From: Methylocystis silviterrae | GTDB taxonomy: Bacteria; Pseudomonadota; Alphaproteobacteria; Rhizobiales; Beijerinckiaceae | Length of the DNA stretch: 64,000 nt | Assembly: GCF_013350005.1 (NCBI RefSeq) | Contig: NZ_JABVWW010000003.1 | Coordinates: 62,001-126,000, forward strand | Direction of reading: 5' to 3' | Shown here: positions 1 to 64,000 of the stretch, piece after piece | Position numbering within the stretch: the stretch's first letter is position 1 | Layout of the letters: every line of letters starts with the position of its first letter | Position numbers and translations under genes: made by a program | The notes under the pieces: model-generated | What the model saw: the letters and a program-made list of their open reading frames with translations, nothing else | What the model was told of the DNA's origin: nothing | Databases searched by the model: none

Positions 1-1
1 G

Positions 2-523
2 AGCGACAATGTCATCCATAGTTTCTGGGCGCCGAGATTGGCCGGCAAGCTCGATATGATTCCCGGCCGCAAGACCGCGCTGACGCTGAGCGCCGAAAAA
101 GCTGGCGTGAGCAGGGGCCAATGCGCGGAATATTGCGGCGGGGCGCATGCGCTGATGGCGTTCAACGTCGTGGCGATGCCGCAGAATGAATATGAGGAAT
201 GGCGTTTACGGGAGTTCCAGCCAGCGCAGGAGCCCGCAACGCAGGAGACGCGAGAGGGCAAGGCGCTGTTTCTTTCGCACGGCTGCGGCGCGTGCCACAC
301 AATCCGCGGAACGCCTGCGGTCGGCCGGCTCGGACCCGATCTTACGCATGTGGGCGGCAGGATCTCGATTGGCGCCGCGATCCTCGCGACGGATGAAGCC
401 TCCATCGCGCGATGGATCACGCACAATCAAGACATCAAGCCCGGCAATCTGATGCCGGCCTTTGACATCTTCAGCGGAAGCGAACTGCTCGCCCTGTCGC
501 GCTATCTCGCGAGCCTGCGTTGA
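2..523 (+). CDS. coxB: Cytochrome c oxidase subunit II with fused cytochrome c (caa3 type), 5' partial
   Basis: This is the C-terminal part of subunit II of an aa3/caa3 terminal oxidase; the gene begins before the window. The first visible residues read DNVIHSFWAPRLAGKLDMIP, the conserved stretch ahead of the CuA site. The CuA ligands follow in CAEYCGGAHALM (Cys, Glu, Cys, His, Met). After a short linker there is a class I cytochrome c domain with haem motif CGACH and a likely axial Met in GNLMPAF. The fused haem domain is typical of caa3 oxidases, where it takes electrons from soluble cytochrome c at the outer face of the inner membrane. No coxA follows: the next gene is convergent, so coxB ends its operon or subunit I lies upstream. 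Family assignment is firm; substrate use is inferred. Confidence 0.93.
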   Translation, partial: SDNVIHSFWAPRLAGKLDMIPGRKTALTLSAEKAGVSRGQCAEYCGGAHALMAFNVVAMPQNEYEEWRLREFQPAQEPATQETREGKALFLSHGCGACHTIRGTPAVGRLGPDLTHVGGRISIGAAILATDEASIARWITHNQDIKPGNLMPAFDIFSGSELLALSRYLASLR

Positions 524-550
524 AGCTGCGCCGCCGTCCGGGCGCGTCTT

Positions 551-889
551 TTACATGCCCTGGACGACAGGTTCGCCGGCGTTGAGCCAGGCGAGGATGC
601 CGCCGCCAAAATGGGTATTGGCGTCGCGACGGCCCAAGAGCCGCGCCTGTTCCATCGCAGACACCGAGCGCTTGCCGGAGCGGCAATAGATGACCACTTG
701 CTGGCCCTCGCCTGCGATCGGCAGCTGGCTCGGATCGAATTTCGACAGCGGATTGAAAATCGCGCCGGCGATATGGCCCGCCGCATATTCGTCAGCCTCT
801 CGCACGTCGACAAGCAAGACCGCGCCCGTCGCAAGGCCCGCTTTCAGCTCTTCGAGGCTGATGTCATTGAATGGACTACCTGTGCTCAT
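551..889 (-). CDS. Single-domain rhodanese (sulfurtransferase-like) protein
   Basis: A 112-residue protein made of one rhodanese domain. It opens with ISLEELKAGL, continues with DVREADEYAAGHIAGA, and carries the active-site loop YCRSGKRS with the catalytic cysteine that would hold a persulfide. The end motif GGGILAW is also typical. Known single-domain rhodaneses move sulfane sulfur between thiols and proteins in the cytoplasm; the partner here is unknown. The start at 889 was chosen over one 33 bases upstream because AGGAGG lies about 10 bases before it and the domain begins right after. The gene converges on coxB with a 27-base gap. Confidence 0.88.
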   Translation of the reverse strand: MSTGSPFNDISLEELKAGLATGAVLLVDVREADEYAAGHIAGAIFNPLSKFDPSQLPIAGEGQQVVIYCRSGKRSVSAMEQARLLGRRDANTHFGGGILAWLNAGEPVVQGM

Positions 890-1286
890 GATGCTCAATC
901 CTCCTATGATCCAGCATGACATTCTCGGCGCCTCGCGCTTAGAAGTCCTGTGGCTGACGCGATGCTTGCGTCTGACGATGCGCTATCGGGCCTATACCAC
1001 GGTTCGCGGCGCGCTCCAGGCGTTCCGTCGCCATCTTTATTGCAGGCTCGATCCGCTTTACGGGCAGGCGGCCCCATTCTAGAAATTCTCGCTGCCGACA
1101 GGAACACCGAAAAACCGTAGCATTCATCTGACCGCCAAGAACGAAAAAAGGGCGACGGTCAAAAGCTCGACCGAGCGCCGTCGCACGCGACGGTCGTCGA
1201 CTTTGGAACGTTGCATATGCCGGGCACTCTTGAGATTGCCGGGACCGAATCCTCTCCATTGCCCCTATGCACGGGAAACACAGATC
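890..1286. other. Intergenic region with one doubtful small ORF
   Basis: About 400 bases separate the rhodanese start from the hydrolase start. The only candidate coding stretch is a 62-residue minus-strand frame at 939-1127 starting MNATVFRCSCRQ, preceded by a GGCGG-like sequence. It resembles no family I recognise and is rich in Arg and Ala like other chance frames in this DNA, so it is not called as a gene. Around 1147-1200 short GACGGTC/GCGACGG words recur, possibly a weak hairpin. I see no clear promoter. Confidence 0.4.
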
Positions 1287-2252
1287 ATGAGCATGGAACG
1301 CCGCGCCTTTCTTCTTGGAGCGTCGACTTTCGCGGCCGGCGCGGCCGCGACCGCTTCGCCGACGACAAGCGCCACGAGTTCGCCGGCCGCGGTGGATTAC
1401 CAAGACGGCGCGCTGGCGCCCAATGGCGGCCAGAGCCTCTTCGCGCGAGTCAATGGCGTCAAGCTGCATTATGTGCGCGTCGGGGTCGGCCCTAACGTGG
1501 TCTTGCTTCACGGTTGGCCGCAGACCTGGTTTGCGTGGCGCTCCACGATGGAGCGCCTCTGCTCGCGGTTTACGCTGATCGCCCCCGATCTGCGCGGCCT
1601 CGGCCTGTCCGAACGAACCGCCGCGGGATATGACAAGCAAACCATCGCTGGCGACGTTCGAGCGCTCATTGACCAGACGGCCGGGGGGCGCGCCCATGTC
1701 GTTGGCCATGATATGGGCGGGAAAGCCGCCTTCATGCTCGCCCATCTTCACCCTGAGCATGTCGAAAAGCTCGTCCTGGTGGATTGCCTGGTTCCGGGCA
1801 CGGAGAACATGGATGCGTTGCGCGCCGGCGCCTGGCATTACGGATTTCACATGGCGCCAGATTTTCCGGAAATGCTGACCAAGGGCCGCGAGCGCGATTA
1901 TATCGCGGCGCAGATCCGCGCCTGGTCCCACAAGAAGGACGCGGTCCCAGACGCCGCGATCGCAGAATTCGCCAAACATTACGCCTCGGAGGGCGGCATG
2001 ACGGCGGGATTCAACTATTATCGGGCGCTCAAAGATGACGCCGCCGCGGCCGCATCCTTGAAGGGCCGCAAGCTCGACATGCCGGTGTTGGCGATCGCAG
2101 GGCGACACAGCGTTGGCGAAAGACTCGCGGACGCGCTCCGACCACAGGCGACGAATTTAAGGTCTGTGATCGTGGACGACAGCGGCCACTTCGTCGCCGA
2201 CGAAGCGCCGGAGCAATTTTGCGCGCAGATTGAGGGATTCCTGTCCGCTTGA
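1287..2252 (+). CDS. Tat-exported alpha/beta hydrolase, epoxide hydrolase-like
   Basis: A 321-residue alpha/beta-hydrolase with a twin-arginine signal: the N-terminus MSMERRAFLLGAS is followed by an Ala-rich hydrophobic stretch, suggesting export folded to the periplasm. The fold motifs are LLHGWPQTW (oxyanion-hole region, about residues 73-81), DLRGLGLSE, and the nucleophile elbow GHDMGG with Asp at about 142. An Asp rather than Ser nucleophile is typical of epoxide hydrolases and haloacid or haloalkane dehalogenases. The catalytic His is in DDSGHF near residue 301. The start at 1287 was chosen because it places RR directly at the N-terminus; an upstream start at 1203 would bury the signal. 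The natural substrate cannot be read from sequence. It is monocistronic and converges on ppc. Confidence 0.85.
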   Translation: MSMERRAFLLGASTFAAGAAATASPTTSATSSPAAVDYQDGALAPNGGQSLFARVNGVKLHYVRVGVGPNVVLLHGWPQTWFAWRSTMERLCSRFTLIAPDLRGLGLSERTAAGYDKQTIAGDVRALIDQTAGGRAHVVGHDMGGKAAFMLAHLHPEHVEKLVLVDCLVPGTENMDALRAGAWHYGFHMAPDFPEMLTKGRERDYIAAQIRAWSHKKDAVPDAAIAEFAKHYASEGGMTAGFNYYRALKDDAAAAASLKGRKLDMPVLAIAGRHSVGERLADALRPQATNLRSVIVDDSGHFVADEAPEQFCAQIEGFLSA

Positions 2253-2301
2253 CGGCATTGCAGGATATCCCGAACGCGCCGTAGCGCTCTGCGCGACTGG
2301 G

Positions 2302-5136
2302 TTAACCCGTATTGCGCAAGCCCGCCGCAATGCCGTTGATCGACATCAGGATGCCTTCGCGAATGTCTTCGCCGCGCTCTCCTGCGCGATGGCGGCGGAT
2401 CAATTCGACCTGCAGATAGTTGAGCGGCGCGATATAGGGGAAGCGGTGCCGGAGCGATCGCGCGAGCGTCGGATTGTCCGCGAGCCGCTCCTTGGAGCCG
2501 AGAAGTTTTTCGAGCGCGTCATTCGCGCGCCCATGCTCCGCTTCGATCATGCCGAAAATGCGCGCGGCAAGCGCCTTGTCCTCGACGAGACCGGCATAAT
2601 GATGCGCGATCGACATGTCGGTCTTGGAGAGGATCATGTCGATGTTCGAGAGCAGCGCGCGAAAGAACGGCCATTCTTCGCTCATCCGGCGCAAGAGCGC
2701 GAGCCGCGCTTTCTCGTCCTCTTCGATGAAATGCGCGATCGCCGAACCAAAGCCGTACCAGCCCGGCAGCGCGACGCGCGCCTGCGCCCAGGAAAAGCTC
2801 CACGGGATCGCGCGCAGATCCTCGATGCGGCGCGAAGGTTTGCGCGAGGCGGGACGCGAGCCGATATTGAGCGAGGCGATTTCCGAAATCGGCGTCGACG
2901 AAAAGAAGAAATCGACGAAGCCTTCGGCGCCATAGACAAGTCCGCGATAGGCGGCCATGCCGGCCTGCGACAATTCTTCAGCAGCCTCCAAGAACTCCGG
3001 CGCCGGAGTCTTGTGCGCGGAAAGCAGCGTCGCTTCCAGCGTCGCCGCGACGAGCAGTTCCAGATTGACGTGGCCGATCTGCGGATTGGCGTATTTCGCC
3101 GCGATGACTTCGCCCTGCTCGGTCAGGCGGATCTGCCCGTTCACCGTGCCGGGCGGCTGCGCCAGAATGGCGTCGTAGCTCGGTCCGCCGCCGCGTCCGA
3201 CGGTTCCGCCGCGCCCATGGAAAAGCCGCAGCGCGACGTTCGGCGCCGAGGCGAAAAACTCCGCGAGCGCCGTCGAGGCGCGGTACAGCTCCCAGATGCT
3301 CGTCAGGATCCCGCCGTCCTTGTTGGAGTCGGAATAGCCGAGCATGACGTCCTGCTGCCCGCCGGAATTGACGACGAGCTTGAGGATGCCAGGGAGCGCA
3401 TAAAACTCTTGCATGATCGGCGCGGCGTTGCGCAAATCCTCGATCGTCTCAAAAAGCGGCACGATGATGAGATCGGCGATGACGCGCTGAGCGTCGCGCG
3501 GATCGAGCGTGCCGCGCATCAAGCCGCATTCCTTCTGCAGCAGCAGCACTTCGAGAAGGTCGCTGACCGTTTCAGTGTGGCTGATGATGTAATGGCGTAT
3601 CGCTTCATCGCCATAGAGCCGTCGCATCTCGAGCGCGCGTTCCATGATCGTCAATTCGCTCGTGGCGCGGTCGCTGTATGTCGCGCCCGGCAGGCGCACT
3701 GGCCGCGGATCGCCGAGCAGCCTCAGCAGCAACTGCTGCTTCTCGGCTTCCGGAAGCGCGGCGTAATCATCGACGACCCGGGCGGCGCTGAGAAGCTCGG
3801 CGATGGTCTCCTCGTGCCGGTCGGAGCTCTGCCGCAAATCGAGCGTCGCAAGGTGAAAGCCGAAGACTTCGACAGCGCGGATCAGCGGCTCGAGCCGCTG
3901 CGTAGCGATGACTTCGCTGTGATGCACCCGCAGCGACTCATCGATGGTGACGAGATCGGCGAGCAGCGCCCAGGAATTGGCGTAGGGTTCGCCCGGCGCC
4001 ACGGCGTGGCGCGCCGCCTGGCCGCCGGTCAGCTTCTCCAGCGTGCCGGCGAGGCGCGAATAGACGCCGATGAGCGCGCGGCGATAGGGCTCGTCGTCCC
4101 GATGCGGATTGTCGTCGCCCGAGCGGGCCGCAAGCGCTTCGAGCGCCTTGGTGCAGCCGGCGTAACGCCGCGACATCGAAAGTTCCGCGCCGAGCTCATG
4201 CACTTCGATGAGATAAAAGCGGAGCACGGTTTCGCACTGCATGCGCAGGGCGGTCGAAAGCGACTCCGCCGTCACATTCGGATTGCCGTCGCGGTCGCCG
4301 CCGACCCAGGCGCCCATGCGCAGGAACGGCGGCACGCGCAGTCCGTCGAGACGCTGTTCGATGTCCGCGTAAAGGCGCGGGATCTCGCGCAGAAATGTGC
4401 TGCGATAATAACTCAGCGTGTTCTCGATTTCATCGCGCACGGTCAAACGCGAATGACGCAACAGCTCGGTCTGCCAGAGCTGCGAGACGCGGGCGCGAAG
4501 CTGCATCTCGTTTTGCGCGCGCTCGGCCTTGCCACGCATATGCTCGCGCGCGGCGAGCAGTTTGAAGATCGCGTGTTCGGCGTCGAGCAGGCTCTTGCGG
4601 CGCACTTCCGTCGGATGCGCGGTCAGCACCGGCGAAATCCAGCCGCGCGCCAGCGCCTGGGCGATCTTGCCGGCGCCGACGGCGGCCTTGCGCAGACGCG
4701 CGAAGGTCGTGGCGAGGCTAGGCGCGCCGGTGAAGGCGCCGCTCGCCTGGGCGCGGGCGCGCTGCTGCAGCGGATGCAGGTCTTCGGCGATGTTCGCAAG
4801 ATGCGAGAAATAGCTGAAGGCGCGAATAACGGTGCGCGCCTCTTCCGCCGTCAGCGCGCGCAGCAGCGCGTCGAGATTCCTGTCGGCCTCGGCGTCCCCG
4901 TTGCGGCTTGCGGCGACGGAGAGCCGCCGGATCGTCTCGATGCGCTCGAACGCCGCGGTTCCTTCATGTTCACGAACTGCGTCGCCGAGCAGGCGCCCCA
5001 GAAGGCGAATGTCCTCGATGAGCGATTCGTCGCCCTTCAAGGCTTCAGGGTCGGCGCCCGCCGCCGCCGGAGCGGTCGTAACGAGATTTTCCTGCGCCTG
5101 CGTCTCAAGCTGCATACTATCGCGACCTTTAAACAT
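2302..5136 (-). CDS. ppc: Phosphoenolpyruvate carboxylase
   Basis: A protein of about 944 residues, the normal size for bacterial PEP carboxylase, which converts PEP and bicarbonate to oxaloacetate. This replenishes the TCA cycle and, in serine-cycle methylotrophs, assimilates CO2. Diagnostic motifs are [19 protein letters not shown] with the catalytic His at about 174, [22 protein letters not shown], the glycine-rich [15 protein letters not shown] loop, and the conserved C-terminal NTG. The ATG at 5136 is used; a TTG at 5148 and an ATG at 5115 are alternatives. A TATAGC -10-like sequence on the minus strand near 5166-5171 would suit the ATG starts. A huge antisense frame across this gene is a shadow. 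No serine-cycle genes adjoin it, so its pathway role is open. Confidence 0.97.
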
Positions 5137-5275
5137 TCCGCGCCTCAAGGCGCCTCCAGGGCAGCTATAGCAGGCTTCGGGCGCCTTTTCGACGCGGCAC
5201 TTGTTCGAGGCGACGTCGCCCCTTATAGACTCGGCGACGATGCGTTCCGCCTAATCTCCGCACTTCGCGGCGCTG

Positions 5276-5806
5276 ATGGTCAAAGCCATGCTCGACACAA
5301 CCGAAATTATTATCTTCGCCGGGGTCGGCCTGGTCTTCGCCTTGGGCCTGCTTGCATTCTGCAAATGGTCGGGCGCGGCTGTCCAGCGGATCGCCGCCTA
5401 TGCGCTGATTGCGCTGTGCTTCCTCTACGTCGGCTTCGGCTTTCGCGCTGAGGAGCCTGGCCCCTGGGTCGGCTTCGAAATGACCGGCGTGGCCGTCTTC
5501 GGCACGCTCGCCGGCATGTCGATCATCGGCTCGCCGTGGTGGGTCGTCGCTGGCCTCGCGCTGCATCCGCTCTATGCGATTTACTTTCACTATATCGGCG
5601 CAGCCTCGCAATTCGCCCCCGCGCCCTTCGTGGTCGCCAATGCGGCGTTCGACGTCGCGATGGCGCTTTTCGTCGCTTATGCCGCTCTGCGCGGCGGGCG
5701 AAAGGGCGCGACGCGCGCCGAGGAGACGTCTGAGGCGCCGCAGCGCAAACTCGCCGCGCGGTCACAGCATCGCTCGCAAAGGCGCGACGCCGGAGGTCCG
5801 GCGTGA
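5276..5806 (+). CDS. Four-helix integral membrane protein of unknown function, coupled to bioB
   Basis: A 176-residue protein with about four hydrophobic segments: [18 protein letters not shown] near the N-terminus, [16 protein letters not shown], a long segment around [32 protein letters not shown], and [18 protein letters not shown] basic hydrophilic tail of about 30 residues follows. I do not recognise a named family. Its TGA overlaps the bioB start in GTGA, so the two are probably translationally coupled. A role tied to biotin supply is only suggested by that coupling. An internal ATG at 5288 is a possible alternative start. Confidence 0.75.
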
Positions 5807-6786
5807 ACGCGCCCACGGACTTCTCCTTACGCTACGACTGGGGCGTCGAAGAGATCGTCGCGATTCATGATCAGCCGCTGCTCGATCTCGTCGCGCAGGC
5901 GAACGCCGTTCATCGCCGCTTTCACGACGTCAATGACGTGCAGAAGGCGGCGCTGCTGTCGATCAAGACTGGCGGCTGTCCGGAAGACTGTTCCTATTGC
6001 CCGCAATCGGCGCATCATCGCGAAGTGAAGCTCGACCGCGTCGATCTCATGGAGACGGCGGACGTGCTCGGCGCCGCAAGGACCGCCAGAGAAGCCGGCG
6101 CCGATCGCTTCTGCATGGGCGCCGCCTGGCGCTCCGCGCCCGAGGGCAAGCGCTTCGACGCTGTGCTCGACATGGTGCGCGGCGTGCGCGGGCTCGGCAT
6201 GGAGGCTTGCGTCACGCTCGGCATGATCAACGAGTCGCAGGCGCGGCGCCTCGTCGACGCGGGGCTCACCGCCTACAATCACAATCTCGACACCGGGCCA
6301 GAATTCTACAACGAGATCATCACCACCCGCACCTATCAAGACCGTCTCGACACGCTCAAGGCCGTGCGCGGCGCGGGGCTCGAGATGTGCTGCGGCGGCA
6401 TTATCGGCATGGGCGAAAGCGTGAAAGATCGCGCCGGCATGTTGCAGACGCTGGCGTCGTTCGACCCGCATCCGGAAAGCGTGCCGATCAACGCGCTGGT
6501 CGCCGTCGAGGGCACGCCGCTCGCCGGGCGCGCGCAGATCGACCCGCTCGATCTCGTGCGCATGATCGCGACGACGCGCATCGTCATGCCGAAGGCGCGG
6601 GTGCGGCTCTCCGCCGGCCGCTCCTCGCTGTCGCGGGAGGCGCAAATTCTCTGTCTCGTCGCCGGCGCCAATTCGATCTTCTACGGCGAAAAGCTGCTGA
6701 CGACGGGCAACGCCGGCGTCAATGAAGACGATGCGCTCTTCGCCGCGCTTGCGGCGCGCGAGGCGCGCGCTTCCGCCGCGTCTTAA
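5803..6786 (+). CDS. bioB: Biotin synthase
   Basis: A 327-residue radical-SAM enzyme that inserts sulfur into dethiobiotin to make biotin. The radical-SAM cluster motif is CPEDCSYC (Cys59, 63, 66), followed by YCPQSA. Other BioB signatures are [36 protein letters not shown], and [10 protein letters not shown], which includes the Arg that binds the [2Fe-2S] cluster. It starts with GTG overlapping the preceding stop. It converges on lipB with a four-base overlap at the stop codons, so two iron-sulfur/lipoate-type cofactor genes meet tail to tail. No other bio genes are in the window apart from birA. Confidence 0.97.
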
Positions 6787-7517
6787 GAGTCCTCGGCCGG
6801 GCCGAAAATTGTCTCGAAATTCCTGCGCAGCGCGGCGTCGACGGAACGCATCTCCGCCGTCACGCCGAGGTCCGCGAGGCTCGTGACGCCAAGATGGGCG
6901 TCGCGCACGCCGCAGGGCGCGATGCCGGAAAAATGCTTCAGATCCGGCGCGACATTGAGCGCGACGCCGTGGAAGCTCACCCATTGCCGCAGGCGCACGC
7001 CGATGGCGGCGATCTTGTCTTCCGCCATTTCGCCGCCGCGTCCCTTGGCCTTTTCCGGCCGCTCGACCCAGACGCCGACGCGGGCGGCGCGCCGCTCGCC
7101 CGTGACGCCGAAATCAGCCAGCGTCGCGATGATCCATGATTCAAGCGCGCAGACCAGGGCGCGCACGTCGCGATGGCGGCGCGTCAGATCGAGCATCACA
7201 TAGGCGACGCGCTGCTTGGGCCCATGATAGGTGAATTGCCCGCCGCGTCCGGTGTGATGGACGGGGAAGCGCGCCTCGAGCAGATCCTGCTCTTTCGCCG
7301 AGGAGCCGCCGGTATAGATCGGCGGATGTTCGAGGAGCCAGACGCATTCGCGCGCCTCGCCCGAGGCGATCGCCGCGGCGCGCGCCTCCATAAAAGCCAC
7401 CGCCGCCTCATAGGGGACGAGATCGTCGCTGACGCGCCATTCCACCGGCGGCGCGCCTGTGGGCGCGCGCATCGCCGTATCAGCGGCGGGCGCAGGAGGG
7501 CAGGCGGCTTGGCTCAT
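6783..7517 (-). CDS. lipB: Octanoyltransferase (lipoate biosynthesis)
   Basis: A 244-residue LipB that transfers octanoate from acyl carrier protein to lipoyl domains, the first step of de novo lipoate synthesis. The signature [11 protein letters not shown] is at about residues 90-100. The catalytic Lys168 is in [17 protein letters not shown] and the acyl-accepting Cys202 in [13 protein letters not shown]. The N-terminal 25 residues are Ala/Pro-rich and not conserved, so a slightly later start is possible. It is transcribed toward bioB. lipA is not in the window. Confidence 0.96.
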
Positions 7518-7626
7518 CGCGTCACTTTACACCAAACCGAGGTCCTAAGCGTCGGCCCGCTTGTCATCTGGGAGCCGATTTGTTAGACGCAGCGCGCCGG
7601 CGCTTCGCGTTAAGCGGAGCGTCCTT

Positions 7627-7711
7627 GCGGCCGTGGCGGAATTGGTAGACGCGCTAGCTTGAGGTGCTAGTTGGGCAACCAGTGGAGGTTCGAGTCCTCT
7701 CGGCCGCACCA
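7627..7711 (+). tRNA. tRNA-Leu (anticodon GAG)
   Basis: An 85-base class II tRNA. The acceptor stem GCGGCCG (7627-7633) pairs with CGGCCGC (7701-7707), followed by discriminator A and an encoded CCA. The D-arm reads GGCGGAATTGGTAGACGC. The anticodon arm CTAGC-TTGAGGT-GCTAG gives GAG at 7661-7663, decoding CUC and CUU. A short variable arm follows (TTGGGCAACCA), then the T-arm with GGTTCGAGTCC. The overall pattern is that of bacterial tRNA-Leu. Confidence 0.97.
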
Positions 7712-7929
7712 GGGTTAGCGCCACAAAAGCGCCCCGAGTTCGCCCGGCCTTACGGCGCCGCAGCGGGCAAACATCAGCCACATTCCCCAAGGTAATATGG
7801 TCGTGCTGGCGCTTGGTCAGTGCAAGCCGCCTGCTCGATCTTCGCAAATGAGCGCGCCGCGCGCCTTGTGCGCAGACGCGAGGCGTTCGACGCCGCTCTT
7901 TTGGTTCGACGGCGCCCGGAGAGGGAAGC

Positions 7930-8808
7930 ATGGCTGTGTCGTTAAGAGACCGCAGGCCGCCGCCAAAGGCCGATACTATCGAGACGCGCGCCCGCTATGC
8001 CTGGCATGATATCGAAGGCGATTGGCGCGCGTCGCCGCCGCCGCCGGTGGGTTCGCGCCGCCAATCCTACGCAACGGCGTCCGATCGCAACTTCGAAAGG
8101 GTTGAGCGCTTCTTCTACATAGGCGCTGCGGCGCTTGTCGTGGTCGGAACCGCGATCGTCGTCGGCTCCGCGTTCTGGGGCGAGCTTCCGCAGAATGGCG
8201 ATCCCGCAGATTCAATGGCGCCTCAAATAATAGCGCCTCCCGCGCCGCGCGGGGCGCCGAGCCAAGCGCATTCGGGGGCGCCGGCCGCCAATTTGCGATC
8301 GCATGAACAGCCGCCCTCGATCATCGCCGGTCCGGTGGTGCCGACAGCGACGCCAGAACGCGCCGCATCGGCGCAGGACGGCGCAGAATCGGCGCCGGGC
8401 GCCCAGGGGTCGAATCCGCTCGCGTCATCCATCGCCAACCTCGAACTCGAGCCGGAATTTCTCAGCGACGGCATCGCGGGAAAGCGTAGAGCGGCGCGCC
8501 GCGGGGCGGAAGATGAGGCGTCAGCGAGGGCGAATGTCGCGGTTGAACAGGAGCCGCCCGCGTCCGAAGCGCGAACCGGCAAATGCTACGTCAGGATTTC
8601 GGGACGCGTGGTCAACAGCGGCGTCTGTCAGATCTCGCGAAAAGGCGGCGCGGTGGTCTTCCAATATTCCGGTCAGACGCTGACGCTTTCTCCGGCCAAG
8701 GGAAAAACCTGGTCTGCGGCCCTCGGCGGCAAAAATCTCGGAAACGTTTACAAGAGCGGATCCTGCTGGGGTTCAAAGAGCACCTATATCTGCGATCGCG
8801 GCGGCTAG
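7930..8808 (+). CDS. Membrane-anchored protein with conserved Cys-containing C-terminal domain, unknown function
   Basis: A 292-residue protein with no recognisable family. Residues 1-60 are basic and cytoplasmic in character, with a PPPP run. One membrane helix spans about 61-83 (FFYIGAAALVVVGTAIVVG). A low-complexity Pro/Ala linker runs to about residue 215. The last 75 residues form a compact domain with four cysteines (GKC, GVC, GSC, YIC) and motifs such as ISGRVVNSG and LTLSPAKGKTW, which look like two disulfides in a small beta-rich periplasmic domain. The start follows GAGGGAAGC. The TAG stop at 8806-8808 is the first three bases of an intergenic repeat. Confidence 0.72.
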   Translation: MAVSLRDRRPPPKADTIETRARYAWHDIEGDWRASPPPPVGSRRQSYATASDRNFERVERFFYIGAAALVVVGTAIVVGSAFWGELPQNGDPADSMAPQIIAPPAPRGAPSQAHSGAPAANLRSHEQPPSIIAGPVVPTATPERAASAQDGAESAPGAQGSNPLASSIANLELEPEFLSDGIAGKRRAARRGAEDEASARANVAVEQEPPASEARTGKCYVRISGRVVNSGVCQISRKGGAVVFQYSGQTLTLSPAKGKTWSAALGGKNLGNVYKSGSCWGSKSTYICDRGG

Positions 8809-8860
8809 AGCGCGGCTCGCGAAAAAGTGGGAACCGGTTTTTCGCGTAGAACGTGCTCTA
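8806..8860. repeat. Short palindromic repeat with TAGAGC/GCTCTA ends
   Basis: A 55-base imperfect palindrome that begins TAGAGC and ends GCTCTA. The inner arms CGCGAAAAA (8818-8826) and TTTTTCGCG (8838-8846) enclose a GTGGGAACCGG loop region. From memory, elements with this AAAGTGGGAACCGGTTTT core are widespread in Rhizobiales genomes. It overlaps the stop codon of the upstream gene and may also act as its terminator. The same end sequence bounds the larger repeats at 33944-34055 and 40101-40215. Confidence 0.8.
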
Positions 8861-8873
8861 AGCTTTGGGAATC

Positions 8874-8917
8874 GATCACGCTGCATTTGGGCGATTCCGC
8901 CCAAAAGCAGCGTGATC
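8874..8917. repeat. Nested perfect inverted repeat (possible bidirectional terminator)
   Basis: A 44-base cruciform-capable sequence. The outer arms GATCACGCTGC (8874-8884) and GCAGCGTGATC (8907-8917) pair fully. The inner arms TTTGGGCG (8886-8893) and CGCCCAAA (8898-8905) close on an ATTC loop. It lies between convergent genes, so it may end transcription from both sides, although no long T-run follows. It could equally be a second interspersed repeat beside the 8806-8860 element. Confidence 0.75.
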
Positions 8918-8955
8918 TAGGCGGCGCCTCGCGCAGTCAACTTTTCGGCGCCTGC

Positions 8956-9927
8956 CTAAGGCGCGCCGGATTTCGGCGCCTCTTGCGCGCCATGCTCATG
9001 GTCATGCTCATGCGCCTGCGGCGCCTGCTTGGCCTTTGGCCCAAGCGTTTTGGCGATGATCGGCTCTGTCGTCGAGGTCCAGTCCGGACCGGCGGCGACG
9101 ATCGGCGTCGGCGCGTCGCCGGGCGTGATGTGGACGAGCGAATAGCCGCGCTTTTTCAGTTCGCGCAGGAATTCGGGCAGCATCTGCGCGGTGATCGCCT
9201 GCGAATCATGGAAGAGCACGATTCCCTTGCGGTTCTTTTCAAGCCGCGACAGCACCAGATCGAGTTCGGCCTTGGGCGTCATATGCGACCAGTCCGACGC
9301 CCACAAATCCGAGCCGAAGATTGTGTAGCCGCGCGACGAGAGGTCGGCGACGAGCGCGGGCGTATCGGCGAAGCCGGGAAAGCGGAAGAAGGGCGCGGCC
9401 GCTGCGCCGAGCGCCTTATTCACGGCGTTGATCCCTTTGTCGATGTCGGCCTTGGCGGCGTCCTCGCTCATGAGCCTCAGGGTCTTGTCCGGGTGGCTGT
9501 AGGAATGGTGAGCGATGGTGTGGCCGTCCGCGGCGGCGCGCTTCACCAGAGCGGGCAGGCTTTCCGCATTCCGGCCGATCAGAAAGAAGGTCACGCGCGC
9601 GCATTCCTTGGCGAGCGCGTCGAGCACTTGCGGCGTGGGAGACGCCGGTCCGTCATCGAACGTCAAAACCACCTCATGATCGCGCAAATCGAGCGTGCGC
9701 GGGTAGCTTTGCAGGCCGACCGCCGTTCCCTTGGAGCGGTCGATTTCAACGACGCGCGACACGCCAAGCGCGTCGGGTCCGCAGGTCCGTTCCGCGGCGG
9801 CGGCGTCGGGCGGCGCGTTAAGAACGCCGGCGGCCGATAAAGACGCCAGCAGCATGAGCGTGAACCGCAGGAGGGGAGCGGCGACGGGCGCTTCAGATCT
9901 TTTCAGCAGTAGAAAAATGGCGGTCAT
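8956..9927 (-). CDS. Exported polysaccharide deacetylase (NodB homology domain)
   Basis: A carbohydrate esterase family 4 protein of about 323 residues that probably removes N-acetyl groups from an envelope or extracellular polysaccharide. NodB motifs are present: VLTFDDGPASPTP with the metal- and base-type Asp pair, the metal-binding HHSYSHPD, FFRFPGFADTP, and the closing IVLFHDS. The N-terminus holds a hydrophobic core (FTLMLLASLSAAGVL) ending near AAAA, consistent with a Sec signal peptide. I use the ATG at 9927; an in-frame ATG at 9978 would leave only 20 bases to the divergent mgtE. The last 30 residues are His/Glu-rich. The substrate is unknown. Confidence 0.88.
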   Translation of the reverse strand: MTAIFLLLKRSEAPVAAPLLRFTLMLLASLSAAGVLNAPPDAAAAERTCGPDALGVSRVVEIDRSKGTAVGLQSYPRTLDLRDHEVVLTFDDGPASPTPQVLDALAKECARVTFFLIGRNAESLPALVKRAAADGHTIAHHSYSHPDKTLRLMSEDAAKADIDKGINAVNKALGAAAAPFFRFPGFADTPALVADLSSRGYTIFGSDLWASDWSHMTPKAELDLVLSRLEKNRKGIVLFHDSQAITAQMLPEFLRELKKRGYSLVHITPGDAPTPIVAAGPDWTSTTEPIIAKTLGPKAKQAPQAHEHDHEHGAQEAPKSGAP

Positions 9928-9998
9928 GACGGCTTGCCGGTTTGATTTCTCGCGCCCCCGGGTTAAGAGCGCGACCATAATATAGCGCGGGACCGCCT

Positions 9999-11411
9999 AT
10001 GCCGCTCGATCATGAAGATACGGCGACTCCCGCCGAGGACTTCCGCGACGGCGGAGAGGCGTCTCTCAGCCGGGAATTCGTTCTGGACGTCGAAGGCGCG
10101 ATTGCGCTGGGCGACTCGGAGCGGATTCACGAACTCGTCGGCGACCTGCATGAGGCGGACCTTGGCGCTCTGCTGGAGCTCTTAAGCCACGAGGCGCGGC
10201 CCCGCCTTGTCGAGCTGATGGGCGCGGACTTCGATTTTACGGCCCTGATGGAGGTCGGCGAGGCGACCCGCGAGGAGATCCTCGACGAACTCCCGGTCGA
10301 GACCCTCATCGAGGGCGTGCGCGAACTCGAAAGCGACGACGCCGTCGCCATTCTCGAAGGTCTGGAACCGAAAGAACAGGCGGAGGTCCTCGACGCGCTC
10401 CCAGCGCAAGAGCGGATCGTTCTGCGCCGCTCCCTGGACTATCCCGAGGATTCCGCTGGTCGCCTGATGCAGACGACTTTTGTGGCCGCGCCCCCCTTCT
10501 GGACGGCGGGGCGCGTGCTCGATTTTTTTCGAGAGTGCGGCGAAGAGAATCTGCCCGAGAACTTCTTCGAAGTCTTCGTCGTCGATCCTGGCTACCGTCT
10601 GCTCGGAACCGTTTTCCTCGACGCTCTGGTGCGGGCCAAGCCAAGCGCGCGGCTCGACGAAATCATGCAGGAGGATCGGCGGCGGGTGAATGCGACCGAG
10701 GACGGCGCCGAGGCAGCGCGGCTCTTCGAGCGCTACAACCTCGTTTCCGTCCCGGTTGTCGATGGATCCGAACGGCTCGTCGGCGTTCTGACCATCGACG
10801 ACATCGTCGACGTCATTCAGGAGCAGGCATCGGACGAGATCCTGGCGCTTGGCGGCGTGAACCCCGAAGAAGAGCTGACCGACAATTTCTGGTGGATCGT
10901 TCGGAGCCGCTTCACCTGGCTTTTCATCTATATGCTTACCGTTTTCATCACCTCCTCCGTGCTCAAGAGCTTCCAGGCGCAGCTCGAACAGATGGTGGCG
11001 CTCGCGGTGCTCGGGCCGATCGTTGCGGGGCAGGGCGGAAGCTCCGCGACCCAGACCATGACGGTCGCGGTGCGGGCGCTCGCGACCAGGGAGCTCACCA
11101 GCGCCAACGCTCTTCGCATTATTTTCCGCGAATTGGCGATCGGCGCCGTCAATGGCGCGGCCTTCGGCCTGCTGACCGGGATCGTCGCCGCGACCTGGTT
11201 TCAAAATGTCGGCCTTGGACCGGTTATCGGTTTGGCGATGTTCACGAATCTGGTCGCCGGCGCGCTCGGTGGCGTTGTGGTGCCGCTCGTTTTCGACCGG
11301 CTGAAATTCGACCCCGCGGTCTCTTCGGGGCCCTTTGTGACCACGATCACCGACGTGGTCGGCTACAGCGCGTTCCTTACAATCGCCAGTTTGTGGTTCC
11401 ATCTGGGCTAA
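9999..11411 (+). CDS. mgtE: MgtE-type magnesium transporter
   Basis: A 470-residue protein with MgtE architecture. An acidic N-terminal helical domain (about 20-150, with repeated LLEL/ILEGLEP motifs) is followed by two CBS domains (about 150-275, including VPVVDGSERLVGVLTIDDIVDVI). The C-terminal half has about five transmembrane helices, with GPIVAGQGGSSATQTMT and FTNLVAGALGGVVVPL near the pore. In known MgtE, Mg2+ binding to the N and CBS domains closes the channel, so uptake is gated by internal magnesium. It is divergent from the deacetylase and followed after 53 bases by the GH25 gene. Selectivity for Mg2+ over Co2+ cannot be read from sequence. Confidence 0.93.
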   Translation: MPLDHEDTATPAEDFRDGGEASLSREFVLDVEGAIALGDSERIHELVGDLHEADLGALLELLSHEARPRLVELMGADFDFTALMEVGEATREEILDELPVETLIEGVRELESDDAVAILEGLEPKEQAEVLDALPAQERIVLRRSLDYPEDSAGRLMQTTFVAAPPFWTAGRVLDFFRECGEENLPENFFEVFVVDPGYRLLGTVFLDALVRAKPSARLDEIMQEDRRRVNATEDGAEAARLFERYNLVSVPVVDGSERLVGVLTIDDIVDVIQEQASDEILALGGVNPEEELTDNFWWIVRSRFTWLFIYMLTVFITSSVLKSFQAQLEQMVALAVLGPIVAGQGGSSATQTMTVAVRALATRELTSANALRIIFRELAIGAVNGAAFGLLTGIVAATWFQNVGLGPVIGLAMFTNLVAGALGGVVVPLVFDRLKFDPAVSSGPFVTTITDVVGYSAFLTIASLWFHLG

Positions 11412-11464
11412 GTCGCGTCGGCGCGTTTACGCTCCGTTACCGCCTGCGGGGATAATTTGGAGAA

Positions 11465-12469
11465 ATGCGCTCGTTGAAATGTTTTTCCCTGCTTTCCTCC
11501 GCCCTCGTGTGCGCTGCATTGGCGGCGACGCTCGCGGGCTGCGGCAGCTCCTATGATCCGAGCTTCTCGCGCCGGCCGCGGTTCCAGACCAGCGCGCCGC
11601 TGATCAATCCCAAGCGCGACCCGAGCTTTCTCGCCTACGCCGTGCCGGAGACCGATCTCCATAAATTCCCGGCGACGCGCAGCGGCGAATTCGCCGTCCA
11701 CGGCATCGACGTCTCGAAATATCAGGGCAACATCGACTGGGAGCAGGTCAAGGACTCGGGCGTCTCCTTCGCCTTCATCAAGGCCACGGAAGGCGGCGAC
11801 CGGGTCGACTCGAAATTCGCCTACAATTGGGCGGCGGCGAAGGCCGCCGGCGTGCCGCGCGGCGCCTATCACTTCGTGTATTGGTGCCGCCGGCCGCATG
11901 AAGAGATTGGCAATTTCGCCAGCGTCGTGCCAAATGAGCCCGACGCGCTGCCGCCGGTGCTCGATGTCGAGGCGACGCCGACCTCGGGAACCTGCAAACG
12001 CACGCTCTATCGCGAGGAAGTGCTGCGCGACATGAAGGACATGCTCACGCAGATGGAGCGCCATTACGGCAAGAAGCCGATCATCTATTCCTCGGTCGAC
12101 TTCTATCAGGCGATCCTGCACTCCGACGCTCTGTCCGAATATCCGATCTGGGTCCGCTCGACGAAATATCACCCGAAGGTGCGTTACGGCGACCGCAAAT
12201 GGACTTTTTGGCAGTATCGCTCGGACGGGCGCGTGCCGGGCATCACCGGCGCGGTGGACCAGAACACGTTCAACGGCTCAGCCGATCACTGGCGAAGCTG
12301 GCTTGCGTATCAGACCGGCCTGGCGGCGGCGCCGGTCGCCGCGCGGCCGGCCGACGATCGCGGCGGAAAGCAGCTCATCGAGGAAGATCCGGCGATGCTG
12401 TCGGGCGGCGAAAGAAACGCCTATGACAAGGCGGCGAGCGCTCCCGTCCCGCCGGCCGCCGTCCAATAG
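11465..12469 (+). CDS. Lipoprotein glycoside hydrolase family 25 (lysozyme-like muramidase)
   Basis: A 334-residue protein with a lipoprotein signal: basic N-terminus, hydrophobic core, and lipobox LAGC with Cys26 as the lipidation site. A GH25 domain covers roughly 80-285, with HGIDVSKYQGNIDW, FAFIKATEGG, the PPVLDVEAT segment carrying the catalytic acidic pair, IIYSS, and WTFWQYRSDGRVPGITGAVDQN at the end. GH25 enzymes cut the MurNAc-GlcNAc bond of peptidoglycan. A membrane-tethered version suggests envelope remodelling rather than phage lysis. The start follows GGAGAA. The last 50 residues are poorly conserved. Confidence 0.9.
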   Translation: MRSLKCFSLLSSALVCAALAATLAGCGSSYDPSFSRRPRFQTSAPLINPKRDPSFLAYAVPETDLHKFPATRSGEFAVHGIDVSKYQGNIDWEQVKDSGVSFAFIKATEGGDRVDSKFAYNWAAAKAAGVPRGAYHFVYWCRRPHEEIGNFASVVPNEPDALPPVLDVEATPTSGTCKRTLYREEVLRDMKDMLTQMERHYGKKPIIYSSVDFYQAILHSDALSEYPIWVRSTKYHPKVRYGDRKWTFWQYRSDGRVPGITGAVDQNTFNGSADHWRSWLAYQTGLAAAPVAARPADDRGGKQLIEEDPAMLSGGERNAYDKAASAPVPPAAVQ

Positions 12470-12609
12470 GCGGAAAGCCGCAGCGACCGATCGCCCTGGT
12501 AAAAGGCCGTCGCCGGGGTAGCCATGGGGCGAGATTTCGCGTATAGGCGCAACGCCAGTTTCCGCCGCGCGGCGCTCCCGCCCGCGGCCTTCGTTTAGAG
12601 AGAGAATAA

Positions 12610-12798
12610 ATGGCCGTTCCGAAAAGAAAAACCTCGCCGATGAAGCGGGGATTCCGTCGCTCCGCCGACGCCCTCAAGGCGCCGACCTATATCGAGGACA
12701 AGGATTCCGGCGAACTCCGCCGCCCGCATCACGTCGATCTCAAGTCTGGCATGTATCGCGGCCGTCAGGTGCTGAAGCCGAAATCCGTCGAGGAATAA
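12610..12798 (+). CDS. rpmF: 50S ribosomal protein L32
   Basis: A 62-residue L32 starting [20 protein letters not shown], the conserved opening of the family, with the alphaproteobacterial [14 protein letters not shown] end. There are no cysteines, so this is the zinc-independent form. The ATG follows an AGAGAGAGAA purine run. A strong terminator lies 24 bases past the stop. It stands alone between the GH25 gene and a foreign-looking gene. Confidence 0.97.
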
Positions 12799-12821
12799 CC
12801 GCTCCGACGTGTGAGGAAATG

Positions 12822-12848
12822 AAAGCGGGCCGCGAGGCTCGCTTTTTT
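12822..12848 (+). terminator. Rho-independent terminator of rpmF
   Basis: The stem AAAGCGGGCC (12822-12831) pairs with GGCTCGCTTT (12836-12845) through one G-U pair, with loop GCGA, and runs into six Ts. It sits shortly after the rpmF stop codon on the same strand. Confidence 0.9.
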
Positions 12849-12979
12849 GTTTTTGAACAGTCATAGGGGGTAGGATTTTATCATTTCCCGGCGGTCGGGG
12901 ATTGCTCCGGCCAGGCGAAGGTCTGGGCGTCTTCTGCAAAAGGCGTCCTTGCCGGGTGGATCCTGCGGAGGAAATACTC

Positions 12980-13741
12980 GTGAATAGCGTTGATATAGCT
13001 ATAGTAACTTTTTTTGCAACATTGCTTGCAGGTATATTTGGATTTTCTATTACTCTTCGTCTGAAAGAGAGCTGGCTTGATGGAATATCAAGGGATCAGT
13101 TCAAAGCCGTGAGAAACATGATTGCTTCACTGCTTGCAGTATGCCTCGGTTTCTTATTGGTAACGGCAAAAAACAATTTTGATAAGAAAGTTGACGAGGT
13201 GAGAACGCAGGCGTCTAAGGTTATTTTATTGCATCGCGTGTTGGATTTGTATGGCGATGAAGCCAACGAAGCGAGAACAAAAATAATAAACGCTTTGCAG
13301 GGTCAGATCAATCTATTGCAGGTCGCGAGCGGAAATTACATCGATCAAAAAGAGGCTTTTAAAAAAGCCAAGATCGATTCATTTCGCGAAGCGGTGCTCT
13401 CTTTAGAAGACAAAGATCAGAAAAAATCATGGGCGAAGACGGCCGCTCTCAGTTTAACGCAAGAAATTACCGGCATAAGATGGAAAATATATAGCGACTT
13501 GAACGCCAATATACCGCTGGAGGTGATCATATTCCTGATCGCTCTGCTCGTGACGGTTTTCTTTAATTTCGGCGTCATCTCGCACCATCACTGGACCGCG
13601 GCGCTTGGGCTTATCACGGCGTCCATATGCGTCTCCGGGGCAATTTTTCTGCTGGTGGAGCTCGATCGGCCATTCCAGGGGTTTTTCACAGTTCCAACCG
13701 ACCCTCTGAAATCTGCAGTCGATATTATTAAAACTGGCTAG
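12980..13741 (+). CDS. AT-rich integral membrane protein, DUF4239/bestrophin-like
   Basis: A 253-residue membrane protein with two N-terminal helices (IVTFFATLLAGIFGFSITL and MIASLLAVCLGFLLVTA), a charged middle of about 110 residues with KxNFDKKVDEVR, and two C-terminal helices (IIFLIALLVTVFFNFGVI and LITASICVSGAIFLLVEL). The topology and the C-terminal VELDRPFQGFFTV resemble DUF4239 (bestrophin-like) proteins; function is unknown. The GTG at 12980 is chosen because GGAGG lies 9 bases upstream; a frame open to 12902 gives an implausible Arg/Cys-rich extension. Base and codon use (many ATA, TTA, AAA, AAT) differ sharply from neighbouring genes, which points to recent transfer. Confidence 0.7.
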   Translation: MNSVDIAIVTFFATLLAGIFGFSITLRLKESWLDGISRDQFKAVRNMIASLLAVCLGFLLVTAKNNFDKKVDEVRTQASKVILLHRVLDLYGDEANEARTKIINALQGQINLLQVASGNYIDQKEAFKKAKIDSFREAVLSLEDKDQKKSWAKTAALSLTQEITGIRWKIYSDLNANIPLEVIIFLIALLVTVFFNFGVISHHHWTAALGLITASICVSGAIFLLVELDRPFQGFFTVPTDPLKSAVDIIKTG

Positions 13742-13806
13742 GTAAACAGAGGGCGGCCAGCAGAGCCGCGCCCTGCCCGTGGCCGGACAGATTTCGCCAG
13801 CGTTGA

Positions 13807-14592
13807 TCAGCGCCGCCGCTGGGCGGACGCGAGCAGCGGCAGCAACAGCGCACGCGGCGTCACCGCCGAGGTCCAAACGAACACGCGGTTGATCCAGCCG
13901 GGAACGATCACCCGCTTGCCGGCCATCAGACCCGCGTAGCCCTGACGCGCGACTTCCGCCGCCGGCAGCATCGCGGGCTTCATCGCACCCATCACACCCG
14001 AAAAATCCAAGCCGGCGCGCGACTGGAAGCCGGTCTGCACCGGACCGGGACACAGGCAGGCCACCTTCACACCCAGCGGCTTCAATTCCTGCGACAGCGC
14101 TTCGCTGAAGGAGCGCACATAGGCCTTGGTGGCGTAATAGACGGCAAAGCCCGGTCCCGGCATGAAGGCTGCGACCGAGGCGACGTTGAGGACGCCGCCC
14201 TTCGCCGCGACGATCGCCGGCAGAAAGCGCAAGGTCAGCGCGGTGAGCGCGCGCATGTTGAGATCGACGATCGCGAGCTGCTCGGCGGCGTCGAGCTCGA
14301 TGGCGCGGCCCAAGAGGCCAAATCCGGCGTTGTTGACCAGGAAGCGCGGCGTGAGGCCCGCCTCGCCCAGGAGTTCCGACAGCGTCTCAGCGGCGTCCTC
14401 AGTTGTAAGATCGAGTTCGATGGGGAGTGGGCGGACGGCGCCATTGGCGGCGATTTCGTCGGCCAGCGCCTCCAGCCGGTCGCCGCGACGGGCGACGAGC
14501 GCGAGCTCATGGCCGTTGGCGGCGAAGATGCGGGCAAGCGCCGCGCCGATGCCGTCGGACGCGCCGGTGATGACCACGACGGGGCGTGTCAC
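13807..14592 (-). CDS. Short-chain dehydrogenase/reductase
   Basis: A 261-residue classical SDR. It has the NAD(P)-binding motif TGASDGIG (residues 10-17), an Arg pair after the second strand (VARRGDR) suggesting NADPH preference, LDLTTED, the NNAG motif, and catalytic YYATK (Tyr and Lys). CPGPVQTGF is the usual segment after the active site. The C-terminus (VFVWTSAVTPRALLLPLLA) is hydrophobic, so membrane association is possible. The GTG start overlaps the upstream TerB-like stop (GTGA), so the two form an operon. The substrate is not predictable. Confidence 0.88.
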   Translation of the reverse strand: MTRPVVVITGASDGIGAALARIFAANGHELALVARRGDRLEALADEIAANGAVRPLPIELDLTTEDAAETLSELLGEAGLTPRFLVNNAGFGLLGRAIELDAAEQLAIVDLNMRALTALTLRFLPAIVAAKGGVLNVASVAAFMPGPGFAVYYATKAYVRSFSEALSQELKPLGVKVACLCPGPVQTGFQSRAGLDFSGVMGAMKPAMLPAAEVARQGYAGLMAGKRVIVPGWINRVFVWTSAVTPRALLLPLLASAQRRR

Positions 14593-15092
14593 TGGCCGCC
14601 ATCCTTGCTCGGCGACCAGGGGCCGGTTGGGGTCGGCGCGGCGGCGTCGCGGAACTCGCGGCGCAGCTCGACGCGCTCGCGCGTCGAAACGCCGAGCAAT
14701 TCGGCGACGCGCCAGACCACATTCTCCTCGAATTCGTGAACGGCGCCGTCGGCATGCGCCATGTCCCAGAGCATGCCGACGATCTGCCGGCGCCCGTCCT
14801 CATCGAGCCGGCGCTTCAGCACGCTCGTAAAGCGATAGAGGTCGACGGCGTCGCGCTCGCTCTCCTGCGCGGAGTCGATCAGTTCGGTCGCCGCGTCGCC
14901 TTCAAGGCCGAATCGCGCCTCAACGAGCTGACGAATGCGCGCTCTTTCCTTGTCGTCGAACTCGCCGTCGACCGAGGCGATATGGACGAGAAGCGCGGCG
15001 GCGGCGAGCTGATAGTCCGCGGCTTCAAAGGCCTTGGGCCGCTCGGCCTCGCCGGTGAGGTCGTTGATGAAGTTTTTGAGAGCTGAGAACAT
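14589..15092 (-). CDS. TerB-like helical protein
   Basis: A 167-residue all-helical protein resembling the TerB/DUF533 family. It contains two similar halves, each with an acidic loop: IASVDGEFDDKERARI (about residues 38-53) and MAHADGAVHEFEENVVWRVAELLG (about 110-133). The Asp-Gly-Glu/Ala-x-x-x-x-Glu pattern is the putative metal-binding signature of TerB. It is first in a two-gene operon with the SDR. TerB proteins are linked to tellurite resistance and membrane stress, but isolated copies like this one have no assigned role, and no other ter genes are present. Confidence 0.8.
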   Translation of the reverse strand: MFSALKNFINDLTGEAERPKAFEAADYQLAAAALLVHIASVDGEFDDKERARIRQLVEARFGLEGDAATELIDSAQESERDAVDLYRFTSVLKRRLDEDGRRQIVGMLWDMAHADGAVHEFEENVVWRVAELLGVSTRERVELRREFRDAAAPTPTGPWSPSKDGGQ

Positions 15093-15445
15093 GGGCGACG
15101 ACGCTAACGGGGCGGGAGCTGCGTTGCAAATCCGTATAGATCATGGGACGGGGGAAGGGTAGCGGCGGGGAGGGTAGCCGATCCGGCCAATCTGCTGCTT
15201 ATGACCCGTCTCGGCATTGCTCGTCGTTCAGTTCGCCACGGCGACGATAGATCGCGCGAACTCGCGCGTCGAGGAGCACAAATTTGTCGCCTTCCCTGAA
15301 CTTGACCGACCGCGGGAGCGAAGGCGTAATAGGCAAGAAGTTCACCATTCTCGACGATTACGGGACGCGCGCGGTCCAGCGATTGGTTTTAGGGATGTAG
15401 ACTTGGGCGGCTGATCGGCGTTTCGCCGCAAGTCGCGCGGGTTGA
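15093..15445 (-). pseudogene. Gene-poor region with a possible frameshifted gene remnant
   Basis: No intact gene. On the minus strand, two adjacent frames look protein-like and would join through a frameshift. One, around 15300-15390, reads RARPVIVENGELLAYYAFAP. The other, 15199-15290, reads SVKFREGDKFVLLDARVRAI and continues YRRRGELNDE to a stop at 15199. This could be the decayed end of a small gene at the edge of the accessory island. I cannot name the family, and chance is not excluded. Confidence 0.25.
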
Positions 15446-16777
15446 TCAATCAGCTGGCGAATGGCGCCGAGCGGGATCAGTCGAGGCGCCGGTCGTTGCT
15501 TTTCGGTATCCAGCATCCAACGGCGTACGGGGATCGTTCTCCATCAACTTGCATGCGACGTCCCCGAGCCGACGCGCAAAGCCTTCCAATGAGTATCTCT
15601 CTTCGTATAGCGCGCGCGTATCGCTCGCCACCGTATCGCTTCGTTCGCTCATGGCGCGACACTTGACCATGGCGGCGGCGAATTCACTGGCGTCATTCGC
15701 AATATAGACGTTGCGAAGCCGTGACGGATCGATCTCCATGCCCCTGAACGCCTTCGACGTCGCGATGACCGGAAGTCCGCTGGACAGAGCTTCCACGGTC
15801 TTGATTGAAAGGCCGTGCCCTTCTCTTGTTGGGAGGAGAATGAGAGCTGCGTCGGCGTAGGCGGCGTCTTTATCGGCTATCCTGCCGCGGAAAAGATTGC
15901 GATGTTTTTCATACAACGGCCTGTCACGCCTTTTCACGCCATCGGCGATGTCGCCAAAAATCGAAATCGACATTTCAGGAACATGCGGCACAATATATTT
16001 TAGAAACCATCGGACGCTGATGTAGTTGGCGGCGTTGTCGCCAGCGACAAAAATAGCCCGATCGCCATTGGGGGGGGCAGCCACGGGGGCTATCGACGGA
16101 TAGATCAGTTTGTGACGAGACTGAGGCAGCAGCTCGCCGAACGTCGCATACTCTTCCGAATTCAAGTGAATGCATAGGTCGGCGCGCTCGATCCATTCGA
16201 GTTCGATCGCGAGCATGCTGTTGTAGCGAACATGCGGCGGAATGCTAAACCCAGCGCGATTGCGTAGCTCGTACTGCCGAGCCTGAATGTCGTGAGTGTC
16301 TAGCACGACGGGAATGCGGCGCCTTTCACGCATTCTTTCGACGAAGGGCATTACGAAGAAATGGTTGGCGTGGATCAGGTCAATGGCGCCCGTATCGAGC
16401 GCTTCGGGCAGAGGCGCGCGCTTCACGAGCTCGACGAGCCAGGTTGCGTGGTCGCCATGGATCAAGGGCAACCAACCGTCCTTTAGGAGCGCTGTCTTGA
16501 AGAGGTCCGCGATCGTGGCGGACGATTCATATCTCTCGTCGGCCGCGAGGTCCCGACTATGCAACCTGTAGTTCTTCCAGCGCTCGCCATGGCCAATCGA
16601 GGGCGTGACATCGTCCATAAGCGCAACGGAGAGCACGCGCGCTCCAAGTTTCTTATAGGCCTTTATTTGGCTAGCGATGACCTGGTGCGTTCCGCAGGAA
16701 TGCCACGCAGGATGCACGACTGCGACGGTTTTTCCCGATAGCGCGGCGCGGCCCAAAGCTGATTGATGTATCGTCAT
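15446..16777 (-). CDS. Glycosyltransferase, GT4-like
   Basis: A 443-residue protein with the two-Rossmann-domain (GT-B) pattern of family 4 glycosyltransferases. The N-terminal half has KTVAVVHPAWHSCGTHQVIAS and later DLIHANHFFVMPF and VLDTHDIQARQYE. The C-terminal half has the nucleotide-sugar-binding stretch LLPTREGHGLSIKTVEAL followed by SSGLPVIATSKAFRGME, with the E-x7-E type acidic pair. It probably adds a sugar to a surface or exopolysaccharide. It lies 46 bases downstream of the histidine kinase stop on the same strand. A GTTTC-N5-GTTTC box at 16839-16853, inside the kinase 3' end, lies 62 bases upstream of its start. Confidence 0.82.
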   Translation of the reverse strand: MTIHQSALGRAALSGKTVAVVHPAWHSCGTHQVIASQIKAYKKLGARVLSVALMDDVTPSIGHGERWKNYRLHSRDLAADERYESSATIADLFKTALLKDGWLPLIHGDHATWLVELVKRAPLPEALDTGAIDLIHANHFFVMPFVERMRERRRIPVVLDTHDIQARQYELRNRAGFSIPPHVRYNSMLAIELEWIERADLCIHLNSEEYATFGELLPQSRHKLIYPSIAPVAAPPNGDRAIFVAGDNAANYISVRWFLKYIVPHVPEMSISIFGDIADGVKRRDRPLYEKHRNLFRGRIADKDAAYADAALILLPTREGHGLSIKTVEALSSGLPVIATSKAFRGMEIDPSRLRNVYIANDASEFAAAMVKCRAMSERSDTVASDTRALYEERYSLEGFARRLGDVACKLMENDPRTPLDAGYRKATTGASTDPARRHSPAD

Positions 16778-16823
16778 CCCGTTGACCCCTTTGGGTCCTC
16801 AAGGTCGGATTGCCTGGAGACAT

Positions 16824-18122
16824 TTATTTGCTCAGTTTGTTTCGTTTTGTTTCGAGTTCAGCTTTGGCCAGCGACACCCTCGCGATCAGGCCGCCGCCGG
16901 TCCGCTCATCCAACGTGAGGCGTCCGCCGTGAGCTTCCACGATCCCGCGGGCGATCGCCAAGCCCAGCCCGAAGCCCGCGTTTGCGTTCGAGGACGCGCC
17001 GACGTCTCCTCGCTCGAAAGGCTCTAGCATCGATTCCCTCTTTTCCTGGGGGATGCCCGGACCCCTGTCGACGACCTCGACAACCGCTGCGTCATCGCTT
17101 TCCCACAGCCGAACCTCGGGGCTTTCCCCGTATTTTACGGCATTGTCTATGAGGTTGGAGAACGCGCGTTCCAAATCGTCTGGACTGCCCAGAACGCTTA
17201 AGTGATCGACTCCGTCGTAACGTGCGTCGGCGCCCATATCGCCGAACTGATCGACAACCGCCTGCAACAGGCTCGCCAGATCCAGCGTCACGACTTCCTG
17301 CTGGAAACCGCCGCGCAAGTAGTCCAGGCAGCCGCGGACCATCGCCTCCATCTGGTCGAGGTCACGCAGTAGTTTCACTTTCGTGTCGCTGCTTTCGATG
17401 TATTCGGCGCGAAGACGCATGCGCGTAATCGGCGTTCGAAGGTCATGGCTAACGGACGTCAGCATCCGCGTTCGTTGGGAGGCCATCTCCGCGATGCGAC
17501 GCTGCATGCGATTGAAGGCCCGCGTCGCCTTACGGACCTCTTCGGGACCTGTCTCCTGCAACTGCGCCGGGATACTGTCGAGTCCGAAGGACTCCACAGC
17601 CTTGGCGAAGTTGGTGAGCGGACGCGTGAGCGACAACGCGGCCCATAAGGAGAAGACGAACAAACTGATCGCGATGAAGCCGACGGTGACGATCGCGAAT
17701 CGAGGAAATCCGAGAGGCCGGGCAGGAGCGTCGAGCAGGAATTGCTGACCGTCGTGCAACGACCCGCTAAATCGCTTGTCGTCATCGTGCGCTCCGATCT
17801 CGACCCCGACGGGAAGGCGAGACCGGAAATAAACTGGCTGGCCCCCGTCGCGCGCGGCGACTCCCGGCTCTGAGAGCGCGACGTGAAACCCCGGAAGGTT
17901 TGCGTTAAAGGCTGTGGCGATGGCTGGCCTTTCCGCTGCGGAAGCGGCGTCCAGCGCCGTCAGGGCCGCCACGACGACGGAGGCGCTCAGGTCCCGAGGG
18001 TGGCCGGGAGCGGGTTCAGACAAGAAAAGGATCGTCGTTACCGCCGCGTGGAACAGGCCGACGCATAGGAGGAGGAGAAGTCCCAGCTGCACATTGATGT
18101 TTCGGAGCGCAGACGTTTTCAA
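16824..18122 (-). CDS. EnvZ-like sensor histidine kinase
   Basis: A 432-residue membrane kinase. Helix one (about 11-35) and helix two (about 143-165) enclose a periplasmic sensor of roughly 105 residues. A HAMP domain follows (about 165-215, RPLTNFAKAVESFG). The dimerisation and phosphoacceptor motif SVSHDLRTPITRMRLR has His226 and is close to EnvZ. The ATPase domain has NLIDNAVKYG (N box), DRGPGIPQEKRESMLEPFERG (G1, F boxes) and GFGLGLAIARG (G2). It starts with TTG in TTGA, overlapping the response regulator stop, so expression is coupled. The C-terminal tail ETKRNKLSK encodes a GTTTC direct repeat on the opposite strand. The signal it senses is unknown. Confidence 0.92.
   Translation of the reverse strand: MKTSALRNINVQLGLLLLLCVGLFHAAVTTILFLSEPAPGHPRDLSASVVVAALTALDAASAAERPAIATAFNANLPGFHVALSEPGVAARDGGQPVYFRSRLPVGVEIGAHDDDKRFSGSLHDGQQFLLDAPARPLGFPRFAIVTVGFIAISLFVFSLWAALSLTRPLTNFAKAVESFGLDSIPAQLQETGPEEVRKATRAFNRMQRRIAEMASQRTRMLTSVSHDLRTPITRMRLRAEYIESSDTKVKLLRDLDQMEAMVRGCLDYLRGGFQQEVVTLDLASLLQAVVDQFGDMGADARYDGVDHLSVLGSPDDLERAFSNLIDNAVKYGESPEVRLWESDDAAVVEVVDRGPGIPQEKRESMLEPFERGDVGASSNANAGFGLGLAIARGIVEAHGGRLTLDERTGGGLIARVSLAKAELETKRNKLSK
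16839..16853 (-). promoter_or_regulatory. Candidate response-regulator box upstream of the glycosyltransferase
   Basis: On the + strand the sequence is GTTTC-GTTTT-GTTTC, a direct repeat with 10-base periodicity. The same pattern recurs at 18926-18940 and 19973-19987, always upstream of a minus-strand gene. Here it falls in the last codons of the kinase gene, so it may be coincidental coding sequence; a regulatory role is inference. Confidence 0.4.
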
Positions 18123-18853
18123 TGAATGCTGACTTTCGCCGTGAACGTGTAGCCCATCGAGCGGATCGTCTGAATGAGCGTCGGGTCTCGCGGGTCATTC
18201 TCGATCTTTTGACGAAGCCGGCTGATTAGGATGTCCACGCTCCGCTCGGTCGTGGACGACGCCTTCAGCTCGTCGCGCGAGAATATTTTTCCGGGATTAC
18301 GGCAGAGCGTCAGCAGCAGGTCGAATTCCGCGCTGGTCAGAATCACCCTTACGCCGGTCGGGCCCAACAGGCGCCGTGTGGAAGAGTCCAGGAGGAATCC
18401 AGAAAACCTATAGACGCTAATGTTCTGGGACGACTCAAGATCCGGGGCAGTCCGCCGGAGGACGGCCCCGATGCGCGCGAGCAGTTCACGCGGAACGAAG
18501 GGTTTGACCAGATAATCGTCGGCCCCGAGTTCGATTCCAAGTATCCGGTCAGTGTCTTCGCCGCGCGCGGTCAGCATGATCAATGGGGGGCTTCCCGAAT
18601 TCCGCAAGCGCATGCAGATGGAAAATCCATCCTCATCGGGAAGGTTGACGTCGAGCACGATGAGATCGACCCGCTCCCTCGCGAGAACCTCGTCCATCTG
18701 TCTGCCGTCACGGGCGAGCATCACCTTAAACCCGTTGTCGCTGAGATATTTCGATAAGAGCGATCGAATATCCTCGTCGTCCTCTACAACGAGGATCCAT
18801 CGTCTATCGGCGGCGCTTGATGCGAGTTCGTTCAAGGTCGGGAGTTCATCCAC
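18119..18853 (-). CDS. OmpR/PhoB-family response regulator
   Basis: A 244-residue two-domain regulator. The receiver domain (about 18-130) has the acidic pair VVEDDEDI, phosphoacceptor Asp68 in LIVLDVNLPDEDGF, Thr in MLTARGE and Lys in YLVKPF. The C-terminal winged helix (about 145-240) has TSAEFDLLLTLCRNPGKIFSR and the recognition-helix region RSVDILISRLRQKIE. It starts with GTG. It is the first gene of a pair with the kinase. A direct-repeat box lies about 73 bases upstream, which fits autoregulation, common in this family. Confidence 0.93.
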   Translation of the reverse strand: MDELPTLNELASSAADRRWILVVEDDEDIRSLLSKYLSDNGFKVMLARDGRQMDEVLARERVDLIVLDVNLPDEDGFSICMRLRNSGSPPLIMLTARGEDTDRILGIELGADDYLVKPFVPRELLARIGAVLRRTAPDLESSQNISVYRFSGFLLDSSTRRLLGPTGVRVILTSAEFDLLLTLCRNPGKIFSRDELKASSTTERSVDILISRLRQKIENDPRDPTLIQTIRSMGYTFTAKVSIH

Positions 18854-18879
18854 TCGCGGCTCCGAGCCAGCGGCGAGTT

Positions 18880-18896
18880 CCGAACCTAGGGTTCGG
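18880..18896. promoter_or_regulatory. Inverted repeat in the response regulator leader
   Basis: CCGAACC-TAG-GGTTCGG, seven-base perfect arms, 27 bases upstream of the GTG start of the response regulator. It could be an operator or an mRNA hairpin; no assigned factor. Confidence 0.4.
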
Positions 18897-18903
18897 CACA
18901 GCT

Positions 18904-18940
18904 GTGTCGAGATTTTGGCGCGTTTGTTTCATTTTGTCGC
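18904..18940 (-). promoter_or_regulatory. Candidate regulator box and promoter element of the two-component operon
   Basis: A 37-base element, GTGTCGAGATTT followed at a fixed 22-base offset by GTTTC-ATTTT-GTCGC. A near copy with the same offset is at 19951-19987 upstream of the sulfotransferase gene. The spaced GTTTC words suit an OmpR-family dimer, and TTCATTTTGT resembles the RstA consensus TACATNTNGTTACA. Function is inferred from position and conservation only. Confidence 0.5.
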
Positions 18941-19037
18941 GTGCAAGGCAGCCTATTACAGCCTCCAATCGAACGCCATCCCGCCACCTCACGCCCGGAG
19001 GCAGTCTGAATTCGAACGAACGCTGGCGTCGCTCAAG

Positions 19038-19075
19038 GAGCCGGCTTCAAAAATAAGAGCCGGCTTCAAAAATAA
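19038..19075. repeat. Perfect 19-base tandem duplication at the sulfotransferase 3' end
   Basis: Two adjacent identical copies of GAGCCGGCTTCAAAAATAA, at 19038-19056 and 19057-19075. On the minus strand the second unit creates the TGA stop (19047-19049) of the sulfotransferase gene, so the present C-terminus FEAGSYF depends on the duplication. It is probably a recent slippage event. Confidence 0.9.
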
Positions 19076-19868
19076 CTTCAGGATAGAACCGTAGCAAAAA
19101 ATCTCGGTAATGATGAATTACATATAAGATAACGCCTCTCGGCAAAGCATCTCGCCATTCAGTGCTGCTTCCACAGCGATAGTGCGACGAGAGATCTATC
19201 ACGCCCTGTTGCCGGCCGGTCATCGCAGCAAACGAAAACCTATCAGGATCGGGCATTGATGCATTTCTTAAGACCTCCGTTCGAGACATTTCGCGAAAGA
19301 AGTTTGCTGCGTTTGCGGTCATGTCCTCCATGCGCAACGTAACGATTCGTGAGTCGTCGTAATTCCACGCGATCATGTCGTACAAAGGACCGTTGGTCTC
19401 CGGCTGAAAGTGACTCGATTCCAGAAATGACAAGGTCAAGGCCATGCCGACGTCTTTGTCGACTTCACTTAAAACATTCCTCTGACGAGCCAGGAAGTCC
19501 CATCCATCAATCGGATGTGTTCGGAGGTGGGAGTAGTATGCGGAGACGATTACACTCATGGGATTTCTTATCACATGCATGCACTGCATGTTCGCAGATA
19601 TATGGTTGTTTATGCCAGAATAGTCAGCATTCAGCGCGACAATGACATCATTGCCGGAGTTGAGCGCCATTTCCATAGTATATCCTGACTCTGGGCATTG
19701 ACGTCCCCACGGGATCGCGATGTATTTAAAATTATTCTCGCGGCAAATATCCATAACTATCGATGTTAGCCAGATCGATGCGCACTTGTGGTGCGTAAAT
19801 AATGCAAGTTTTTTGCGTTTGTTTAGCAAATAACGAATGCGATTGGCGATATGAAAAGCATTTATCAC
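19047..19868 (-). CDS. Sulfotransferase-like protein
   Basis: A 273-residue protein with PAPS-dependent sulfotransferase motifs. The 5'-phosphosulfate loop is THHKCASIW (about residues 25-33). The 3'-phosphate motif is RNPMSVIVSAYYSH (about 101-114). A late CGSSTEWRDALP matches the conserved substrate/PAPS-closing region. It probably sulfates a carbohydrate, perhaps the product of the nearby glycosyltransferase. It starts with GTG. The gene is AT-richer than the housekeeping genes around it, suggesting transfer. Its stop codon lies in a 19-base tandem duplication. A regulatory box shared with the two-component operon lies about 105 bases upstream. Confidence 0.78.
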   Translation of the reverse strand: MINAFHIANRIRYLLNKRKKLALFTHHKCASIWLTSIVMDICRENNFKYIAIPWGRQCPESGYTMEMALNSGNDVIVALNADYSGINNHISANMQCMHVIRNPMSVIVSAYYSHLRTHPIDGWDFLARQRNVLSEVDKDVGMALTLSFLESSHFQPETNGPLYDMIAWNYDDSRIVTLRMEDMTANAANFFREMSRTEVLRNASMPDPDRFSFAAMTGRQQGVIDLSSHYRCGSSTEWRDALPRGVILYVIHHYRDFLLRFYPEVIFEAGSYF

Positions 19869-19950
19869 TTTAGTCTCTGACGCCTAGCAGAACAGTTTTA
19901 GTGCTCGCGGCTTGGCCGGGCAGGTGGACGCTCGAATATTCCGCACGGGA

Positions 19951-19987
19951 GTGTCGAGATTTCGGCTGGCCGGTTTCATTTTGTTTC
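19951..19987 (-). promoter_or_regulatory. Second copy of the candidate regulator box, upstream of the sulfotransferase
   Basis: GTGTCGAGATTT at 19951, then GTTTC-ATTTT-GTTTC at 19973-19987, with the same 22-base offset as the element at 18904-18940. This copy has a perfect direct repeat of GTTTC at 10-base spacing and is the best match in the window to the RstA-type consensus. It lies on the same side of, and in the same orientation to, its minus-strand gene. Confidence 0.5.
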
Positions 19988-20177
19988 TGACAGTCGGGCC
20001 TATCTGTATTTCGTAAGATAAATCACGGGTTTAATTTGGGGCATGACTTGCCGAGATTGAGTTCGCCCGCCGCCCGCCGGCCGGCTGCAATCTCGCGGTT
20101 GGCGCTTGTGAAGCCATTCACCTGCAGAGAAGCGTTGGCTCACGACAGCCGCCGATCTTCTTCAATCGCCTACGCGA

Positions 20178-20375
20178 TTGAGGCAGACGATTTCCCTTGA
20201 TAATAGTCAGGTAAGCGACCTTAGCCGACTCGCTGGGCTAGCCTGCTTGCAGAGCCTTTCGCTTAATAATTCGCCGGTAGGCGACCTTGGGGAGGTGTGT
20301 GTTGAACGCGCCGAGCGAGCGGCCGCATTGGAGGAAACTCTCGGGCAGCAAGGCGTCTTGTATGTAAGCACATAA
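20178..20375 (+). pseudogene. Leucine-rich-repeat protein remnant
   Basis: A 65-codon open stretch whose first half is clearly leucine-rich repeat: LDNSQVSDLSRLAGLACL then QSLSLNNSPVGDL, a repeat of about 22 residues. The rest (ERAERAAALEETLGQQGVLYVST) is not repeat-like, and no signal, start region or full domain surrounds it. It is most likely the scar of a larger LRR protein gene lost by deletion. The flanking 19.88-20.17 kb holds no other coding sequence that I can support. Confidence 0.5.
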
Positions 20376-20423
20376 AGAAATCTTTATATCTTTATTGCCT
20401 TTCTCGACCGCCCCTGCTATAGG
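20372..20423 (+). promoter_or_regulatory. Probable ahcY promoter with inverted-repeat operator
   Basis: The operator-like inverted repeat ATAAAGA-AA-TCTTTAT (20372-20387) is followed by a third TCTTTAT (20389-20395). It adjoins a promoter-like TTGCCT (20395-20400), a 17-base spacer, and TATAGG (20418-20423). The AT-rich palindrome stands out in GC-rich DNA. From memory it is reminiscent of ArsR-family SahR operators that control S-adenosylhomocysteine recycling genes in Proteobacteria; the match is not verified. It implies a leader of about 200 bases. Confidence 0.55.
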
Positions 20424-20484
20424 CTGGTCCCGAGCCGCTGGGCTGGACCAGCGGCGGGAATTCGGTTGAGCCGTTCCTTGGCGC

Positions 20485-20587
20485 GTCATTCCCGGCAGGC
20501 AGCGGGCCGGACCGGGAATCCAGAGCCGACGCAGAAACGACGGTTTTGCTCTGGATTCCTGATCGCGCTTCGCGCGTCGGGAATGAC
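20485..20587. repeat. Interspersed palindromic repeat in the ahcY leader
   Basis: A 103-base element with terminal inverted arms GTCATTCCCG (20485-20494) and CGGGAATGAC (20578-20587). Inner arms ACCGGGAATCCAGAGC and GCTCTGGATTCCTG pair imperfectly, and a GCGC-TTC-GCGCG mini-hairpin lies near the right end. Elements of this GGGAATCCAGAGC type are, to my knowledge, common between genes in alphaproteobacteria. It sits 41 bases before the ahcY start, so it would be transcribed as part of the mRNA leader. Confidence 0.75.
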
Positions 20588-20628
20588 ATTCGAGACCAAG
20601 CCGCGCAAAAGAAACAGAAGGATTTCGC

Positions 20629-22038
20629 ATGACCGCACATCACTTTAACGATTTCGCCGTCACCGACCTTTCGCTGGCCGAATGGGGCCGCAAGGAAATC
20701 GCCATCGCCGAGACGGAAATGCCGGGCCTGATGGCGACCCGCGCCGAATATGGCCCGTCGCAGCCGCTGAAAGGCGCGCGCGTCGCCGGCTCGCTGCACA
20801 TGACCATCCAGACGGCCGTGCTGATCGAGACTTTGAAGGCGCTCGGCGCCGATGTGCGCTGGGCCTCCTGCAACATCTATTCGACGCAGGACCACGCAGC
20901 CGCCGCCATCGCCGCGACCGGCACGCCGGTCTTCGCCAAGAAGGGCGAGAGCCTCGAAGACTATTGGGATTACACCCACAAGATCTTCGAATGGGGCGAC
21001 GGCGGCTGCCCGAACATGATCCTCGACGACGGCGGCGACGCCACGCTCCTCATTCATCTGGGCCTGCGCGCCGAGCAGGGCGACGTCGCCTTCCTCGAAA
21101 CCGCTTCGAATGAAGAAGAAGAGGTTCTCTACGCCTCGATCAAGAAGCGCCTGAAAGCCAATCCGGGCTTCTACAAGCGCAACGCTGAGGCGATCAAAGG
21201 CGTCACCGAAGAGACGACGACGGGCGTGCATCGCCTTTATGTCATGCACAAGGAGGGTAAGCTCCTCTGGCCGGCGATCAACGTCAACGACTCGGTGACG
21301 AAGTCGAAATTCGACAATCTCTATGGCTGCCGCGAGTCGCTCGTTGATGGCGTGCGCCGCGCCACCGACGTGATGATGGCCGGCAAGGTCGCCGTCATCG
21401 CCGGCTATGGCGACGTGGGCAAAGGCTCGGCCGCTTCGCTGCGCAACGCCGGTTGCCGCGTGCTCGTCACCGAAATCGACCCGATCTGCGCCCTGCAGGC
21501 GGCGATGGAAGGTTATGAAGTCACGACGATGGAAGACGCCGCGCCGCGCGGCGACATCTTCTGCACGGCGACCGGCAATGTCGACGTCATCACCGTCGAC
21601 CATATGCGCGCCATGAAGGACCGCGCCATCGTCTGCAACATCGGCCATTTCGACTCGGAGATTCAGGTCGCTGGCCTGAAGAACCTGAAGTGGCACAATG
21701 TGAAGCCGCAGGTCGACGAGATCGAGTTTGCGGACGGCAAGCGCATCCTGCTGCTCGCCGAAGGCCGCCTCGTGAACCTCGGCTGCGCGACGGGCCATCC
21801 GTCTTTCGTGATGTCGGCGTCCTTCACCAATCAGACGCTGGCGCAGATCGAGCTGTGGACCAAGCAGGGCCAGTATCCGGTCGGCGTCTACACGCTGCCC
21901 AAGCACCTGGACGAGAAGGTCGCCTCGCTGCATCTCGACAAGATCGGCGTGAAGCTGACGCAGATGACCGACGAGCAGGCCAAATATCTGAACCTGCCGA
22001 AGAACGGCCCGTTCAAGCCGGACCATTACCGCTACTGA
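20629..22038 (+). CDS. ahcY: Adenosylhomocysteinase (S-adenosylhomocysteine hydrolase)
   Basis: A 469-residue NAD-dependent enzyme that splits S-adenosylhomocysteine into homocysteine and adenosine, clearing the inhibitor left by methyltransferases. Hallmarks are [23 protein letters not shown], the substrate-binding [25 protein letters not shown], the NAD-binding loop [33 protein letters not shown] and the C-terminal [14 protein letters not shown] with the NAD-contacting Lys and Tyr. Length includes the roughly 40-residue insert usual in bacterial forms. The start follows AGAAGGA. A strong terminator lies directly downstream. Confidence 0.98.
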
Positions 22039-22063
22039 CCCGGTTCAGGTATTCGCCGATTTG

Positions 22064-22099
22064 CGGCCTCGCTCCCTGCCTGGAGCGAGGCCGTCTTTT
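22064..22099 (+). terminator. Rho-independent terminator of ahcY
   Basis: CGGCCTCGCTCC (22064-22075) pairs perfectly with GGAGCGAGGCCG (22082-22093), with a six-base loop, followed by TCTTTT. It is 25 bases past the ahcY stop codon. Confidence 0.93.
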
Positions 22100-22163
22100 A
22101 AGAGGCCTGCGAGCAAGGCAATCGGTTGAAGGCTGGGCGTTGCGCATCCTTCCCCTGGACGGG

Positions 22164-22281
22164 GACCCCGCGAAGTGGGGTCGGACGGGTAAAAGTTTGC
22201 TCAAAGGCGTGGTCCGCAGCAAAGTTTACGCAGGCTGCGTAAATTTGCCTGCGTCCGCCGACCTCCCCGCACGCGGGAGGT
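22164..22281. repeat. Cluster of hairpins between ahcY and the sensor kinase
   Basis: This spacer (22100-22586) holds at least three inverted repeats and no gene. GACCCC (22164-22169) pairs with GGGGTC (22177-22182). GCAAA-g-TTTACGCAG pairs with CTGCGTAAA-TTTGC around a single G (22219-22248), nearly perfect over 14 pairs. ACCTCCC (22261-22267) pairs with GGGAGGT (22275-22281). Such trains resemble mosaic intergenic repeats. The central 30-base palindrome could also be a protein-binding site. Confidence 0.65.
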
Positions 22282-22586
22282 ATCACGCGCCAAACGCTGG
22301 GGATCGAAGTTCGCCCGAACGCCCCGCACATTCGCTCTTCAAAGATTCCGTTTTGGGCAATTGCGCTTTAGATTGGGGTTGATTCGTGTGCGGCGCGCCA
22401 GGCGACGGACGGAGCCCTCCGTCTTCCTGTCGTCGGAGCCGATCCGCATCCTGCGCTCGGCAGGCTGCGTCCGCGTTCTGCAAGAACCGTTTACGGCGTT
22501 GTTGTGATGAGCACCCGCAATTGACCGTGGAGACCGGCTTTCATGACGCGCCAATTCGATCGCTTGCAAGCGGAGTCGTCCTCGCA

Positions 22587-25091
22587 ATGACGAGACGGCG
22601 GCGCGCGATCAACCACTCTGGCGCTCCTCCCTTTGTCGGCGCTTCCCTCGGGTCTTTGCTTTTATGGCTCGAGGCGACGCCGGCGCGCGCGGCAGGCTTC
22701 CTCGAGGATCTGGCGATCGATCCGCAGATCGTCAGCTTCGCCTTTAGCGGCGGACTGGCGATTTTCGCCGCGGCCATCGTCACGACGCATGTGCGCGAAC
22801 GCGCCGCCTGGCGTCGCCGCGAAGCCGCGTTGAGCGTCGAACTCGACGACGCTCGCGCCCAGCTCGGCCGGGCAAAAACCTTCCTCGCCTCCGAGCCGCA
22901 GATCTTCGTCGCCTGGACCACGCCCGACGCCGAGCCCGATATCCATTCTTCATCTCTGATCATGACCGGGGCTGTCGCCGCGCCGCGCCGCATATTGAGC
23001 TTTGGCGCCTGGCTTGTGCCCAAAGACGCTCAGGCGCTCGAAAGCGCCGTCGACCGTCTGCGAAAGAGCGGCGAAAGCTTCCGCTTGGCGCTTGCCGGCG
23101 TCGCCGGTCGGCATTTTGACGCCGACGGCCGGGCGGTTGGCGGCAGCGTCGTGTTGCGTATCCGTGAAGTCTCCGGCGACCGGTTGGAGCTGATCGGCCT
23201 TCGCGAGCGCTACGCGTCGGCGCAATCTGAACTCTCCGGTCTGCGCGCGATGCTTCAGGCGCTGCCCGCGCCATTTTGGATACGCGACGACGCGGGCGAA
23301 CTCGTCTTCGTCAACGACGCTTATGCGCAGGCGGTCGAAGCGAAGAATCCCGAGGACGCCCTCGCCCGCAAACTGGAGTTGCTCGACCAGTCGGCCCGCA
23401 GCGCCGCTGAGGACGCGCGCGCCAAAAACAGCGTCTGGCGCGAGCGCGTCAACGCCGTCGTCGCGGGCGCGCGCCATCGGCTCGACGTCACACAGGCCTC
23501 CGCCGCGGGCGCCGCCGCCGCCATCGCGATCGATCGTCATGAGGTCGAGACGGTGCGCGCCGATCTTGAACAGCAGATGCAATCGCATGTGCGCACGCTC
23601 GATCAGCTGCCGACGGCGGTCGCGAGCTTCGATCGCGCGCGGCGCCTGATGTACAGCAACGACGCTTACGCCAAGCTGTGGCAGCTTGACCCCAGGTTCC
23701 TCGAGCAACGGCCGACGGACGGACAGATTCTCGACCGTCTGCGCGCCGAGCAGCGCGTGCCCGTTGAGTCGGATTACAGGGCGTGGAAGGAGCGGCTGTT
23801 CGAAGCCTATCGCTCGCCAGAGCCCATACGTCACACGTGGCATCTGCCGGATGGCCGCATCATCGACGTCGTCGCGCATCCGAACCCCAAAGGCGGCGTC
23901 ACCTATCTTTATGACGACGCCACTAAGGCTTACGATCTCCAGACGCGCTTCAACGCGCTTGCCCGCATGCAGAGCGAAACGCTCGAGACGCTGCATGAGG
24001 GCGTGGCGGTTTTCGGTTCCGACGGGCGTTTGAAGTTCAGCAATCCCGCCTTCGCCCATCTGTGGCGGCTCGATCCCGAGGAGCTTACGAAGCGGCCGCG
24101 CTTCGACGCGCTCGCCGCGAAATGCCGCGCGCTGCACGCCACAGAGGAGACATGGGGGGCGTTGCAGGGCTTTGTCACCGGTCTCAATGAACTGCGCGAA
24201 GGCTTCACCCGGCGCATCGAACGCAGCGACGGCGTCGTCTTGGACTGTACGGCGCAGTCGTTGCTCGACGGCGCGGCGCTCCTCACCTTCGTCGACGTTT
24301 CCGCCGACGTGAATGTCGAGCGCGCGCTGACGGACCGCAACAAGGCGCTGCTCGCCGCCGAAAAGCTGCGCAATGACTTCATCCATCACGTCAGTTATGA
24401 GCTGCGCTCGCCGCTCAACAACATCAACGGCTTCGTGCATCTCCTCGGAGAGGACTCGACCGGCCCGCTCAATCCGCGCCAGCGCGAATATCTTGGCTAT
24501 GTCAACAAATCCTCCGCGGCGCTGCTCGCCATCGTCGACGATATTCTCGATCTGGCGACCATCGACGAAGATGCGCTGGAGCTTGAAGTTTCCGAGGTCG
24601 ACGTCGAGGCGACGATGCGCGCGGCGATCGAAGGCGTGCAGGATCGGCTCGCCGAAAATTCGATCGACGTGCAGATCGTCGCCATGGACGATGTCGGAAC
24701 GTTCCGCGGCGACGCCAAACGCGTGCGCCAGATCCTGTTCAATCTTCTTTCGAACGCCATCGGCTTTTCGCGTCCGGGGCAGACGGTGACGCTTGCCGTG
24801 TTGCGGCGCGAGACCGAAATCGTCTTCAAAGTCACGGATCGCGGCCGCGGCATTTCGCCGGAAATCCTCGAACGCATCTTCGATCGCTTTGAGTCGCACA
24901 CTGCCGGTTCCCGCCACCGCGGCGTCGGGCTCGGCCTTTCCATCGTGCGCGCCTTGATGGAGCTGCATGGCGGCAGGGTCTTGATTGATTCCGCCCCTGG
25001 CGAAGGCACGACCGTGACCTGCATCTTTCCGGCGCATGCCGCGCATGAAGAGGCGCGTCTCCTCGCGGCGAGCGCTGGAGGCGCAGAATGA
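22587..25091 (+). CDS. Membrane-anchored multi-PAS sensor histidine kinase
   Basis: An 834-residue kinase. Two hydrophobic segments occur near the N-terminus (SLGSLLLWLEATPARA and IVSFAFSGGLAIFAAAIV). Then come about 400 residues with PAS-like modules (for example PAPFWIRDDAGELVFVNDAYA, LPTAVASFDRARRLMYSNDAYA, LHEGVAVFGSDGRLKFSNPAF). The phosphoacceptor motif FIHHVSYELRSPLNNI has His601. The ATPase domain has LFNLLSNAIGFS, DRGRGISPEILERIFDRF and GVGLGLSIVRALMELHGG. The ATG at 22587 is used; the frame is open to 22386 but that extension is not protein-like. No receiver domain or partner regulator is adjacent. The stop overlaps tsaE. In related genomes, as I recall, this kinase sits at the same place, but its signal is unknown. 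Confidence 0.9.
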   Translation: MTRRRRAINHSGAPPFVGASLGSLLLWLEATPARAAGFLEDLAIDPQIVSFAFSGGLAIFAAAIVTTHVRERAAWRRREAALSVELDDARAQLGRAKTFLASEPQIFVAWTTPDAEPDIHSSSLIMTGAVAAPRRILSFGAWLVPKDAQALESAVDRLRKSGESFRLALAGVAGRHFDADGRAVGGSVVLRIREVSGDRLELIGLRERYASAQSELSGLRAMLQALPAPFWIRDDAGELVFVNDAYAQAVEAKNPEDALARKLELLDQSARSAAEDARAKNSVWRERVNAVVAGARHRLDVTQASAAGAAAAIAIDRHEVETVRADLEQQMQSHVRTLDQLPTAVASFDRARRLMYSNDAYAKLWQLDPRFLEQRPTDGQILDRLRAEQRVPVESDYRAWKERLFEAYRSPEPIRHTWHLPDGRIIDVVAHPNPKGGVTYLYDDATKAYDLQTRFNALARMQSETLETLHEGVAVFGSDGRLKFSNPAFAHLWRLDPEELTKRPRFDALAAKCRALHATEETWGALQGFVTGLNELREGFTRRIERSDGVVLDCTAQSLLDGAALLTFVDVSADVNVERALTDRNKALLAAEKLRNDFIHHVSYELRSPLNNINGFVHLLGEDSTGPLNPRQREYLGYVNKSSAALLAIVDDILDLATIDEDALELEVSEVDVEATMRAAIEGVQDRLAENSIDVQIVAMDDVGTFRGDAKRVRQILFNLLSNAIGFSRPGQTVTLAVLRRETEIVFKVTDRGRGISPEILERIFDRFESHTAGSRHRGVGLGLSIVRALMELHGGRVLIDSAPGEGTTVTCIFPAHAAHEEARLLAASAGGAE

Positions 25092-26638
25092 GCGAGGAGG
25101 CGGCGCCGAAATTGGTCTGGCGCCTCGATGTCGCCAGCGAAGCCGAGACGATCGAACTGGCGCAAGAACTTTCGACGCTCGTTCGCAACGGCGACGCCGT
25201 CATGCTTTCTGGCGATCTCGGCGCCGGCAAGACCACATTCGCGCGCGCGATGATCCGCGCTTTGGTCAAAGACCCGCGGCTCGAGGCGCCGAGCCCGACC
25301 TTCACGCTGATGCAAGTCTATGAGGGCGCAGGCAATCGCGTCGTCCACGCCGACTTCTATCGGCTGGAGAAAACGGCGGAGCTTGAGGGATTAGGCTGGG
25401 AGGAGGCGACCGAAGACGCGATCGTGCTTGTCGAATGGGCCGAACGTGCGCGCGAAGCGCTCTCGCCCGATCGTCTCGAAGTGCGCTTGAGTTTCGTCGA
25501 TGGCGATAATCGCGAGGCGCGTCGGCTCACCATTTCCGGCTATGGCGGCTTCGTGTCGCGCCTCGCGTCCTTCAAGGCGCTGCGCGAACTTCTGCGCAAG
25601 GCGGGCTGGGCCCACGCCAGGCGCCGCTTCCTGCAGGGTGACGCCTCGACGCGCGCCTATGAGCGGCTCGAAAAGGAAAATGGACAGCGCGCGATTCTGA
25701 TGATCTCGCCGGCGCGGCCGGACGGACCGCCGATCCGTTTCGGCAAATCCTACAGCGCCATCGCGCGCCTCGCCGAAAACGTCGTTCCTTTCGTCGCCAT
25801 GTCTCAGGGGCTGCGCGGCCTGGGGCTCTCGGCTCCGGAAGTCTACGCCAGAGATGTCGACGCCGGCTTGCTGATCATCGAGGACCTTGGCGGCGAGGGC
25901 GTCGTCGACGAGAGCGGCCCGATCGTCGACCGCTATCTCGAAGCGGCGGGCGCGCTCGCCTATCTTCACGCGCAGAGCCTGCCGGATGTGATCGCGGTCG
26001 AAGGCGGCGGCGATTACCGCATCCCGCCCTATGACCTCGACGCGTTGCTGATCGAAGTGGAATTGCTCGTCGACTGGTATCTCACGCGCCAGAAGACGTC
26101 GGTCTCGTCCGGCGCCAAGGCCATCTTTCTCAATCTTTGGCGCCAGGCGCTTGTCGATGTCGCGAGCGCCGCGCCGACATGGACGCCCACATGGACTCTG
26201 AGAGACTATCATTCTCCCAATCTTTTGTGGCTCGCGCAGCGCAATGGGCTGGCGCGGATCGGCATCCTCGATTTCCAGGACTGTGTGCTCGGCCATCCCG
26301 CCTATGACGTCGCTTCGCTGGGGCAGGACGCCCGCGTCGACGTGCCCGACGATTTGGAGTTGAAGCTCCTCGCCCATTACGCCAAACTGCGCCGCGACGC
26401 CGACTCCGCTTTCGACATGGCCGCTTTCGCCAAGGCTTATGCGATCCTGGCGGCGCAGCGCGCGACAAAGATCCTGGGGATTTTCGCGCGGCTGGATCAG
26501 CGCGACGGCAAGCCGCAATATCTCGCGCATCTTCCGCGCGTTGAATCCTATCTCAAAAAGAGCCTCCGCCATCCGGCGCTGGCCGACATCAGGGCGTGGT
26601 ATGAGGCCAACATCCCCGGCTTGTTTCGCGACGCCTGA
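25088..26638 (+). CDS. tsaE-amgK: Fused TsaE ATPase and AmgK-like sugar kinase
   Basis: A 516-residue two-domain protein. Residues 1-150 are TsaE, the ATPase of the t6A tRNA-modification complex (with TsaB, TsaD), with Walker A GDLGAGKTTFARAM (Lys48), SPTFTLMQVYEG and LVEWAERA. Residues about 165-516 are an aminoglycoside-phosphotransferase-fold kinase with the catalytic loop LRDYHSPNLLW and metal motif LDFQDCVLGHPAYDVASL. This matches AmgK, which phosphorylates MurNAc/GlcNAc in the anomeric cell-wall recycling route. MurU, the next enzyme of that route, follows directly, supporting the assignment. The start overlaps the kinase gene by four bases. Such fusions exist in alphaproteobacteria, as far as I recall. 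Confidence 0.9.
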   Translation: MSEEAAPKLVWRLDVASEAETIELAQELSTLVRNGDAVMLSGDLGAGKTTFARAMIRALVKDPRLEAPSPTFTLMQVYEGAGNRVVHADFYRLEKTAELEGLGWEEATEDAIVLVEWAERAREALSPDRLEVRLSFVDGDNREARRLTISGYGGFVSRLASFKALRELLRKAGWAHARRRFLQGDASTRAYERLEKENGQRAILMISPARPDGPPIRFGKSYSAIARLAENVVPFVAMSQGLRGLGLSAPEVYARDVDAGLLIIEDLGGEGVVDESGPIVDRYLEAAGALAYLHAQSLPDVIAVEGGGDYRIPPYDLDALLIEVELLVDWYLTRQKTSVSSGAKAIFLNLWRQALVDVASAAPTWTPTWTLRDYHSPNLLWLAQRNGLARIGILDFQDCVLGHPAYDVASLGQDARVDVPDDLELKLLAHYAKLRRDADSAFDMAAFAKAYAILAAQRATKILGIFARLDQRDGKPQYLAHLPRVESYLKKSLRHPALADIRAWYEANIPGLFRDA

Positions 26639-27365
26639 GAACCCAGCGCTCGCGCCTGCGCCGAGCGTCGCCATGGTGTTCGCCGCCGGGCTTGGCGCGC
26701 GCATGCGGCCGATCACCGAAACGACGCCAAAGCCGCTCGTTTCGGTCGCTGGCCGCACCCTGCTCGACCGCGCGCTCGACGAATTCGAGAACGCCGGCGT
26801 CGAACTTGCCATCGTCAACGTCCATCATCTCGCCGATCAGATCGAAACGCATCTCGCGAGCCGCGTCCGACCGCGAGTCGTCATTTCTGACGAACGCGCG
26901 CTGCTGCTGGATCAAGGCGGCGGGATCAAGAAGGCGCTTCCCCTGATCGGAGACGATCCATTTTTCGTTTGCAACACCGACGCGTTCTGGATCGACGCGG
27001 CGCGCTCAAATGTCCGAACGCTTGCGGAAGCCTTTGACCCCGAAATGATGGACGCGGCGCTCCTGCTCGCGCCGACATCGGGAAGCGTCGGAATCGACTG
27101 GGGCGGCGATTTCGATCTGGACGCTGAAGGGCGCATTATTCGCCGCGATGGCCAGAAACCTTTTGTGTATACCGGCGTGGGCCTCATGAAGCCGCAGCTC
27201 TTCGCCGGCGTCGCGGATGATGTCTTCAAGCTCGCGCCCTTCTTCTTCGAGGCCGCGCGCAAGGGACGGCTCTATGGCGTCGTCTCCAGCGGTCTTTGGC
27301 TTCACGTCGGCACGGTCGCAGCCATTGCGGACGCCGAACGTGCGATCGCCCTGCGCCAGGGCTGA
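26601..27365 (+). CDS. murU: Nucleotidyltransferase, MurNAc-1-phosphate uridylyltransferase-like
   Basis: A protein of about 254 residues with the sugar-nucleotidyltransferase signature VFAAGLGARMRPITETTPKPL near the N-terminus, then VNVHHLADQIETHL, FFVCNTDAFWID (the metal-binding Asp) and VYTGVGLMKPQLF. In Pseudomonas MurU converts MurNAc-1-phosphate to UDP-MurNAc after AmgK, bypassing fosfomycin-sensitive synthesis. Placement just after the AmgK domain supports that job here. The start is uncertain: the ATG at 26601 overlaps the previous gene by 38 bases, while the ATG at 26673 would start inside the first strand. Confidence 0.85.
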   Translation: MRPTSPACFATPENPALAPAPSVAMVFAAGLGARMRPITETTPKPLVSVAGRTLLDRALDEFENAGVELAIVNVHHLADQIETHLASRVRPRVVISDERALLLDQGGGIKKALPLIGDDPFFVCNTDAFWIDAARSNVRTLAEAFDPEMMDAALLLAPTSGSVGIDWGGDFDLDAEGRIIRRDGQKPFVYTGVGLMKPQLFAGVADDVFKLAPFFFEAARKGRLYGVVSSGLWLHVGTVAAIADAERAIALRQG

Positions 27366-27370
27366 GCGCG

Positions 27371-30300
27371 ATGCTCGCCCGCCGGCGCAATCTGTTCACC
27401 ATTGCGCCTAGCGCGCCGTTTCTGAAGACGTTCGTTTCGGCCCTGCTCGACGGCGAGATTGTTCCCGCTCTCTCGCGCGACACGCCGCCGCTGACGATGG
27501 CGCGCGCCACGATCTATGTGCCGACCCAGCGCGCGGCGCGGGCGCTCGCGGCCGAATTCGCGCAAGCGTTGGATCGGCGCGCGACGCTGCTGCCACGCAT
27601 TCTGCCGCTCGGCGCTCTGGAGGAGCGCGAGAACGCCGCTCTGTTTACCGGAGACTTTGACGTCGAGACGGATGCGTCCCTCGCCGCGCCGATCGAAGAG
27701 CTGGAACGACGCCTGCTGCTGTCGCAGCTCATTCTGCAATGGGCGGAAGCGATTGGGCGCGCGCTCATTTCGGTCGATACAAGCGGCGCGCCCAAGCTGC
27801 ATGAGAGCGAACCGCTTCTCGTCGCATCGACGCCGTCGGCCGCCTATGCGCTGGCCGCCGAACTCGGCGCCCTCATCGACGAATTGCACATCGAAGACGT
27901 TTCGGTCGATGCGTTCGATAGTTTGAGCGACGACGCCTACAGCGATTTTTGGGCGATCACGACGAAATTTCTGCAGATCGCCTTGCGCGAATGGCCGCAA
28001 ATTCTCGCCGACCGCGGACGGATCGACGCCAGCGCCTATCAGAAGCGCCTCGTTGAAGCGCAGATTGCCGAGCTCGCCCGCACGCCGTCGACCGCGCCGG
28101 TGATCGCACTCGGCTCCACCGGCGCGCAGCCGACGACCACGCGGCTGCTCGCCGCCATCGCCGGGCTCGAAAATGGCGCCGTGATCCTGCCGGGCCTCGA
28201 TCAGGTCATGAGCGCGGACGTCTGGGCGAGCGTGGGTTGGACGGATCAAAGCCGAGAGCCGACCTTTACCCATCCGCAGATGATGTTGAAACGCTTGCTC
28301 GCCGCCATGGGCGTTGCGCGCGACGAGCCGCGCGAACTCGCGCGCGTGACCCCGACGCTCGCCGCGCGCCGCGCGTTTGTCTCGCAAGCGATGGCGCCTG
28401 CTGACGCGACGTCCGCATGGCGGGATTATCAGGCTGCGCAGAGCGGCGGCTTCGCACCGGCGCTCGAAGGCGTCATCGCGCTGGAAGCGCCGGACGAGCG
28501 GCTCGAAGCTTTGACGCTCGCGCTCTTCATGCGCGAGGCGCTGGAGGCGCCCGGCCGAACGGCGGCGCTCGTTACGCCGGACCGGCTCGTCGCGCGGCGC
28601 GTCGCCGCCGAGTTGCGACGCTTCGACATTGAGATCGACGATTCGGGCGGCATGCCGCTCGCAAGAACGTCCATCGGCGCGCTGGCGCGACTCGTCGCGA
28701 CGATCGGATCGGATCGCGCCGGCGCCGTGAACGTGGCCGCGCTGCTCGCCCATCCGCTGACCGCGCTCGGACTTTCGCGCGCGCAAGTCGCATCGCTCGC
28801 GTCGCCAATCGAGATTGGCGTGCTGCGGACATTCGCGCAGCCTGACGGCGGCTGGGCGGCGCGTGTGCCGCCGGCGCGCGAATTGGCGCGCGCGCCTCAT
28901 GCGCATCCGGCCGCGCGCCGCATCAGCGACGAGGACTGGCGCGCGATCGAAGACGCGCTTGCGCGTATTGACGCCGCTTTCTCGCCCTTCGCCGCGCTGA
29001 CGCCAACGGCGTCGCTGTCGGACCGCGCGCGCGCGCACAGCGGCGCGCTTGAAGCCGTGATCGCCGGCGCCGACGACGCTGATGAAGAGGGCGCGTCGGC
29101 GCTGTTCGAACTCCTCGATCGGCTCGCGCACGCTGAGGCGCCGGCAGGCTTTGACGCGCAAAACTACGCGGCGCTCTTCGACCGCGTCGCCGCCGAGACG
29201 ATGCTGCGCGGCCCAAGACGCGCCCATCCGCGCTTGAAGATCCTCGGTCCTTTGGAAGCGCGGCTCATCGAGGCCGACCTCGTTCTGCTCGCCGGACTGG
29301 ACGAAGGCGTATGGCCGCCGCAGACGGACACCGGAGCTTTTCTCAATCGCTCGATGCGCGCCCAACTCGGCCTGATGGCGCCGGAGCGACGCATCGGCCA
29401 AAGCGCGCATGACTTCATCATGGCTTTGGGCGCAGAGCGCGTCGTTCTGAGCCGCGCCATCAAGCGTAATGGCGCGCCAACCGTTCCTTCCCGCTTCATC
29501 GCGCGGCTCTCGGCGCTTGCCGGCGACGCATTCGACGACTGCAGGAAACGTGGCGACGCGATGCTCGCGATCGCCGCCGCGCTCGATCGCCCAGAAACGA
29601 CGATTGCGATCGAACGGCCGCAGCCGCGCCCACCGGCGGCGCTGCGGCCACAGCGCTTGAGCGTCACCCGCGTCGAGCGCCTGCGGCGCGACCCTTACGC
29701 GATCTTCGCCGAATATATTCTCAAACTCACGCCGCTGCCGCCCATAGGCGCGGAGGCCGGCGCGCGAGAAATCGGCGTCGCGATACATGAAGCGCTTGCG
29801 GCATTCGTCGCGCGACATTCGCGCGGCGCGCTTCCCTCTGGCGCCCGCGACGTGCTCCGCGATCTCGCGCGCGAGAAGCTCGATGGCTTCATGGCCGATC
29901 CCGCCTTCGTGAGTTTCCAATGGCCGCGCATCGAAGCGGGGCTCGATCATGCGTTCAGCTTCGAACAGGAGCGGCGGGCTTTGGACTGCGACATCCATGT
30001 CGAAACGCGCGGGGAGATCGCGCTTGCGCTCACCGATGGAACGATTTTTCGCCTGACCGCGATTGCCGATCGCATAGAGGTCGACCGAGAGGGCCAGGCT
30101 TATGTCTTCGACTACAAGACGGGCGCGCCGCCGTCCAAAAAGCAGGTCAAGGCTGGTTGGTCGCCGCAGCTGACTTTGGAGGCGGCGATGATCGAAGCCG
30201 GGGCTTTCGAAAAAATCGGGCCGCGGCCGGTTTCCGGCGCCGCCTATATCGGCTTGCGAAAGGGCGGTGAGACTCACTGGCTCGAATGGAAAGACACGCG

Positions 30301-30478
30301 CTTCGCCGACGTCGTCGCGGCGCATCGCGCGCAGCTCGAAGAGCTGCTGTCGCAGTTTTCCAGTGAATCGACGTCCTATGCGTCGCGGCCGCATCCGGCT
30401 TTTATGAGCGATATCGGCGATTACGACCATCTGGCGCGCGTCAAGGAATGGATGCGCGGCGGGGGAGAGACGGCATGA
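27371..30478 (+). CDS. addB: Double-strand break repair protein AddB
   Basis: A 1035-residue AddB subunit of the AddAB helicase-nuclease, which resects DNA ends for RecA loading. The N-terminus MLARRRNLFTIAPSAPFLKTF is typical of alphaproteobacterial AddB. An inactive helicase-like body follows, with LVLLAGLDEGVWPPQTDTGAFLNR. A C-terminal PD-(D/E)xK nuclease domain has AYVFDYKTGAPPSKKQ. The start lies 5 bases after the murU stop and the stop overlaps addA, so the cluster is co-transcribed. A very long antisense frame over this gene is a shadow. Confidence 0.94.
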   Translation: MLARRRNLFTIAPSAPFLKTFVSALLDGEIVPALSRDTPPLTMARATIYVPTQRAARALAAEFAQALDRRATLLPRILPLGALEERENAALFTGDFDVETDASLAAPIEELERRLLLSQLILQWAEAIGRALISVDTSGAPKLHESEPLLVASTPSAAYALAAELGALIDELHIEDVSVDAFDSLSDDAYSDFWAITTKFLQIALREWPQILADRGRIDASAYQKRLVEAQIAELARTPSTAPVIALGSTGAQPTTTRLLAAIAGLENGAVILPGLDQVMSADVWASVGWTDQSREPTFTHPQMMLKRLLAAMGVARDEPRELARVTPTLAARRAFVSQAMAPADATSAWRDYQAAQSGGFAPALEGVIALEAPDERLEALTLALFMREALEAPGRTAALVTPDRLVARRVAAELRRFDIEIDDSGGMPLARTSIGALARLVATIGSDRAGAVNVAALLAHPLTALGLSRAQVASLASPIEIGVLRTFAQPDGGWAARVPPARELARAPHAHPAARRISDEDWRAIEDALARIDAAFSPFAALTPTASLSDRARAHSGALEAVIAGADDADEEGASALFELLDRLAHAEAPAGFDAQNYAALFDRVAAETMLRGPRRAHPRLKILGPLEARLIEADLVLLAGLDEGVWPPQTDTGAFLNRSMRAQLGLMAPERRIGQSAHDFIMALGAERVVLSRAIKRNGAPTVPSRFIARLSALAGDAFDDCRKRGDAMLAIAAALDRPETTIAIERPQPRPPAALRPQRLSVTRVERLRRDPYAIFAEYILKLTPLPPIGAEAGAREIGVAIHEALAAFVARHSRGALPSGARDVLRDLAREKLDGFMADPAFVSFQWPRIEAGLDHAFSFEQERRALDCDIHVETRGEIALALTDGTIFRLTAIADRIEVDREGQAYVFDYKTGAPPSKKQVKAGWSPQLTLEAAMIEAGAFEKIGPRPVSGAAYIGLRKGGETHWLEWKDTRFADVVAAHRAQLEELLSQFSSESTSYASRPHPAFMSDIGDYDHLARVKEWMRGGGETA

Positions 30479-33400
30479 GCGAGCGTCCCGTTGGCGCCCT
30501 GACGATCCGGCGCCAGCAAACGGCGTCAGATCCGTTCACCTCCGCCTGGGTTTCGGCGCATGCCGGCTCCGGGAAAACCCATGTGCTCGCGCAGCGCGTT
30601 TTGCGGCTGCTGCTTGCCGGCGCGCGGCCGTCGCAGATTCTTTGCCTCACCTATACGAAGGCGGCCGCCGCCAATATGGGCTCGCGCGTTTTCGAGGCGC
30701 TCGCGCGCTGGGCGACGCTCGACGATGCGGCGCTGGCCAATGGTATCGCTCAAATGGGCGCGACAGTTGAGTCGCGCATCGATCTTGATTTCGCCAGGCG
30801 GCTTTTCGCGCGCGCCGTCGAGACGCCTGGCGGTCTCAAGATCCAGACGATCCACGCCTTCTGCGAAAAGCTGCTGCACATCTTTCCTTTCGAAGCCAAT
30901 GTTCCGGCGTCCTTCCGCGTCGTCGACGATCTGGAGCGCGCCGAGCTGATGGACGCGGCGCGCCGGCGCGCGCTCGAGGCCGCCACGCGAGACAATGGAT
31001 CGCTGCGAAAGGCGCTGGAGCTTGTCGCCCGCGAGACGACGGCTGCGGGATTTGACGCGCTCTGCGAAGAATTGCTGCATCTCCGTCAAAAAATCGCGCG
31101 CATGCGCGAGCAGGACGATTACGGGGCGCGTGTCTTTGCCGCGCTTGGTTTGACGACAGATGAAACGCTGGCGCGAATTGACGCGGCGATCATCGAGGAC
31201 GGCGAGCCGCCGTCCGAGTGGCCGACGCTCGCCAAAATGCTGCGCGGCGGTTCGACCAACGACGGCAAACTCGCCGACTCGCTCGACTCCGCTTTTGTGC
31301 TTGCGCCGCATCCGGACTGTATCGAGAGCTGTCTCGCAGCCTTCTTCAAAACAGACGGCGAACCACGGGGCCTGGGAAAAACAAAAATCATCACCGGGCC
31401 GCTCGCCAAGCGCGAACCGCAGCTTCTCGCGCGCATGGAGGCCGAGCGCGACAGACTCGTCACGCTCGTCGAAAAGCGCAAGGCCGCGGCCGCCGCCGAA
31501 CGCTCGCTGGCGCTGCATGTTCTCGGCGACGCCATTCTTGGCGAATATGAGCATGCCAAAAGACGGCGGGGACTACTCGACTACGACGATCTGATCGAGG
31601 GCGCGCGCCGCTTGCTTCATCGTTCGAGCCCATCCTGGGTGCTCTATAAGCTCGACGCGCAGATGGACCACATCCTGCTCGATGAGGCGCAGGATACGAG
31701 TTCGGCGCAGTGGGACATATTGGCGGCGATCGCTGATGAATTTTGTGCAGGCGCCAGCGCGCGCGAAGCCAAGGGCGGTCCGCCGCGCAGTTTTTTTGCG
31801 GTCGGCGACGAGAAGCAATCGATCTTTTCCTTTCAAGGCGCGGAGCCGGAAAGGTTCGACGAGATGCGGCGCGAGTTTCGCCGAAGATTTGAACGCGTCG
31901 AACGCCGTTTCGAAGAGGTGAGGCTCACGCAATCCTTCCGCTCTTCGCCCGGCGTGCTGCAAGCGGTCGACGACATTTTCGCGATTGAAGAGAATCGCCT
32001 CGGCTTCTGCGGCGATCCGCAGGAGCCGGCGCCAAGGCACGACGCTTGGAAATCCGACGTCGCGGCGCTCATCGAAATCTGGGAGCCGATCGGCGCGGAT
32101 AAAGCGCAGGACCCGAGCGATTGGCGCCTGCCGCTCGACTATGTCGACGCGAGCGACCCCAATGAGCGTCTCGCGGAAAGACTGGCGCGCAAGGTCAGGA
32201 CGCTGCTTGCGCCTCAGAACGGCGAATGTGTCGAAGACGGCGGCGCGCTGCGCCCTGTCGAACCCGGCGATATATTGATTCTCGTGCGCAAGCGTGGTCC
32301 GCTCTTCGAGGCGATCATTCGCGCTTTGAAAAACGAACATGTCCCCGTGGCTGGCGCCGACCGGCTCAATCTCGCCGACCACATCGCTGTCCACGATCTC
32401 GTCGCGCTTGGACGCGCGGCGCTGTTGCCGCAAGACGATCTGACGCTGGCGAGCGTCCTGAAGTCGCCGTTCTTCGGCTTCGACGACGACGATCTCATCG
32501 CGCTCGCGCCAGGTCGTCGCGCGTCACTGATCGAAGCGCTTGAGCAGTCCGAAGACGCGCGCTGCCGGGAGGCCGCGGCGCGGCTTCGACGCTTGCGACG
32601 CGATGCTGCGGCTCTGGCGCCGTTCGATTTTTACAGCAGCGTTCTCGGCCCTGACGGCGGACGCACGCGGCTCATGGCGAGACTGGGCGGCGAAGCGGAG
32701 GACGCGATCGACGAATTCTTAAAGCTCGCCGCGAGTTTCGAGCGCGAACAGCCGCCGTCGCTGACGGCCTTTCTGGCGATGGCCAAGTCGCTCGATCTTT
32801 CCATCAAGCGCGATATGGAAGCGGCCGGCGGGGCCGTGCGGGTGATGACCGCTCATGCCGCGAAAGGTCTGGAGGCGAAGATCGTGTTTTTGCCGGACAC
32901 CTGCGGCGCCCCCGCCGGCAAGCACGATCCGAAGCTCTACGCGTTCGGCGAGGCTGACGAAGCGGCGCTCCTCTGGTCGATCGGCAAGGACAGCGACCCG
33001 GTCGCCCTCCAGCAGGAGCGTGAGGCGCATCGGCGGCGCGAGCGCGAGGAAAGCCAGCGCCTGCTCTATGTCGCGCTGACCCGCGCCGAGGAGCGGCTCT
33101 ATATTTGCGGCGCTCATGGCGTCAACGGTCGCGCCGACGGCTGCTGGTACGACGCCATACGCGACGCGCTCGAATCGCGCTGCGAGACTTTGCCCGACCC
33201 CCTCGATGCGACATCGACGATTCTGCGCCGCGGCGCGGTTCCGCCGCGCTTCGATCTTTCGAGAAGAGCGCCGCAGGCCGCCGCCGTGGACATTCCGGCC
33301 TTCGCCAAGACCAAGGCGCGGCCTGAAGTTGCGCCGTCGCCGCCGCTGCGTCCCTCGAGCGCGCTCGCTGGCGCGGACCTCATCGCCAATGGCGTGGTGG

Positions 33401-33924
33401 GCGTGACTGCGCGCCGAGGCGAAGCGGAACGTCTGCTGCACGGCCGTCTCGTCCATGCGCTGCTGCAGCATCTGCCGGCCTGCGCGACGGAAGATCGGCA
33501 AAGCGTCGCCCGGCGCTTTCTTTCGGCGCGCGGCGGCTTTCTGGACGAGGACCGGCGAGAGGCGCTGGCGCAGTCGGCGCTTGCGGTTCTCGCCGACGCG
33601 CGTCTTGCGCCGCTCTTTGGCCCAGACTCGACTCCTGAGGTCGACATCGTCGCGACGCTCGAGAACGGCGCCGTCGTCTCCGGCCGCATTGACCGGCTTG
33701 CCGAAACCGCGACCGAAGCGCTCATCGCCGAATTCAAGACGGGACGGCCGCGCGCCAAGCTCGAAGACGCGCATGTGCGCCAGCTCGCGCTCTATCGCGC
33801 CGCTGTCGCGCCGCTCTTTCCCGGCAAGCGGCTGCGCTGCTTTCTGATCTATACGCAGAACGCCAGCGTGCTCGAAGCCGACGAATCGGCGCTTGCGAAC
33901 GCGCTTCAACGCGCGCTGGCGTAG
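30475..33924 (+). CDS. addA: Double-strand break repair helicase AddA
   Basis: A 1149-residue UvrD-family helicase with a C-terminal nuclease, partner of AddB. Visible are Walker A AHAGSGKTHVLAQRVLRLL (residues 28-46), LCLTYTKAAAANM, IQTIHAFCEKLL, LDEAQDTSSAQWDIL (motif II), AVGDEKQSIFSFQGA, VMTAHAAKGLEAKIVFLPD and LYVALTRAEERLYI. The nuclease motif is LIAEFKTGRPRAK near the C-terminus. The ATGA overlap with addB is at the start. The trxA gene that I recall following addA in many related genomes is absent; a palindromic repeat and a convergent permease gene follow instead. Confidence 0.96.
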   Translation: MSERPVGALTIRRQQTASDPFTSAWVSAHAGSGKTHVLAQRVLRLLLAGARPSQILCLTYTKAAAANMGSRVFEALARWATLDDAALANGIAQMGATVESRIDLDFARRLFARAVETPGGLKIQTIHAFCEKLLHIFPFEANVPASFRVVDDLERAELMDAARRRALEAATRDNGSLRKALELVARETTAAGFDALCEELLHLRQKIARMREQDDYGARVFAALGLTTDETLARIDAAIIEDGEPPSEWPTLAKMLRGGSTNDGKLADSLDSAFVLAPHPDCIESCLAAFFKTDGEPRGLGKTKIITGPLAKREPQLLARMEAERDRLVTLVEKRKAAAAAERSLALHVLGDAILGEYEHAKRRRGLLDYDDLIEGARRLLHRSSPSWVLYKLDAQMDHILLDEAQDTSSAQWDILAAIADEFCAGASAREAKGGPPRSFFAVGDEKQSIFSFQGAEPERFDEMRREFRRRFERVERRFEEVRLTQSFRSSPGVLQAVDDIFAIEENRLGFCGDPQEPAPRHDAWKSDVAALIEIWEPIGADKAQDPSDWRLPLDYVDASDPNERLAERLARKVRTLLAPQNGECVEDGGALRPVEPGDILILVRKRGPLFEAIIRALKNEHVPVAGADRLNLADHIAVHDLVALGRAALLPQDDLTLASVLKSPFFGFDDDDLIALAPGRRASLIEALEQSEDARCREAAARLRRLRRDAAALAPFDFYSSVLGPDGGRTRLMARLGGEAEDAIDEFLKLAASFEREQPPSLTAFLAMAKSLDLSIKRDMEAAGGAVRVMTAHAAKGLEAKIVFLPDTCGAPAGKHDPKLYAFGEADEAALLWSIGKDSDPVALQQEREAHRRREREESQRLLYVALTRAEERLYICGAHGVNGRADGCWYDAIRDALESRCETLPDPLDATSTILRRGAVPPRFDLSRRAPQAAAVDIPAFAKTKARPEVAPSPPLRPSSALAGADLIANGVVGVTARRGEAERLLHGRLVHALLQHLPACATEDRQSVARRFLSARGGFLDEDRREALAQSALAVLADARLAPLFGPDSTPEVDIVATLENGAVVSGRIDRLAETATEALIAEFKTGRPRAKLEDAHVRQLALYRAAVAPLFPGKRLRCFLIYTQNASVLEADESALANALQRALA

Positions 33925-33943
33925 ATCCGGCGGCGCCGAGGCA

Positions 33944-34055
33944 AGCAGGTTCCGAAAAAGTTGACAGACTTTTTCGATGAGAACCTGCTCCAGCATTTTG
34001 ATTTTGAGCGATTCCTTATCGATCACATGATTCCATGTGATCGGGAAGCGCTCTA
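33944..34055. repeat. Two-hairpin interspersed repeat, copy A
   Basis: A 112-base element nearly identical, in inverse orientation, to 40101-40215. Hairpin one is GCAGGTTC...GAACCTGC with inner CGAAAAAGT/ACTTTTTCG. Hairpin two is GATCACATG-ATTC-CATGTGATC. The right end is GCTCTA, whose complement supplies the TAG stop codon of the permease gene at 34053. It lies between convergent addA and the permease gene and may terminate both. Confidence 0.88.
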
Positions 34056-35126
34056 AGCCGGCTGATCGGGGCCGACTCGGCGGCGCCAGAATTCCAGCAA
34101 CAACGGGCTGAGCGCCATGACGATGGGGCCGAGGACGATGCCCGAAGCGCCGAACAGTTGAAGGCCGCCGAGCATGGCGATGAAGGCTGGCACCGTATGT
34201 AGCCGCATGCTGTCGCCGATGAGCAGCGGTCGAAGCAAATTGTCGATGCTGGAGATCACCACGCCGCCCCATAGCCCGAGAATCAAGGCTTCAACCCAAC
34301 GGTCCTCGATCAAGAGGTAAATCGTCGCCGGAATCCAAATGACAAAAGAGCCGAGCACCGGAACGATCGAGAGAAGCCCCATGATCAACGCCCACAGCAC
34401 CGGCGAATTGAAATCCAGCACCCAGAACATGAATCCGCCAAGCAGGCCTTGCAGCGCCGCCACCGCCAGCGTGCCAAAGAGGATCGCACGGATCGTATCG
34501 CGCACGCGCACGATGATCATGCCGGTTTCGAGATTGGAGAAGGGCGACAGTCGGGCGAGCGTCTGCAGCGCCACGGCTCGGTCGCGCAGGAAAAAGAACA
34601 GGAGATAGAAGGCGAGAAGAGTGGTGATGATCTGACCGGTGGACGCACGTAGAAAGTTCGCGGCGATATTGGTGACAAAGGCGCCAAGTTGCGAGAACGT
34701 CGCTTGTAGATCGAATCTGCGTGCGATCCAGCTTTGGAAGCCGCCGAGCCAAGGATGCGCGTCGAGCATCGTTTGCCAGTCGCCTTGCTGCACCGTTTTC
34801 TGAACGTAGTCGACGCCTGCGGCGGCCTCGCTGACCAGCCGTTCAATCATCAGCAGCAGCGGTCCAACGATGACGAGGCCGACGATCAGCATGGAGACGC
34901 CGGCCGCAACGGAGGGCGGCAGGAAGCGCTCCAGCAGGCGATGCGGCCCAATGAACACAACCGCGAGCACAAGCGCCCAGGTGAGCGCCGGCAGAAAGGG
35001 CGCAGAGATCAGAATCGTGGCGCAAATAAACGCGAGCGTGACGGCGAGTCTGGCGAGAACAAAAACGTCAATTGAGAGGTTCTGATCCTGTTCGACGAGC
35101 GCCGCCGTTTCCAACTCCTCGTTCAT
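34053..35126 (-). CDS. AI-2E family transporter (putative permease)
   Basis: A 357-residue integral membrane protein with the AI-2E/PerM pattern. Helices at LAVTLAFICATILI, FLPALTWALVLAVVFIGP and AAGVSMLIVGLVIVGPLLLMIERL are followed by a soluble region (about 110-175) and then five or so C-terminal helices, including LQGLLGGFMFWVLDF, WALIMGLLSIVPVLGSFVIWIPATIYLL and GASGIVLGPIVMALSPLLLEF. Members include exporters and Na+/H+ antiporters; the family name does not imply quorum sensing. The ATG at 35126 is preferred to the far upstream 35264, which would overlap the pnp terminator. It ends on the TAG of the adjoining repeat. Confidence 0.85.
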   Translation of the reverse strand: MNEELETAALVEQDQNLSIDVFVLARLAVTLAFICATILISAPFLPALTWALVLAVVFIGPHRLLERFLPPSVAAGVSMLIVGLVIVGPLLLMIERLVSEAAAGVDYVQKTVQQGDWQTMLDAHPWLGGFQSWIARRFDLQATFSQLGAFVTNIAANFLRASTGQIITTLLAFYLLFFFLRDRAVALQTLARLSPFSNLETGMIIVRVRDTIRAILFGTLAVAALQGLLGGFMFWVLDFNSPVLWALIMGLLSIVPVLGSFVIWIPATIYLLIEDRWVEALILGLWGGVVISSIDNLLRPLLIGDSMRLHTVPAFIAMLGGLQLFGASGIVLGPIVMALSPLLLEFWRRRVGPDQPA

Positions 35127-35261
35127 GTCCGCCCCTGTCGCTGCGTTCAACCTATAGACAGGGCGCGCCGCGGGCTTGGCAAGGCGGCCGGGAAGGGACA
35201 TCTGCGCGGTCCGCGCGGCCGCGCAAATAACATTCATGAATTCGTTCGGCCGTTTCCGCGC

Positions 35262-35294
35262 CAAGAAAAACGGGCGGCTTCGAGAAGCCGCCCG
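35262..35294 (-). terminator. Rho-independent terminator of pnp
   Basis: CGGGCGGCTT (35271-35280) pairs perfectly with AAGCCGCCCG (35285-35294), with loop CGAG. On the minus strand the stem is followed by TTTTTCTTGG, as expected for a terminator just after the pnp stop. Confidence 0.9.
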
Positions 35295-35303
35295 GTGAAT
35301 GTC

Positions 35304-37454
35304 CTATTCTCCGCCGTTCGCCGCGACGGCTTCGGCCTTTTCCTTGGCCTCGAGGTCTTCGCCGGTCTCCTGGTCGACGACGCGCATCGAGAGGCGGACC
35401 TTGCCGCGGTCATCGAAGCCGAGAAGTTTGACCTTCACGCGGTCGCCTTCCTTCACGACGTCGGTCGTCTTGTTCACGCGCTGCTTGGAGAGCTGCGAGA
35501 TGTGAACGAGCCCGTCCTTGGCGCCGAAGAAGTTGACGAAGGCGCCAAAGTCCGCGGTTTTCACCACCGTGCCCTCGTAGATCAAGCCGACCTCGGGATC
35601 AGAGGCGATGGACTTGATCCAGTTGATCGCCGCCTTGATCGAATTGCCGTCGGCGGAGGCGACCTTCACCGTGCCGTCGTCCTCGATATTGATCTTGGCG
35701 CCGGTCTTCTCGACGATCTCGCGAATGACCTTGCCGCCGGTGCCGATCACGTCGCGGATCTTGTCGGTCGGAATCTTCAACGTCTCGATGCGCGGCGCGA
35801 ATTCGCCAAGCTCGGCGCGCGAAGCCGTGATCGCCTTCGCCATCTCGCCGAGGATATGCAGGCGGCCGTCGCGCGCCTGGGCGAGAGCGACGCGCATGAT
35901 CTCTTCGGTGATGCCGGCGATCTTGATGTCCATCTGCAGCGAGGTGACGCCGTTCGACGTGCCCGCCACCTTGAAGTCCATGTCGCCGAGATGGTCCTCG
36001 TCGCCCAGTATGTCGGAGAGCACCGCGAAGCGCTCGCCCTCGAGAATGAGGCCCATGGCGATGCCGGCGGTCGGCGCCTTCAGCGGCACGCCCGCGTCCA
36101 TCAACGCGAGCGACGTGCCGCAGACAGTGGCCATCGACGAGGAGCCGTTCGATTCGGTGATCTCGGAAACGACGCGCAGCGTGTAGGGGAACTCCGCGGG
36201 GGCCGGCAGCATCGGCCGGATGGCGCGCCAGGCGAGCTTGCCATGGCCGATCTCGCGTCGGCCGGGCGAACCCATACGGCCGGTCTCGCCGACCGAATAG
36301 GGCGGGAAGTTATAATGGAGCAGGAAGCGCTCCTTATAGGTGCCTTCGAGCGAGTCGACATATTGCTCGTCCTCGCCCGTGCCCAAGGTGGCGACGACCA
36401 GCGCCTGCGTTTCGCCGCGCGTAAACAGCGCGGAGCCATGCGTGCGCGGCAGAACGCCGACTTCGGAGACGATCGGGCGCACGGTCTTCACGTCGCGCCC
36501 GTCAATGCGCACGCCGGTGTCGAGAATGTTCCAGCGCACGACCTTGGCCTGAAGCTCCTTAAAGGCCGCACCAACTTCTTCCTTGGGGAACTTGGCCTCG
36601 CCGCCTTCCGGGAAGAGCGCTGCGGTCACCTTCGCCTTCACGGCGTCGACGGCGGCATAACGCTCCTGCTTGACAGTGTGCTTATAGGCTTCGCGCAGCT
36701 CGGCTTCGGCGAGCTGGGCGACGGCGCTCGCGACATCCGTGGTGTCGGGAACGATGAGGTCGCGGGGGTCTTTGGCGGCGCGCTCGGCGAGGCGGATGAT
36801 CGCGTCGATCACCGGTTGAAAGCCGCGATGACCGGTCATCACGGCCTCGAGCATCGTCTCTTCTGACAGCTCTTTCGCTTCCGACTCGACCATCAGCACG
36901 GCGTCCTGCGTGCCGGCGACGAAGAGATCGAGTTCAGAAAGTTTCATTTCTTCGATTGTCGGATTGAGTTTCAGCGCGCCATTGACCATGCCGACGCGCG
37001 CGCCGCCGATGGGGCCCATGAAGGGCACCCCGGAGAGCGTCAGCGCCGCCGAGACCGCGACCATGGCGAGAACGTCGGGATCGTTTTCCAGATCATGCGA
37101 CAGCACGGTGACGACCACCTGCGTCTCGTTGCGATAGCCGTCGGGAAACAGCGGGCGGATCGGCCGGTCGATGAGTCTGGAGAGGAGCGTCTCGCGCTCC
37201 GACGGGCGCCCCTCGCGCTTGAAGTAGCCGCCGGGAATGCGGCCCGCCGCGAAGGCTTTTTCCTGATAATTGACGGTGAGCGGGAAGAAGTCCAGGCCGG
37301 GCTTGGCCGTCTTGGCGGAAACCACTGTCGCGAGCACGGTCGTCTCGCCCCAACTCGCCATCACGGCGCCGTCGGCCTGCCGGGCGACCTTGCCGGTCTC
37401 GAGCACGAGCTTACGCCCGGCCCAATCGAGTTCTTCGCGGTGAATCTGGAACAT
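35304..37454 (-). CDS. pnp: Polyribonucleotide nucleotidyltransferase (PNPase)
   Basis: A 716-residue 3'-to-5' phosphorolytic exoribonuclease of the RNA degradosome. Two RNase PH-like cores are visible: the first has [19 protein letters not shown], the second [23 protein letters not shown] and [18 protein letters not shown]. Then come a KH domain ([20 protein letters not shown]) and an S1 domain ([22 protein letters not shown]). Length is standard. It lies downstream of rpsO on the same strand, the classic rpsO-pnp pair, with an intercistronic hairpin that may be an RNase III site and a terminator after the stop. Confidence 0.98.
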
Positions 37455-37611
37455 GCTGGTCTTTCTCTGATGAACCTGCGGTTCGTCATGAGCAAGACGG
37501 CGAGAAGCTGCGGCAGCGGTGTTTGGTAAAGCGTCGACGCAGCGTCCGGCGATCCTGCCATGACTTTACGCGTTGGTCGTGGCGAGCGCCCCTCTGGACG
37601 CCCATCTTGGG

Positions 37612-37639
37612 GAAAGCGGCGCATCGTCGCGCCGCTTTC
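37612..37639 (-). promoter_or_regulatory. rpsO-pnp intercistronic hairpin
   Basis: GAAAGCGGCGC (37612-37622) pairs perfectly with GCGCCGCTTTC (37629-37639), with a six-base loop, 11 bases beyond the rpsO stop on the minus strand. There is no T-run after it. By analogy with enterobacterial rpsO-pnp it may be a partial terminator or a processing site that controls pnp mRNA stability. Confidence 0.65.
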
Positions 37640-37649
37640 GCTCAGCTGG

Positions 37650-37919
37650 TTAGCGGCGGATGCCGAGCCGCTCGATCAGGCTCTTGTAGCGCGGTTCGTC
37701 CCGCACCTTCACATAGTCGAGGAGCTGGCGGCGCTGGGAAACGAGCTTCAGGAGCCCGCGACGCGAGTGATTGTCTTTCGCATGCGTCTTGAAGTGTTCG
37801 GTCAGATTGGTGATTCGTTCGGTGAGAATCGCCACCTGCACCTCGGGCGAGCCCGTGTCGTTCGCCTTGGTGGAATATTCCTTGATGAGCGACTGCTTGC
37901 GCTCCGCCGTGATCGACAT
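37650..37919 (-). CDS. rpsO: 30S ribosomal protein S15
   Basis: An 89-residue S15 with the conserved motifs [33 protein letters not shown] and RLLDYV-like [10 protein letters not shown], ending [10 protein letters not shown]. It binds 16S rRNA early in small-subunit assembly. The start at 37919 gives the usual MSITAERKQ opening; the longer open frame upstream is the mRNA leader. It is the first gene of the rpsO-pnp unit. Confidence 0.97.
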
Positions 37920-38239
37920 CGGATTGTCCTTGTTTTTCTGGGGTGATCCGCGCTCCGCGGCCAAGGCCGGGATGTCGTCCAGCAGGGTCGCGCGAAAACG
38001 GAGCCGCCCCGGCGGACCGGGGCGTGCCGAGGCGTTATAGCAGAAATGCAGGAGATGGATAGGGGGCTTACGCCCTCTCTCCAACGCCTTCAGGCGCTGC
38101 CCCAGCCTGTTGATTTCCACTTCCGCGTGGACAAGCTCGGTCACGTCATATTGGACGCCGAGATCGTAAATCACACAGCAATTATGGAATCGTCCATTCG
38201 ATCTGGGACATTCTCTTCTTCAGCACAAAGCCTTGAGTC
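37920..38239 (-). promoter_or_regulatory. rpsO leader and promoter region
   Basis: No gene in these 320 bases. On the minus strand a TATAAC -10-like sequence (complement of 38034-38039) precedes a GC hairpin, CCCCGG/CCGGGG at 38007-38012 and 38017-38022, about 90 bases before the rpsO start. The hairpin could serve S15 autoregulation. No convincing -35 is visible. The remainder, next to the symporter stop, shows nothing. Confidence 0.35.
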
Positions 38240-40018
38240 CTATGCCCCCTTGTCCGGCTGGAGCATCTGGGCGTCGCCGCGCAACATGCGGGTGATGAAG
38301 GCGCGCGCCGCAGGCTTGTCGCTTTTCGAGGTCAGTCCCGACAACAGTCCAAGCGCGCCGCCAAGCGTTATGCCCGCAAGCGCGCAGAGCGCATAGATTT
38401 CGATGCGATTGGGCGATCCCGCCACGGCCAAGGCGCTGAATAGGCCCACCGCCCCGCCGCAGAGCGCGCCGAGCGCTTCGCGATCGCCCGCGCGCGACCA
38501 AAACGCCAGGACGAGCGACGGCGCGAGGCAGGCCGCGGACACGGCGAGCGCCGCCGCGACGAGCGCGCCTGGCGTGAAGACGCCGGTGACGGCGGTCACG
38601 TAAGCCAGAGTCGATACGATCACGAGCGTGACGCGGTTGACGGCGAGACGCCGGCTCGTCAGGTCGATCTCGCCGCGCAGCCGGTAGAGCGCGTCATGGC
38701 CGAAGGCTGTTGCGCAGGCTTGCAGGCCCGCCGTGGCGAGCGCCAGGCCGATGGCGACAAGCGCTGAGGCGATGAGCCCCGAAGACGCCGCGCCGAGCTC
38801 CGCCGCCTGCGGCAGCGCGCCGAGCAGGACGTCGCCGTCGATCGGGCGAATCTCCGCCGCCGCGAGCGGCGCGCCGGGCGCGTATCCCTTCGCCGCGCAG
38901 GCGCGCTGAGCCTCTGACGGCCCGCGCACGTAATAGCCGCAGATGCTGACAAGTCCGCGCTCGCTCGCCTGATAGATGGCTTGCGGCAGGCGTTCGGGCG
39001 GCTGTCCCGCCGTGGCGCGGGCGAGCGACAGCGCCGAAGCGGCGATCGCCGCCGCCGCCAGCAAGGCGATGACGACGGTCCAGAAGAGGGCGGCGACCCC
39101 GGCGCGCCGTGCGCTTCGTCCGTCCCCGGTCGCCACCGAGGCCGCGAGCACCGGCGCGAGCGTCGCGATCCCCAGCGCCACGGCGAGCGTCGTGGCGAAT
39201 TCGACCGGAAGGCCCAAGGGCGCCGGCGTCACCCCCCAGCTCTCCAGCAGTTTCGCGGCCTCCGTGGAGGCGGCGCCGCCAAAAATCAGCCCGTTCGGCA
39301 GCGCGTCATGGAGACCGAGCGCGGCGATGGGCCAGCCGAAGCCCAGCGTCGCCACGCCGGCGGCGGCCGCCGCCGCCCACATGACGCCCGAAAGTCCGCC
39401 CGGACCGGCGATGATCAGGCTTGCCGCGGCGATCAGAAATGCCGCGAAGCCCCGGTTGGCGCCGGTGAGTTCGACAAGCGCGTTCACCGCGATCAGGCCG
39501 CCGGCGGCGGCCAGTAGCGTCGAAGATAGCGCCACCGCGCCGATGAAGCCGACGCGCGTGGCGGCGCTTGTGAAACGTGCGCAAAGCAGCTCGGAAATGG
39601 AAAAAACGCCGGTTTTGCGCAGCAGCGGGCCGACGTAAAGGCCCGCGGCGGCGAGACCGATGAAGACGCCGGCGACAGCGCCTACAGCCCAGCTGCCGCC
39701 CGCAAGCCGTGCGCCGAACGGCAGCACCAGGGCGATCACGATCGCGGCGTTGGCGAAGCCGGCGTAGGCGGCGGGCAGTCCGCGGCCGGCGGTGTAATAG
39801 ACCGACGCGCGCATCGAATGCAGAAGGAAGCCGAGCGTGGCGAGGCCGAGGATGGTGAAATAGGGCGGCGCCGCGCCGACAAAGCGCTCCGGCGCGCCGA
39901 CGCGGTCGAGAAGCGCCGCAAAGGCGTACGCCAGGAGAAAGCTCGCGGCCACGAAGGCGATTCGGGCGTCAAGATTGGCTCTTTCGAGCGCCGCCTGCTC
40001 GGTCGACCGATCGCTCAT
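38240..40018 (-). CDS. Sodium:solute symporter family protein
   Basis: A 592-residue membrane protein with about 13 hydrophobic segments in the sodium:solute symporter (SSS) pattern. Features include YYTAGRGLPAAYAGFANAA, matching the conserved YYxAGR motif of acetate/proline-type carriers, GVFSISELLCARF, and FLIAAASLIIAGPGGLSGVMWAAAA. The cation/acetate (ActP-like) branch seems closest, but the substrate cannot be fixed. An extramembrane loop near residues 340-400 has three cysteines (ICGYY, RACAAKG). It is monocistronic on the minus strand, with a repeat upstream. Confidence 0.85.
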   Translation of the reverse strand: MSDRSTEQAALERANLDARIAFVAASFLLAYAFAALLDRVGAPERFVGAAPPYFTILGLATLGFLLHSMRASVYYTAGRGLPAAYAGFANAAIVIALVLPFGARLAGGSWAVGAVAGVFIGLAAAGLYVGPLLRKTGVFSISELLCARFTSAATRVGFIGAVALSSTLLAAAGGLIAVNALVELTGANRGFAAFLIAAASLIIAGPGGLSGVMWAAAAAAGVATLGFGWPIAALGLHDALPNGLIFGGAASTEAAKLLESWGVTPAPLGLPVEFATTLAVALGIATLAPVLAASVATGDGRSARRAGVAALFWTVVIALLAAAAIAASALSLARATAGQPPERLPQAIYQASERGLVSICGYYVRGPSEAQRACAAKGYAPGAPLAAAEIRPIDGDVLLGALPQAAELGAASSGLIASALVAIGLALATAGLQACATAFGHDALYRLRGEIDLTSRRLAVNRVTLVIVSTLAYVTAVTGVFTPGALVAAALAVSAACLAPSLVLAFWSRAGDREALGALCGGAVGLFSALAVAGSPNRIEIYALCALAGITLGGALGLLSGLTSKSDKPAARAFITRMLRGDAQMLQPDKGA

Positions 40019-40100
40019 CCTGGCCCTCGTTCAATCAGAAACGATGCGACTCTAGATGAGGACGTCCCGCCGGCCAAGATGGCGCGCGCGTCTCCGCCGC

Positions 40101-40215
40101 TAGAGCGCTTCCCGATCGCATGGAATCACGTGATCGATAAGGAATCGCTCACAATCGAAATGTTGGAGCAGGTTCTCATCGAAAAAGTCCGTCAACCTTT
40201 TCGGAACCTGCTCTA
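40101..40215. repeat. Two-hairpin interspersed repeat, copy B
   Basis: A 115-base inverted copy of the element at 33944-34055, starting TAGAGCGCTTCCCGATC and ending GGAACCTGCTCTA. The GAACCTGC/GCAGGTTC hairpin is retained, while the GATCGCATG/CACGTGATC arms have mismatches relative to copy A. Its right-hand GCTCTA provides, on the minus strand, the TAG stop codon of the exbB-like gene. Confidence 0.88.
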
Positions 40216-40815
40216 AGCGATCGACGTCGCATAGGTCAGGATGTAGCGGCTCATTCTCTCTTTGAGACCGCCGAAGGCCATGCCCATGCGGTTGTAGCCG
40301 ATCGCGGCCGGAATCGCGGCGGCGAGCCCATAGGCCGTTGCGGCGAGCGCATCCGCGATGCCGGGGGCGACGACCGCAAGACTCGTGTCTTGAGTCTGCG
40401 CGATCCCCGAGAAGCTCGACATAATGCCCCAAACCGTCCCGAACAGGCCGACAAAGGGTCCCGCCGAGGCGACGATGGCCAGAACCGGGAGCCCGCCTTG
40501 GGCGTCGAGCATGAATTCGCGCGCGGCGCGGTTCATCTGCTGCAAGATTCGTTCGCGCTTTTGATGAATGGTTTCGTTGGGCAATTCAGCCTGCGACGCT
40601 TCGCGCGCGGCCTCGGCGATCGGCCAGAGGACGCCAATGTCGCCGCCGGCGCGCACCCGATCCAGCGCCTTGGAAAGACGCCGCAGAACAAAGACGCCAT
40701 CGATGATGAGCACCCAGGTCCAGACCGCCGCGGCGAGAAGCAACGCCATCACCAGTTTGCTCACAGGTCCGGCATAAAGAAACATGCCGAACGGCGACAT
40801 TGGAGCAAATTCCAT
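40213..40815 (-). CDS. exbB: MotA/TolQ/ExbB-family proton channel protein
   Basis: A 200-residue protein with three membrane helices: VMALLLAAAVWTWVLIIDGV at the N-terminus, VLAIVASAGPFVGLFGTVWGIM, and ADALAATAYGLAAAIPAAIGY. The GTVWGIM-S-F and ALAATAYGL-x-AAIPA motifs are typical of ExbB/TolQ, which use the proton motive force to energise TonB or TolA. The upstream neighbour is TonB-like, so ExbB is the more likely role. The usual ExbD/TolR partner is missing from the locus. The TAG stop comes from the terminal TAGAGC of a repeat. Confidence 0.85.
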   Translation of the reverse strand: MEFAPMSPFGMFLYAGPVSKLVMALLLAAAVWTWVLIIDGVFVLRRLSKALDRVRAGGDIGVLWPIAEAAREASQAELPNETIHQKRERILQQMNRAAREFMLDAQGGLPVLAIVASAGPFVGLFGTVWGIMSSFSGIAQTQDTSLAVVAPGIADALAATAYGLAAAIPAAIGYNRMGMAFGGLKERMSRYILTYATSIA

Positions 40816-40850
40816 TTCGGAGCCCTCCCGCGGCCTCGCGACGTCAAACC

Positions 40851-41687
40851 CTATTGAAACGTGATGCCCTGCCGGGCGTATACCGGGCCGCAGCTCGACG
40901 GTCCGCGCGACGAGGCGACAATGCGCCGCGCCATCGCCGCATGCGCGGCGCTTCCGCCCGAAACAGAAACGCCCGAAAGACCGCCGCCGGCGTTCACATA
41001 GAAAGTGACGACGACTGATCCCGGTCCGAGGCTCGTCGCAGCGGGCGTATGGCCGCGGATTGACGCCGCGATCTGGGCCAGACAGGTCGCCTCGGCGCCG
41101 CCCGAACCATCGTCGCTGCCTCCAGGCAATCCGTAACGACCGGCGATGCGCGCTCTGCCCACGCCTTGGCCTGTTCCGCCGGGGAGCCCATAGCGCCGAC
41201 CGGTGTGGTCGGCGCGGCGGTCGTCGTTTACAGCCGCCACTCGTCGCGCCCGGGGTTTTTGCTCGGCTTGCTTGGACTTCTCGATCTTGGGCTTCTCGAC
41301 CTTTTGCTTTTTCTGCGCCTTCTCTTTTCTCTCTGGCGCCTGAATCTCGTCGGGCTCCATGATCAGCGGGGGCGGCGGCTCATCGTCGATCAGTTCGTCG
41401 AATCCCTCATCGGTGAGCGAAGCTTCTTCGAACGGCAGCGGGTCTTCCAGCGAATCTCCTTCAGGCGCGGGGTCGCCCGCCTCCAGAGACACGCCTTCCG
41501 GGATGAGGTCTGCGCCGATGCCGCCCAGATCGACGATCGTTTGCGGCCAATAAATCCCTGAGGCGAAGAAGGCGAGGAATATCCCCACGACCGCAGCGGT
41601 CGAGACGGGATGCAGCCAGCGAGGCCTGAGCGGCGGGCGGTCTTCCGTCCGCGCGCCGGTGATCGAACTCGTCGTAATCTTGTTCAC
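40851..41687 (-). CDS. tonB: TonB-like energy transducer
   Basis: A 278-residue protein with the TonB plan: a short cytoplasmic N-terminus, one membrane helix (VSTAAVVGIFLAFFASGIYW, about 30-49), and a long acidic then Pro/Lys-rich linker (PPPPLIMEP, KEKAQKKQKVEKPK). A C-terminal domain of about 85 residues has CLAQIAASIRGH, VVVTFYVNAGGGLSGVSVSGGS and ARRIVASSRGPSS, resembling TonB C-terminal folds. RYGLPGG occurs twice in the linker. It lies 35 bases upstream of the exbB-like gene. No outer-membrane receptor is nearby, so the substrate is unknown. Confidence 0.78.
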   Translation of the reverse strand: MNKITTSSITGARTEDRPPLRPRWLHPVSTAAVVGIFLAFFASGIYWPQTIVDLGGIGADLIPEGVSLEAGDPAPEGDSLEDPLPFEEASLTDEGFDELIDDEPPPPLIMEPDEIQAPERKEKAQKKQKVEKPKIEKSKQAEQKPRARRVAAVNDDRRADHTGRRYGLPGGTGQGVGRARIAGRYGLPGGSDDGSGGAEATCLAQIAASIRGHTPAATSLGPGSVVVTFYVNAGGGLSGVSVSGGSAAHAAMARRIVASSRGPSSCGPVYARQGITFQ

Positions 41688-41862
41688 GGTGAAGCGCTCC
41701 GCCGCCGACGCGCCTTAAAAAATTTGCCACCATACGCCTTGTTCAAGCTTAGCGCTCGACCGGGTCGCGAGGCGATGCGGCTTTGTGTAACACCCACGCT
41801 TCCTCTGGAAATATTGCCGTCATGCGAATCGACACGCGGCTGCCGATGGCCGATAAGCCGGC

Positions 41863-42936
41863 ATGGCCGCTCGTCCAGAATCATCAACGACCGCCGCCGC
41901 GGGCGGCGTCTCCACCGCCCTCGTCACCGAGGACGAGGCGGGGATGCGCCTCGACCGCTGGTTCAAGCGGCGTTATCCCGGTCTCGCTTTGTCCCATCTC
42001 GCCAAAATCTGCCGCAAGGGCGAAGTGCGAGTCGATGGCAAGCGGGTCGAAACATCGACGCGGCTCGAAGTGGGCCAAAAGATTCGGGTGCCGCCTTTGA
42101 AGATCGAGGCCCCCGCCGCGCCGGCGGTGAAACGCGCCGACCCCAAGGACGCGTTGGCGCTGGCCGACATGACGCTGTTCGAGGACAAGGATGTGCTGGT
42201 CCTCAACAAGCCCTATGGGCTGGCGACGCAGGGCGGCTCCGGCCAGACGCGGCATATTGACGGGATGCTGGAATCGCTTGCCAAGGGCGACACGCGGCCC
42301 GTGCTCGTGCATCGCCTCGACCGCGACACCTCCGGCGTGCTGCTCATCGCCAAGAACCGGCGGATGGCCGCCGACCTGGGCGAGATTTTCCGCTCCCGGC
42401 AGGCCAAGAAGATCTATTGGGCGCTTGTCGAAGGCGTGCCGAAGCCGGCGCAGGGCCGGATTTCGCTGTATCTGGCGAAGGGCGCGGGCATGGAGACATC
42501 CAGAGGCGGCGCAAGAGAGCTCGAGAAAATGCGCGTCGCCAAACATGGCGAGGCCGACGCGCAGCATTCACTGACCTATTACGCGATCGTCGACAAGGTT
42601 GCGCCGCGTTGCGCCTGGCTGTCGATGAAGCCGCTCACCGGACGCACGCATCAGTTGCGCGCCCATGCCGAGGCGATCGGCCATCCGATTTTCGGCGACC
42701 CCAAATATGGCCATCGCCCGGAGGACGAGGTCCGCCGTCGCGACCCTCTGCGCGCCGTGCCGGAGGGGCTCGAACGCAAGCTCCACCTCCTCGCCCGCCG
42801 GCTCGTCCTGCCGCATCCAAGGAGCGGAACGCTGGACGTGACCGCGCCGCTGCCCGATCATATGCAACGGAGCTGGGAACTCTTCGGCTTCGATGTGAAG
42901 CGTCATGATCCGATCGAGGACGCGCCGGACGCTTAA
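41863..42936 (+). CDS. RluA-family pseudouridine synthase (RluC/D-like)
   Basis: A 357-residue RNA pseudouridine synthase. An N-terminal S4 RNA-binding domain (about 25-80, MRLDRWFKRRYPGLALSHL and GEVRVDGKRV) is followed by a catalytic domain with VLVLNKPYGLATQGG, the active-site HRLDRDTSGVLL (Asp153), and LTGRTHQLRAHAEAIGHPIFGDPKYG. Members modify uridines in 23S rRNA; which site cannot be told, though RluC-like is likely. It is divergent from tonB and 60 bases upstream of the ATP12 gene, a neighbour often seen in alphaproteobacteria. Confidence 0.92.
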   Translation: MAARPESSTTAAAGGVSTALVTEDEAGMRLDRWFKRRYPGLALSHLAKICRKGEVRVDGKRVETSTRLEVGQKIRVPPLKIEAPAAPAVKRADPKDALALADMTLFEDKDVLVLNKPYGLATQGGSGQTRHIDGMLESLAKGDTRPVLVHRLDRDTSGVLLIAKNRRMAADLGEIFRSRQAKKIYWALVEGVPKPAQGRISLYLAKGAGMETSRGGARELEKMRVAKHGEADAQHSLTYYAIVDKVAPRCAWLSMKPLTGRTHQLRAHAEAIGHPIFGDPKYGHRPEDEVRRRDPLRAVPEGLERKLHLLARRLVLPHPRSGTLDVTAPLPDHMQRSWELFGFDVKRHDPIEDAPDA

Positions 42937-42996
42937 AGGGCCGGGAAAAGCCCGGCGGGCGGCGTTTCCTTAGGCGCCTCTTGGCAAGGATGACAA

Positions 42997-43809
42997 ATGT
43001 CAAAGGAGTCGACCGGCCTCGACGCCGATTTTTTCGTCTCCCCGGAGGAGCGCGATCCGATAAAGGCCGCGCGCGAACCGGCGCGTCCCTTACCCAAGCG
43101 CTTCTATAAGGAGGCGGTCGCGGCGCCCGCCAAGGGCGGCTACGGGATTTTCCTTGACGGTCGGCCGGTCAACACGCCGGCAAAGCGTCCGCTGGTCGCG
43201 CCGTCACAGCCGCTGGCGGAAGCGATCGCCGCCGAATGGGCGAAGCAGGGCGAGACGATCGATCCGGCGACGATGCCGCTCACCAAGCTGATGAACACCG
43301 CGCTCGACGGCGTGGCGGCGCAAATGGCCGAGGTCGAAGCCGATGTCGTCAAATATGCCGCCTCCGACCTCATCTGCTACCGCGCCGGCCAGCCGGAGAG
43401 CCTCGCGGCTGCTCAGTCGGCGGCCTGGGACCCGCTCGTCGCCTTCGCGCGCGACACGCTCGGCGCCAAGCTCGCGCTCGCCGAAGGCGTCATGTTCATC
43501 GAACAGCCGCAGGAGGCGCTCGACGCGTTTGCGCGCGCCGTGCGCGATTATGTGGGGGAGGGCGCCGGCGCGCCGCTCAGGCTCGCGGCGCTGCACGTCA
43601 TGACGACGCTATCAGGCTCCGCGGTCCTTGCGCTAGCAGCCGCCCGACACGAAATAGACGCCGGCAAGGCCTGGGAGGCGGCCAATGTCGATGAAGATTG
43701 GCAGATGCGCGCCTGGGGCGAAGACGCCGAAGCGATGGCCAGACGGTCCGCGCGCTTTCAGGAGTTCGACGCCGCGGCGACCGTGTCGCGCCATTCCACT
43801 CCTGACTGA
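42997..43809 (+). CDS. ATP12-family F1-ATPase assembly chaperone
   Basis: A 270-residue ATP12 homologue, shared by alphaproteobacteria and mitochondria, where ATP12 binds the F1 alpha subunit during assembly. Visible motifs are KRFYKEA near residue 34, FLDGRPVNTPAKRPL, AIAAEWAKQGETIDPATMPLTKLMNTALD, DLICYRA and the C-terminal half DEDWQMRAWGEDAEA. The start follows AAGGA. It precedes the nuo operon by 184 bases, placing an ATP synthase assembly factor beside complex I. No atp genes are in the window. Confidence 0.92.
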   Translation: MSKESTGLDADFFVSPEERDPIKAAREPARPLPKRFYKEAVAAPAKGGYGIFLDGRPVNTPAKRPLVAPSQPLAEAIAAEWAKQGETIDPATMPLTKLMNTALDGVAAQMAEVEADVVKYAASDLICYRAGQPESLAAAQSAAWDPLVAFARDTLGAKLALAEGVMFIEQPQEALDAFARAVRDYVGEGAGAPLRLAALHVMTTLSGSAVLALAAARHEIDAGKAWEAANVDEDWQMRAWGEDAEAMARRSARFQEFDAAATVSRHSTPD

Positions 43810-43993
43810 GCGACGCGCAATATAGAGGCGCCTCGTCAAAAGGCTGCGGCCAATTTGCCGACGGGGCGCTTCCTCTCTTGCTTTGCACAATGGCCTTTGT
43901 TACGGAACGCGCGGCCTGGAGTCGTTCTAAGGAATAACGCCAAGGAAACGCTCCCGCGACCGGCCCTCGCCCCGCCGAAGTCGGACCAGACTC

Positions 43994-44356
43994 ATGCCGC
44001 TGCTCGAACAATATCTGCCGCTGGTGATCTTCATCGCCCTTTCGGCCGTGATTGCCGGCGCATTGCTCGTTGCGCCCTTCCTGCTTGCGTTCAAGGCGCC
44101 GGACCCCGAAAAGCTCTCCGCCTACGAATGCGGCTTCAACCCCTTCAATGACGCGCGCATGAAATTCGACGTGCGCTTCTATCTCGTCTCTCTGCTTTTC
44201 ATCGTCTTCGATCTTGAAGTGGCCTTTCTCTTTCCCTGGGCGGTGGCCTTCAAGGAAGCGGGCGCCTTCGGCTTCTGGTCGATGATGGCCTTCCTTGGCG
44301 TGCTCACCGTCGGCTTCGTCTACGAGTGGCGCAAGGGAGCTCTGGAATGGGACTGA
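43994..44356 (+). CDS. nuoA: NADH-quinone oxidoreductase subunit A
   Basis: A 120-residue, three-helix membrane subunit at the junction of the arms of complex I. The conserved loop [39 protein letters not shown] is complete, including the Cys and acidic residues near the quinone channel. It is the first gene of the 14-gene operon. Its stop overlaps the nuoB start by 10 bases. Confidence 0.97.
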
Positions 44357-44937
44357 TCGAGAAGGAAAGCGCGCGCCAGACTCTGATCGCGCCGCAGCCC
44401 AAGGGACTGATCGATCCGCGCACCGGCAAGCCTGTCGGCTCGGACGACCCGTTCTTTCTGCATCTCAACGACGAACTCGCCGACAAGGGGTTTTTCGTCA
44501 CCGCCACGGACGACGTCATCAATTGGGCGCGCACCGGCTCGCTGATGTGGATGACTTTCGGTCTCGCCTGCTGCGCCGTCGAGATGATCCAGGCGGCGAT
44601 GCCGCGCTATGATCTGGAGCGCTTCGGTTTTGCGCCGCGCGCGAGCCCGCGTCAGTCCGACTGCATCATCATCGCCGGCACGCTGACGAACAAAATGGCG
44701 CCAGCGATGCGCAAGGTCTACGACCAGATGCCGGAGCCGCGTTACGTGATCTCGATGGGCTCCTGCGCCAACGGCGGCGGCTACTATCACTATTCCTATT
44801 CGGTGGTGCGCGGCTGCGATCGCATCATTCCGGTCGACATCTACGTGCCGGGATGCCCGCCTTCGGCGGAGGCGCTCGTCTACGGCATGCTGCTGTTGCA
44901 GAAGAAAATCCGGCGCACGGGCACGATCGAGCGCTAA
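44347..44937 (+). CDS. nuoB: NADH-quinone oxidoreductase subunit B
   Basis: A 196-residue subunit that carries iron-sulfur cluster N2, the last electron carrier before quinone. Cluster ligands are visible in ACCAVEM (adjacent Cys pair), [11 protein letters not shown] and [10 protein letters not shown]. The ATG at 44347 overlaps nuoA; the N-terminal 25 residues are variable. A folded repeat follows before nuoC, the only gap over 100 bases within the operon besides the nuoE-nuoF gap. Confidence 0.97.
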
Positions 44938-44962
44938 CGACGCGAAATTGAGGAGTTGTCCG

Positions 44963-45071
44963 CCCTCGTCCTTCGAGACGCCCGCTTGCGCGGGCTCCTC
45001 AGGATGAGGTCGGGTCAAGCAATTCCCTCAACCTGAGGAGGCGGCGCAGCCGCCGTCTCGAAGGACGAGGG
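44963..45071. repeat. Large structured inverted repeat between nuoB and nuoC
   Basis: Outer arms CCCTCGTCCTTCGAGACG (44963-44980) and CGTCTCGAAGGACGAGGG (45054-45071) pair perfectly over 18 bases. Inside are hairpin CCCGC-TTGC-GCGGG (44981-44994), stem CTCCTCAGG/CCTGAGGAG, and hairpin GCGGC-GCA-GCCGC, giving a multi-branched shape. The TCCTTCGAGACG...CCTCAGGATGAGG theme is, from memory, a frequent Rhizobiales interspersed repeat. Here it lies inside an operon, so it is transcribed and may affect mRNA stability between nuoB and nuoC. Confidence 0.88.
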
Positions 45072-45097
45072 AAGAGCGGCAGGCCAAGGAATTTAGG

Positions 45098-45700
45098 ATG
45101 TCGGCTGAGTTGGAAGCTCTCGGCGCTAAAATCAGCGGTGCCTTGCTCGGCGCGGTGACGGAGGTGAAGGTCGCCTATGGCGAACTTACGTTGACCGTCG
45201 TGCGCGACCGCTGGCTCGAGGTCGCCGCCCATCTGCGCGACAGCCCCGACTGTCTTTTCGTGTGCTTCATCGACGTGACGGCGGCGGATTACCCGCAGCG
45301 GGCCGAGCGCTTCGAGGTCGTCGCGCATCTGCTCTCGCCCAAATACAACCGTCGTATCCGCATCAAGACGCCGGCGTCGGAAGAAACGCCTGTCGCTTCG
45401 CTCGTCACGCTCTATCCCGGCGCAGACTGGTTCGAGCGCGAAACTTACGATCTCTTCGGCGTGATCTTTTCCGGCCATCCCGATCTGCGCCGCATCATGA
45501 CCGACTACGGCTTTGACGGTCATCCGCTGCGCAAGGACTTCCCAATGACGGGCTTCGTCGAGGTGCGCTACGACGACGAGCAGAAGCGCGTCGTTTATGA
45601 GCCGGTGCGGCTCAGCCAGGAATACCGCAACTTCGATTTCCTTTCGCCGTGGGAGGGCGTGCACTACGACCTTCCCGGCGACGAGAAGGCGAGCAAGTGA
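45098..45700 (+). CDS. nuoC: NADH-quinone oxidoreductase subunit C
   Basis: A 200-residue (30 kDa-type) peripheral-arm subunit without cofactors. The family signature [20 protein letters not shown] is followed by [17 protein letters not shown] and [15 protein letters not shown], all characteristic of NuoC. It is a separate gene rather than the NuoCD fusion of enterobacteria. The start follows AAGGAATTT. nuoD starts 10 bases downstream. Confidence 0.96.
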
Positions 45701-45710
45701 GCGCGTCGAG

Positions 45711-46931
45711 ATGAACGATCAAACCCCCGCGCCAGCGAAGCCCGAATCGCAAGGGCTACGTAACTTCAACATCAACTTCGGCCCGCAGCATCCGGCGGCG
45801 CATGGCGTGCTGCGCCTGATTCTGGAGTTGGACGGCGAGGTCGTCGAGCGCGTCGACCCGCATGTGGGCTTCCTGCATCGCGGCACCGAAAAGCTGATGG
45901 AGTCGCGCACCTATCTGCAGAACGTGCCCTATTTCGATCGGCTCGACTATTGCGCGCCGATGAATCAGGAGCACGCCTTCTGTCTCGCCATCGAGCGTCT
46001 GCTCGGCGTCGACGTTCCGCGCCGCGGCCAGCTCATTCGCGTGCTTTACGCCGAAATCGGCCGCCTCTTGTCGCATCTGCTCAACGTCACTTCGCAGGCG
46101 ATGGACGTCGGCGCGCTCACCCCGCCGCTGTGGGGCTATGAAGAGCGCGAAAAGCTGATGGTGTTCTACGAGCGCGCCTCGGGCGCGCGCATGCACGCCA
46201 ATTATTTCCGGCCCGGCGGCGTCGCGCGCGACCTGCCCGACCAGCTCGTCGAGGATATCGGCGCCTTTTGCGACCCGTTCCTCAAGGTCGTCGAAGATCT
46301 CGATGAACTCTTCATCGGCAACCGCATCTTCAAGCAGCGCAACGTCGACATCGGCGTCATCTCTCTGGAAGACGCCTGGAAATGGGGTTTCTCGGGGGTG
46401 ATGGTGCGCGGCTCGGGCGCCGCCTGGGATCTGCGCAAGGCGCAGCCTTACGAGTGCTACGAGGAAATGGAGTTCGACATTCCGGTCGGCAAGCATGGCG
46501 ATTGCTACGACCGCGCCGTGATCCGCATGGAGGAGATGCGGCAGTCGACCTCGATCATGAAGCAATGCGTCGAGAAGCTCATGCGCGCCGAAAACCGCGG
46601 CCCGGTGATGGCGCCCAATCATAAGATCACGCCGCCCTCGCGCGGCGAGATGAAGCGCTCGATGGAAGCCTTGATCCATCACTTCAAGCTCTTCACCGAA
46701 GGGTTCCACGTGCCGCAGGGCGAGGTCTACGCCGCGGTCGAAGCGCCGAAGGGCGAGTTTGGCGTCTACCTTGTCTCCGATGGCGGCGACAAGCCGTATC
46801 GCTGCAAGATCCGCGCGCCGGGCTTCGCGCATTTGTCCGCCATGGATTTTCTCTGCAAGAACCACATGCTCGCTGACGTCTCGGCGATTCTGGGTTCGCT
46901 CGACATCGTGTTCGGGGAGGTCGATCGCTAA
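45711..46931 (+). CDS. nuoD: NADH-quinone oxidoreductase subunit D
   Basis: A 406-residue (49 kDa-type) subunit that forms most of the quinone-binding cavity with Nuo[52 protein letters not shown] and the C-terminal FGEVDR are all conserved, including the His and Tyr near the quinone head group. The ATG at 45711 was chosen; the open frame further upstream overlaps nuoC and is not conserved. Its TAA shares one base with the nuoE ATG. Confidence 0.97.
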
Positions 46932-47542
46932 TGTCCGTCCGTCGTCTCGCCGAAAAACAGACAGAGAGCTTCGAATTCACGCCCGAAAACAAGGCGTGGC
47001 TCGAGAAGCAGATCGCCAAATATCCCGATGGCCGCCAGGCCTCCATGGTCGTGCCGGCGCTGTGGCAGGCGCAAAAGCAGCATGACAATTGGTTGTCGCA
47101 GGCGGCGATCGAAAAAGTCGCGGACGCGCTCGGCATGGCGAAGATCCGCGTGCTTGAAATCGCGACCTTCTATTCGATGTTCAACCTCGAGCCCGTCGGC
47201 AAATATTTTATCCAGCTTTGCGGCACGACGCCGTGCCTGCTCGCTGGCTCGGATGAAATCATTGACGTGTTGCATCGCCGGGTGGGCCCTCAGCGGCGCG
47301 TGACCGACGACGGGCTGTTTTCCTGGCTCGAGGTCGAGTGCCTCGGCGCATGCTGCAACGCGCCGATGGTGCAGATCAACGACGACTATTACGAGGATCT
47401 GACCGCCGAGAATTTCGAGAAGCTTCTCGACAATCTCGCCGCGCGTCGTCCGGTGAAGACCGGTTCGCAGATCGGCCGCGTCTCGTCGGAGCCGGCGGGC
47501 AAGCTGACGAGTCTGACCTCGCTTTACGGCGAAGGGAAATAG
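46931..47542 (+). CDS. nuoE: NADH-quinone oxidoreductase subunit E
   Basis: A 203-residue (24 kDa-type) thioredoxin-fold subunit of the NADH-oxidising tip, binding [2Fe-2S] cluster N1a through Cys in CGTTPCLLAG and in VECLGACCNAP. The N-terminal AEKQTESFEFTPEN and the helical bundle before the cluster domain are typical. The C-terminal extension (about 165-203) is variable. It overlaps nuoD by one base and is followed by a small unexplained ORF before nuoF. Confidence 0.96.
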   Translation: MSVRRLAEKQTESFEFTPENKAWLEKQIAKYPDGRQASMVVPALWQAQKQHDNWLSQAAIEKVADALGMAKIRVLEIATFYSMFNLEPVGKYFIQLCGTTPCLLAGSDEIIDVLHRRVGPQRRVTDDGLFSWLEVECLGACCNAPMVQINDDYYEDLTAENFEKLLDNLAARRPVKTGSQIGRVSSEPAGKLTSLTSLYGEGK

Positions 47543-47547
47543 TTGCG

Positions 47548-47740
47548 ATGAGCATGATTGCCGAAACGATCAGCGAGATGGTCGACGCTGTGCGCGACAT
47601 AGGCGCGTCGCTCGTACGCCTCATTGGCGGCGTCCAGACGCCGCCGCTCGACAGCGCCGACGTCTCGGGATTGTCCGAGATGAAAGCTTGTGACCGCCGG
47701 AACCAAAACGACGCGCACGACGAAAGCGCGGGGAACGCCG

Positions 47741-47751
<11 letters not shown>
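47548..47751 (+). CDS. Small ORF between nuoE and nuoF, unknown
   Basis: A 67-codon open frame starting [20 protein letters not shown], five bases past the nuoE stop, ending 11 bases into nuoF. The first 35 residues could form an amphipathic helix ([21 protein letters not shown]), the rest is polar. The gap of about 200 bases is large for this operon, which argues for a real gene; weak start context and a non-descript tail argue against. I recognise no family. Confidence 0.4.
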
Positions 47752-49045
<1,294 letters not shown>

Positions 49046-49079
49046 TGATCGAACCCATCGAGACTTCGGAGAGAGCGAA

Positions 49080-51140
49080 GTGACCAAGATTCTCGTCGAT
49101 GGCGTCGAAGTGGACGTGCCGGGAGAGTTCACCCTGCTGCAGGCCTGCGAGCAGGCCGGCGCCGAGATTCCGCGCTTTTGTTATCACGAGCGCCTGTCGA
49201 TCGCCGGCAACTGCCGCATGTGCCTCGTCGAGGTGAAGGGCGGGCCGCCGAAGCCGCAGGCCTCCTGCGCCATGTCGGTGAAGGATTTGCGCCCCGGTCC
49301 GAATGGCGCGCCGCCGGAAGTCCTCACCAAATCGCCGATGGTGAAAAAGGCGCGCGAAGGGGTGATGGAGTTCTTGCTGATCAACCATCCGCTGGATTGC
49401 CCGATCTGCGATCAGGGCGGCGAATGCGATCTGCAGGATCAGGCGCTGGTCTTCGGCGTCGACAGCTCGCGTTTTCATGAAAACAAGCGCGCGGTCGAGG
49501 ACAAATATATCGGCGTCCTGGTCAAGACCGAGATGAACCGCTGCATCCATTGCACGCGTTGCGTCCGCTTCACGGCGGAAGTCGCCGGCACGGGAGACAT
49601 GGGCGCGATCGGCCGCGGCGAAGATATGGAGATCACCACCTATCTCGAAAGCGCGATGACCTCCGAGCTGCAGGGCAATGTCGCGGATCTTTGTCCGGTT
49701 GGCGCGCTGCTGCCCAAGCCGCAAAGCTTCCGTGGCCGTCCCTGGGAATATCAGAAGACCGAGACAATCGACGTCATGGACGCGCTTGGCTCGGCGATCC
49801 GCGTCGACTCGCGCGGCCGTGAAGTCATGCGCATTCTGCCGCGCATCAACGACCTCGTGAATGAAGAGTGGATTTCCGACAAGACGCGCCAGATCGTCGA
49901 CGGTCTCAAGACGCAGCGCCTCGATCGCCCCTATATCCGCGAGAACGGTCGGCTGCGTCCGGCCTCCTGGCAGGAGGCGCTCGCCGCCGTCGCCGCCAAA
50001 ACGAAGGCGACGTCCGCGTCGCGCATCGGCGCGCTTGTCGGCGATCTCGCCGCGGTCGAAGAGACCTTCGCGTTGAAGCTGCTTGCGGAGCAGCTTGGAA
50101 CGCCCAATCTCGATTGCCGCCAGGACGGGGCCAAACTCGATCCGAAATTCGGCCGGGCCTCTTATCTCTTCAATGCGACGGTCGCGGGGATCGAGCAGGC
50201 GGGCGCCGCGCTCATCATCGGCGCCAATCCGCGCAAGGAAGCGCCTGTTCTCAACGCGCGACTCCGCAAGCGCTGGCTCAGAGGCGACTTCAAGATCTCG
50301 CTTGTCGGCGAGCGCGCCGATCTCACCTACGACTACGACTATCTCGGAGCCGGACCGGAATCGCTTCTGCAGTTCATCCGCTCAGCAAAGCCGGCCGAGA
50401 AGCTGCTGGTCATCGTCGGGCAGGGCGCTCTGTCGCGTGACGACGGCGAGGCGGCGCTCACGCTCGCCGCTCAGGCCGCGCAGAAACTCGGCGGTCTCGG
50501 CGACGGCTGGAACGGCTTCTCGGTCCTGCATACGGCGGCCGCGCGTGTCGGCGCGCTCGATCTCGGCTTCGCGCCGGGCGCGGGCGGGTTGGATGCGCGC
50601 GCGATGGCGAAGGCCGGCGCGCTCGATCTCATCTTCAACCTCGGGGCCGATGAAATCGCCATCGAACCCGGGGCTTTCGTGGTCTACATCGGCACGCATG
50701 GCGATCGCGGCGCGCATCGCGCCGACGTGATCCTGCCCGGCGCCGCCTATACGGAAAAATCCGGGCTTTACGTCAATACGGAAGGCCGCGTGCAGCGCGC
50801 CTTCCGCGTCGTCTTCCCGCCAGGAGAAGCGCGAGAAGATTGGGCGGTGTTGCGCGCGCTCTCGGGCGCGATCGGCAATCCGCTGCCCTTCGACTCTCTT
50901 GCGGCGCTACGCCGGCGGCTCATCGAGTCCCACCCGCACTTTGCGGAACTGGATGAGATTGCGCCGGGCGAATCCGCGCAGGTCGTCGCTCTCGCCAATC
51001 ATCCCGCCGTGGCGATGAAGGATTCCTTCGCGCCGGCGATCCAAAACTTCTACTTCACAAATCCGATCGCCCGCGCGTCGGCGATCATGGCGGAATGTTC
51101 GGCGCTGGCGCAGGGCCGGCTTGCTCAGGCGGCGGAATAG
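49080..51140 (+). CDS. nuoG: NADH-quinone oxidoreductase subunit G
   Basis: A 686-residue (75 kDa-type) subunit carrying several iron-sulfur clusters. The N-terminal ferredoxin domain has [19 protein letters not shown] (N1b), then [18 protein letters not shown] and [16 protein letters not shown] (N5, N4). The rest is a molybdopterin-oxidoreductase-like domain without cofactor, with [18 protein letters not shown]. It starts with GTG, 34 bases past the nuoF stop, after GGAGAGAGCGAA. Confidence 0.97.
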
Positions 51141-51151
51141 GAGCTTTGGAC

Positions 51152-52201
51152 GTGAGCGACGGTTGGGCGAGCGCCATTTCGGATTTCTTCATCGCGTATC
51201 CGCTTGTTCTCGCGCTCGTGAAGAGCGTTTTGATCGCGGTCGCGTTGCTGATCTACGTGGCCTATGTGATCCTCGCGGACCGCAAAATCTGGGCGGCGGT
51301 GCAGCTGCGCCGCGGACCCAATGTCGTCGGACCCTGGGGACTTCTGCAGAGCTTCGCGGACTTTCTCAAGTTCGCGCTCAAGGAGCCGGTGATTCCGGAC
51401 GTCGCCAACAAGGGCGTTTTCCTGTTCGCGCCCTTCATCATGGCGACGCTTTCGATCGCCGCATGGGCCGTCATTCCGGTCGCCGACGGCTGGGCGGTCG
51501 GCGACATCAATGTCGGGATCCTTTACATTTTCGCGTTGTCCTCGCTCGGCGTCTATGGCGTCATCATGGGCGGCTGGGCGTCGAACTCGAAATATCCGTT
51601 CCTGTCGGCGCTCCGCTCGGCGGCGCAGATGGTCTCCTATGAAGTCTCGATCGGCTTCGTCATCATTACGGTGCTGCTCTGCGCCGGCTCGCTCAATCTG
51701 ACCGATATCGTCCACGCGCAGGACACGTCCTACGGCATGGCCGGCTGGTATTGGCTGCGCCTGTTCCCGATGTTCGTCATCTTCTTCGTCTCGGCGCTCG
51801 CCGAGACGAATCGCCCGCCGTTCGACCTCGTGGAGGCGGAGTCGGAGCTCGTCGCCGGCTTCATGATCGAATATTCCGCGACGCCCTACGTTCTGTTCAT
51901 GCTCGCCGAATATGTGGCGATCGTCACCATGTGCGCGCTGCTGACGATCCTGTTCTTTGGCGGCTGGCTGCCCCCGATCAAAATCGCGCCGTTCACCTAT
52001 GTGCCGGGCGTGATCTGGTTCACGCTGAAGGTGAGCTTCTTTTTCTTCTTCTTCGCCATGGTGAAGGCTTTCGTGCCGCGCTATCGCTACGATCAGCTGA
52101 TGCGTCTGGGTTGGAAAGTCTTCCTGCCGATCTCCCTCGCCATGGTCGTCATCGTCGCCGCCGTGCTGCAGTTCTGGCCGGCGGGACCGGCAGGCAGTTG
52201 A
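51152..52201 (+). CDS. nuoH: NADH-quinone oxidoreductase subunit H
   Basis: A 349-residue membrane subunit with about eight helices that joins the quinone site to the proton-pumping arm. Conserved are [36 protein letters not shown], and the acidic loop [21 protein letters not shown]. The GTG at 51152 is used, 11 bases past the nuoG stop and preceded by GGAGC. An antisense frame over its whole length is a shadow. Confidence 0.96.
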
Positions 52202-52208
52202 GGCCGTC

Positions 52209-52697
52209 ATGAAACTCGATCAAGCCGCCAAGTCGCTCTTCCTGACCGAATTCGTCGGCGCATTCCTGCTGTCGATGCGCTACTTCTTCAAGCCGAAGGC
52301 GACACTCAACTATCCGCACGAAAAGAATCCGCAGTCGCCGCGCTACCGCGGCGAACATGCGCTGCGCCGCTACCCCAATGGCGAGGAGCGCTGCATCGCC
52401 TGCAAGCTCTGCGAGGCGATCTGTCCAGCGCAGGCGATCACCATCGAAGCCGGACCGCGCCGCAACGACGGCACCCGCCGCACGACGCGCTACGACATCG
52501 ACATGGTCAAATGCATCTATTGCGGCTACTGCCAGGAGGCCTGCCCGGTCGACGCCATCGTCGAGGGGCCCAATTCGGAATTCTCGGTCGAGACGCGCGA
52601 GGAGCTTTACTACAACAAGGTGCGTCTGCTCGAGAACGGCGACCGCTGGGAGCGCGAGATCGCGCGCAACATCGCGATGGACGCGCAGTACAGGTAA
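52209..52697 (+). CDS. nuoI: NADH-quinone oxidoreductase subunit I
   Basis: A 162-residue (TYKY-type) ferredoxin-like subunit with two [4Fe-4S] clusters, N6a and N6b. The ligand motifs are [16 protein letters not shown] and [16 protein letters not shown]. The N-terminal [26 protein letters not shown] lies along the membrane. Seven bases separate it from nuoH. A 52-base spacer follows before nuoJ. Confidence 0.97.
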
Positions 52698-52749
52698 CAC
52701 GAAGAGACGCGAACGAACACGCCGCATCGGCGCAGTAAGGACGAAGAAC

Positions 52750-53352
52750 GTGCAGGCCGTATTTTTCTACCTATTCGCCACGATCATGATCGCCTCGGCC
52801 GGCGTCGTGATCTTCGCGCGCAATCCGGTGCACTCGGTGCTCTTTCTCATCCTCGCCTTCTGCAATGGCGCGGGGCTGTTTCTGCTCGCCGGCGCGGAGT
52901 TCCTGGCGATGATCCTGATCGTCGTCTATGTCGGCGCGGTCGCGGTGCTGTTCCTGTTCGTCGTCATGATGCTCGACGTCGACTTCGCCGAGTTGAAGCA
53001 GGGCTTCGCCAAATATCTTCCCGTTGGCGTCGGGGTAGGCGTCGTCGTCCTCGCGGAATTGGGTTTCGTGGCGCTCGGCTGGAGTTCGGCGCCCTCGGCC
53101 GTAGACGCCGCCGCCAATCCGATCATTCCGCAAATGAGCAACACCGCGGCGCTCGGCCAAATCCTCTATACGAAATATGTGATCTTCTTTCAGGCGTCCG
53201 CGCTTGTGCTGCTCACCGCCATGATCGGCGCCATCGTGCTGACGCTGCATCACAAGCCCAACATCAAGCGGCAGAAGATCGACGAGCAGAACGCGCGCAC
53301 GCGCGAAAATGTGATCGAGATCAAAAAAGTTCCGTTCCGGACCGGCGTCTAA
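52750..53352 (+). CDS. nuoJ: NADH-quinone oxidoreductase subunit J
   Basis: A 200-residue membrane subunit with five helices. The start [17 protein letters not shown] (GTG) and [45 protein letters not shown] with the conserved Tyr-Val-Gly-Ala pi-bulge region identify NuoJ. The C-terminal tail is charged and variable. The GTG follows AAGGACGAAGAAC. Confidence 0.95.
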
Positions 53353-53363
53353 CGAGGACATCC

Positions 53364-53675
53364 ATGCTGACCATCGGCCTCACGCATTACCTCGTCGTCG
53401 CAGCGGTCCTGTTCACGCTCGGCGTCGCCGGCATCATCCTCAACCGCAAGAACATCATCGTCATTCTCATGTCGGTTGAGCTGATCCTGCTTGCGGTCAA
53501 TCTGAACTTTGTCGCCTTCTCGCAGTCGCTCGCCGATTTGACGGGTCAGGTGTTTGCGCTCTTCGTGCTGACCGTCGCGGCGGCGGAGGCGGCGATCGGC
53601 CTCGCGATTCTCGTTACCTTCTATCGCAACCGCGGCACGATCGCCGTCGAAGACATCAATTCCTTGAAGGGCTGA
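53364..53675 (+). CDS. nuoK: NADH-quinone oxidoreductase subunit K
   Basis: A 103-residue, three-helix membrane subunit. The two key glutamates of the proton path are present, in [17 protein letters not shown] and [18 protein letters not shown]. Length and motifs match the family exactly. It lies 11 bases after nuoJ with a GAGGA site. Confidence 0.97.
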
Positions 53676-53683
53676 CCCCAGCG

Positions 53684-55720
53684 ATGATTTACGCCATCGT
53701 CTTTCTTCCGCTTGTCGGCTTTCTGATCGCAGGCGCGCTCGGACCTTGGATCGGGGTGCGCGCCTCGGAGCTGGTCACGACGGGCTTCTTGATGATCTGC
53801 GCCGTGCTGTCATGGATCGTCTTCTTTGACGTCGCGCTCGGACACGATCACGGCTATGCGCCGATCATCGGCAATTGGATGACCGTGGGCGACCTCAAGG
53901 TCGATTGGGCGCTGCGGGTCGACACGCTGACGGCGGTGATGCTCGTCGTCGTCAACACGGTGTCGAGCCTCGTGCATCTCTATTCCATCGGCTACATGCA
54001 CGAGGATCCGGATCGCCCGCGCTTCTTCGCTTATCTGTCGCTGTTCACCTTCGCCATGCTGATGCTGGTGACGGCCGACAATCTCGTGCAGATGTTTTTT
54101 GGCTGGGAGGGCGTCGGTCTCGCGTCCTATCTGCTCATCGGCTTCTGGTATCAAAAGCCCTCGGCCAACGCCGCCGCGATCAAGGCCTTTGTCGTCAACC
54201 GCGTCGGCGATTTTGGCTTCGCGCTCGGGATTTTCCTCGTCTTCCAGCTGACGAAGTCGCTTGGTTTTGAGGAGGTCTTCGCCGCCGTCCCGGGGCTTGC
54301 CGGCAAGACGATCCATGTCTTCGGCATGGATGTCGACGCGCTGACGCTCGCCACCTTCCTGCTCTTCATCGGCGCGATGGGCAAGTCGGCGCAATTCCTG
54401 CTGCACACCTGGCTGCCGGACGCGATGGAAGGCCCGACGCCCGTCTCGGCGCTCATTCACGCTGCGACGATGGTGACGGCCGGCGTCTTCATGGTGGCGC
54501 GTCTTTCGCCGATTTTTGAATATGCGCCCGCGACTCTCGAATTCGTGACGCTGGTTGGGGCGGTAACGGCCATTTTCGCCGCGACGGTCGGCCTTGTGCA
54601 AAACGATATCAAGCGCGTCATCGCCTATTCGACCTGCTCGCAGCTCGGCTATATGTTCGTTGCCGAAGGCGTCGGCGCCTATAGCATCGGCGTCTACCAT
54701 CTTTTTACCCACGCCTTCTTCAAGGCGCTGCTCTTCCTGGGCGCGGGCTCCGTGATCCATGCCATGCATCACGAGCAGGACATGCGCAACATGGGCGGGC
54801 TGCGCAAGGACATTCCCTTCACCTTCGCGATGATGATCATCGGCACACTCGCGCTCACGGGCTTCCCGTTCACCGCCGGTTTCTATTCCAAGGACGCGAT
54901 CATCGAAGCGGCCTTCGCAGCGGGCGAACATCATCACATGGCGATGTTCGCCTTTGTCGCGACCGTGGCCGCCGCCGGTTTGACCTCGTTCTATTCCTGG
55001 CGGCTGGTGTTCATGACCTTCTTTGGCGCCCGTAAGGACCATGCCGTTCAAACGGACCATGCGGATGAGGAGGCGACGGCGGCGGAATTAGCCCATGCGG
55101 ATGGCGATCAAACGCATCAGGATCATTCGCACGACCACGACCATGGCCATCACGCCCCGCACGAGTCGCCGATTGTCATGCTGGCGCCGCTGGCGGTGCT
55201 CGGTCTCGGCGCGCTCGGCGCGGGCATCGTCTTTGGCAAATACTTCATTGGCCATGATTACGATGAATTCTGGAAAGGCGCTCTCTTCACCGGCCGCGAC
55301 AATCACATCATCCATGAGTTCCATGACGTGGCGCTCGGCGTCGGTCTTGCGCCGACCGTGGTGATGGCTCTGGGCTTCGCCGTTGCGCTCTATTTCTACG
55401 TGCTGAAGCCGGGAACCGCGCAGGCGCTGGCGAAAACCTTCCCGCGTCTTTACCGGTTTCTGCTCAACAAATGGTATTTCGACGAACTCTACGACTTCCT
55501 GTTCGTTCGGCCGGCCTTTGCTCTCGGCAGACTGTTCTGGAAGGGCGGCGACGGCGCGATCATCGACGGGTTCGGGCCTGACGGGGTGGCGGCGCGAGTC
55601 GCCGATGGCGCCAGGCTCGCGGTGCGCTTGCAGACCGGCTACGTCTATCACTACGCCTTCGCCATGCTTATCGGCGTCGCGGCGGTCGTCACTTACTTTA
55701 TCGCCGGGGGGCTGCGCTGA
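53684..55720 (+). CDS. nuoL: NADH-quinone oxidoreductase subunit L
   Basis: A 678-residue antiporter-like subunit with about 16 helices, including the long lateral helix. Conserved features are [52 protein letters not shown] and [16 protein letters not shown]. Between residues about 455 and 490 a His/Asp-rich loop ([18 protein letters not shown]) of variable type interrupts two helices. Its stop shares a base with the nuoM start (TGATG). Confidence 0.97.
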
Positions 55721-57228
55721 TGTTTGGTTTCGGCATTCTCTCCGGCGTCACCTTCCTGCCGCTCGTCGGCGTCGCCTTCCTGCTCACGCAGAAGGGCGAT
55801 GACGAAGCGAGCCTGCGCAACATCCGATGGGCGACGCTCGCGACGACGCTAGCGACCTTCGCGTTGTCGCTTTTCATCTGGTCCGGCTTCGACACGACAA
55901 GCGCGGCGTTCCAGTTCGTCGAGGAGAAAAACTGGCTCGGCTCGGGCCTCGTCTACAAGATGGGCGTCGACGGCTTTTCGATGCCCTTCGTCCTGCTGAC
56001 GACCTTCCTGATGCCCTTCGCCATTCTCGCCTCCTGGGACTCGATCCAGAAGCGCGTGAAGGAATATATGATCGCCTTCCTGGTGCTCGAGACGCTGATG
56101 GTCGGCGTCTTCTGCGCGCTCGACCTTGTGCTGTTCTACCTCTTCTTCGAGGGCGGCCTCATCCCGATGTTTCTCATCATCGGAATCTGGGGCGGCAAGC
56201 GGCGCGTCTACGCGAGCTTCAAATTCTTTCTTTACACGCTTGTCGGCTCGCTCCTCATGCTGGTCGCGATCCTCGCCATGTATGGCAAGGCCGGCACGAC
56301 CGACATCACCGTGCTGCTGCATACCGACTTCCCCAAGGAGATGCAGACTTGGCTGTGGCTCGCCTTCTTCGCGTCCTTCGCGGTGAAGATGCCGATGTGG
56401 CCGGTGCACACCTGGCTGCCTGATGCGCATGTCGAGGCGCCGACGGCCGGCTCCGTGATCCTTGCGGCGATTCTCCTGAAGATGGGCGGCTACGGCTTCA
56501 TCCGCTTCTCGTTGCCGATGTTTCCGGACGCTTCGACCAATTTCGCGCCGCTCATCTACGCGCTGTCCGTGATCGCGATCGTCTACACTTCGCTCGTCGC
56601 GCTCGTTCAGGAAGACATCAAGAAGCTCATCGCCTATTCGTCCGTCGCGCATATGGGCTTCGTCACGATGGGCCTCTTCACGCTCAATGTTCAAGGCATG
56701 CAGGGCGCGATCTTCCAGATGATCTCGCACGGCTTAGTCGCCGGCGCGCTGTTCCTTTGCGTCGGCGTGATCTACGACCGCATGCATACGCGCGAGATCG
56801 CCGCCTATGGCGGCCTCGTCAACCGCATGCCGATCTACGCCTTCGTGTTCATGCTGTTCACCATGGCCAATGTCGGCCTGCCGGGAACGACGGGCTTCAT
56901 CGGCGAGTTCCTGTCGCTGACCGGCGCGTTCCAGGCGAATAGCTGGGTCGCGCTGATCGCGACGAGCGGCGTCGTTCTGTCTGCGGCGTACGCCCTCTAT
57001 CTCTACCGCCGCGTGATCTTCGGGGTCTTGGACAAGGCCAGCCTCAAGAACATCGCCGATCTGACGCCGCGCGAGATTGCGATCTTCACGCCGCTTGTCC
57101 TGCTCACGATTTATTACGGCGTGCAGCCGCAGGCCATTCTGAACGCGACGCAGGCGTCGGTCGACAATCTCATCCAGACCCATACGGCGCTCATCGACGC
57201 GGTTAAGCTCGCGGCCGCTGGCCAATGA
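55720..57228 (+). CDS. nuoM: NADH-quinone oxidoreductase subunit M
   Basis: A 502-residue antiporter-like proton-pumping subunit with about 14 helices. [18 protein letters not shown] carries the conserved Glu, [21 protein letters not shown] the Lys/His region, and [18 protein letters not shown] the second broken helix. It overlaps nuoL by one base and is followed by nuoN after 13 bases. Confidence 0.97.
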
Positions 57229-57241
57229 CGGATCGCTGACG

Positions 57242-58675
57242 ATGCCCTTTTTCGTTCAACTCGCGCATCATTTTCTTCCCGAGACCATTCTCGCCGTCGG
57301 CGTGATGGCGCTCATCCTCATCGGCGCTTTCCGCGGCGAGCGCGGTTTCGGCCTTGTCGACGAAATGGCCGTCGGCATTCTGGGCCTCGCCTTGGTCGCG
57401 ATCGCGCTGTCGAGCACGCCGGACACGAGCATCTTCGACGGCGCCTATATCGACGACGGGTTCTCGCGCTTCATGAAAGCGTTGACGCTCATCGGCGCGA
57501 TCGTGTCGATTCTGCTGTCCGTCGACTGGCTGCAACGCAACGGACTCGAAAAATTCGAGTATCCGGTGCTCATCATTCTCTCGACGCTCGGCATGTTGCT
57601 GCTGATTTCGGCCGATAACCTCATCGCGCTCTATCTCGGCCTCGAACTGATGTCGCTGGCGCTCTATGTCATGGCCGCCTTTGCGCGCGACGACGGGCGA
57701 TCGTCGGAGGCCGGGCTGAAATATTTCGTCCTCGGCGCACTCTCTTCCGGCATGATGCTCTATGGCGCGTCGTTGCTCTACGGCTTCGCCGGAACGATCT
57801 CATTCTCCGGCATCGCGGCGGTTGTTTCGACCTCGGCGCCGATCGGCGTGATCTTCGGGCTTGTCTTCGTCCTGGCGGCGCTCGCCTTCAAAATGTCGGC
57901 GGCGCCCTTCCATATGTGGACGCCCGACGTTTATCAGGGCGCGCCGACGCCGGTCACCGCCTTCTTCGCTTCGGCCGCCAAAATGGCGGCGGTGGCGATC
58001 ACCGTGCGCATTGTCATTACCGCCTTCCCGGGCGTGAAAGACCAATGGCGCCAGATCATCATCTTCATTGCCATCGCTTCGATGCTGCTGGGCTCTTTCG
58101 CGGCCATCGGACAGGAGAACATCAAGCGGCTGATGGCCTATTCCTCGATCGGCCATATGGGCTTTGCGCTGATCGGACTGGCTGCCGGCGACGAGGCGGG
58201 CGTGCGCGGCGTCGCGATCTACCTCACGATCTATCTGATCATGACGCTCGGGACCTTCGCCGCCATTCTCGCGATGCGCGTCGAAGGCAGATATGTCGAG
58301 AACGTCTCCGACCTCGCCGGCCTGTCGCGCACCAATAGCTGGATGGCCTTCTTCCTGGCGATGCTGATGTTCTCGCTTGCCGGCGTTCCGCCGCTCGCGG
58401 GCTTTTTCGCCAAATATTACGTGCTCCTCGCCGCGGTCGACACGGGCCTCTTTGGCCTCGCGGTCATCGGCGTCCTGGCGAGCGCGGTCGCGGCCTATTA
58501 CTATCTGCGGGTCGTCAAGGTCATGTATTTCGACGAGCCGGCGCCGGCCTTCGACCGCGCACCGATGGCGCTACGCGCCGTGCTTGGCGCGTCCACGCTG
58601 GCGCTGCTTGGCTTTTGGGTCTATCCCTCCCCAGTCATGGATGCGGCGGCGGCGGCGGCGAAGTCGCTTTTCTAG
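57242..58675 (+). CDS. nuoN: NADH-quinone oxidoreductase subunit N
   Basis: A 477-residue antiporter-like subunit and the last gene of the nuo operon. LGLELMSLALYVMAAF, FKMSAAPFHMWTPDVYQGAPTPVTAFFASAAK and KRLMAYSSIGHMGFALIG are diagnostic. birA begins 15 bases after its stop, with GGGAGG between, so transcription probably continues into birA and rnj. Confidence 0.97.
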   Translation: MPFFVQLAHHFLPETILAVGVMALILIGAFRGERGFGLVDEMAVGILGLALVAIALSSTPDTSIFDGAYIDDGFSRFMKALTLIGAIVSILLSVDWLQRNGLEKFEYPVLIILSTLGMLLLISADNLIALYLGLELMSLALYVMAAFARDDGRSSEAGLKYFVLGALSSGMMLYGASLLYGFAGTISFSGIAAVVSTSAPIGVIFGLVFVLAALAFKMSAAPFHMWTPDVYQGAPTPVTAFFASAAKMAAVAITVRIVITAFPGVKDQWRQIIIFIAIASMLLGSFAAIGQENIKRLMAYSSIGHMGFALIGLAAGDEAGVRGVAIYLTIYLIMTLGTFAAILAMRVEGRYVENVSDLAGLSRTNSWMAFFLAMLMFSLAGVPPLAGFFAKYYVLLAAVDTGLFGLAVIGVLASAVAAYYYLRVVKVMYFDEPAPAFDRAPMALRAVLGASTLALLGFWVYPSPVMDAAAAAAKSLF

Positions 58676-58690
58676 GGAGGTAATTCGCGC

Positions 58691-59494
58691 GTGGAGTTGG
58701 GATCATTGGCGCGCGCCCGCGGCGTGCGCCTCCTCGCGCTGGAGAGCGTCGATTCGACCAATGACGAAGCCCGACGTCTGATCGAGGCGGGCGAGCGCGG
58801 ACCTTTATGGGTGGTGGCCGCGCGGCAGACGGGCGGCCATGGCCGTCTCGGACGCGAATGGATATCGCCGCCGGGCAATCTTCATGCGAGCCTTGTTCTT
58901 GGCGATTTTGGCGAAGCCGCCGTCGCGCCGCAGCTCGGCTTCGTGGCGGGGGTCGCGGCCATGCGCGGCCTGCGCGCCGCGACGGGGGACGCCGGCCGCT
59001 TCGCACTGAAATGGCCGAATGATCTTCTGCTCGAGGGAGCCAAGCTCGGCGGAATTCTGCTTGAGAATGTCGGCGTGCCGACAGGCGACGCGCGCGCGCC
59101 GCGCGCCTCGGTCGCGATCATCGGGCTCGGCGTCAACTGCGCTGAGGCGCCGTGCGATCTGCCCTTCGAAGCGCGCGCGCTGGCGTCAATCGGGCCGAAC
59201 GCGCCAGACGCCGCGACGCTCTTTACGCATCTGTCCGACGCGCTCCTCGACACGCTTGATCTTTGGCGCGGCGGCGAGGGTTTCGCCCGCATCCGAGAAG
59301 CTTGGCTGGCGGACGCCGCCTATCTCGGCGCCCACATTCGCGTTGAGCTGCCGCGCGAGATCGTCGAGGGACGCCTCGTGACCATCGACGCGATCGGCCG
59401 GCTTGTGTTGGCGACGCGTGACGGCGAGCGCGTCATCGAGGCGGGCGACGTGTCGCTCGGCCCGCGCCAGACCACGGCGGGAGGCGTCGCATGA
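58691..59494 (+). CDS. birA: Biotin-[acetyl-CoA-carboxylase] ligase
   Basis: A 267-residue biotin protein ligase that attaches biotin to the acetyl-CoA carboxylase carrier and similar proteins. Motifs are ESVDSTNDEARR, RQTGGHGRLGREWISPPGNL (biotinyl-AMP loop), FALKWPNDLLLEGAKLGGIL and VAIIGLGVNCAEAP. It has no N-terminal helix-turn-helix, so it is a group I ligase without repressor function. It starts with GTG and overlaps rnj by four bases. It uses the product of bioB, found at 5.8 kb. Confidence 0.95.
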   Translation: MELGSLARARGVRLLALESVDSTNDEARRLIEAGERGPLWVVAARQTGGHGRLGREWISPPGNLHASLVLGDFGEAAVAPQLGFVAGVAAMRGLRAATGDAGRFALKWPNDLLLEGAKLGGILLENVGVPTGDARAPRASVAIIGLGVNCAEAPCDLPFEARALASIGPNAPDAATLFTHLSDALLDTLDLWRGGEGFARIREAWLADAAYLGAHIRVELPREIVEGRLVTIDAIGRLVLATRDGERVIEAGDVSLGPRQTTAGGVA

Positions 59495-61161
59495 CGACGC
59501 CCGACGCGGACCTCGTCTTCGTGCCGCTCGGCGGCTTGGGCGAAATCGGCATGAACTTGGCGCTCTACGGCTACGGGCCGCCGAAAGCGCGCAAATGGCT
59601 GATGGTCGACTGCGGCCTGGGCTTTCCCGGAACGGAGGCGCCCGGCGTCGATCTTGTCTTCGCCGACATCGCCTTCGTCGAGAAGATCGCGCGTGATCTT
59701 GTCGGCATTTGCATCACCCATGCGCATGAGGATCATATCGGCGGACTCGCGACCTTATGGCCGCGGCTCAAATGCCGAGTCTTCGCCACGCCCTTCGCGG
59801 CGGGTCTCCTTGAAGTGCGGCGGTTGAACGAACCTGGCGCGCCGAAGATCGACATTTCCCTGACGCATGCCGGCGCAAAGCTCGATCTCGATCCGTTCCA
59901 AGTCGAATATGTCGCCGTCGCGCATTCGATTCCGGAAGCGAATGCGCTGGCGATCCGCACGCCGCTCGGGCTGCTGCTCCACACCGGCGACTGGAAGATC
60001 GATCCGCAGCCCGGCGTCGGGACGCGCATCGACGAGGCGCGGCTCCGCGCGCTTGGCGACGAGGGCGTCACGGCGCTCATCTGCGACTCGACCAACATCC
60101 TGCGCGAGGGCGACAGTTTCTCGGAAGCCGACGTTGCGCGCACGTTGCGCACGCTGATCGCCGAAGCGCCGGGCCGGGTGCTGGTCACCACCTTCGCGTC
60201 CAATATCGCGCGGCTGCGCGGCATTGGCGAAGCGGCGCAGGCCTGCGGGCGCACCGTCGTCGTCGCCGGGAGGGCGATGGATCGCGCCATCCAAGTCGCG
60301 CGAGACTGCGGCTATCTTGACGGACTGCCCGGATTTCACGCGCCCGAATTGCTGCCGACTTTGCCGCGCGACAAAACCGTCGTCATCGCGACCGGAAGCC
60401 AGGGCGAAACACGCGCCGCCATGGCGCGGGCGGCGGTGAACGAACATCCGGCGATCAAGCTTGTCGCGGGCGATCGGGTGATCTTCTCTTCGCGCGTCAT
60501 TCCGGGAAATGCGCGCGACGTCTTTCGCGTCATCAACGCTCTCTGCGACATCGGCGTCGAGGTCATCACCGACCACGACCACCTCGTGCATTGCTCAGGC
60601 CATCCGCGCCGCGGCGAAGTCACGCAAATGTACGAATGGGTCCGGCCTCAGATCGCGGTGCCGGCGCATGGCGAGGCGCATCATCTCACGGCGCATGCGG
60701 CCTTCGCCAAGTCGCATGGCGTGTCCCAGGTCGTCTCGGCGCGTAATGGCGATATCGTACGACTGGCGCCCGGCGCGCCGGGCATCATCGGGAAGGCCCC
60801 GCACGGCCGTCTGATGAAGGACGGCGACGTCCTCCTGACCGAAGACGACGGCGCCGTGCGCGAACGCGTGCGCCTCTCGGTCACCGGCGTCATTTCCATC
60901 GCGCTGGCGGTCGACCGCAAGGGCGAGCTTGTCGGCGATCCGGACGTCGTCTTCGCCGGGGTGCCGAAACGCGGCAAATTCGGCGAGGAGATGGGCGAAG
61001 TCATCGACGAGGCGCTCTTCGCCGCTTTCGAGGCGCTGTCGCGTCCGCGACGCCGCGACGCCAACGCCGTCTCCACGGCGATCGAGCGCGCCGTACGCGG
61101 CGCCGTATCGTCCGTCTGGGGCAAGAAGCCGACCGTGCATGTGATGGTCGTCGCGACGTAG
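59491..61161 (+). CDS. rnj: Ribonuclease J
   Basis: A 556-residue metallo-beta-lactamase/beta-CASP ribonuclease that matures rRNA and decays mRNA. The zinc motif THAHEDHIGGL (His77-x-His79-x-Asp81-His82) is followed by VAHSIPEANALAI, LLHTGDWKID, CDSTNILREGDS, TGSQGETRAAM and HCSGHPRRGEVTQMYEWV, then PAHGEAHHL. It overlaps birA by four bases; nuoN-birA-rnj is a conserved neighbourhood. With pnp at 35 kb, the window holds two main RNA-decay enzymes. Confidence 0.96.
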   Translation: MTTPDADLVFVPLGGLGEIGMNLALYGYGPPKARKWLMVDCGLGFPGTEAPGVDLVFADIAFVEKIARDLVGICITHAHEDHIGGLATLWPRLKCRVFATPFAAGLLEVRRLNEPGAPKIDISLTHAGAKLDLDPFQVEYVAVAHSIPEANALAIRTPLGLLLHTGDWKIDPQPGVGTRIDEARLRALGDEGVTALICDSTNILREGDSFSEADVARTLRTLIAEAPGRVLVTTFASNIARLRGIGEAAQACGRTVVVAGRAMDRAIQVARDCGYLDGLPGFHAPELLPTLPRDKTVVIATGSQGETRAAMARAAVNEHPAIKLVAGDRVIFSSRVIPGNARDVFRVINALCDIGVEVITDHDHLVHCSGHPRRGEVTQMYEWVRPQIAVPAHGEAHHLTAHAAFAKSHGVSQVVSARNGDIVRLAPGAPGIIGKAPHGRLMKDGDVLLTEDDGAVRERVRLSVTGVISIALAVDRKGELVGDPDVVFAGVPKRGKFGEEMGEVIDEALFAAFEALSRPRRRDANAVSTAIERAVRGAVSSVWGKKPTVHVMVVAT

Positions 61162-61182
61162 CGTCGGCTCTTTCAAAAAATG

Positions 61183-61244
61183 GCGCGAACCCCTCTCCCA
61201 TCGGGAGAGGGTGGCTGCGAAGGAGCCGGGAGAGGGGTTCGCGC
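61183..61244. repeat. GGGAGAGGG-type palindromic repeat, copy 1
   Basis: Perfect 17-base arms at 61183-61199 (ending CCCCTCTCCC) and 61228-61244 (starting GGGAGAGGGG), with an internal CCCTCTCCC-ATC-GGGAGAGGG hairpin sharing the left arm. It lies between rnj and the DNA methyltransferase. Related sequences occur at 62453-62595 and 63021-63127. Confidence 0.85.
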
Positions 61245-61305
61245 GCTTCTTTTCGGTCGCGGCGGCGGCGCCGAGCGGGTACGCTGCACTCGGAGCGAAT
61301 CGCGC

Positions 61306-62451
61306 ATGGACGATCGGCCTGCCTTTTACGAATTCTTCGCCGGCGGCGGCATGGCCCGCGCCGGGCTCGGCGACGGCTGGCGCTGCCTTTTCGCCAATGA
61401 CTTCGATCGCAAGAAAGCCGAAAGCTATCGCGCCAACTGGGGCGGCGAGGAGCTGCACGTCGGCGACGTGCGCGAAATCGCCACGGCGCAATTGCCGGGC
61501 CGCGCCGATCTCGTCTGGGCGTCCTTCCCCTGTCAGGACCTGTCGCTCGCCGGCGCCGGCGCGGGGCTGAAGGGCGAAAGGTCCGGCACGTTCTGGCCGT
61601 TCTGGGATTTGATGAAGGCGCTCCGCAAGGAGGGCCGTGCGCCGTCGCTCATCGTGCTCGAAAATGTCTGCGGCGCGCTCACCTCCCACGGCGGCAAGGA
61701 TTTTGTAAAAATCTGCGAGGCGCTGGCGAAGGAGCGTTACAGGTTTGGCGCGCTGGTCATCGACGCGGCGCTGTTCGTGCCGCAATCGCGCCCGCGGCTG
61801 TTCATCATCGCCGCGCGAGAGGATGTCGCGGTTGCTTCTGCGTTGACGAGGAAGAGTGCAAACGCGCCGTTTCACACGCGCGCGCTTGTCGCGGCGCATG
61901 AGCGCCTGCCGCAAACGCTTCGCGCCAATTGGCTCTGGTGGAATGTGCCGGCGCCGCCGCTGCGCAACACGACTCTGTTCGATGTTATCGAAGACAGACC
62001 ACTCGATGTGGAGTGGCGCAGCGTCGGTGAGACAAACGCGCTCATCGCCATGATGAGCGACGTCAATCTCGCGAAGATCGCCGAGGCGAAACGCGCCGGG
62101 CGCAAGATGGTGGGCACGCTCTATCGCCGTACCCGCTATCAGAATGGCGTCAAGATTCAGCGCGCCGAGGCGCGTTTCGACGATATGGCGGGGTGTCTGC
62201 GCACGCCGGCCGGCGGCTCGAGCCGGCAATATGTGCTGGTCGTCGACAAGGGCAGGGTGCGCTCGCGGCTGATGTCGGCGCGCGAGACGGCGCGGCTGAT
62301 GGGACTGCCGGAAGATTATCTGCTCCCCGCGACCTATAGCGACGCCTATCATTTGACTGGCGACGGCGTCGTCGTTCCAGTCGTGCGGCATATCGCGGGG
62401 CAGTTGTTAGAGCAGTTGCTGAAGACGCGCATCGAGCGGGAAGCGGCTTGA
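61306..62451 (+). CDS. dcm: DNA cytosine-5 methyltransferase
   Basis: A 381-residue C5-cytosine methyltransferase. Motif I is FYEFFAGGGMARAGLG (AdoMet binding), motif IV SFPCQDLSLAG with catalytic Cys76, motif VI ENVCGAL, and motif VIII QSRPRLFIIAA. A variable target-recognition region (about 195-305) is followed by RETARLMGLPEDYLLP (motifs IX-X). The ATG at 61306 is used because the upstream extension is repeat-derived. A vsr gene follows, as in Dcm-Vsr pairs that repair the T:G mismatches left by 5-methylcytosine deamination. The target sequence is unknown and no restriction enzyme gene is adjacent. Confidence 0.93.
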   Translation: MDDRPAFYEFFAGGGMARAGLGDGWRCLFANDFDRKKAESYRANWGGEELHVGDVREIATAQLPGRADLVWASFPCQDLSLAGAGAGLKGERSGTFWPFWDLMKALRKEGRAPSLIVLENVCGALTSHGGKDFVKICEALAKERYRFGALVIDAALFVPQSRPRLFIIAAREDVAVASALTRKSANAPFHTRALVAAHERLPQTLRANWLWWNVPAPPLRNTTLFDVIEDRPLDVEWRSVGETNALIAMMSDVNLAKIAEAKRAGRKMVGTLYRRTRYQNGVKIQRAEARFDDMAGCLRTPAGGSSRQYVLVVDKGRVRSRLMSARETARLMGLPEDYLLPATYSDAYHLTGDGVVVPVVRHIAGQLLEQLLKTRIEREAA

Positions 62452-62452
62452 G

Positions 62453-62595
62453 CCCTCTCCCTAACCCTCCCCCGCTTCGCGGGAGAGGGAATCGTCGCGA
62501 TCAGCGCTGCCGCGCCAGCCGCAACCTTTATGACGAGCGGTCTCTGCTCCCTCTCCCGCAAGCGAAGCGCAGCGGGGGAGGGCTGGGGAGGGGGG
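62453..62595. repeat. GGGAGAGGG-type palindromic repeat, copy 2
   Basis: Imperfect outer arms CCCTCTCCCTAACCCTCCCC (from 62453) and GGGGAGGGCTGGGGAGGGG (to about 62594). The inner left half is CCCGCTTCGCGGGAGAGGG and the right half CCCTCTCCCGCAAGCG. It fills the spacer between the methyltransferase and vsr genes. Confidence 0.8.
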
Positions 62596-62602
62596 CTTAC
62601 GC

Positions 62603-63010
62603 GTGAGCGTGAAAGAAACGCGCGAACAGCGCTCCGCCATCATGCGCGCGGTGAAGGGGCGCGACACCGCTCCTGAAATCGCCGTGCGGACGATGTTGAG
62701 GCGTTTCGCGCCGGGCTATCGGCTGCATCGTAAGGACGTTCCGGGCAATCCCGATATCGCTTTCATCGGCCGCAAGCTGGCGATCTTCGTCCATGGCTGC
62801 TTCTGGCACGGGCATGATTGCCCACGCGGCGCGCGCAGCCCTAAGGCCAACGCCGACTATTGGCGCGCCAAGATCGCCAGGAACGTCGCGCGCGACGCGG
62901 CGCATCAGGCGGCGCTCGCGGCGCAGGGCTGGCGCGCGCTCACGATCTGGGAGTGCGAGCTGAAGGATAAAGCCGGCGTGGAAAAGAAGCTGCGCGAATT
63001 TTTGGGGTAG
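62603..63010 (+). CDS. vsr: Very short patch repair endonuclease
   Basis: A 135-residue Vsr-type endonuclease that nicks 5' of the T in T:G mismatches produced by deamination of 5-methylcytosine. It has the opening SAIMRAVKGRDTAPE, then RLHRKDVPGNPDIAF with the catalytic Asp, FVHGCFWHGHDCPRG with the zinc/His site, NADYWRAKIARNVARD and WECELKD. The GTG start at 62603 follows a GGGGAGGGGGG run contributed by the repeat. It pairs functionally with the upstream methyltransferase. Confidence 0.95.
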   Translation: MSVKETREQRSAIMRAVKGRDTAPEIAVRTMLRRFAPGYRLHRKDVPGNPDIAFIGRKLAIFVHGCFWHGHDCPRGARSPKANADYWRAKIARNVARDAAHQAALAAQGWRALTIWECELKDKAGVEKKLREFLG

Positions 63011-63020
63011 GGGGCGTTTC

Positions 63021-63127
63021 ACCTTCTCCCGCTGGCGGGAGAAGGTATCGTCACGAAGTGACGACGGATGAGGGCTCTCACCCGGTCGCCTCCGGCGACC
63101 ACCCTCTCCCGCAAGGCGGGAGAGGGT
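63021..63127. repeat. GGGAGAGGG-type palindromic repeat, copy 3
   Basis: Two perfect hairpins: ACCTTCTCCCGC-TG-GCGGGAGAAGGT (63021-63046) and ACCCTCTCCCGC-AAG-GCGGGAGAGGGT (63101-63127), with a GGTCGCC/GGCGACC hairpin between them. It separates vsr from the convergent efp gene and may terminate both. Confidence 0.85.
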
Positions 63128-63136
63128 TGCGTCCCC

Positions 63137-63706
63137 TCAATCCTTGGCGCGCTCGACATAGGCGCCGTCTTCGGTCTGGATGACGACTCGCGTGCCCGGC
63201 TGAATATGCGGCGGGACCATCACGCGCGCGCCATTTGCGAGCTTCGCCGGCTTATAAGACGAGGATGCGGTCTGGCCTTTCATCGCCGGCTCTGTCTCGA
63301 CGATCTCCAGCGTCACGCGCGGCGGCAACTGAATGCCAACGGCCACGCCGTTGAACATCGACAGGATGCAGACCATGCCCTCCTGCAGCCACTGCGCCTG
63401 ATCGCCGATCACATCGGCGGGCACAATGATCTGCTCATAGCTCGCCTGATTCATGAAGTGATAGCCGTCGCCGTCATTGTAGAGATAGCTGAAATCCTGA
63501 TCCTCGACGAAGGCGCGCTCGACCTGTTCGGTCGTCTTGTAGCGGTCCGTCGTTTTGACGCCGTCCGAGAGGCGGCGCATGTCGATCTGCGTCGTCGGCG
63601 TGCCCTTGCCGGGGAAAAAACTTTCGGCGGTCAGGACGACGTAAAGCTGCCCATCCTCCCTCTCGATGATATTGCCTTTGCGAATCGAACTGGCGATGAC
63701 TTTCAC
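63137..63706 (-). CDS. efp: Elongation factor P
   Basis: A 189-residue EF-P, which rescues ribosomes stalled at polyproline stretches. The three-domain length is normal. Lys34, in [12 protein letters not shown], is the residue that EpmA would beta-lysylate, and its presence fits the divergent epmA gene 94 bases away. It ends with the conserved domain III pattern [22 protein letters not shown]. It starts with GTG. It converges on vsr. Confidence 0.97.
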
Positions 63707-63800
63707 GTCCGTATCCCTTATTGCCGGCCTAGTTTATGAACGGCGGTCAGACCATATTTCGGGCGCGCCGGCAATCCGGGCCCCGCCTCGGGGAGACCTC

Positions 63801-64000
63801 ATGACGCGCGCGTCGCCTTGGTGGGCTCGGCATGTTTATGCCGACCGCAAGCCCTTTCTCAAGGGCCGGGCGGCGATCGCCGCCGCCACCCGACGTTTCT
63901 TCGCCGCGGAAGGCTTCGCCGAGGTCGAAACGGCGGCGCTTCAGCTATCGGGCGGCAATGAAACGCATCTTTCGGCCTTCGCGACGGAGCTGATCGGCTC
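63801..64000 (+). CDS. epmA: EF-P beta-lysylation protein EpmA (GenX/PoxA), 3' partial
   Basis: The first 66 codons of a gene cut by the window end. The start reads SPWWARHVYADRKPFLKGRA, then FFAAEGFAEVETAALQLSGGNETHLSAFATEL, the N-terminus of the lysyl-tRNA-synthetase-like EpmA, which attaches (R)-beta-lysine to Lys34 of EF-P. The divergent position beside efp supports this. An epmB aminomutase gene would be expected just beyond the window but cannot be seen. Confidence 0.9.
   Translation, partial: MTRASPWWARHVYADRKPFLKGRAAIAAATRRFFAAEGFAEVETAALQLSGGNETHLSAFATELIG

Follow-up and report, generated by a model that had tools for sequence, protein, structure and literature searches.

Direct-repeat boxes as predicted operators of a lineage-restricted OmpR/EnvZ-type system in Methylocystis silviterrae

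The two-component locus and its repeat boxes

The window, meaning the whole 64,000-nucleotide stretch of Methylocystis silviterrae DNA that was analysed, carries the genes of an OmpR-family response regulator (RR), an EnvZ-like sensor histidine kinase, a sulfotransferase-like protein (ST) and a group-1 glycosyltransferase (GT), all on the minus strand (Table 1). Both Pfam domains of the RR scored above cut-off (PF00072, 101.7 bits; PF00486, 66.8 bits). A preliminary description of this DNA had called the ST a sulfotransferase. The name comes from Pfam matches under the curated cut-off. Sulfotransfer_1 matched all eight aligned ST proteins (best E 0.005) and Sulfotransfer_2 three of the eight (best E 0.0026); the protein of the window reached 16.7 and 18.4 bits against 22-bit cut-offs, below both models. 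A fold predicted from the single ST sequence without an alignment had a pLDDT of 33.8, too poor for further search.

Table 1. Genes, repeat boxes and conserved blocks of the locus (positions in the window)
Feature	Position	Strand	Remarks
GT, group-1 glycosyltransferase, 443 aa	15446-16777	-	Glyco_trans_1_4
EnvZ-like sensor histidine kinase, 432 aa	16824-18122	-	HisKA, HATPase_c; HAMP slightly under cut-off
GT box GTTTCGTTTTGTTTC	16839-16853	-	gene direction GAAACAAAACGAAAC; 62 bases upstream of minus-strand start 16777
RR, OmpR-family response regulator, 244 aa	18119-18853	-	Response_reg + Trans_reg_C
Conserved block (gene direction AAATCTCGACAC)	18904-18915	-	10 bases after RR box; promoter or leader element
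RR box GTTTCATTTTGTCGC	18926-18940	-	gene direction GCGACAAAATGAAAC; 73 bases upstream of minus-strand start 18853
ST, sulfotransferase-like protein, 273 aa	19047-19868	-	weak Pfam matches under cut-off
Same conserved block	19951-19962	-	after ST box
ST box GTTTCATTTTGTTTC	19973-19987	-	gene direction GAAACAAAATGAAAC; 105 bases upstream of minus-strand start 19868

The coordinates, orientations and distances to start codons first given for the three boxes all agree with the sequence. Orientation relative to the target gene is identical for these boxes, for the four boxes of a diverged relative (G001) and for a further site at a beta-barrel gene, both described below. A 34-base bipartite pattern with at most three mismatches matched twice in the window and never in 100 shuffles. 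The genome scan proposed in the preliminary description returned the same two matches only, the RR and ST sites, in the 3.85-Mb genome (control 0). The exact sequence GAAACAAANNGAAAC occurred twice in this genome, both times at the locus, and with at most one mismatch there were six occurrences in total versus four for the reversed control. Four single-mismatch repeats elsewhere in the genome lay at loci without similarity to the ten locus proteins and were dropped. The RR box at 18926 is imperfect, with two mismatches. The 15-mer alone is not rare at three mismatches or fewer (4 found versus 1.56 expected), so that the rarity of the boxes depends on near-exact matches. Chance is a poor account of the three boxes. 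An Rfam scan of the window returned a single tRNA and nothing else, and scans of positions 15200-20700 found one sigma-70 promoter-like site (2.6 expected) and six terminator-like sites (5.8 expected).

Conservation of the boxes within the genus

The boxes were compared across 39 genomes of the same genus, of which 15 have a close RR orthologue (at least 84% identity). The exact repeat GAAACAAANYGAAAC occurred 26 times in this set, 25 times at the RR locus and once, in G023, away from all ten locus proteins; each of the 15 genomes with a close RR orthologue had it, as did 1 of the 24 others. A box was found at the RR promoter and at the GT promoter in all 15 close relatives, own genome included, and at the ST promoter in all eight genomes with a complete ST-like gene, in one of them with the last base changed; the ST rows leave out G024, which has an ST remnant only. 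The conservation check suggested in the preliminary description thus found boxes kept at the orthologous RR, ST and GT promoters and almost missing elsewhere in the genus. The sites hold these positions and are nearly exclusive, within the genus, to the locus and to RR-bearing genomes. These genomes are related, and 15 of 15 is not a count of 15 independent events. Direct repeats of 10-bp period are conserved at the RR promoter and at those of its neighbours. The second half of the RR box is fully conserved and its first half-site is GCGAC or GCAAC in 12 of the 15 genomes; the ST and GT promoters show no variation in the upstream half-site.

A different OmpR-type paralogue of the same genome, and not the adjacent RR, might bind the boxes. 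The genome contains 35 matches to the RR protein (E ≤0.001), some of them 48-51% identical (on C44, for example), and the recognition helices of OmpR-type regulators are closely similar. However, RR matches occur in 39 of 39 genomes, yet where this RR itself is missing (21 genomes) the exact box is absent from 20 and lies elsewhere in one, and the boxes cluster at the locus of the adjacent RR, its own promoter included. Binding by a paralogue is very unlikely on these grounds.

Because their boxes have diverged, three relatives (G001, G018 and G016) contributed neither to the box matrix nor to the conservation table. The RR of G001 is 76-77% identical, and variant boxes are present in this genome at four places: at the RR gene, at the kinase end upstream of a 469-aa ORF, and upstream of an inverted GT gene and of a beta-barrel gene. 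The inverted GT is 67% identical and still preceded by its box. The boxes at the RR of G001 and G018 are degraded, and a clear box was not found in G016.

The RR and ST promoters share more than the repeat. The sequence GTGTCGAGATTT lies at 18904 and 19951, 22 bases before the RR and ST boxes, and the GT box is without it. The 37 conserved bases reported earlier hold for the RR and ST promoters but not as a common element, which is the repeat only. Conservation at the RR promoter is almost as high in the 10 bases that follow the repeat (0.93) and in the block farther on (0.98) as in the repeat itself, and so does not set the repeat apart. In the ST promoters, both halves of the repeat (1.00 and 0.95) and the block (0.98) are kept and the intervening 10 bases vary (0.76). 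The two promoters are also alike after the repeat (AATCTCGACAC and CTGTGCGGAAC). Six relatives are without ST, and in four of these ahcY stands directly upstream of RR. A promoter duplication probably underlies this more extended likeness between the RR and ST sites.

The kinase-gene box, a fourth site and rival explanations

The GT box sits inside the reading frame of the kinase, at the 3' end of the gene. All 15 of its bases are preserved in G038 despite a frameshift in the kinase gene, and likewise in G027 and G019, where the kinase stops short of the box. A third-codon-position (synonymous-site) test in the kinase gene was not significant, with 63 of 428 same-size windows equally conserved, so the argument for this box depends on the frame-changed relatives. 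The sites persist where the kinase frame has changed or where a target gene has moved.

The genome of the window has a fourth box on another contig, upstream of a gene for an outer-membrane beta-barrel protein. The regulon had been described as self-contained at the locus, a view that this box contradicts. The barrel gene is the reciprocal best match of the barrel gene of G001, and the box is kept between them. The comparison covered the 30 matches with a locus among all beta-barrel matches, and because 10 of the 30 begin at residue 20 or later, the stretch scanned was extended from 400 to 900 bases. The box was kept in 5 of the 5 closest orthologues, and at the best-matching barrel locus of the 25 further genomes there was no box, with all scores within 900 bases below 8. 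The unlinked barrel locus is carried by four genomes whose DNA there is 92-96% identical, and for this reason only the comparison with G001 tests this box. By eye, and without an alignment, the barrel leader has no visible resemblance to the RR or ST leaders.

Mere ancestry would account for the boxes if the ST gene had come in together with a copy of the RR promoter and the third box were a coincidence of coding sequence. The likeness of the RR and ST promoters beyond the repeat, and the relatives without ST in which ahcY adjoins RR, both fit such an insertion. Against it, the halves of the ST repeat and the block have been kept while the bases between them vary, the GT box outlives its coding role, and the barrel promoter also has a box in spite of its different leader. 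Ancestry by itself is a most improbable explanation of the sites.

The boxes can also be read as ECF-sigma-type promoters, with the second GAAAC as -35 and YGNC 16 bases on as -10, in which case the two-component system would be a target and not the controller. The spacing of Bacillus sigma-W and sigma-M promoters is similar to that of the pattern AAANYGAAAC-N16-YGNC. All three window sites fit this pattern (CGAC, CGAC, TGTC), three of the four G001 sites have YGNC at the right distance (CGCC, CGCC, TGTC), and the fully conserved half of the RR box is its second half. The pattern had 182 matches in the 39 genomes versus 104 for the control, and 97 versus 34 in the 15 that have a close RR, where 37 of the 97 were the locus boxes. 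In the own genome, however, there were six matches, three of them the locus boxes, versus three in the control, and the 21 genomes without the RR gave 72 versus 60. Among the matches listed, several of those off the locus are one inherited site recurring in many relatives. The invariance of the upstream half-site at the ST and GT promoters would be needless for an ECF promoter, and the YGNC position reads GGCC at the barrel site of the window's genome and TAAC at the RR site of G001. In addition, no sigma factor is among the 10 proteins annotated at 11465-25091. ECF promoters are thus an unlikely alternative to operators of the RR.

Known regulators and the predicted regulon

Head-to-tail dimers of OmpR/PhoB-family regulators bind to direct repeats of about 10-11 bp. 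The Salmonella PhoP box, GTTTA-N5-GTTTA, has direct GTTT repeats of a period similar to that of the boxes here and differs in the last base. The RR shares 47% identity with E. coli OmpR and 35% with E. coli RstA. Its best NCBIfam match is the OmpR equivalog NF007005 (232.7 bits, below the cut-off of 331), and the RstA equivalog NF007977 gave 145.6 bits (below the cut-off of 330). By both measures OmpR is nearer, and the RstA model of the preliminary description is not upheld. The best match of the kinase is the EnvZ equivalog NF007004 (199 bits, below the cut-off of 415). The recognition helix of the RR (ERSVDILISRLRQ) is near-identical to that of OmpR (ERSIDVQISRLRR), and the loop before it is six residues shorter than OmpR's. 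The RR may act in the manner of OmpR, yet is not classed as OmpR.

The E. coli OmpR repeat is given as GTTACATTTTGTTACAT in PMC5438342. Of its 15 bases, 13 are matched by the ST box, 12 by the RR and GT boxes and 10 by the barrel box; the repeat scores 17.7, against at most 14.2 for the 15-mers of the window outside the locus. As in E. coli EnvZ/OmpR, the half-sites stand in tandem 10 bp apart and an outer-membrane barrel gene is among the predicted targets. Unlike OmpR, with GTTAC-N5-GTTAC, the boxes have T and not A as the fourth base of each half (GTTTC strand). OmpR serves 24 transcription units according to the abstract of PMC5438342, whereas the locus and the barrel comparison gave four predicted sites here. 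The RstA box TACATNTNGTTACA is similarly a tandem OmpR-family site and overlaps the OmpR consensus, as stated in PMC4117788. Among alphaproteobacteria, ChvG/ChvI and CenK/CenR are described as similarly exerting two-component control of envelope and polysaccharide genes.

As judged from their sequence and distribution, the boxes most probably serve the adjacent two-component system of OmpR/EnvZ type as its operators. The system is best read as a putative lineage-restricted, autoregulated envelope regulon of OmpR/EnvZ type, a kind already known. The EnvZ-type kinase would phosphorylate the RR, and an RR dimer in head-to-tail arrangement would occupy a pair of GAAAC half-sites with a spacing of one helical turn (10 bp). 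The bound RR would then either activate or repress its own operon, the ST-like gene, the GT gene and the beta-barrel gene on the other contig. The comparison strongly supports the earlier proposal that the regulator controls itself, the ST-like gene and the GT gene, but not the confinement to the locus or the comparison with RstA, and it limits the 37 conserved bases to the RR and ST promoters.

Tentatively, the RR may be a lineage-specific OmpR offshoot, a possible though rather doubtful extension of this reading. Its predicted operator is one base per half-site off the E. coli OmpR repeat and its transactivation loop six residues shorter, so that it might regulate, perhaps mainly repress, a four-promoter envelope regulon by contacting RNA polymerase in another way than OmpR or PhoB does; the operators would follow relocated targets, one of them within the kinase coding sequence. 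None of the titles examined in the open-licence literature dealt with this RR/kinase system. The regulon is a testable prediction, complete with regulator, operator sequence and a set of four target promoters, for a genus with a probable methane oxidiser among its members. It may also offer a natural series for the co-evolution of OmpR-type operators and regulators, and for the persistence of operators through frame changes in overlapping coding sequence.

Outside the genus, a scan of 189 genomes of the family found the exact repeat 15 times versus five for the reversed control, and 14 of the 15 were at loci without similarity to the ten locus proteins. In the remaining case (G063, L172) the repeat is at the 3' end of a gene for an EnvZ-like kinase and precedes a CusB-like gene.

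Genes and predicted operators of the locus

The preliminary description proposed that a response regulator (RR) controls its own gene, a sulfotransferase-like gene (ST) and a glycosyltransferase gene (GT) through a shared direct repeat, or box. As a prediction this is largely right, in the form of a small, lineage-restricted, autoregulated envelope regulon of the OmpR/EnvZ type, but it is not confined to the locus, since at least four promoters are predicted and one lies outside. The kind of system is known and this regulon is a further example of it; a literature search of open-licence papers found nothing on this system. The positions, orientations and distances to gene starts claimed for the three boxes were confirmed by rechecking the sequence. 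Each box pairs two GAAAC half-sites at a 10-bp spacing; at RR the first of them is imperfect.

Coordinates of genes, boxes and related features (box sequences in gene direction)
Sequence	Position	Strand	Feature	Remarks
Window	15446-16777	-	Group-1 glycosyltransferase (GT)	
Window	16824-18122	-	EnvZ-like kinase	Best NCBIfam model EnvZ, far below cut-off
Window	16839-16853		GT box	GAAACAAAACGAAAC
Window	18119-18853	-	OmpR-family regulator (RR)	Best NCBIfam model OmpR, far below cut-off
Window	18926-18940		RR box	GCGACAAAATGAAAC
Window	19038-19075		ST 3' end	Perfect tandem duplication of 19 bases
Window	19047-19868	-	Sulfotransferase-like (ST)	Sub-threshold sulfotransferase matches only
Window	19973-19987		ST box	GAAACAAAATGAAAC
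Window	20629-22038		ahcY	S-adenosylhomocysteine hydrolase
Window	22386-25091		Multi-PAS histidine kinase	901 aa
L048 (G018)	4383-4961		APS kinase	PAPS synthesis
L195 (G063)	5000-5014		Exact repeat	Another genus
L200 (G043)	about 4170-4194		GAAAC array	Another genus of the family

A Sulfotransfer_1 match was obtained for all eight aligned ST orthologues, at E up to 1. Compared with its orthologues, the window copy of ST has a C-terminus that is altered and shortened by the 19-base duplication, and Ile at residue 32 (K[CS]ASTWL stretch) where 7/7 aligned orthologues have Thr; because of these two changes it may be losing function. The pair of ahcY and the multi-PAS kinase adjoins the RR/kinase locus in 8 of 17 fetched relatives. 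The genome also contains two pmoA/amoA-family genes and is therefore very probably that of a methanotroph.

Conservation and specificity of the repeat

RR orthologues of at least 67% identity occur in 18 of 39 same-genus genomes (own included), 15 of them at 84% or more; the next matches (54% or less) were treated as paralogues. The locus was retrieved from 17 genomes besides its own. The preliminary description had called for a comparison of relatives carrying the same genes, and in the close set of 15 genomes (own included) the box is present at the RR and GT promoters in 15/15 and at ST in all eight genomes with a complete ST, with the last base changed in one. In G024 ST is reduced to a C-terminal remnant. 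ST is absent from six close genomes, with ahcY directly upstream of RR in four and about 2 kb between the two in the others. Column identity (mean pairwise, box-anchored, ungapped) of the first and second half-sites was compared with that of the 45 bases before the box: 0.86 and 1.00 vs 0.37 at RR, 1.00 and 0.95 vs 0.43 at ST, and 1.00 and 1.00 vs 0.71, in coding sequence, at GT. At RR the next 10 bases (0.93) and the 12-base block (0.98) are conserved nearly as well as the repeat.

The GT box overlaps the 3'-terminal codons of the kinase gene. Twelve genomes, among them that of the window, have a 432-codon kinase whose frame continues through the box; in these, a synonymous-site test gave no significant result, as 63 of 428 equal-sized stretches were equally conserved. 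The 15 bases are intact in G038, which has a shifted kinase frame, as well as in G027 and G019, where the kinase stop precedes the box, which argues that the conservation is not due to a coding role.

Random occurrence of the box genome-wide, named earlier as evidence against the regulon, is not what was seen: exact GAAACAAANYGAAAC has 26 copies in 16 of the 39 genomes, 25 of them at this locus, against 2 for the reversed-pattern control. Exact GAAACAAANNGAAAC has two copies in the window's genome, both at the locus, and the 34-base bipartite RR/ST pattern has no further match in its 3.85 Mb at up to three mismatches. Beyond the genus, GAAACAAANYGAAAC has 15 copies in 189 family genomes (control 5); all these loci were checked, and one adjoins an EnvZ-like kinase. 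This one copy, in G063, follows closely on the end of a kinase gene other than the one considered here and directly precedes a CusB/HlyD-type gene; it may reflect chance or parallel use. Among 149 sampled genomes of the family, the genus itself represented, kinases from outside the genus did not exceed 49% identity. In G043 three tandem GAAAC units at 10-base steps lie some 100 bases upstream of an OmpR-type regulator with 53% identity to RR, on the opposite strand.

Boxes at moved and unlinked genes

In relative G001 (RR 76-77% identical) variant boxes precede four genes: RR, a 469-aa ORF (box at the kinase end), GT, which is inverted there (67%), and a gene for an outer-membrane beta-barrel of 233 aa. 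This barrel has its reciprocal best match in the window's genome on a separate contig, C44 (66% identity; 59% by BLASTP), where GAAACAACTTGAAAT stands 117 bases upstream of the gene start. Among 30 barrel loci examined, boxes scoring at least 19.9 occur at the five closest orthologues (G000, G005, G010, G038 and G001), all in genomes with RR; in the 900 bases scanned at each of the remaining 25, no box reaches a score of 8 (background 99th percentile 10.6, in random 400-base window pieces outside the locus). G000, G005, G010 and G038 share nearly identical barrel-locus DNA, present only in these 4/39 genomes, so that G001 is the informative comparison; between it and the window's genome the box core is kept and much of the leader differs. 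Judged from these sequences, the boxes stay with their predicted target genes when these move. In G018, a weak box-like sequence at the kinase end precedes the APS kinase gene, which takes the usual place of GT after the kinase gene and weakly suggests a link to sulfation.

Promoter arrangement and comparison with OmpR

Eight bases past the second half-site, the window sites carry CAAAAT, CGAAAT or CAAATA, and RR and ST in most relatives carry CAGAAT or CGGAAT. The window hexamers are possible -10 elements, in which case the repeat would cover the -35 region and spacer. A less likely alternative is that the boxes are ECF-like promoters, a pattern seen at 3/3 window sites and at 3/4 sites in G001; the barrel site in the window's genome does not fit it. 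Outside the locus, that genome shows no excess of the pattern (3, control 3). Genomes without RR show a small excess (72 vs control 60), and the 15 genomes with a close RR have 60 matches outside the locus boxes against a control of 34; this excess is not fully explained, although part of it represents single inherited sites among the matches listed. The longer stretch of resemblance between the RR and ST promoters, extending to bases beyond AATCTCGACAC, most plausibly reflects a duplication of the RR promoter on the arrival of ST at the locus.

The ST box (GTTTCATTTTGTTTC on the plus strand) is identical at 13/15 positions to the OmpR repeat printed as GTTACATTTTGTTACAT in PMC5438342; the RR and GT boxes match it at 12/15 and the barrel box at 10/15. 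RR shares 47% identity with E. coli OmpR and 35% with RstA, and its recognition helix reads ERSVDILISRLRQ where OmpR has ERSIDVQISRLRR. The preceding loop is six residues shorter than that of OmpR in the alignment, and this short form was seen in 18/18 RR orthologues. PMC4660055 terms it the 'transactivation loop' and, for PmrA, models it as facing sigma region 4. Should the loop face this region in other family members too, the polymerase contact of RR must differ, and RR could as well be a repressor.
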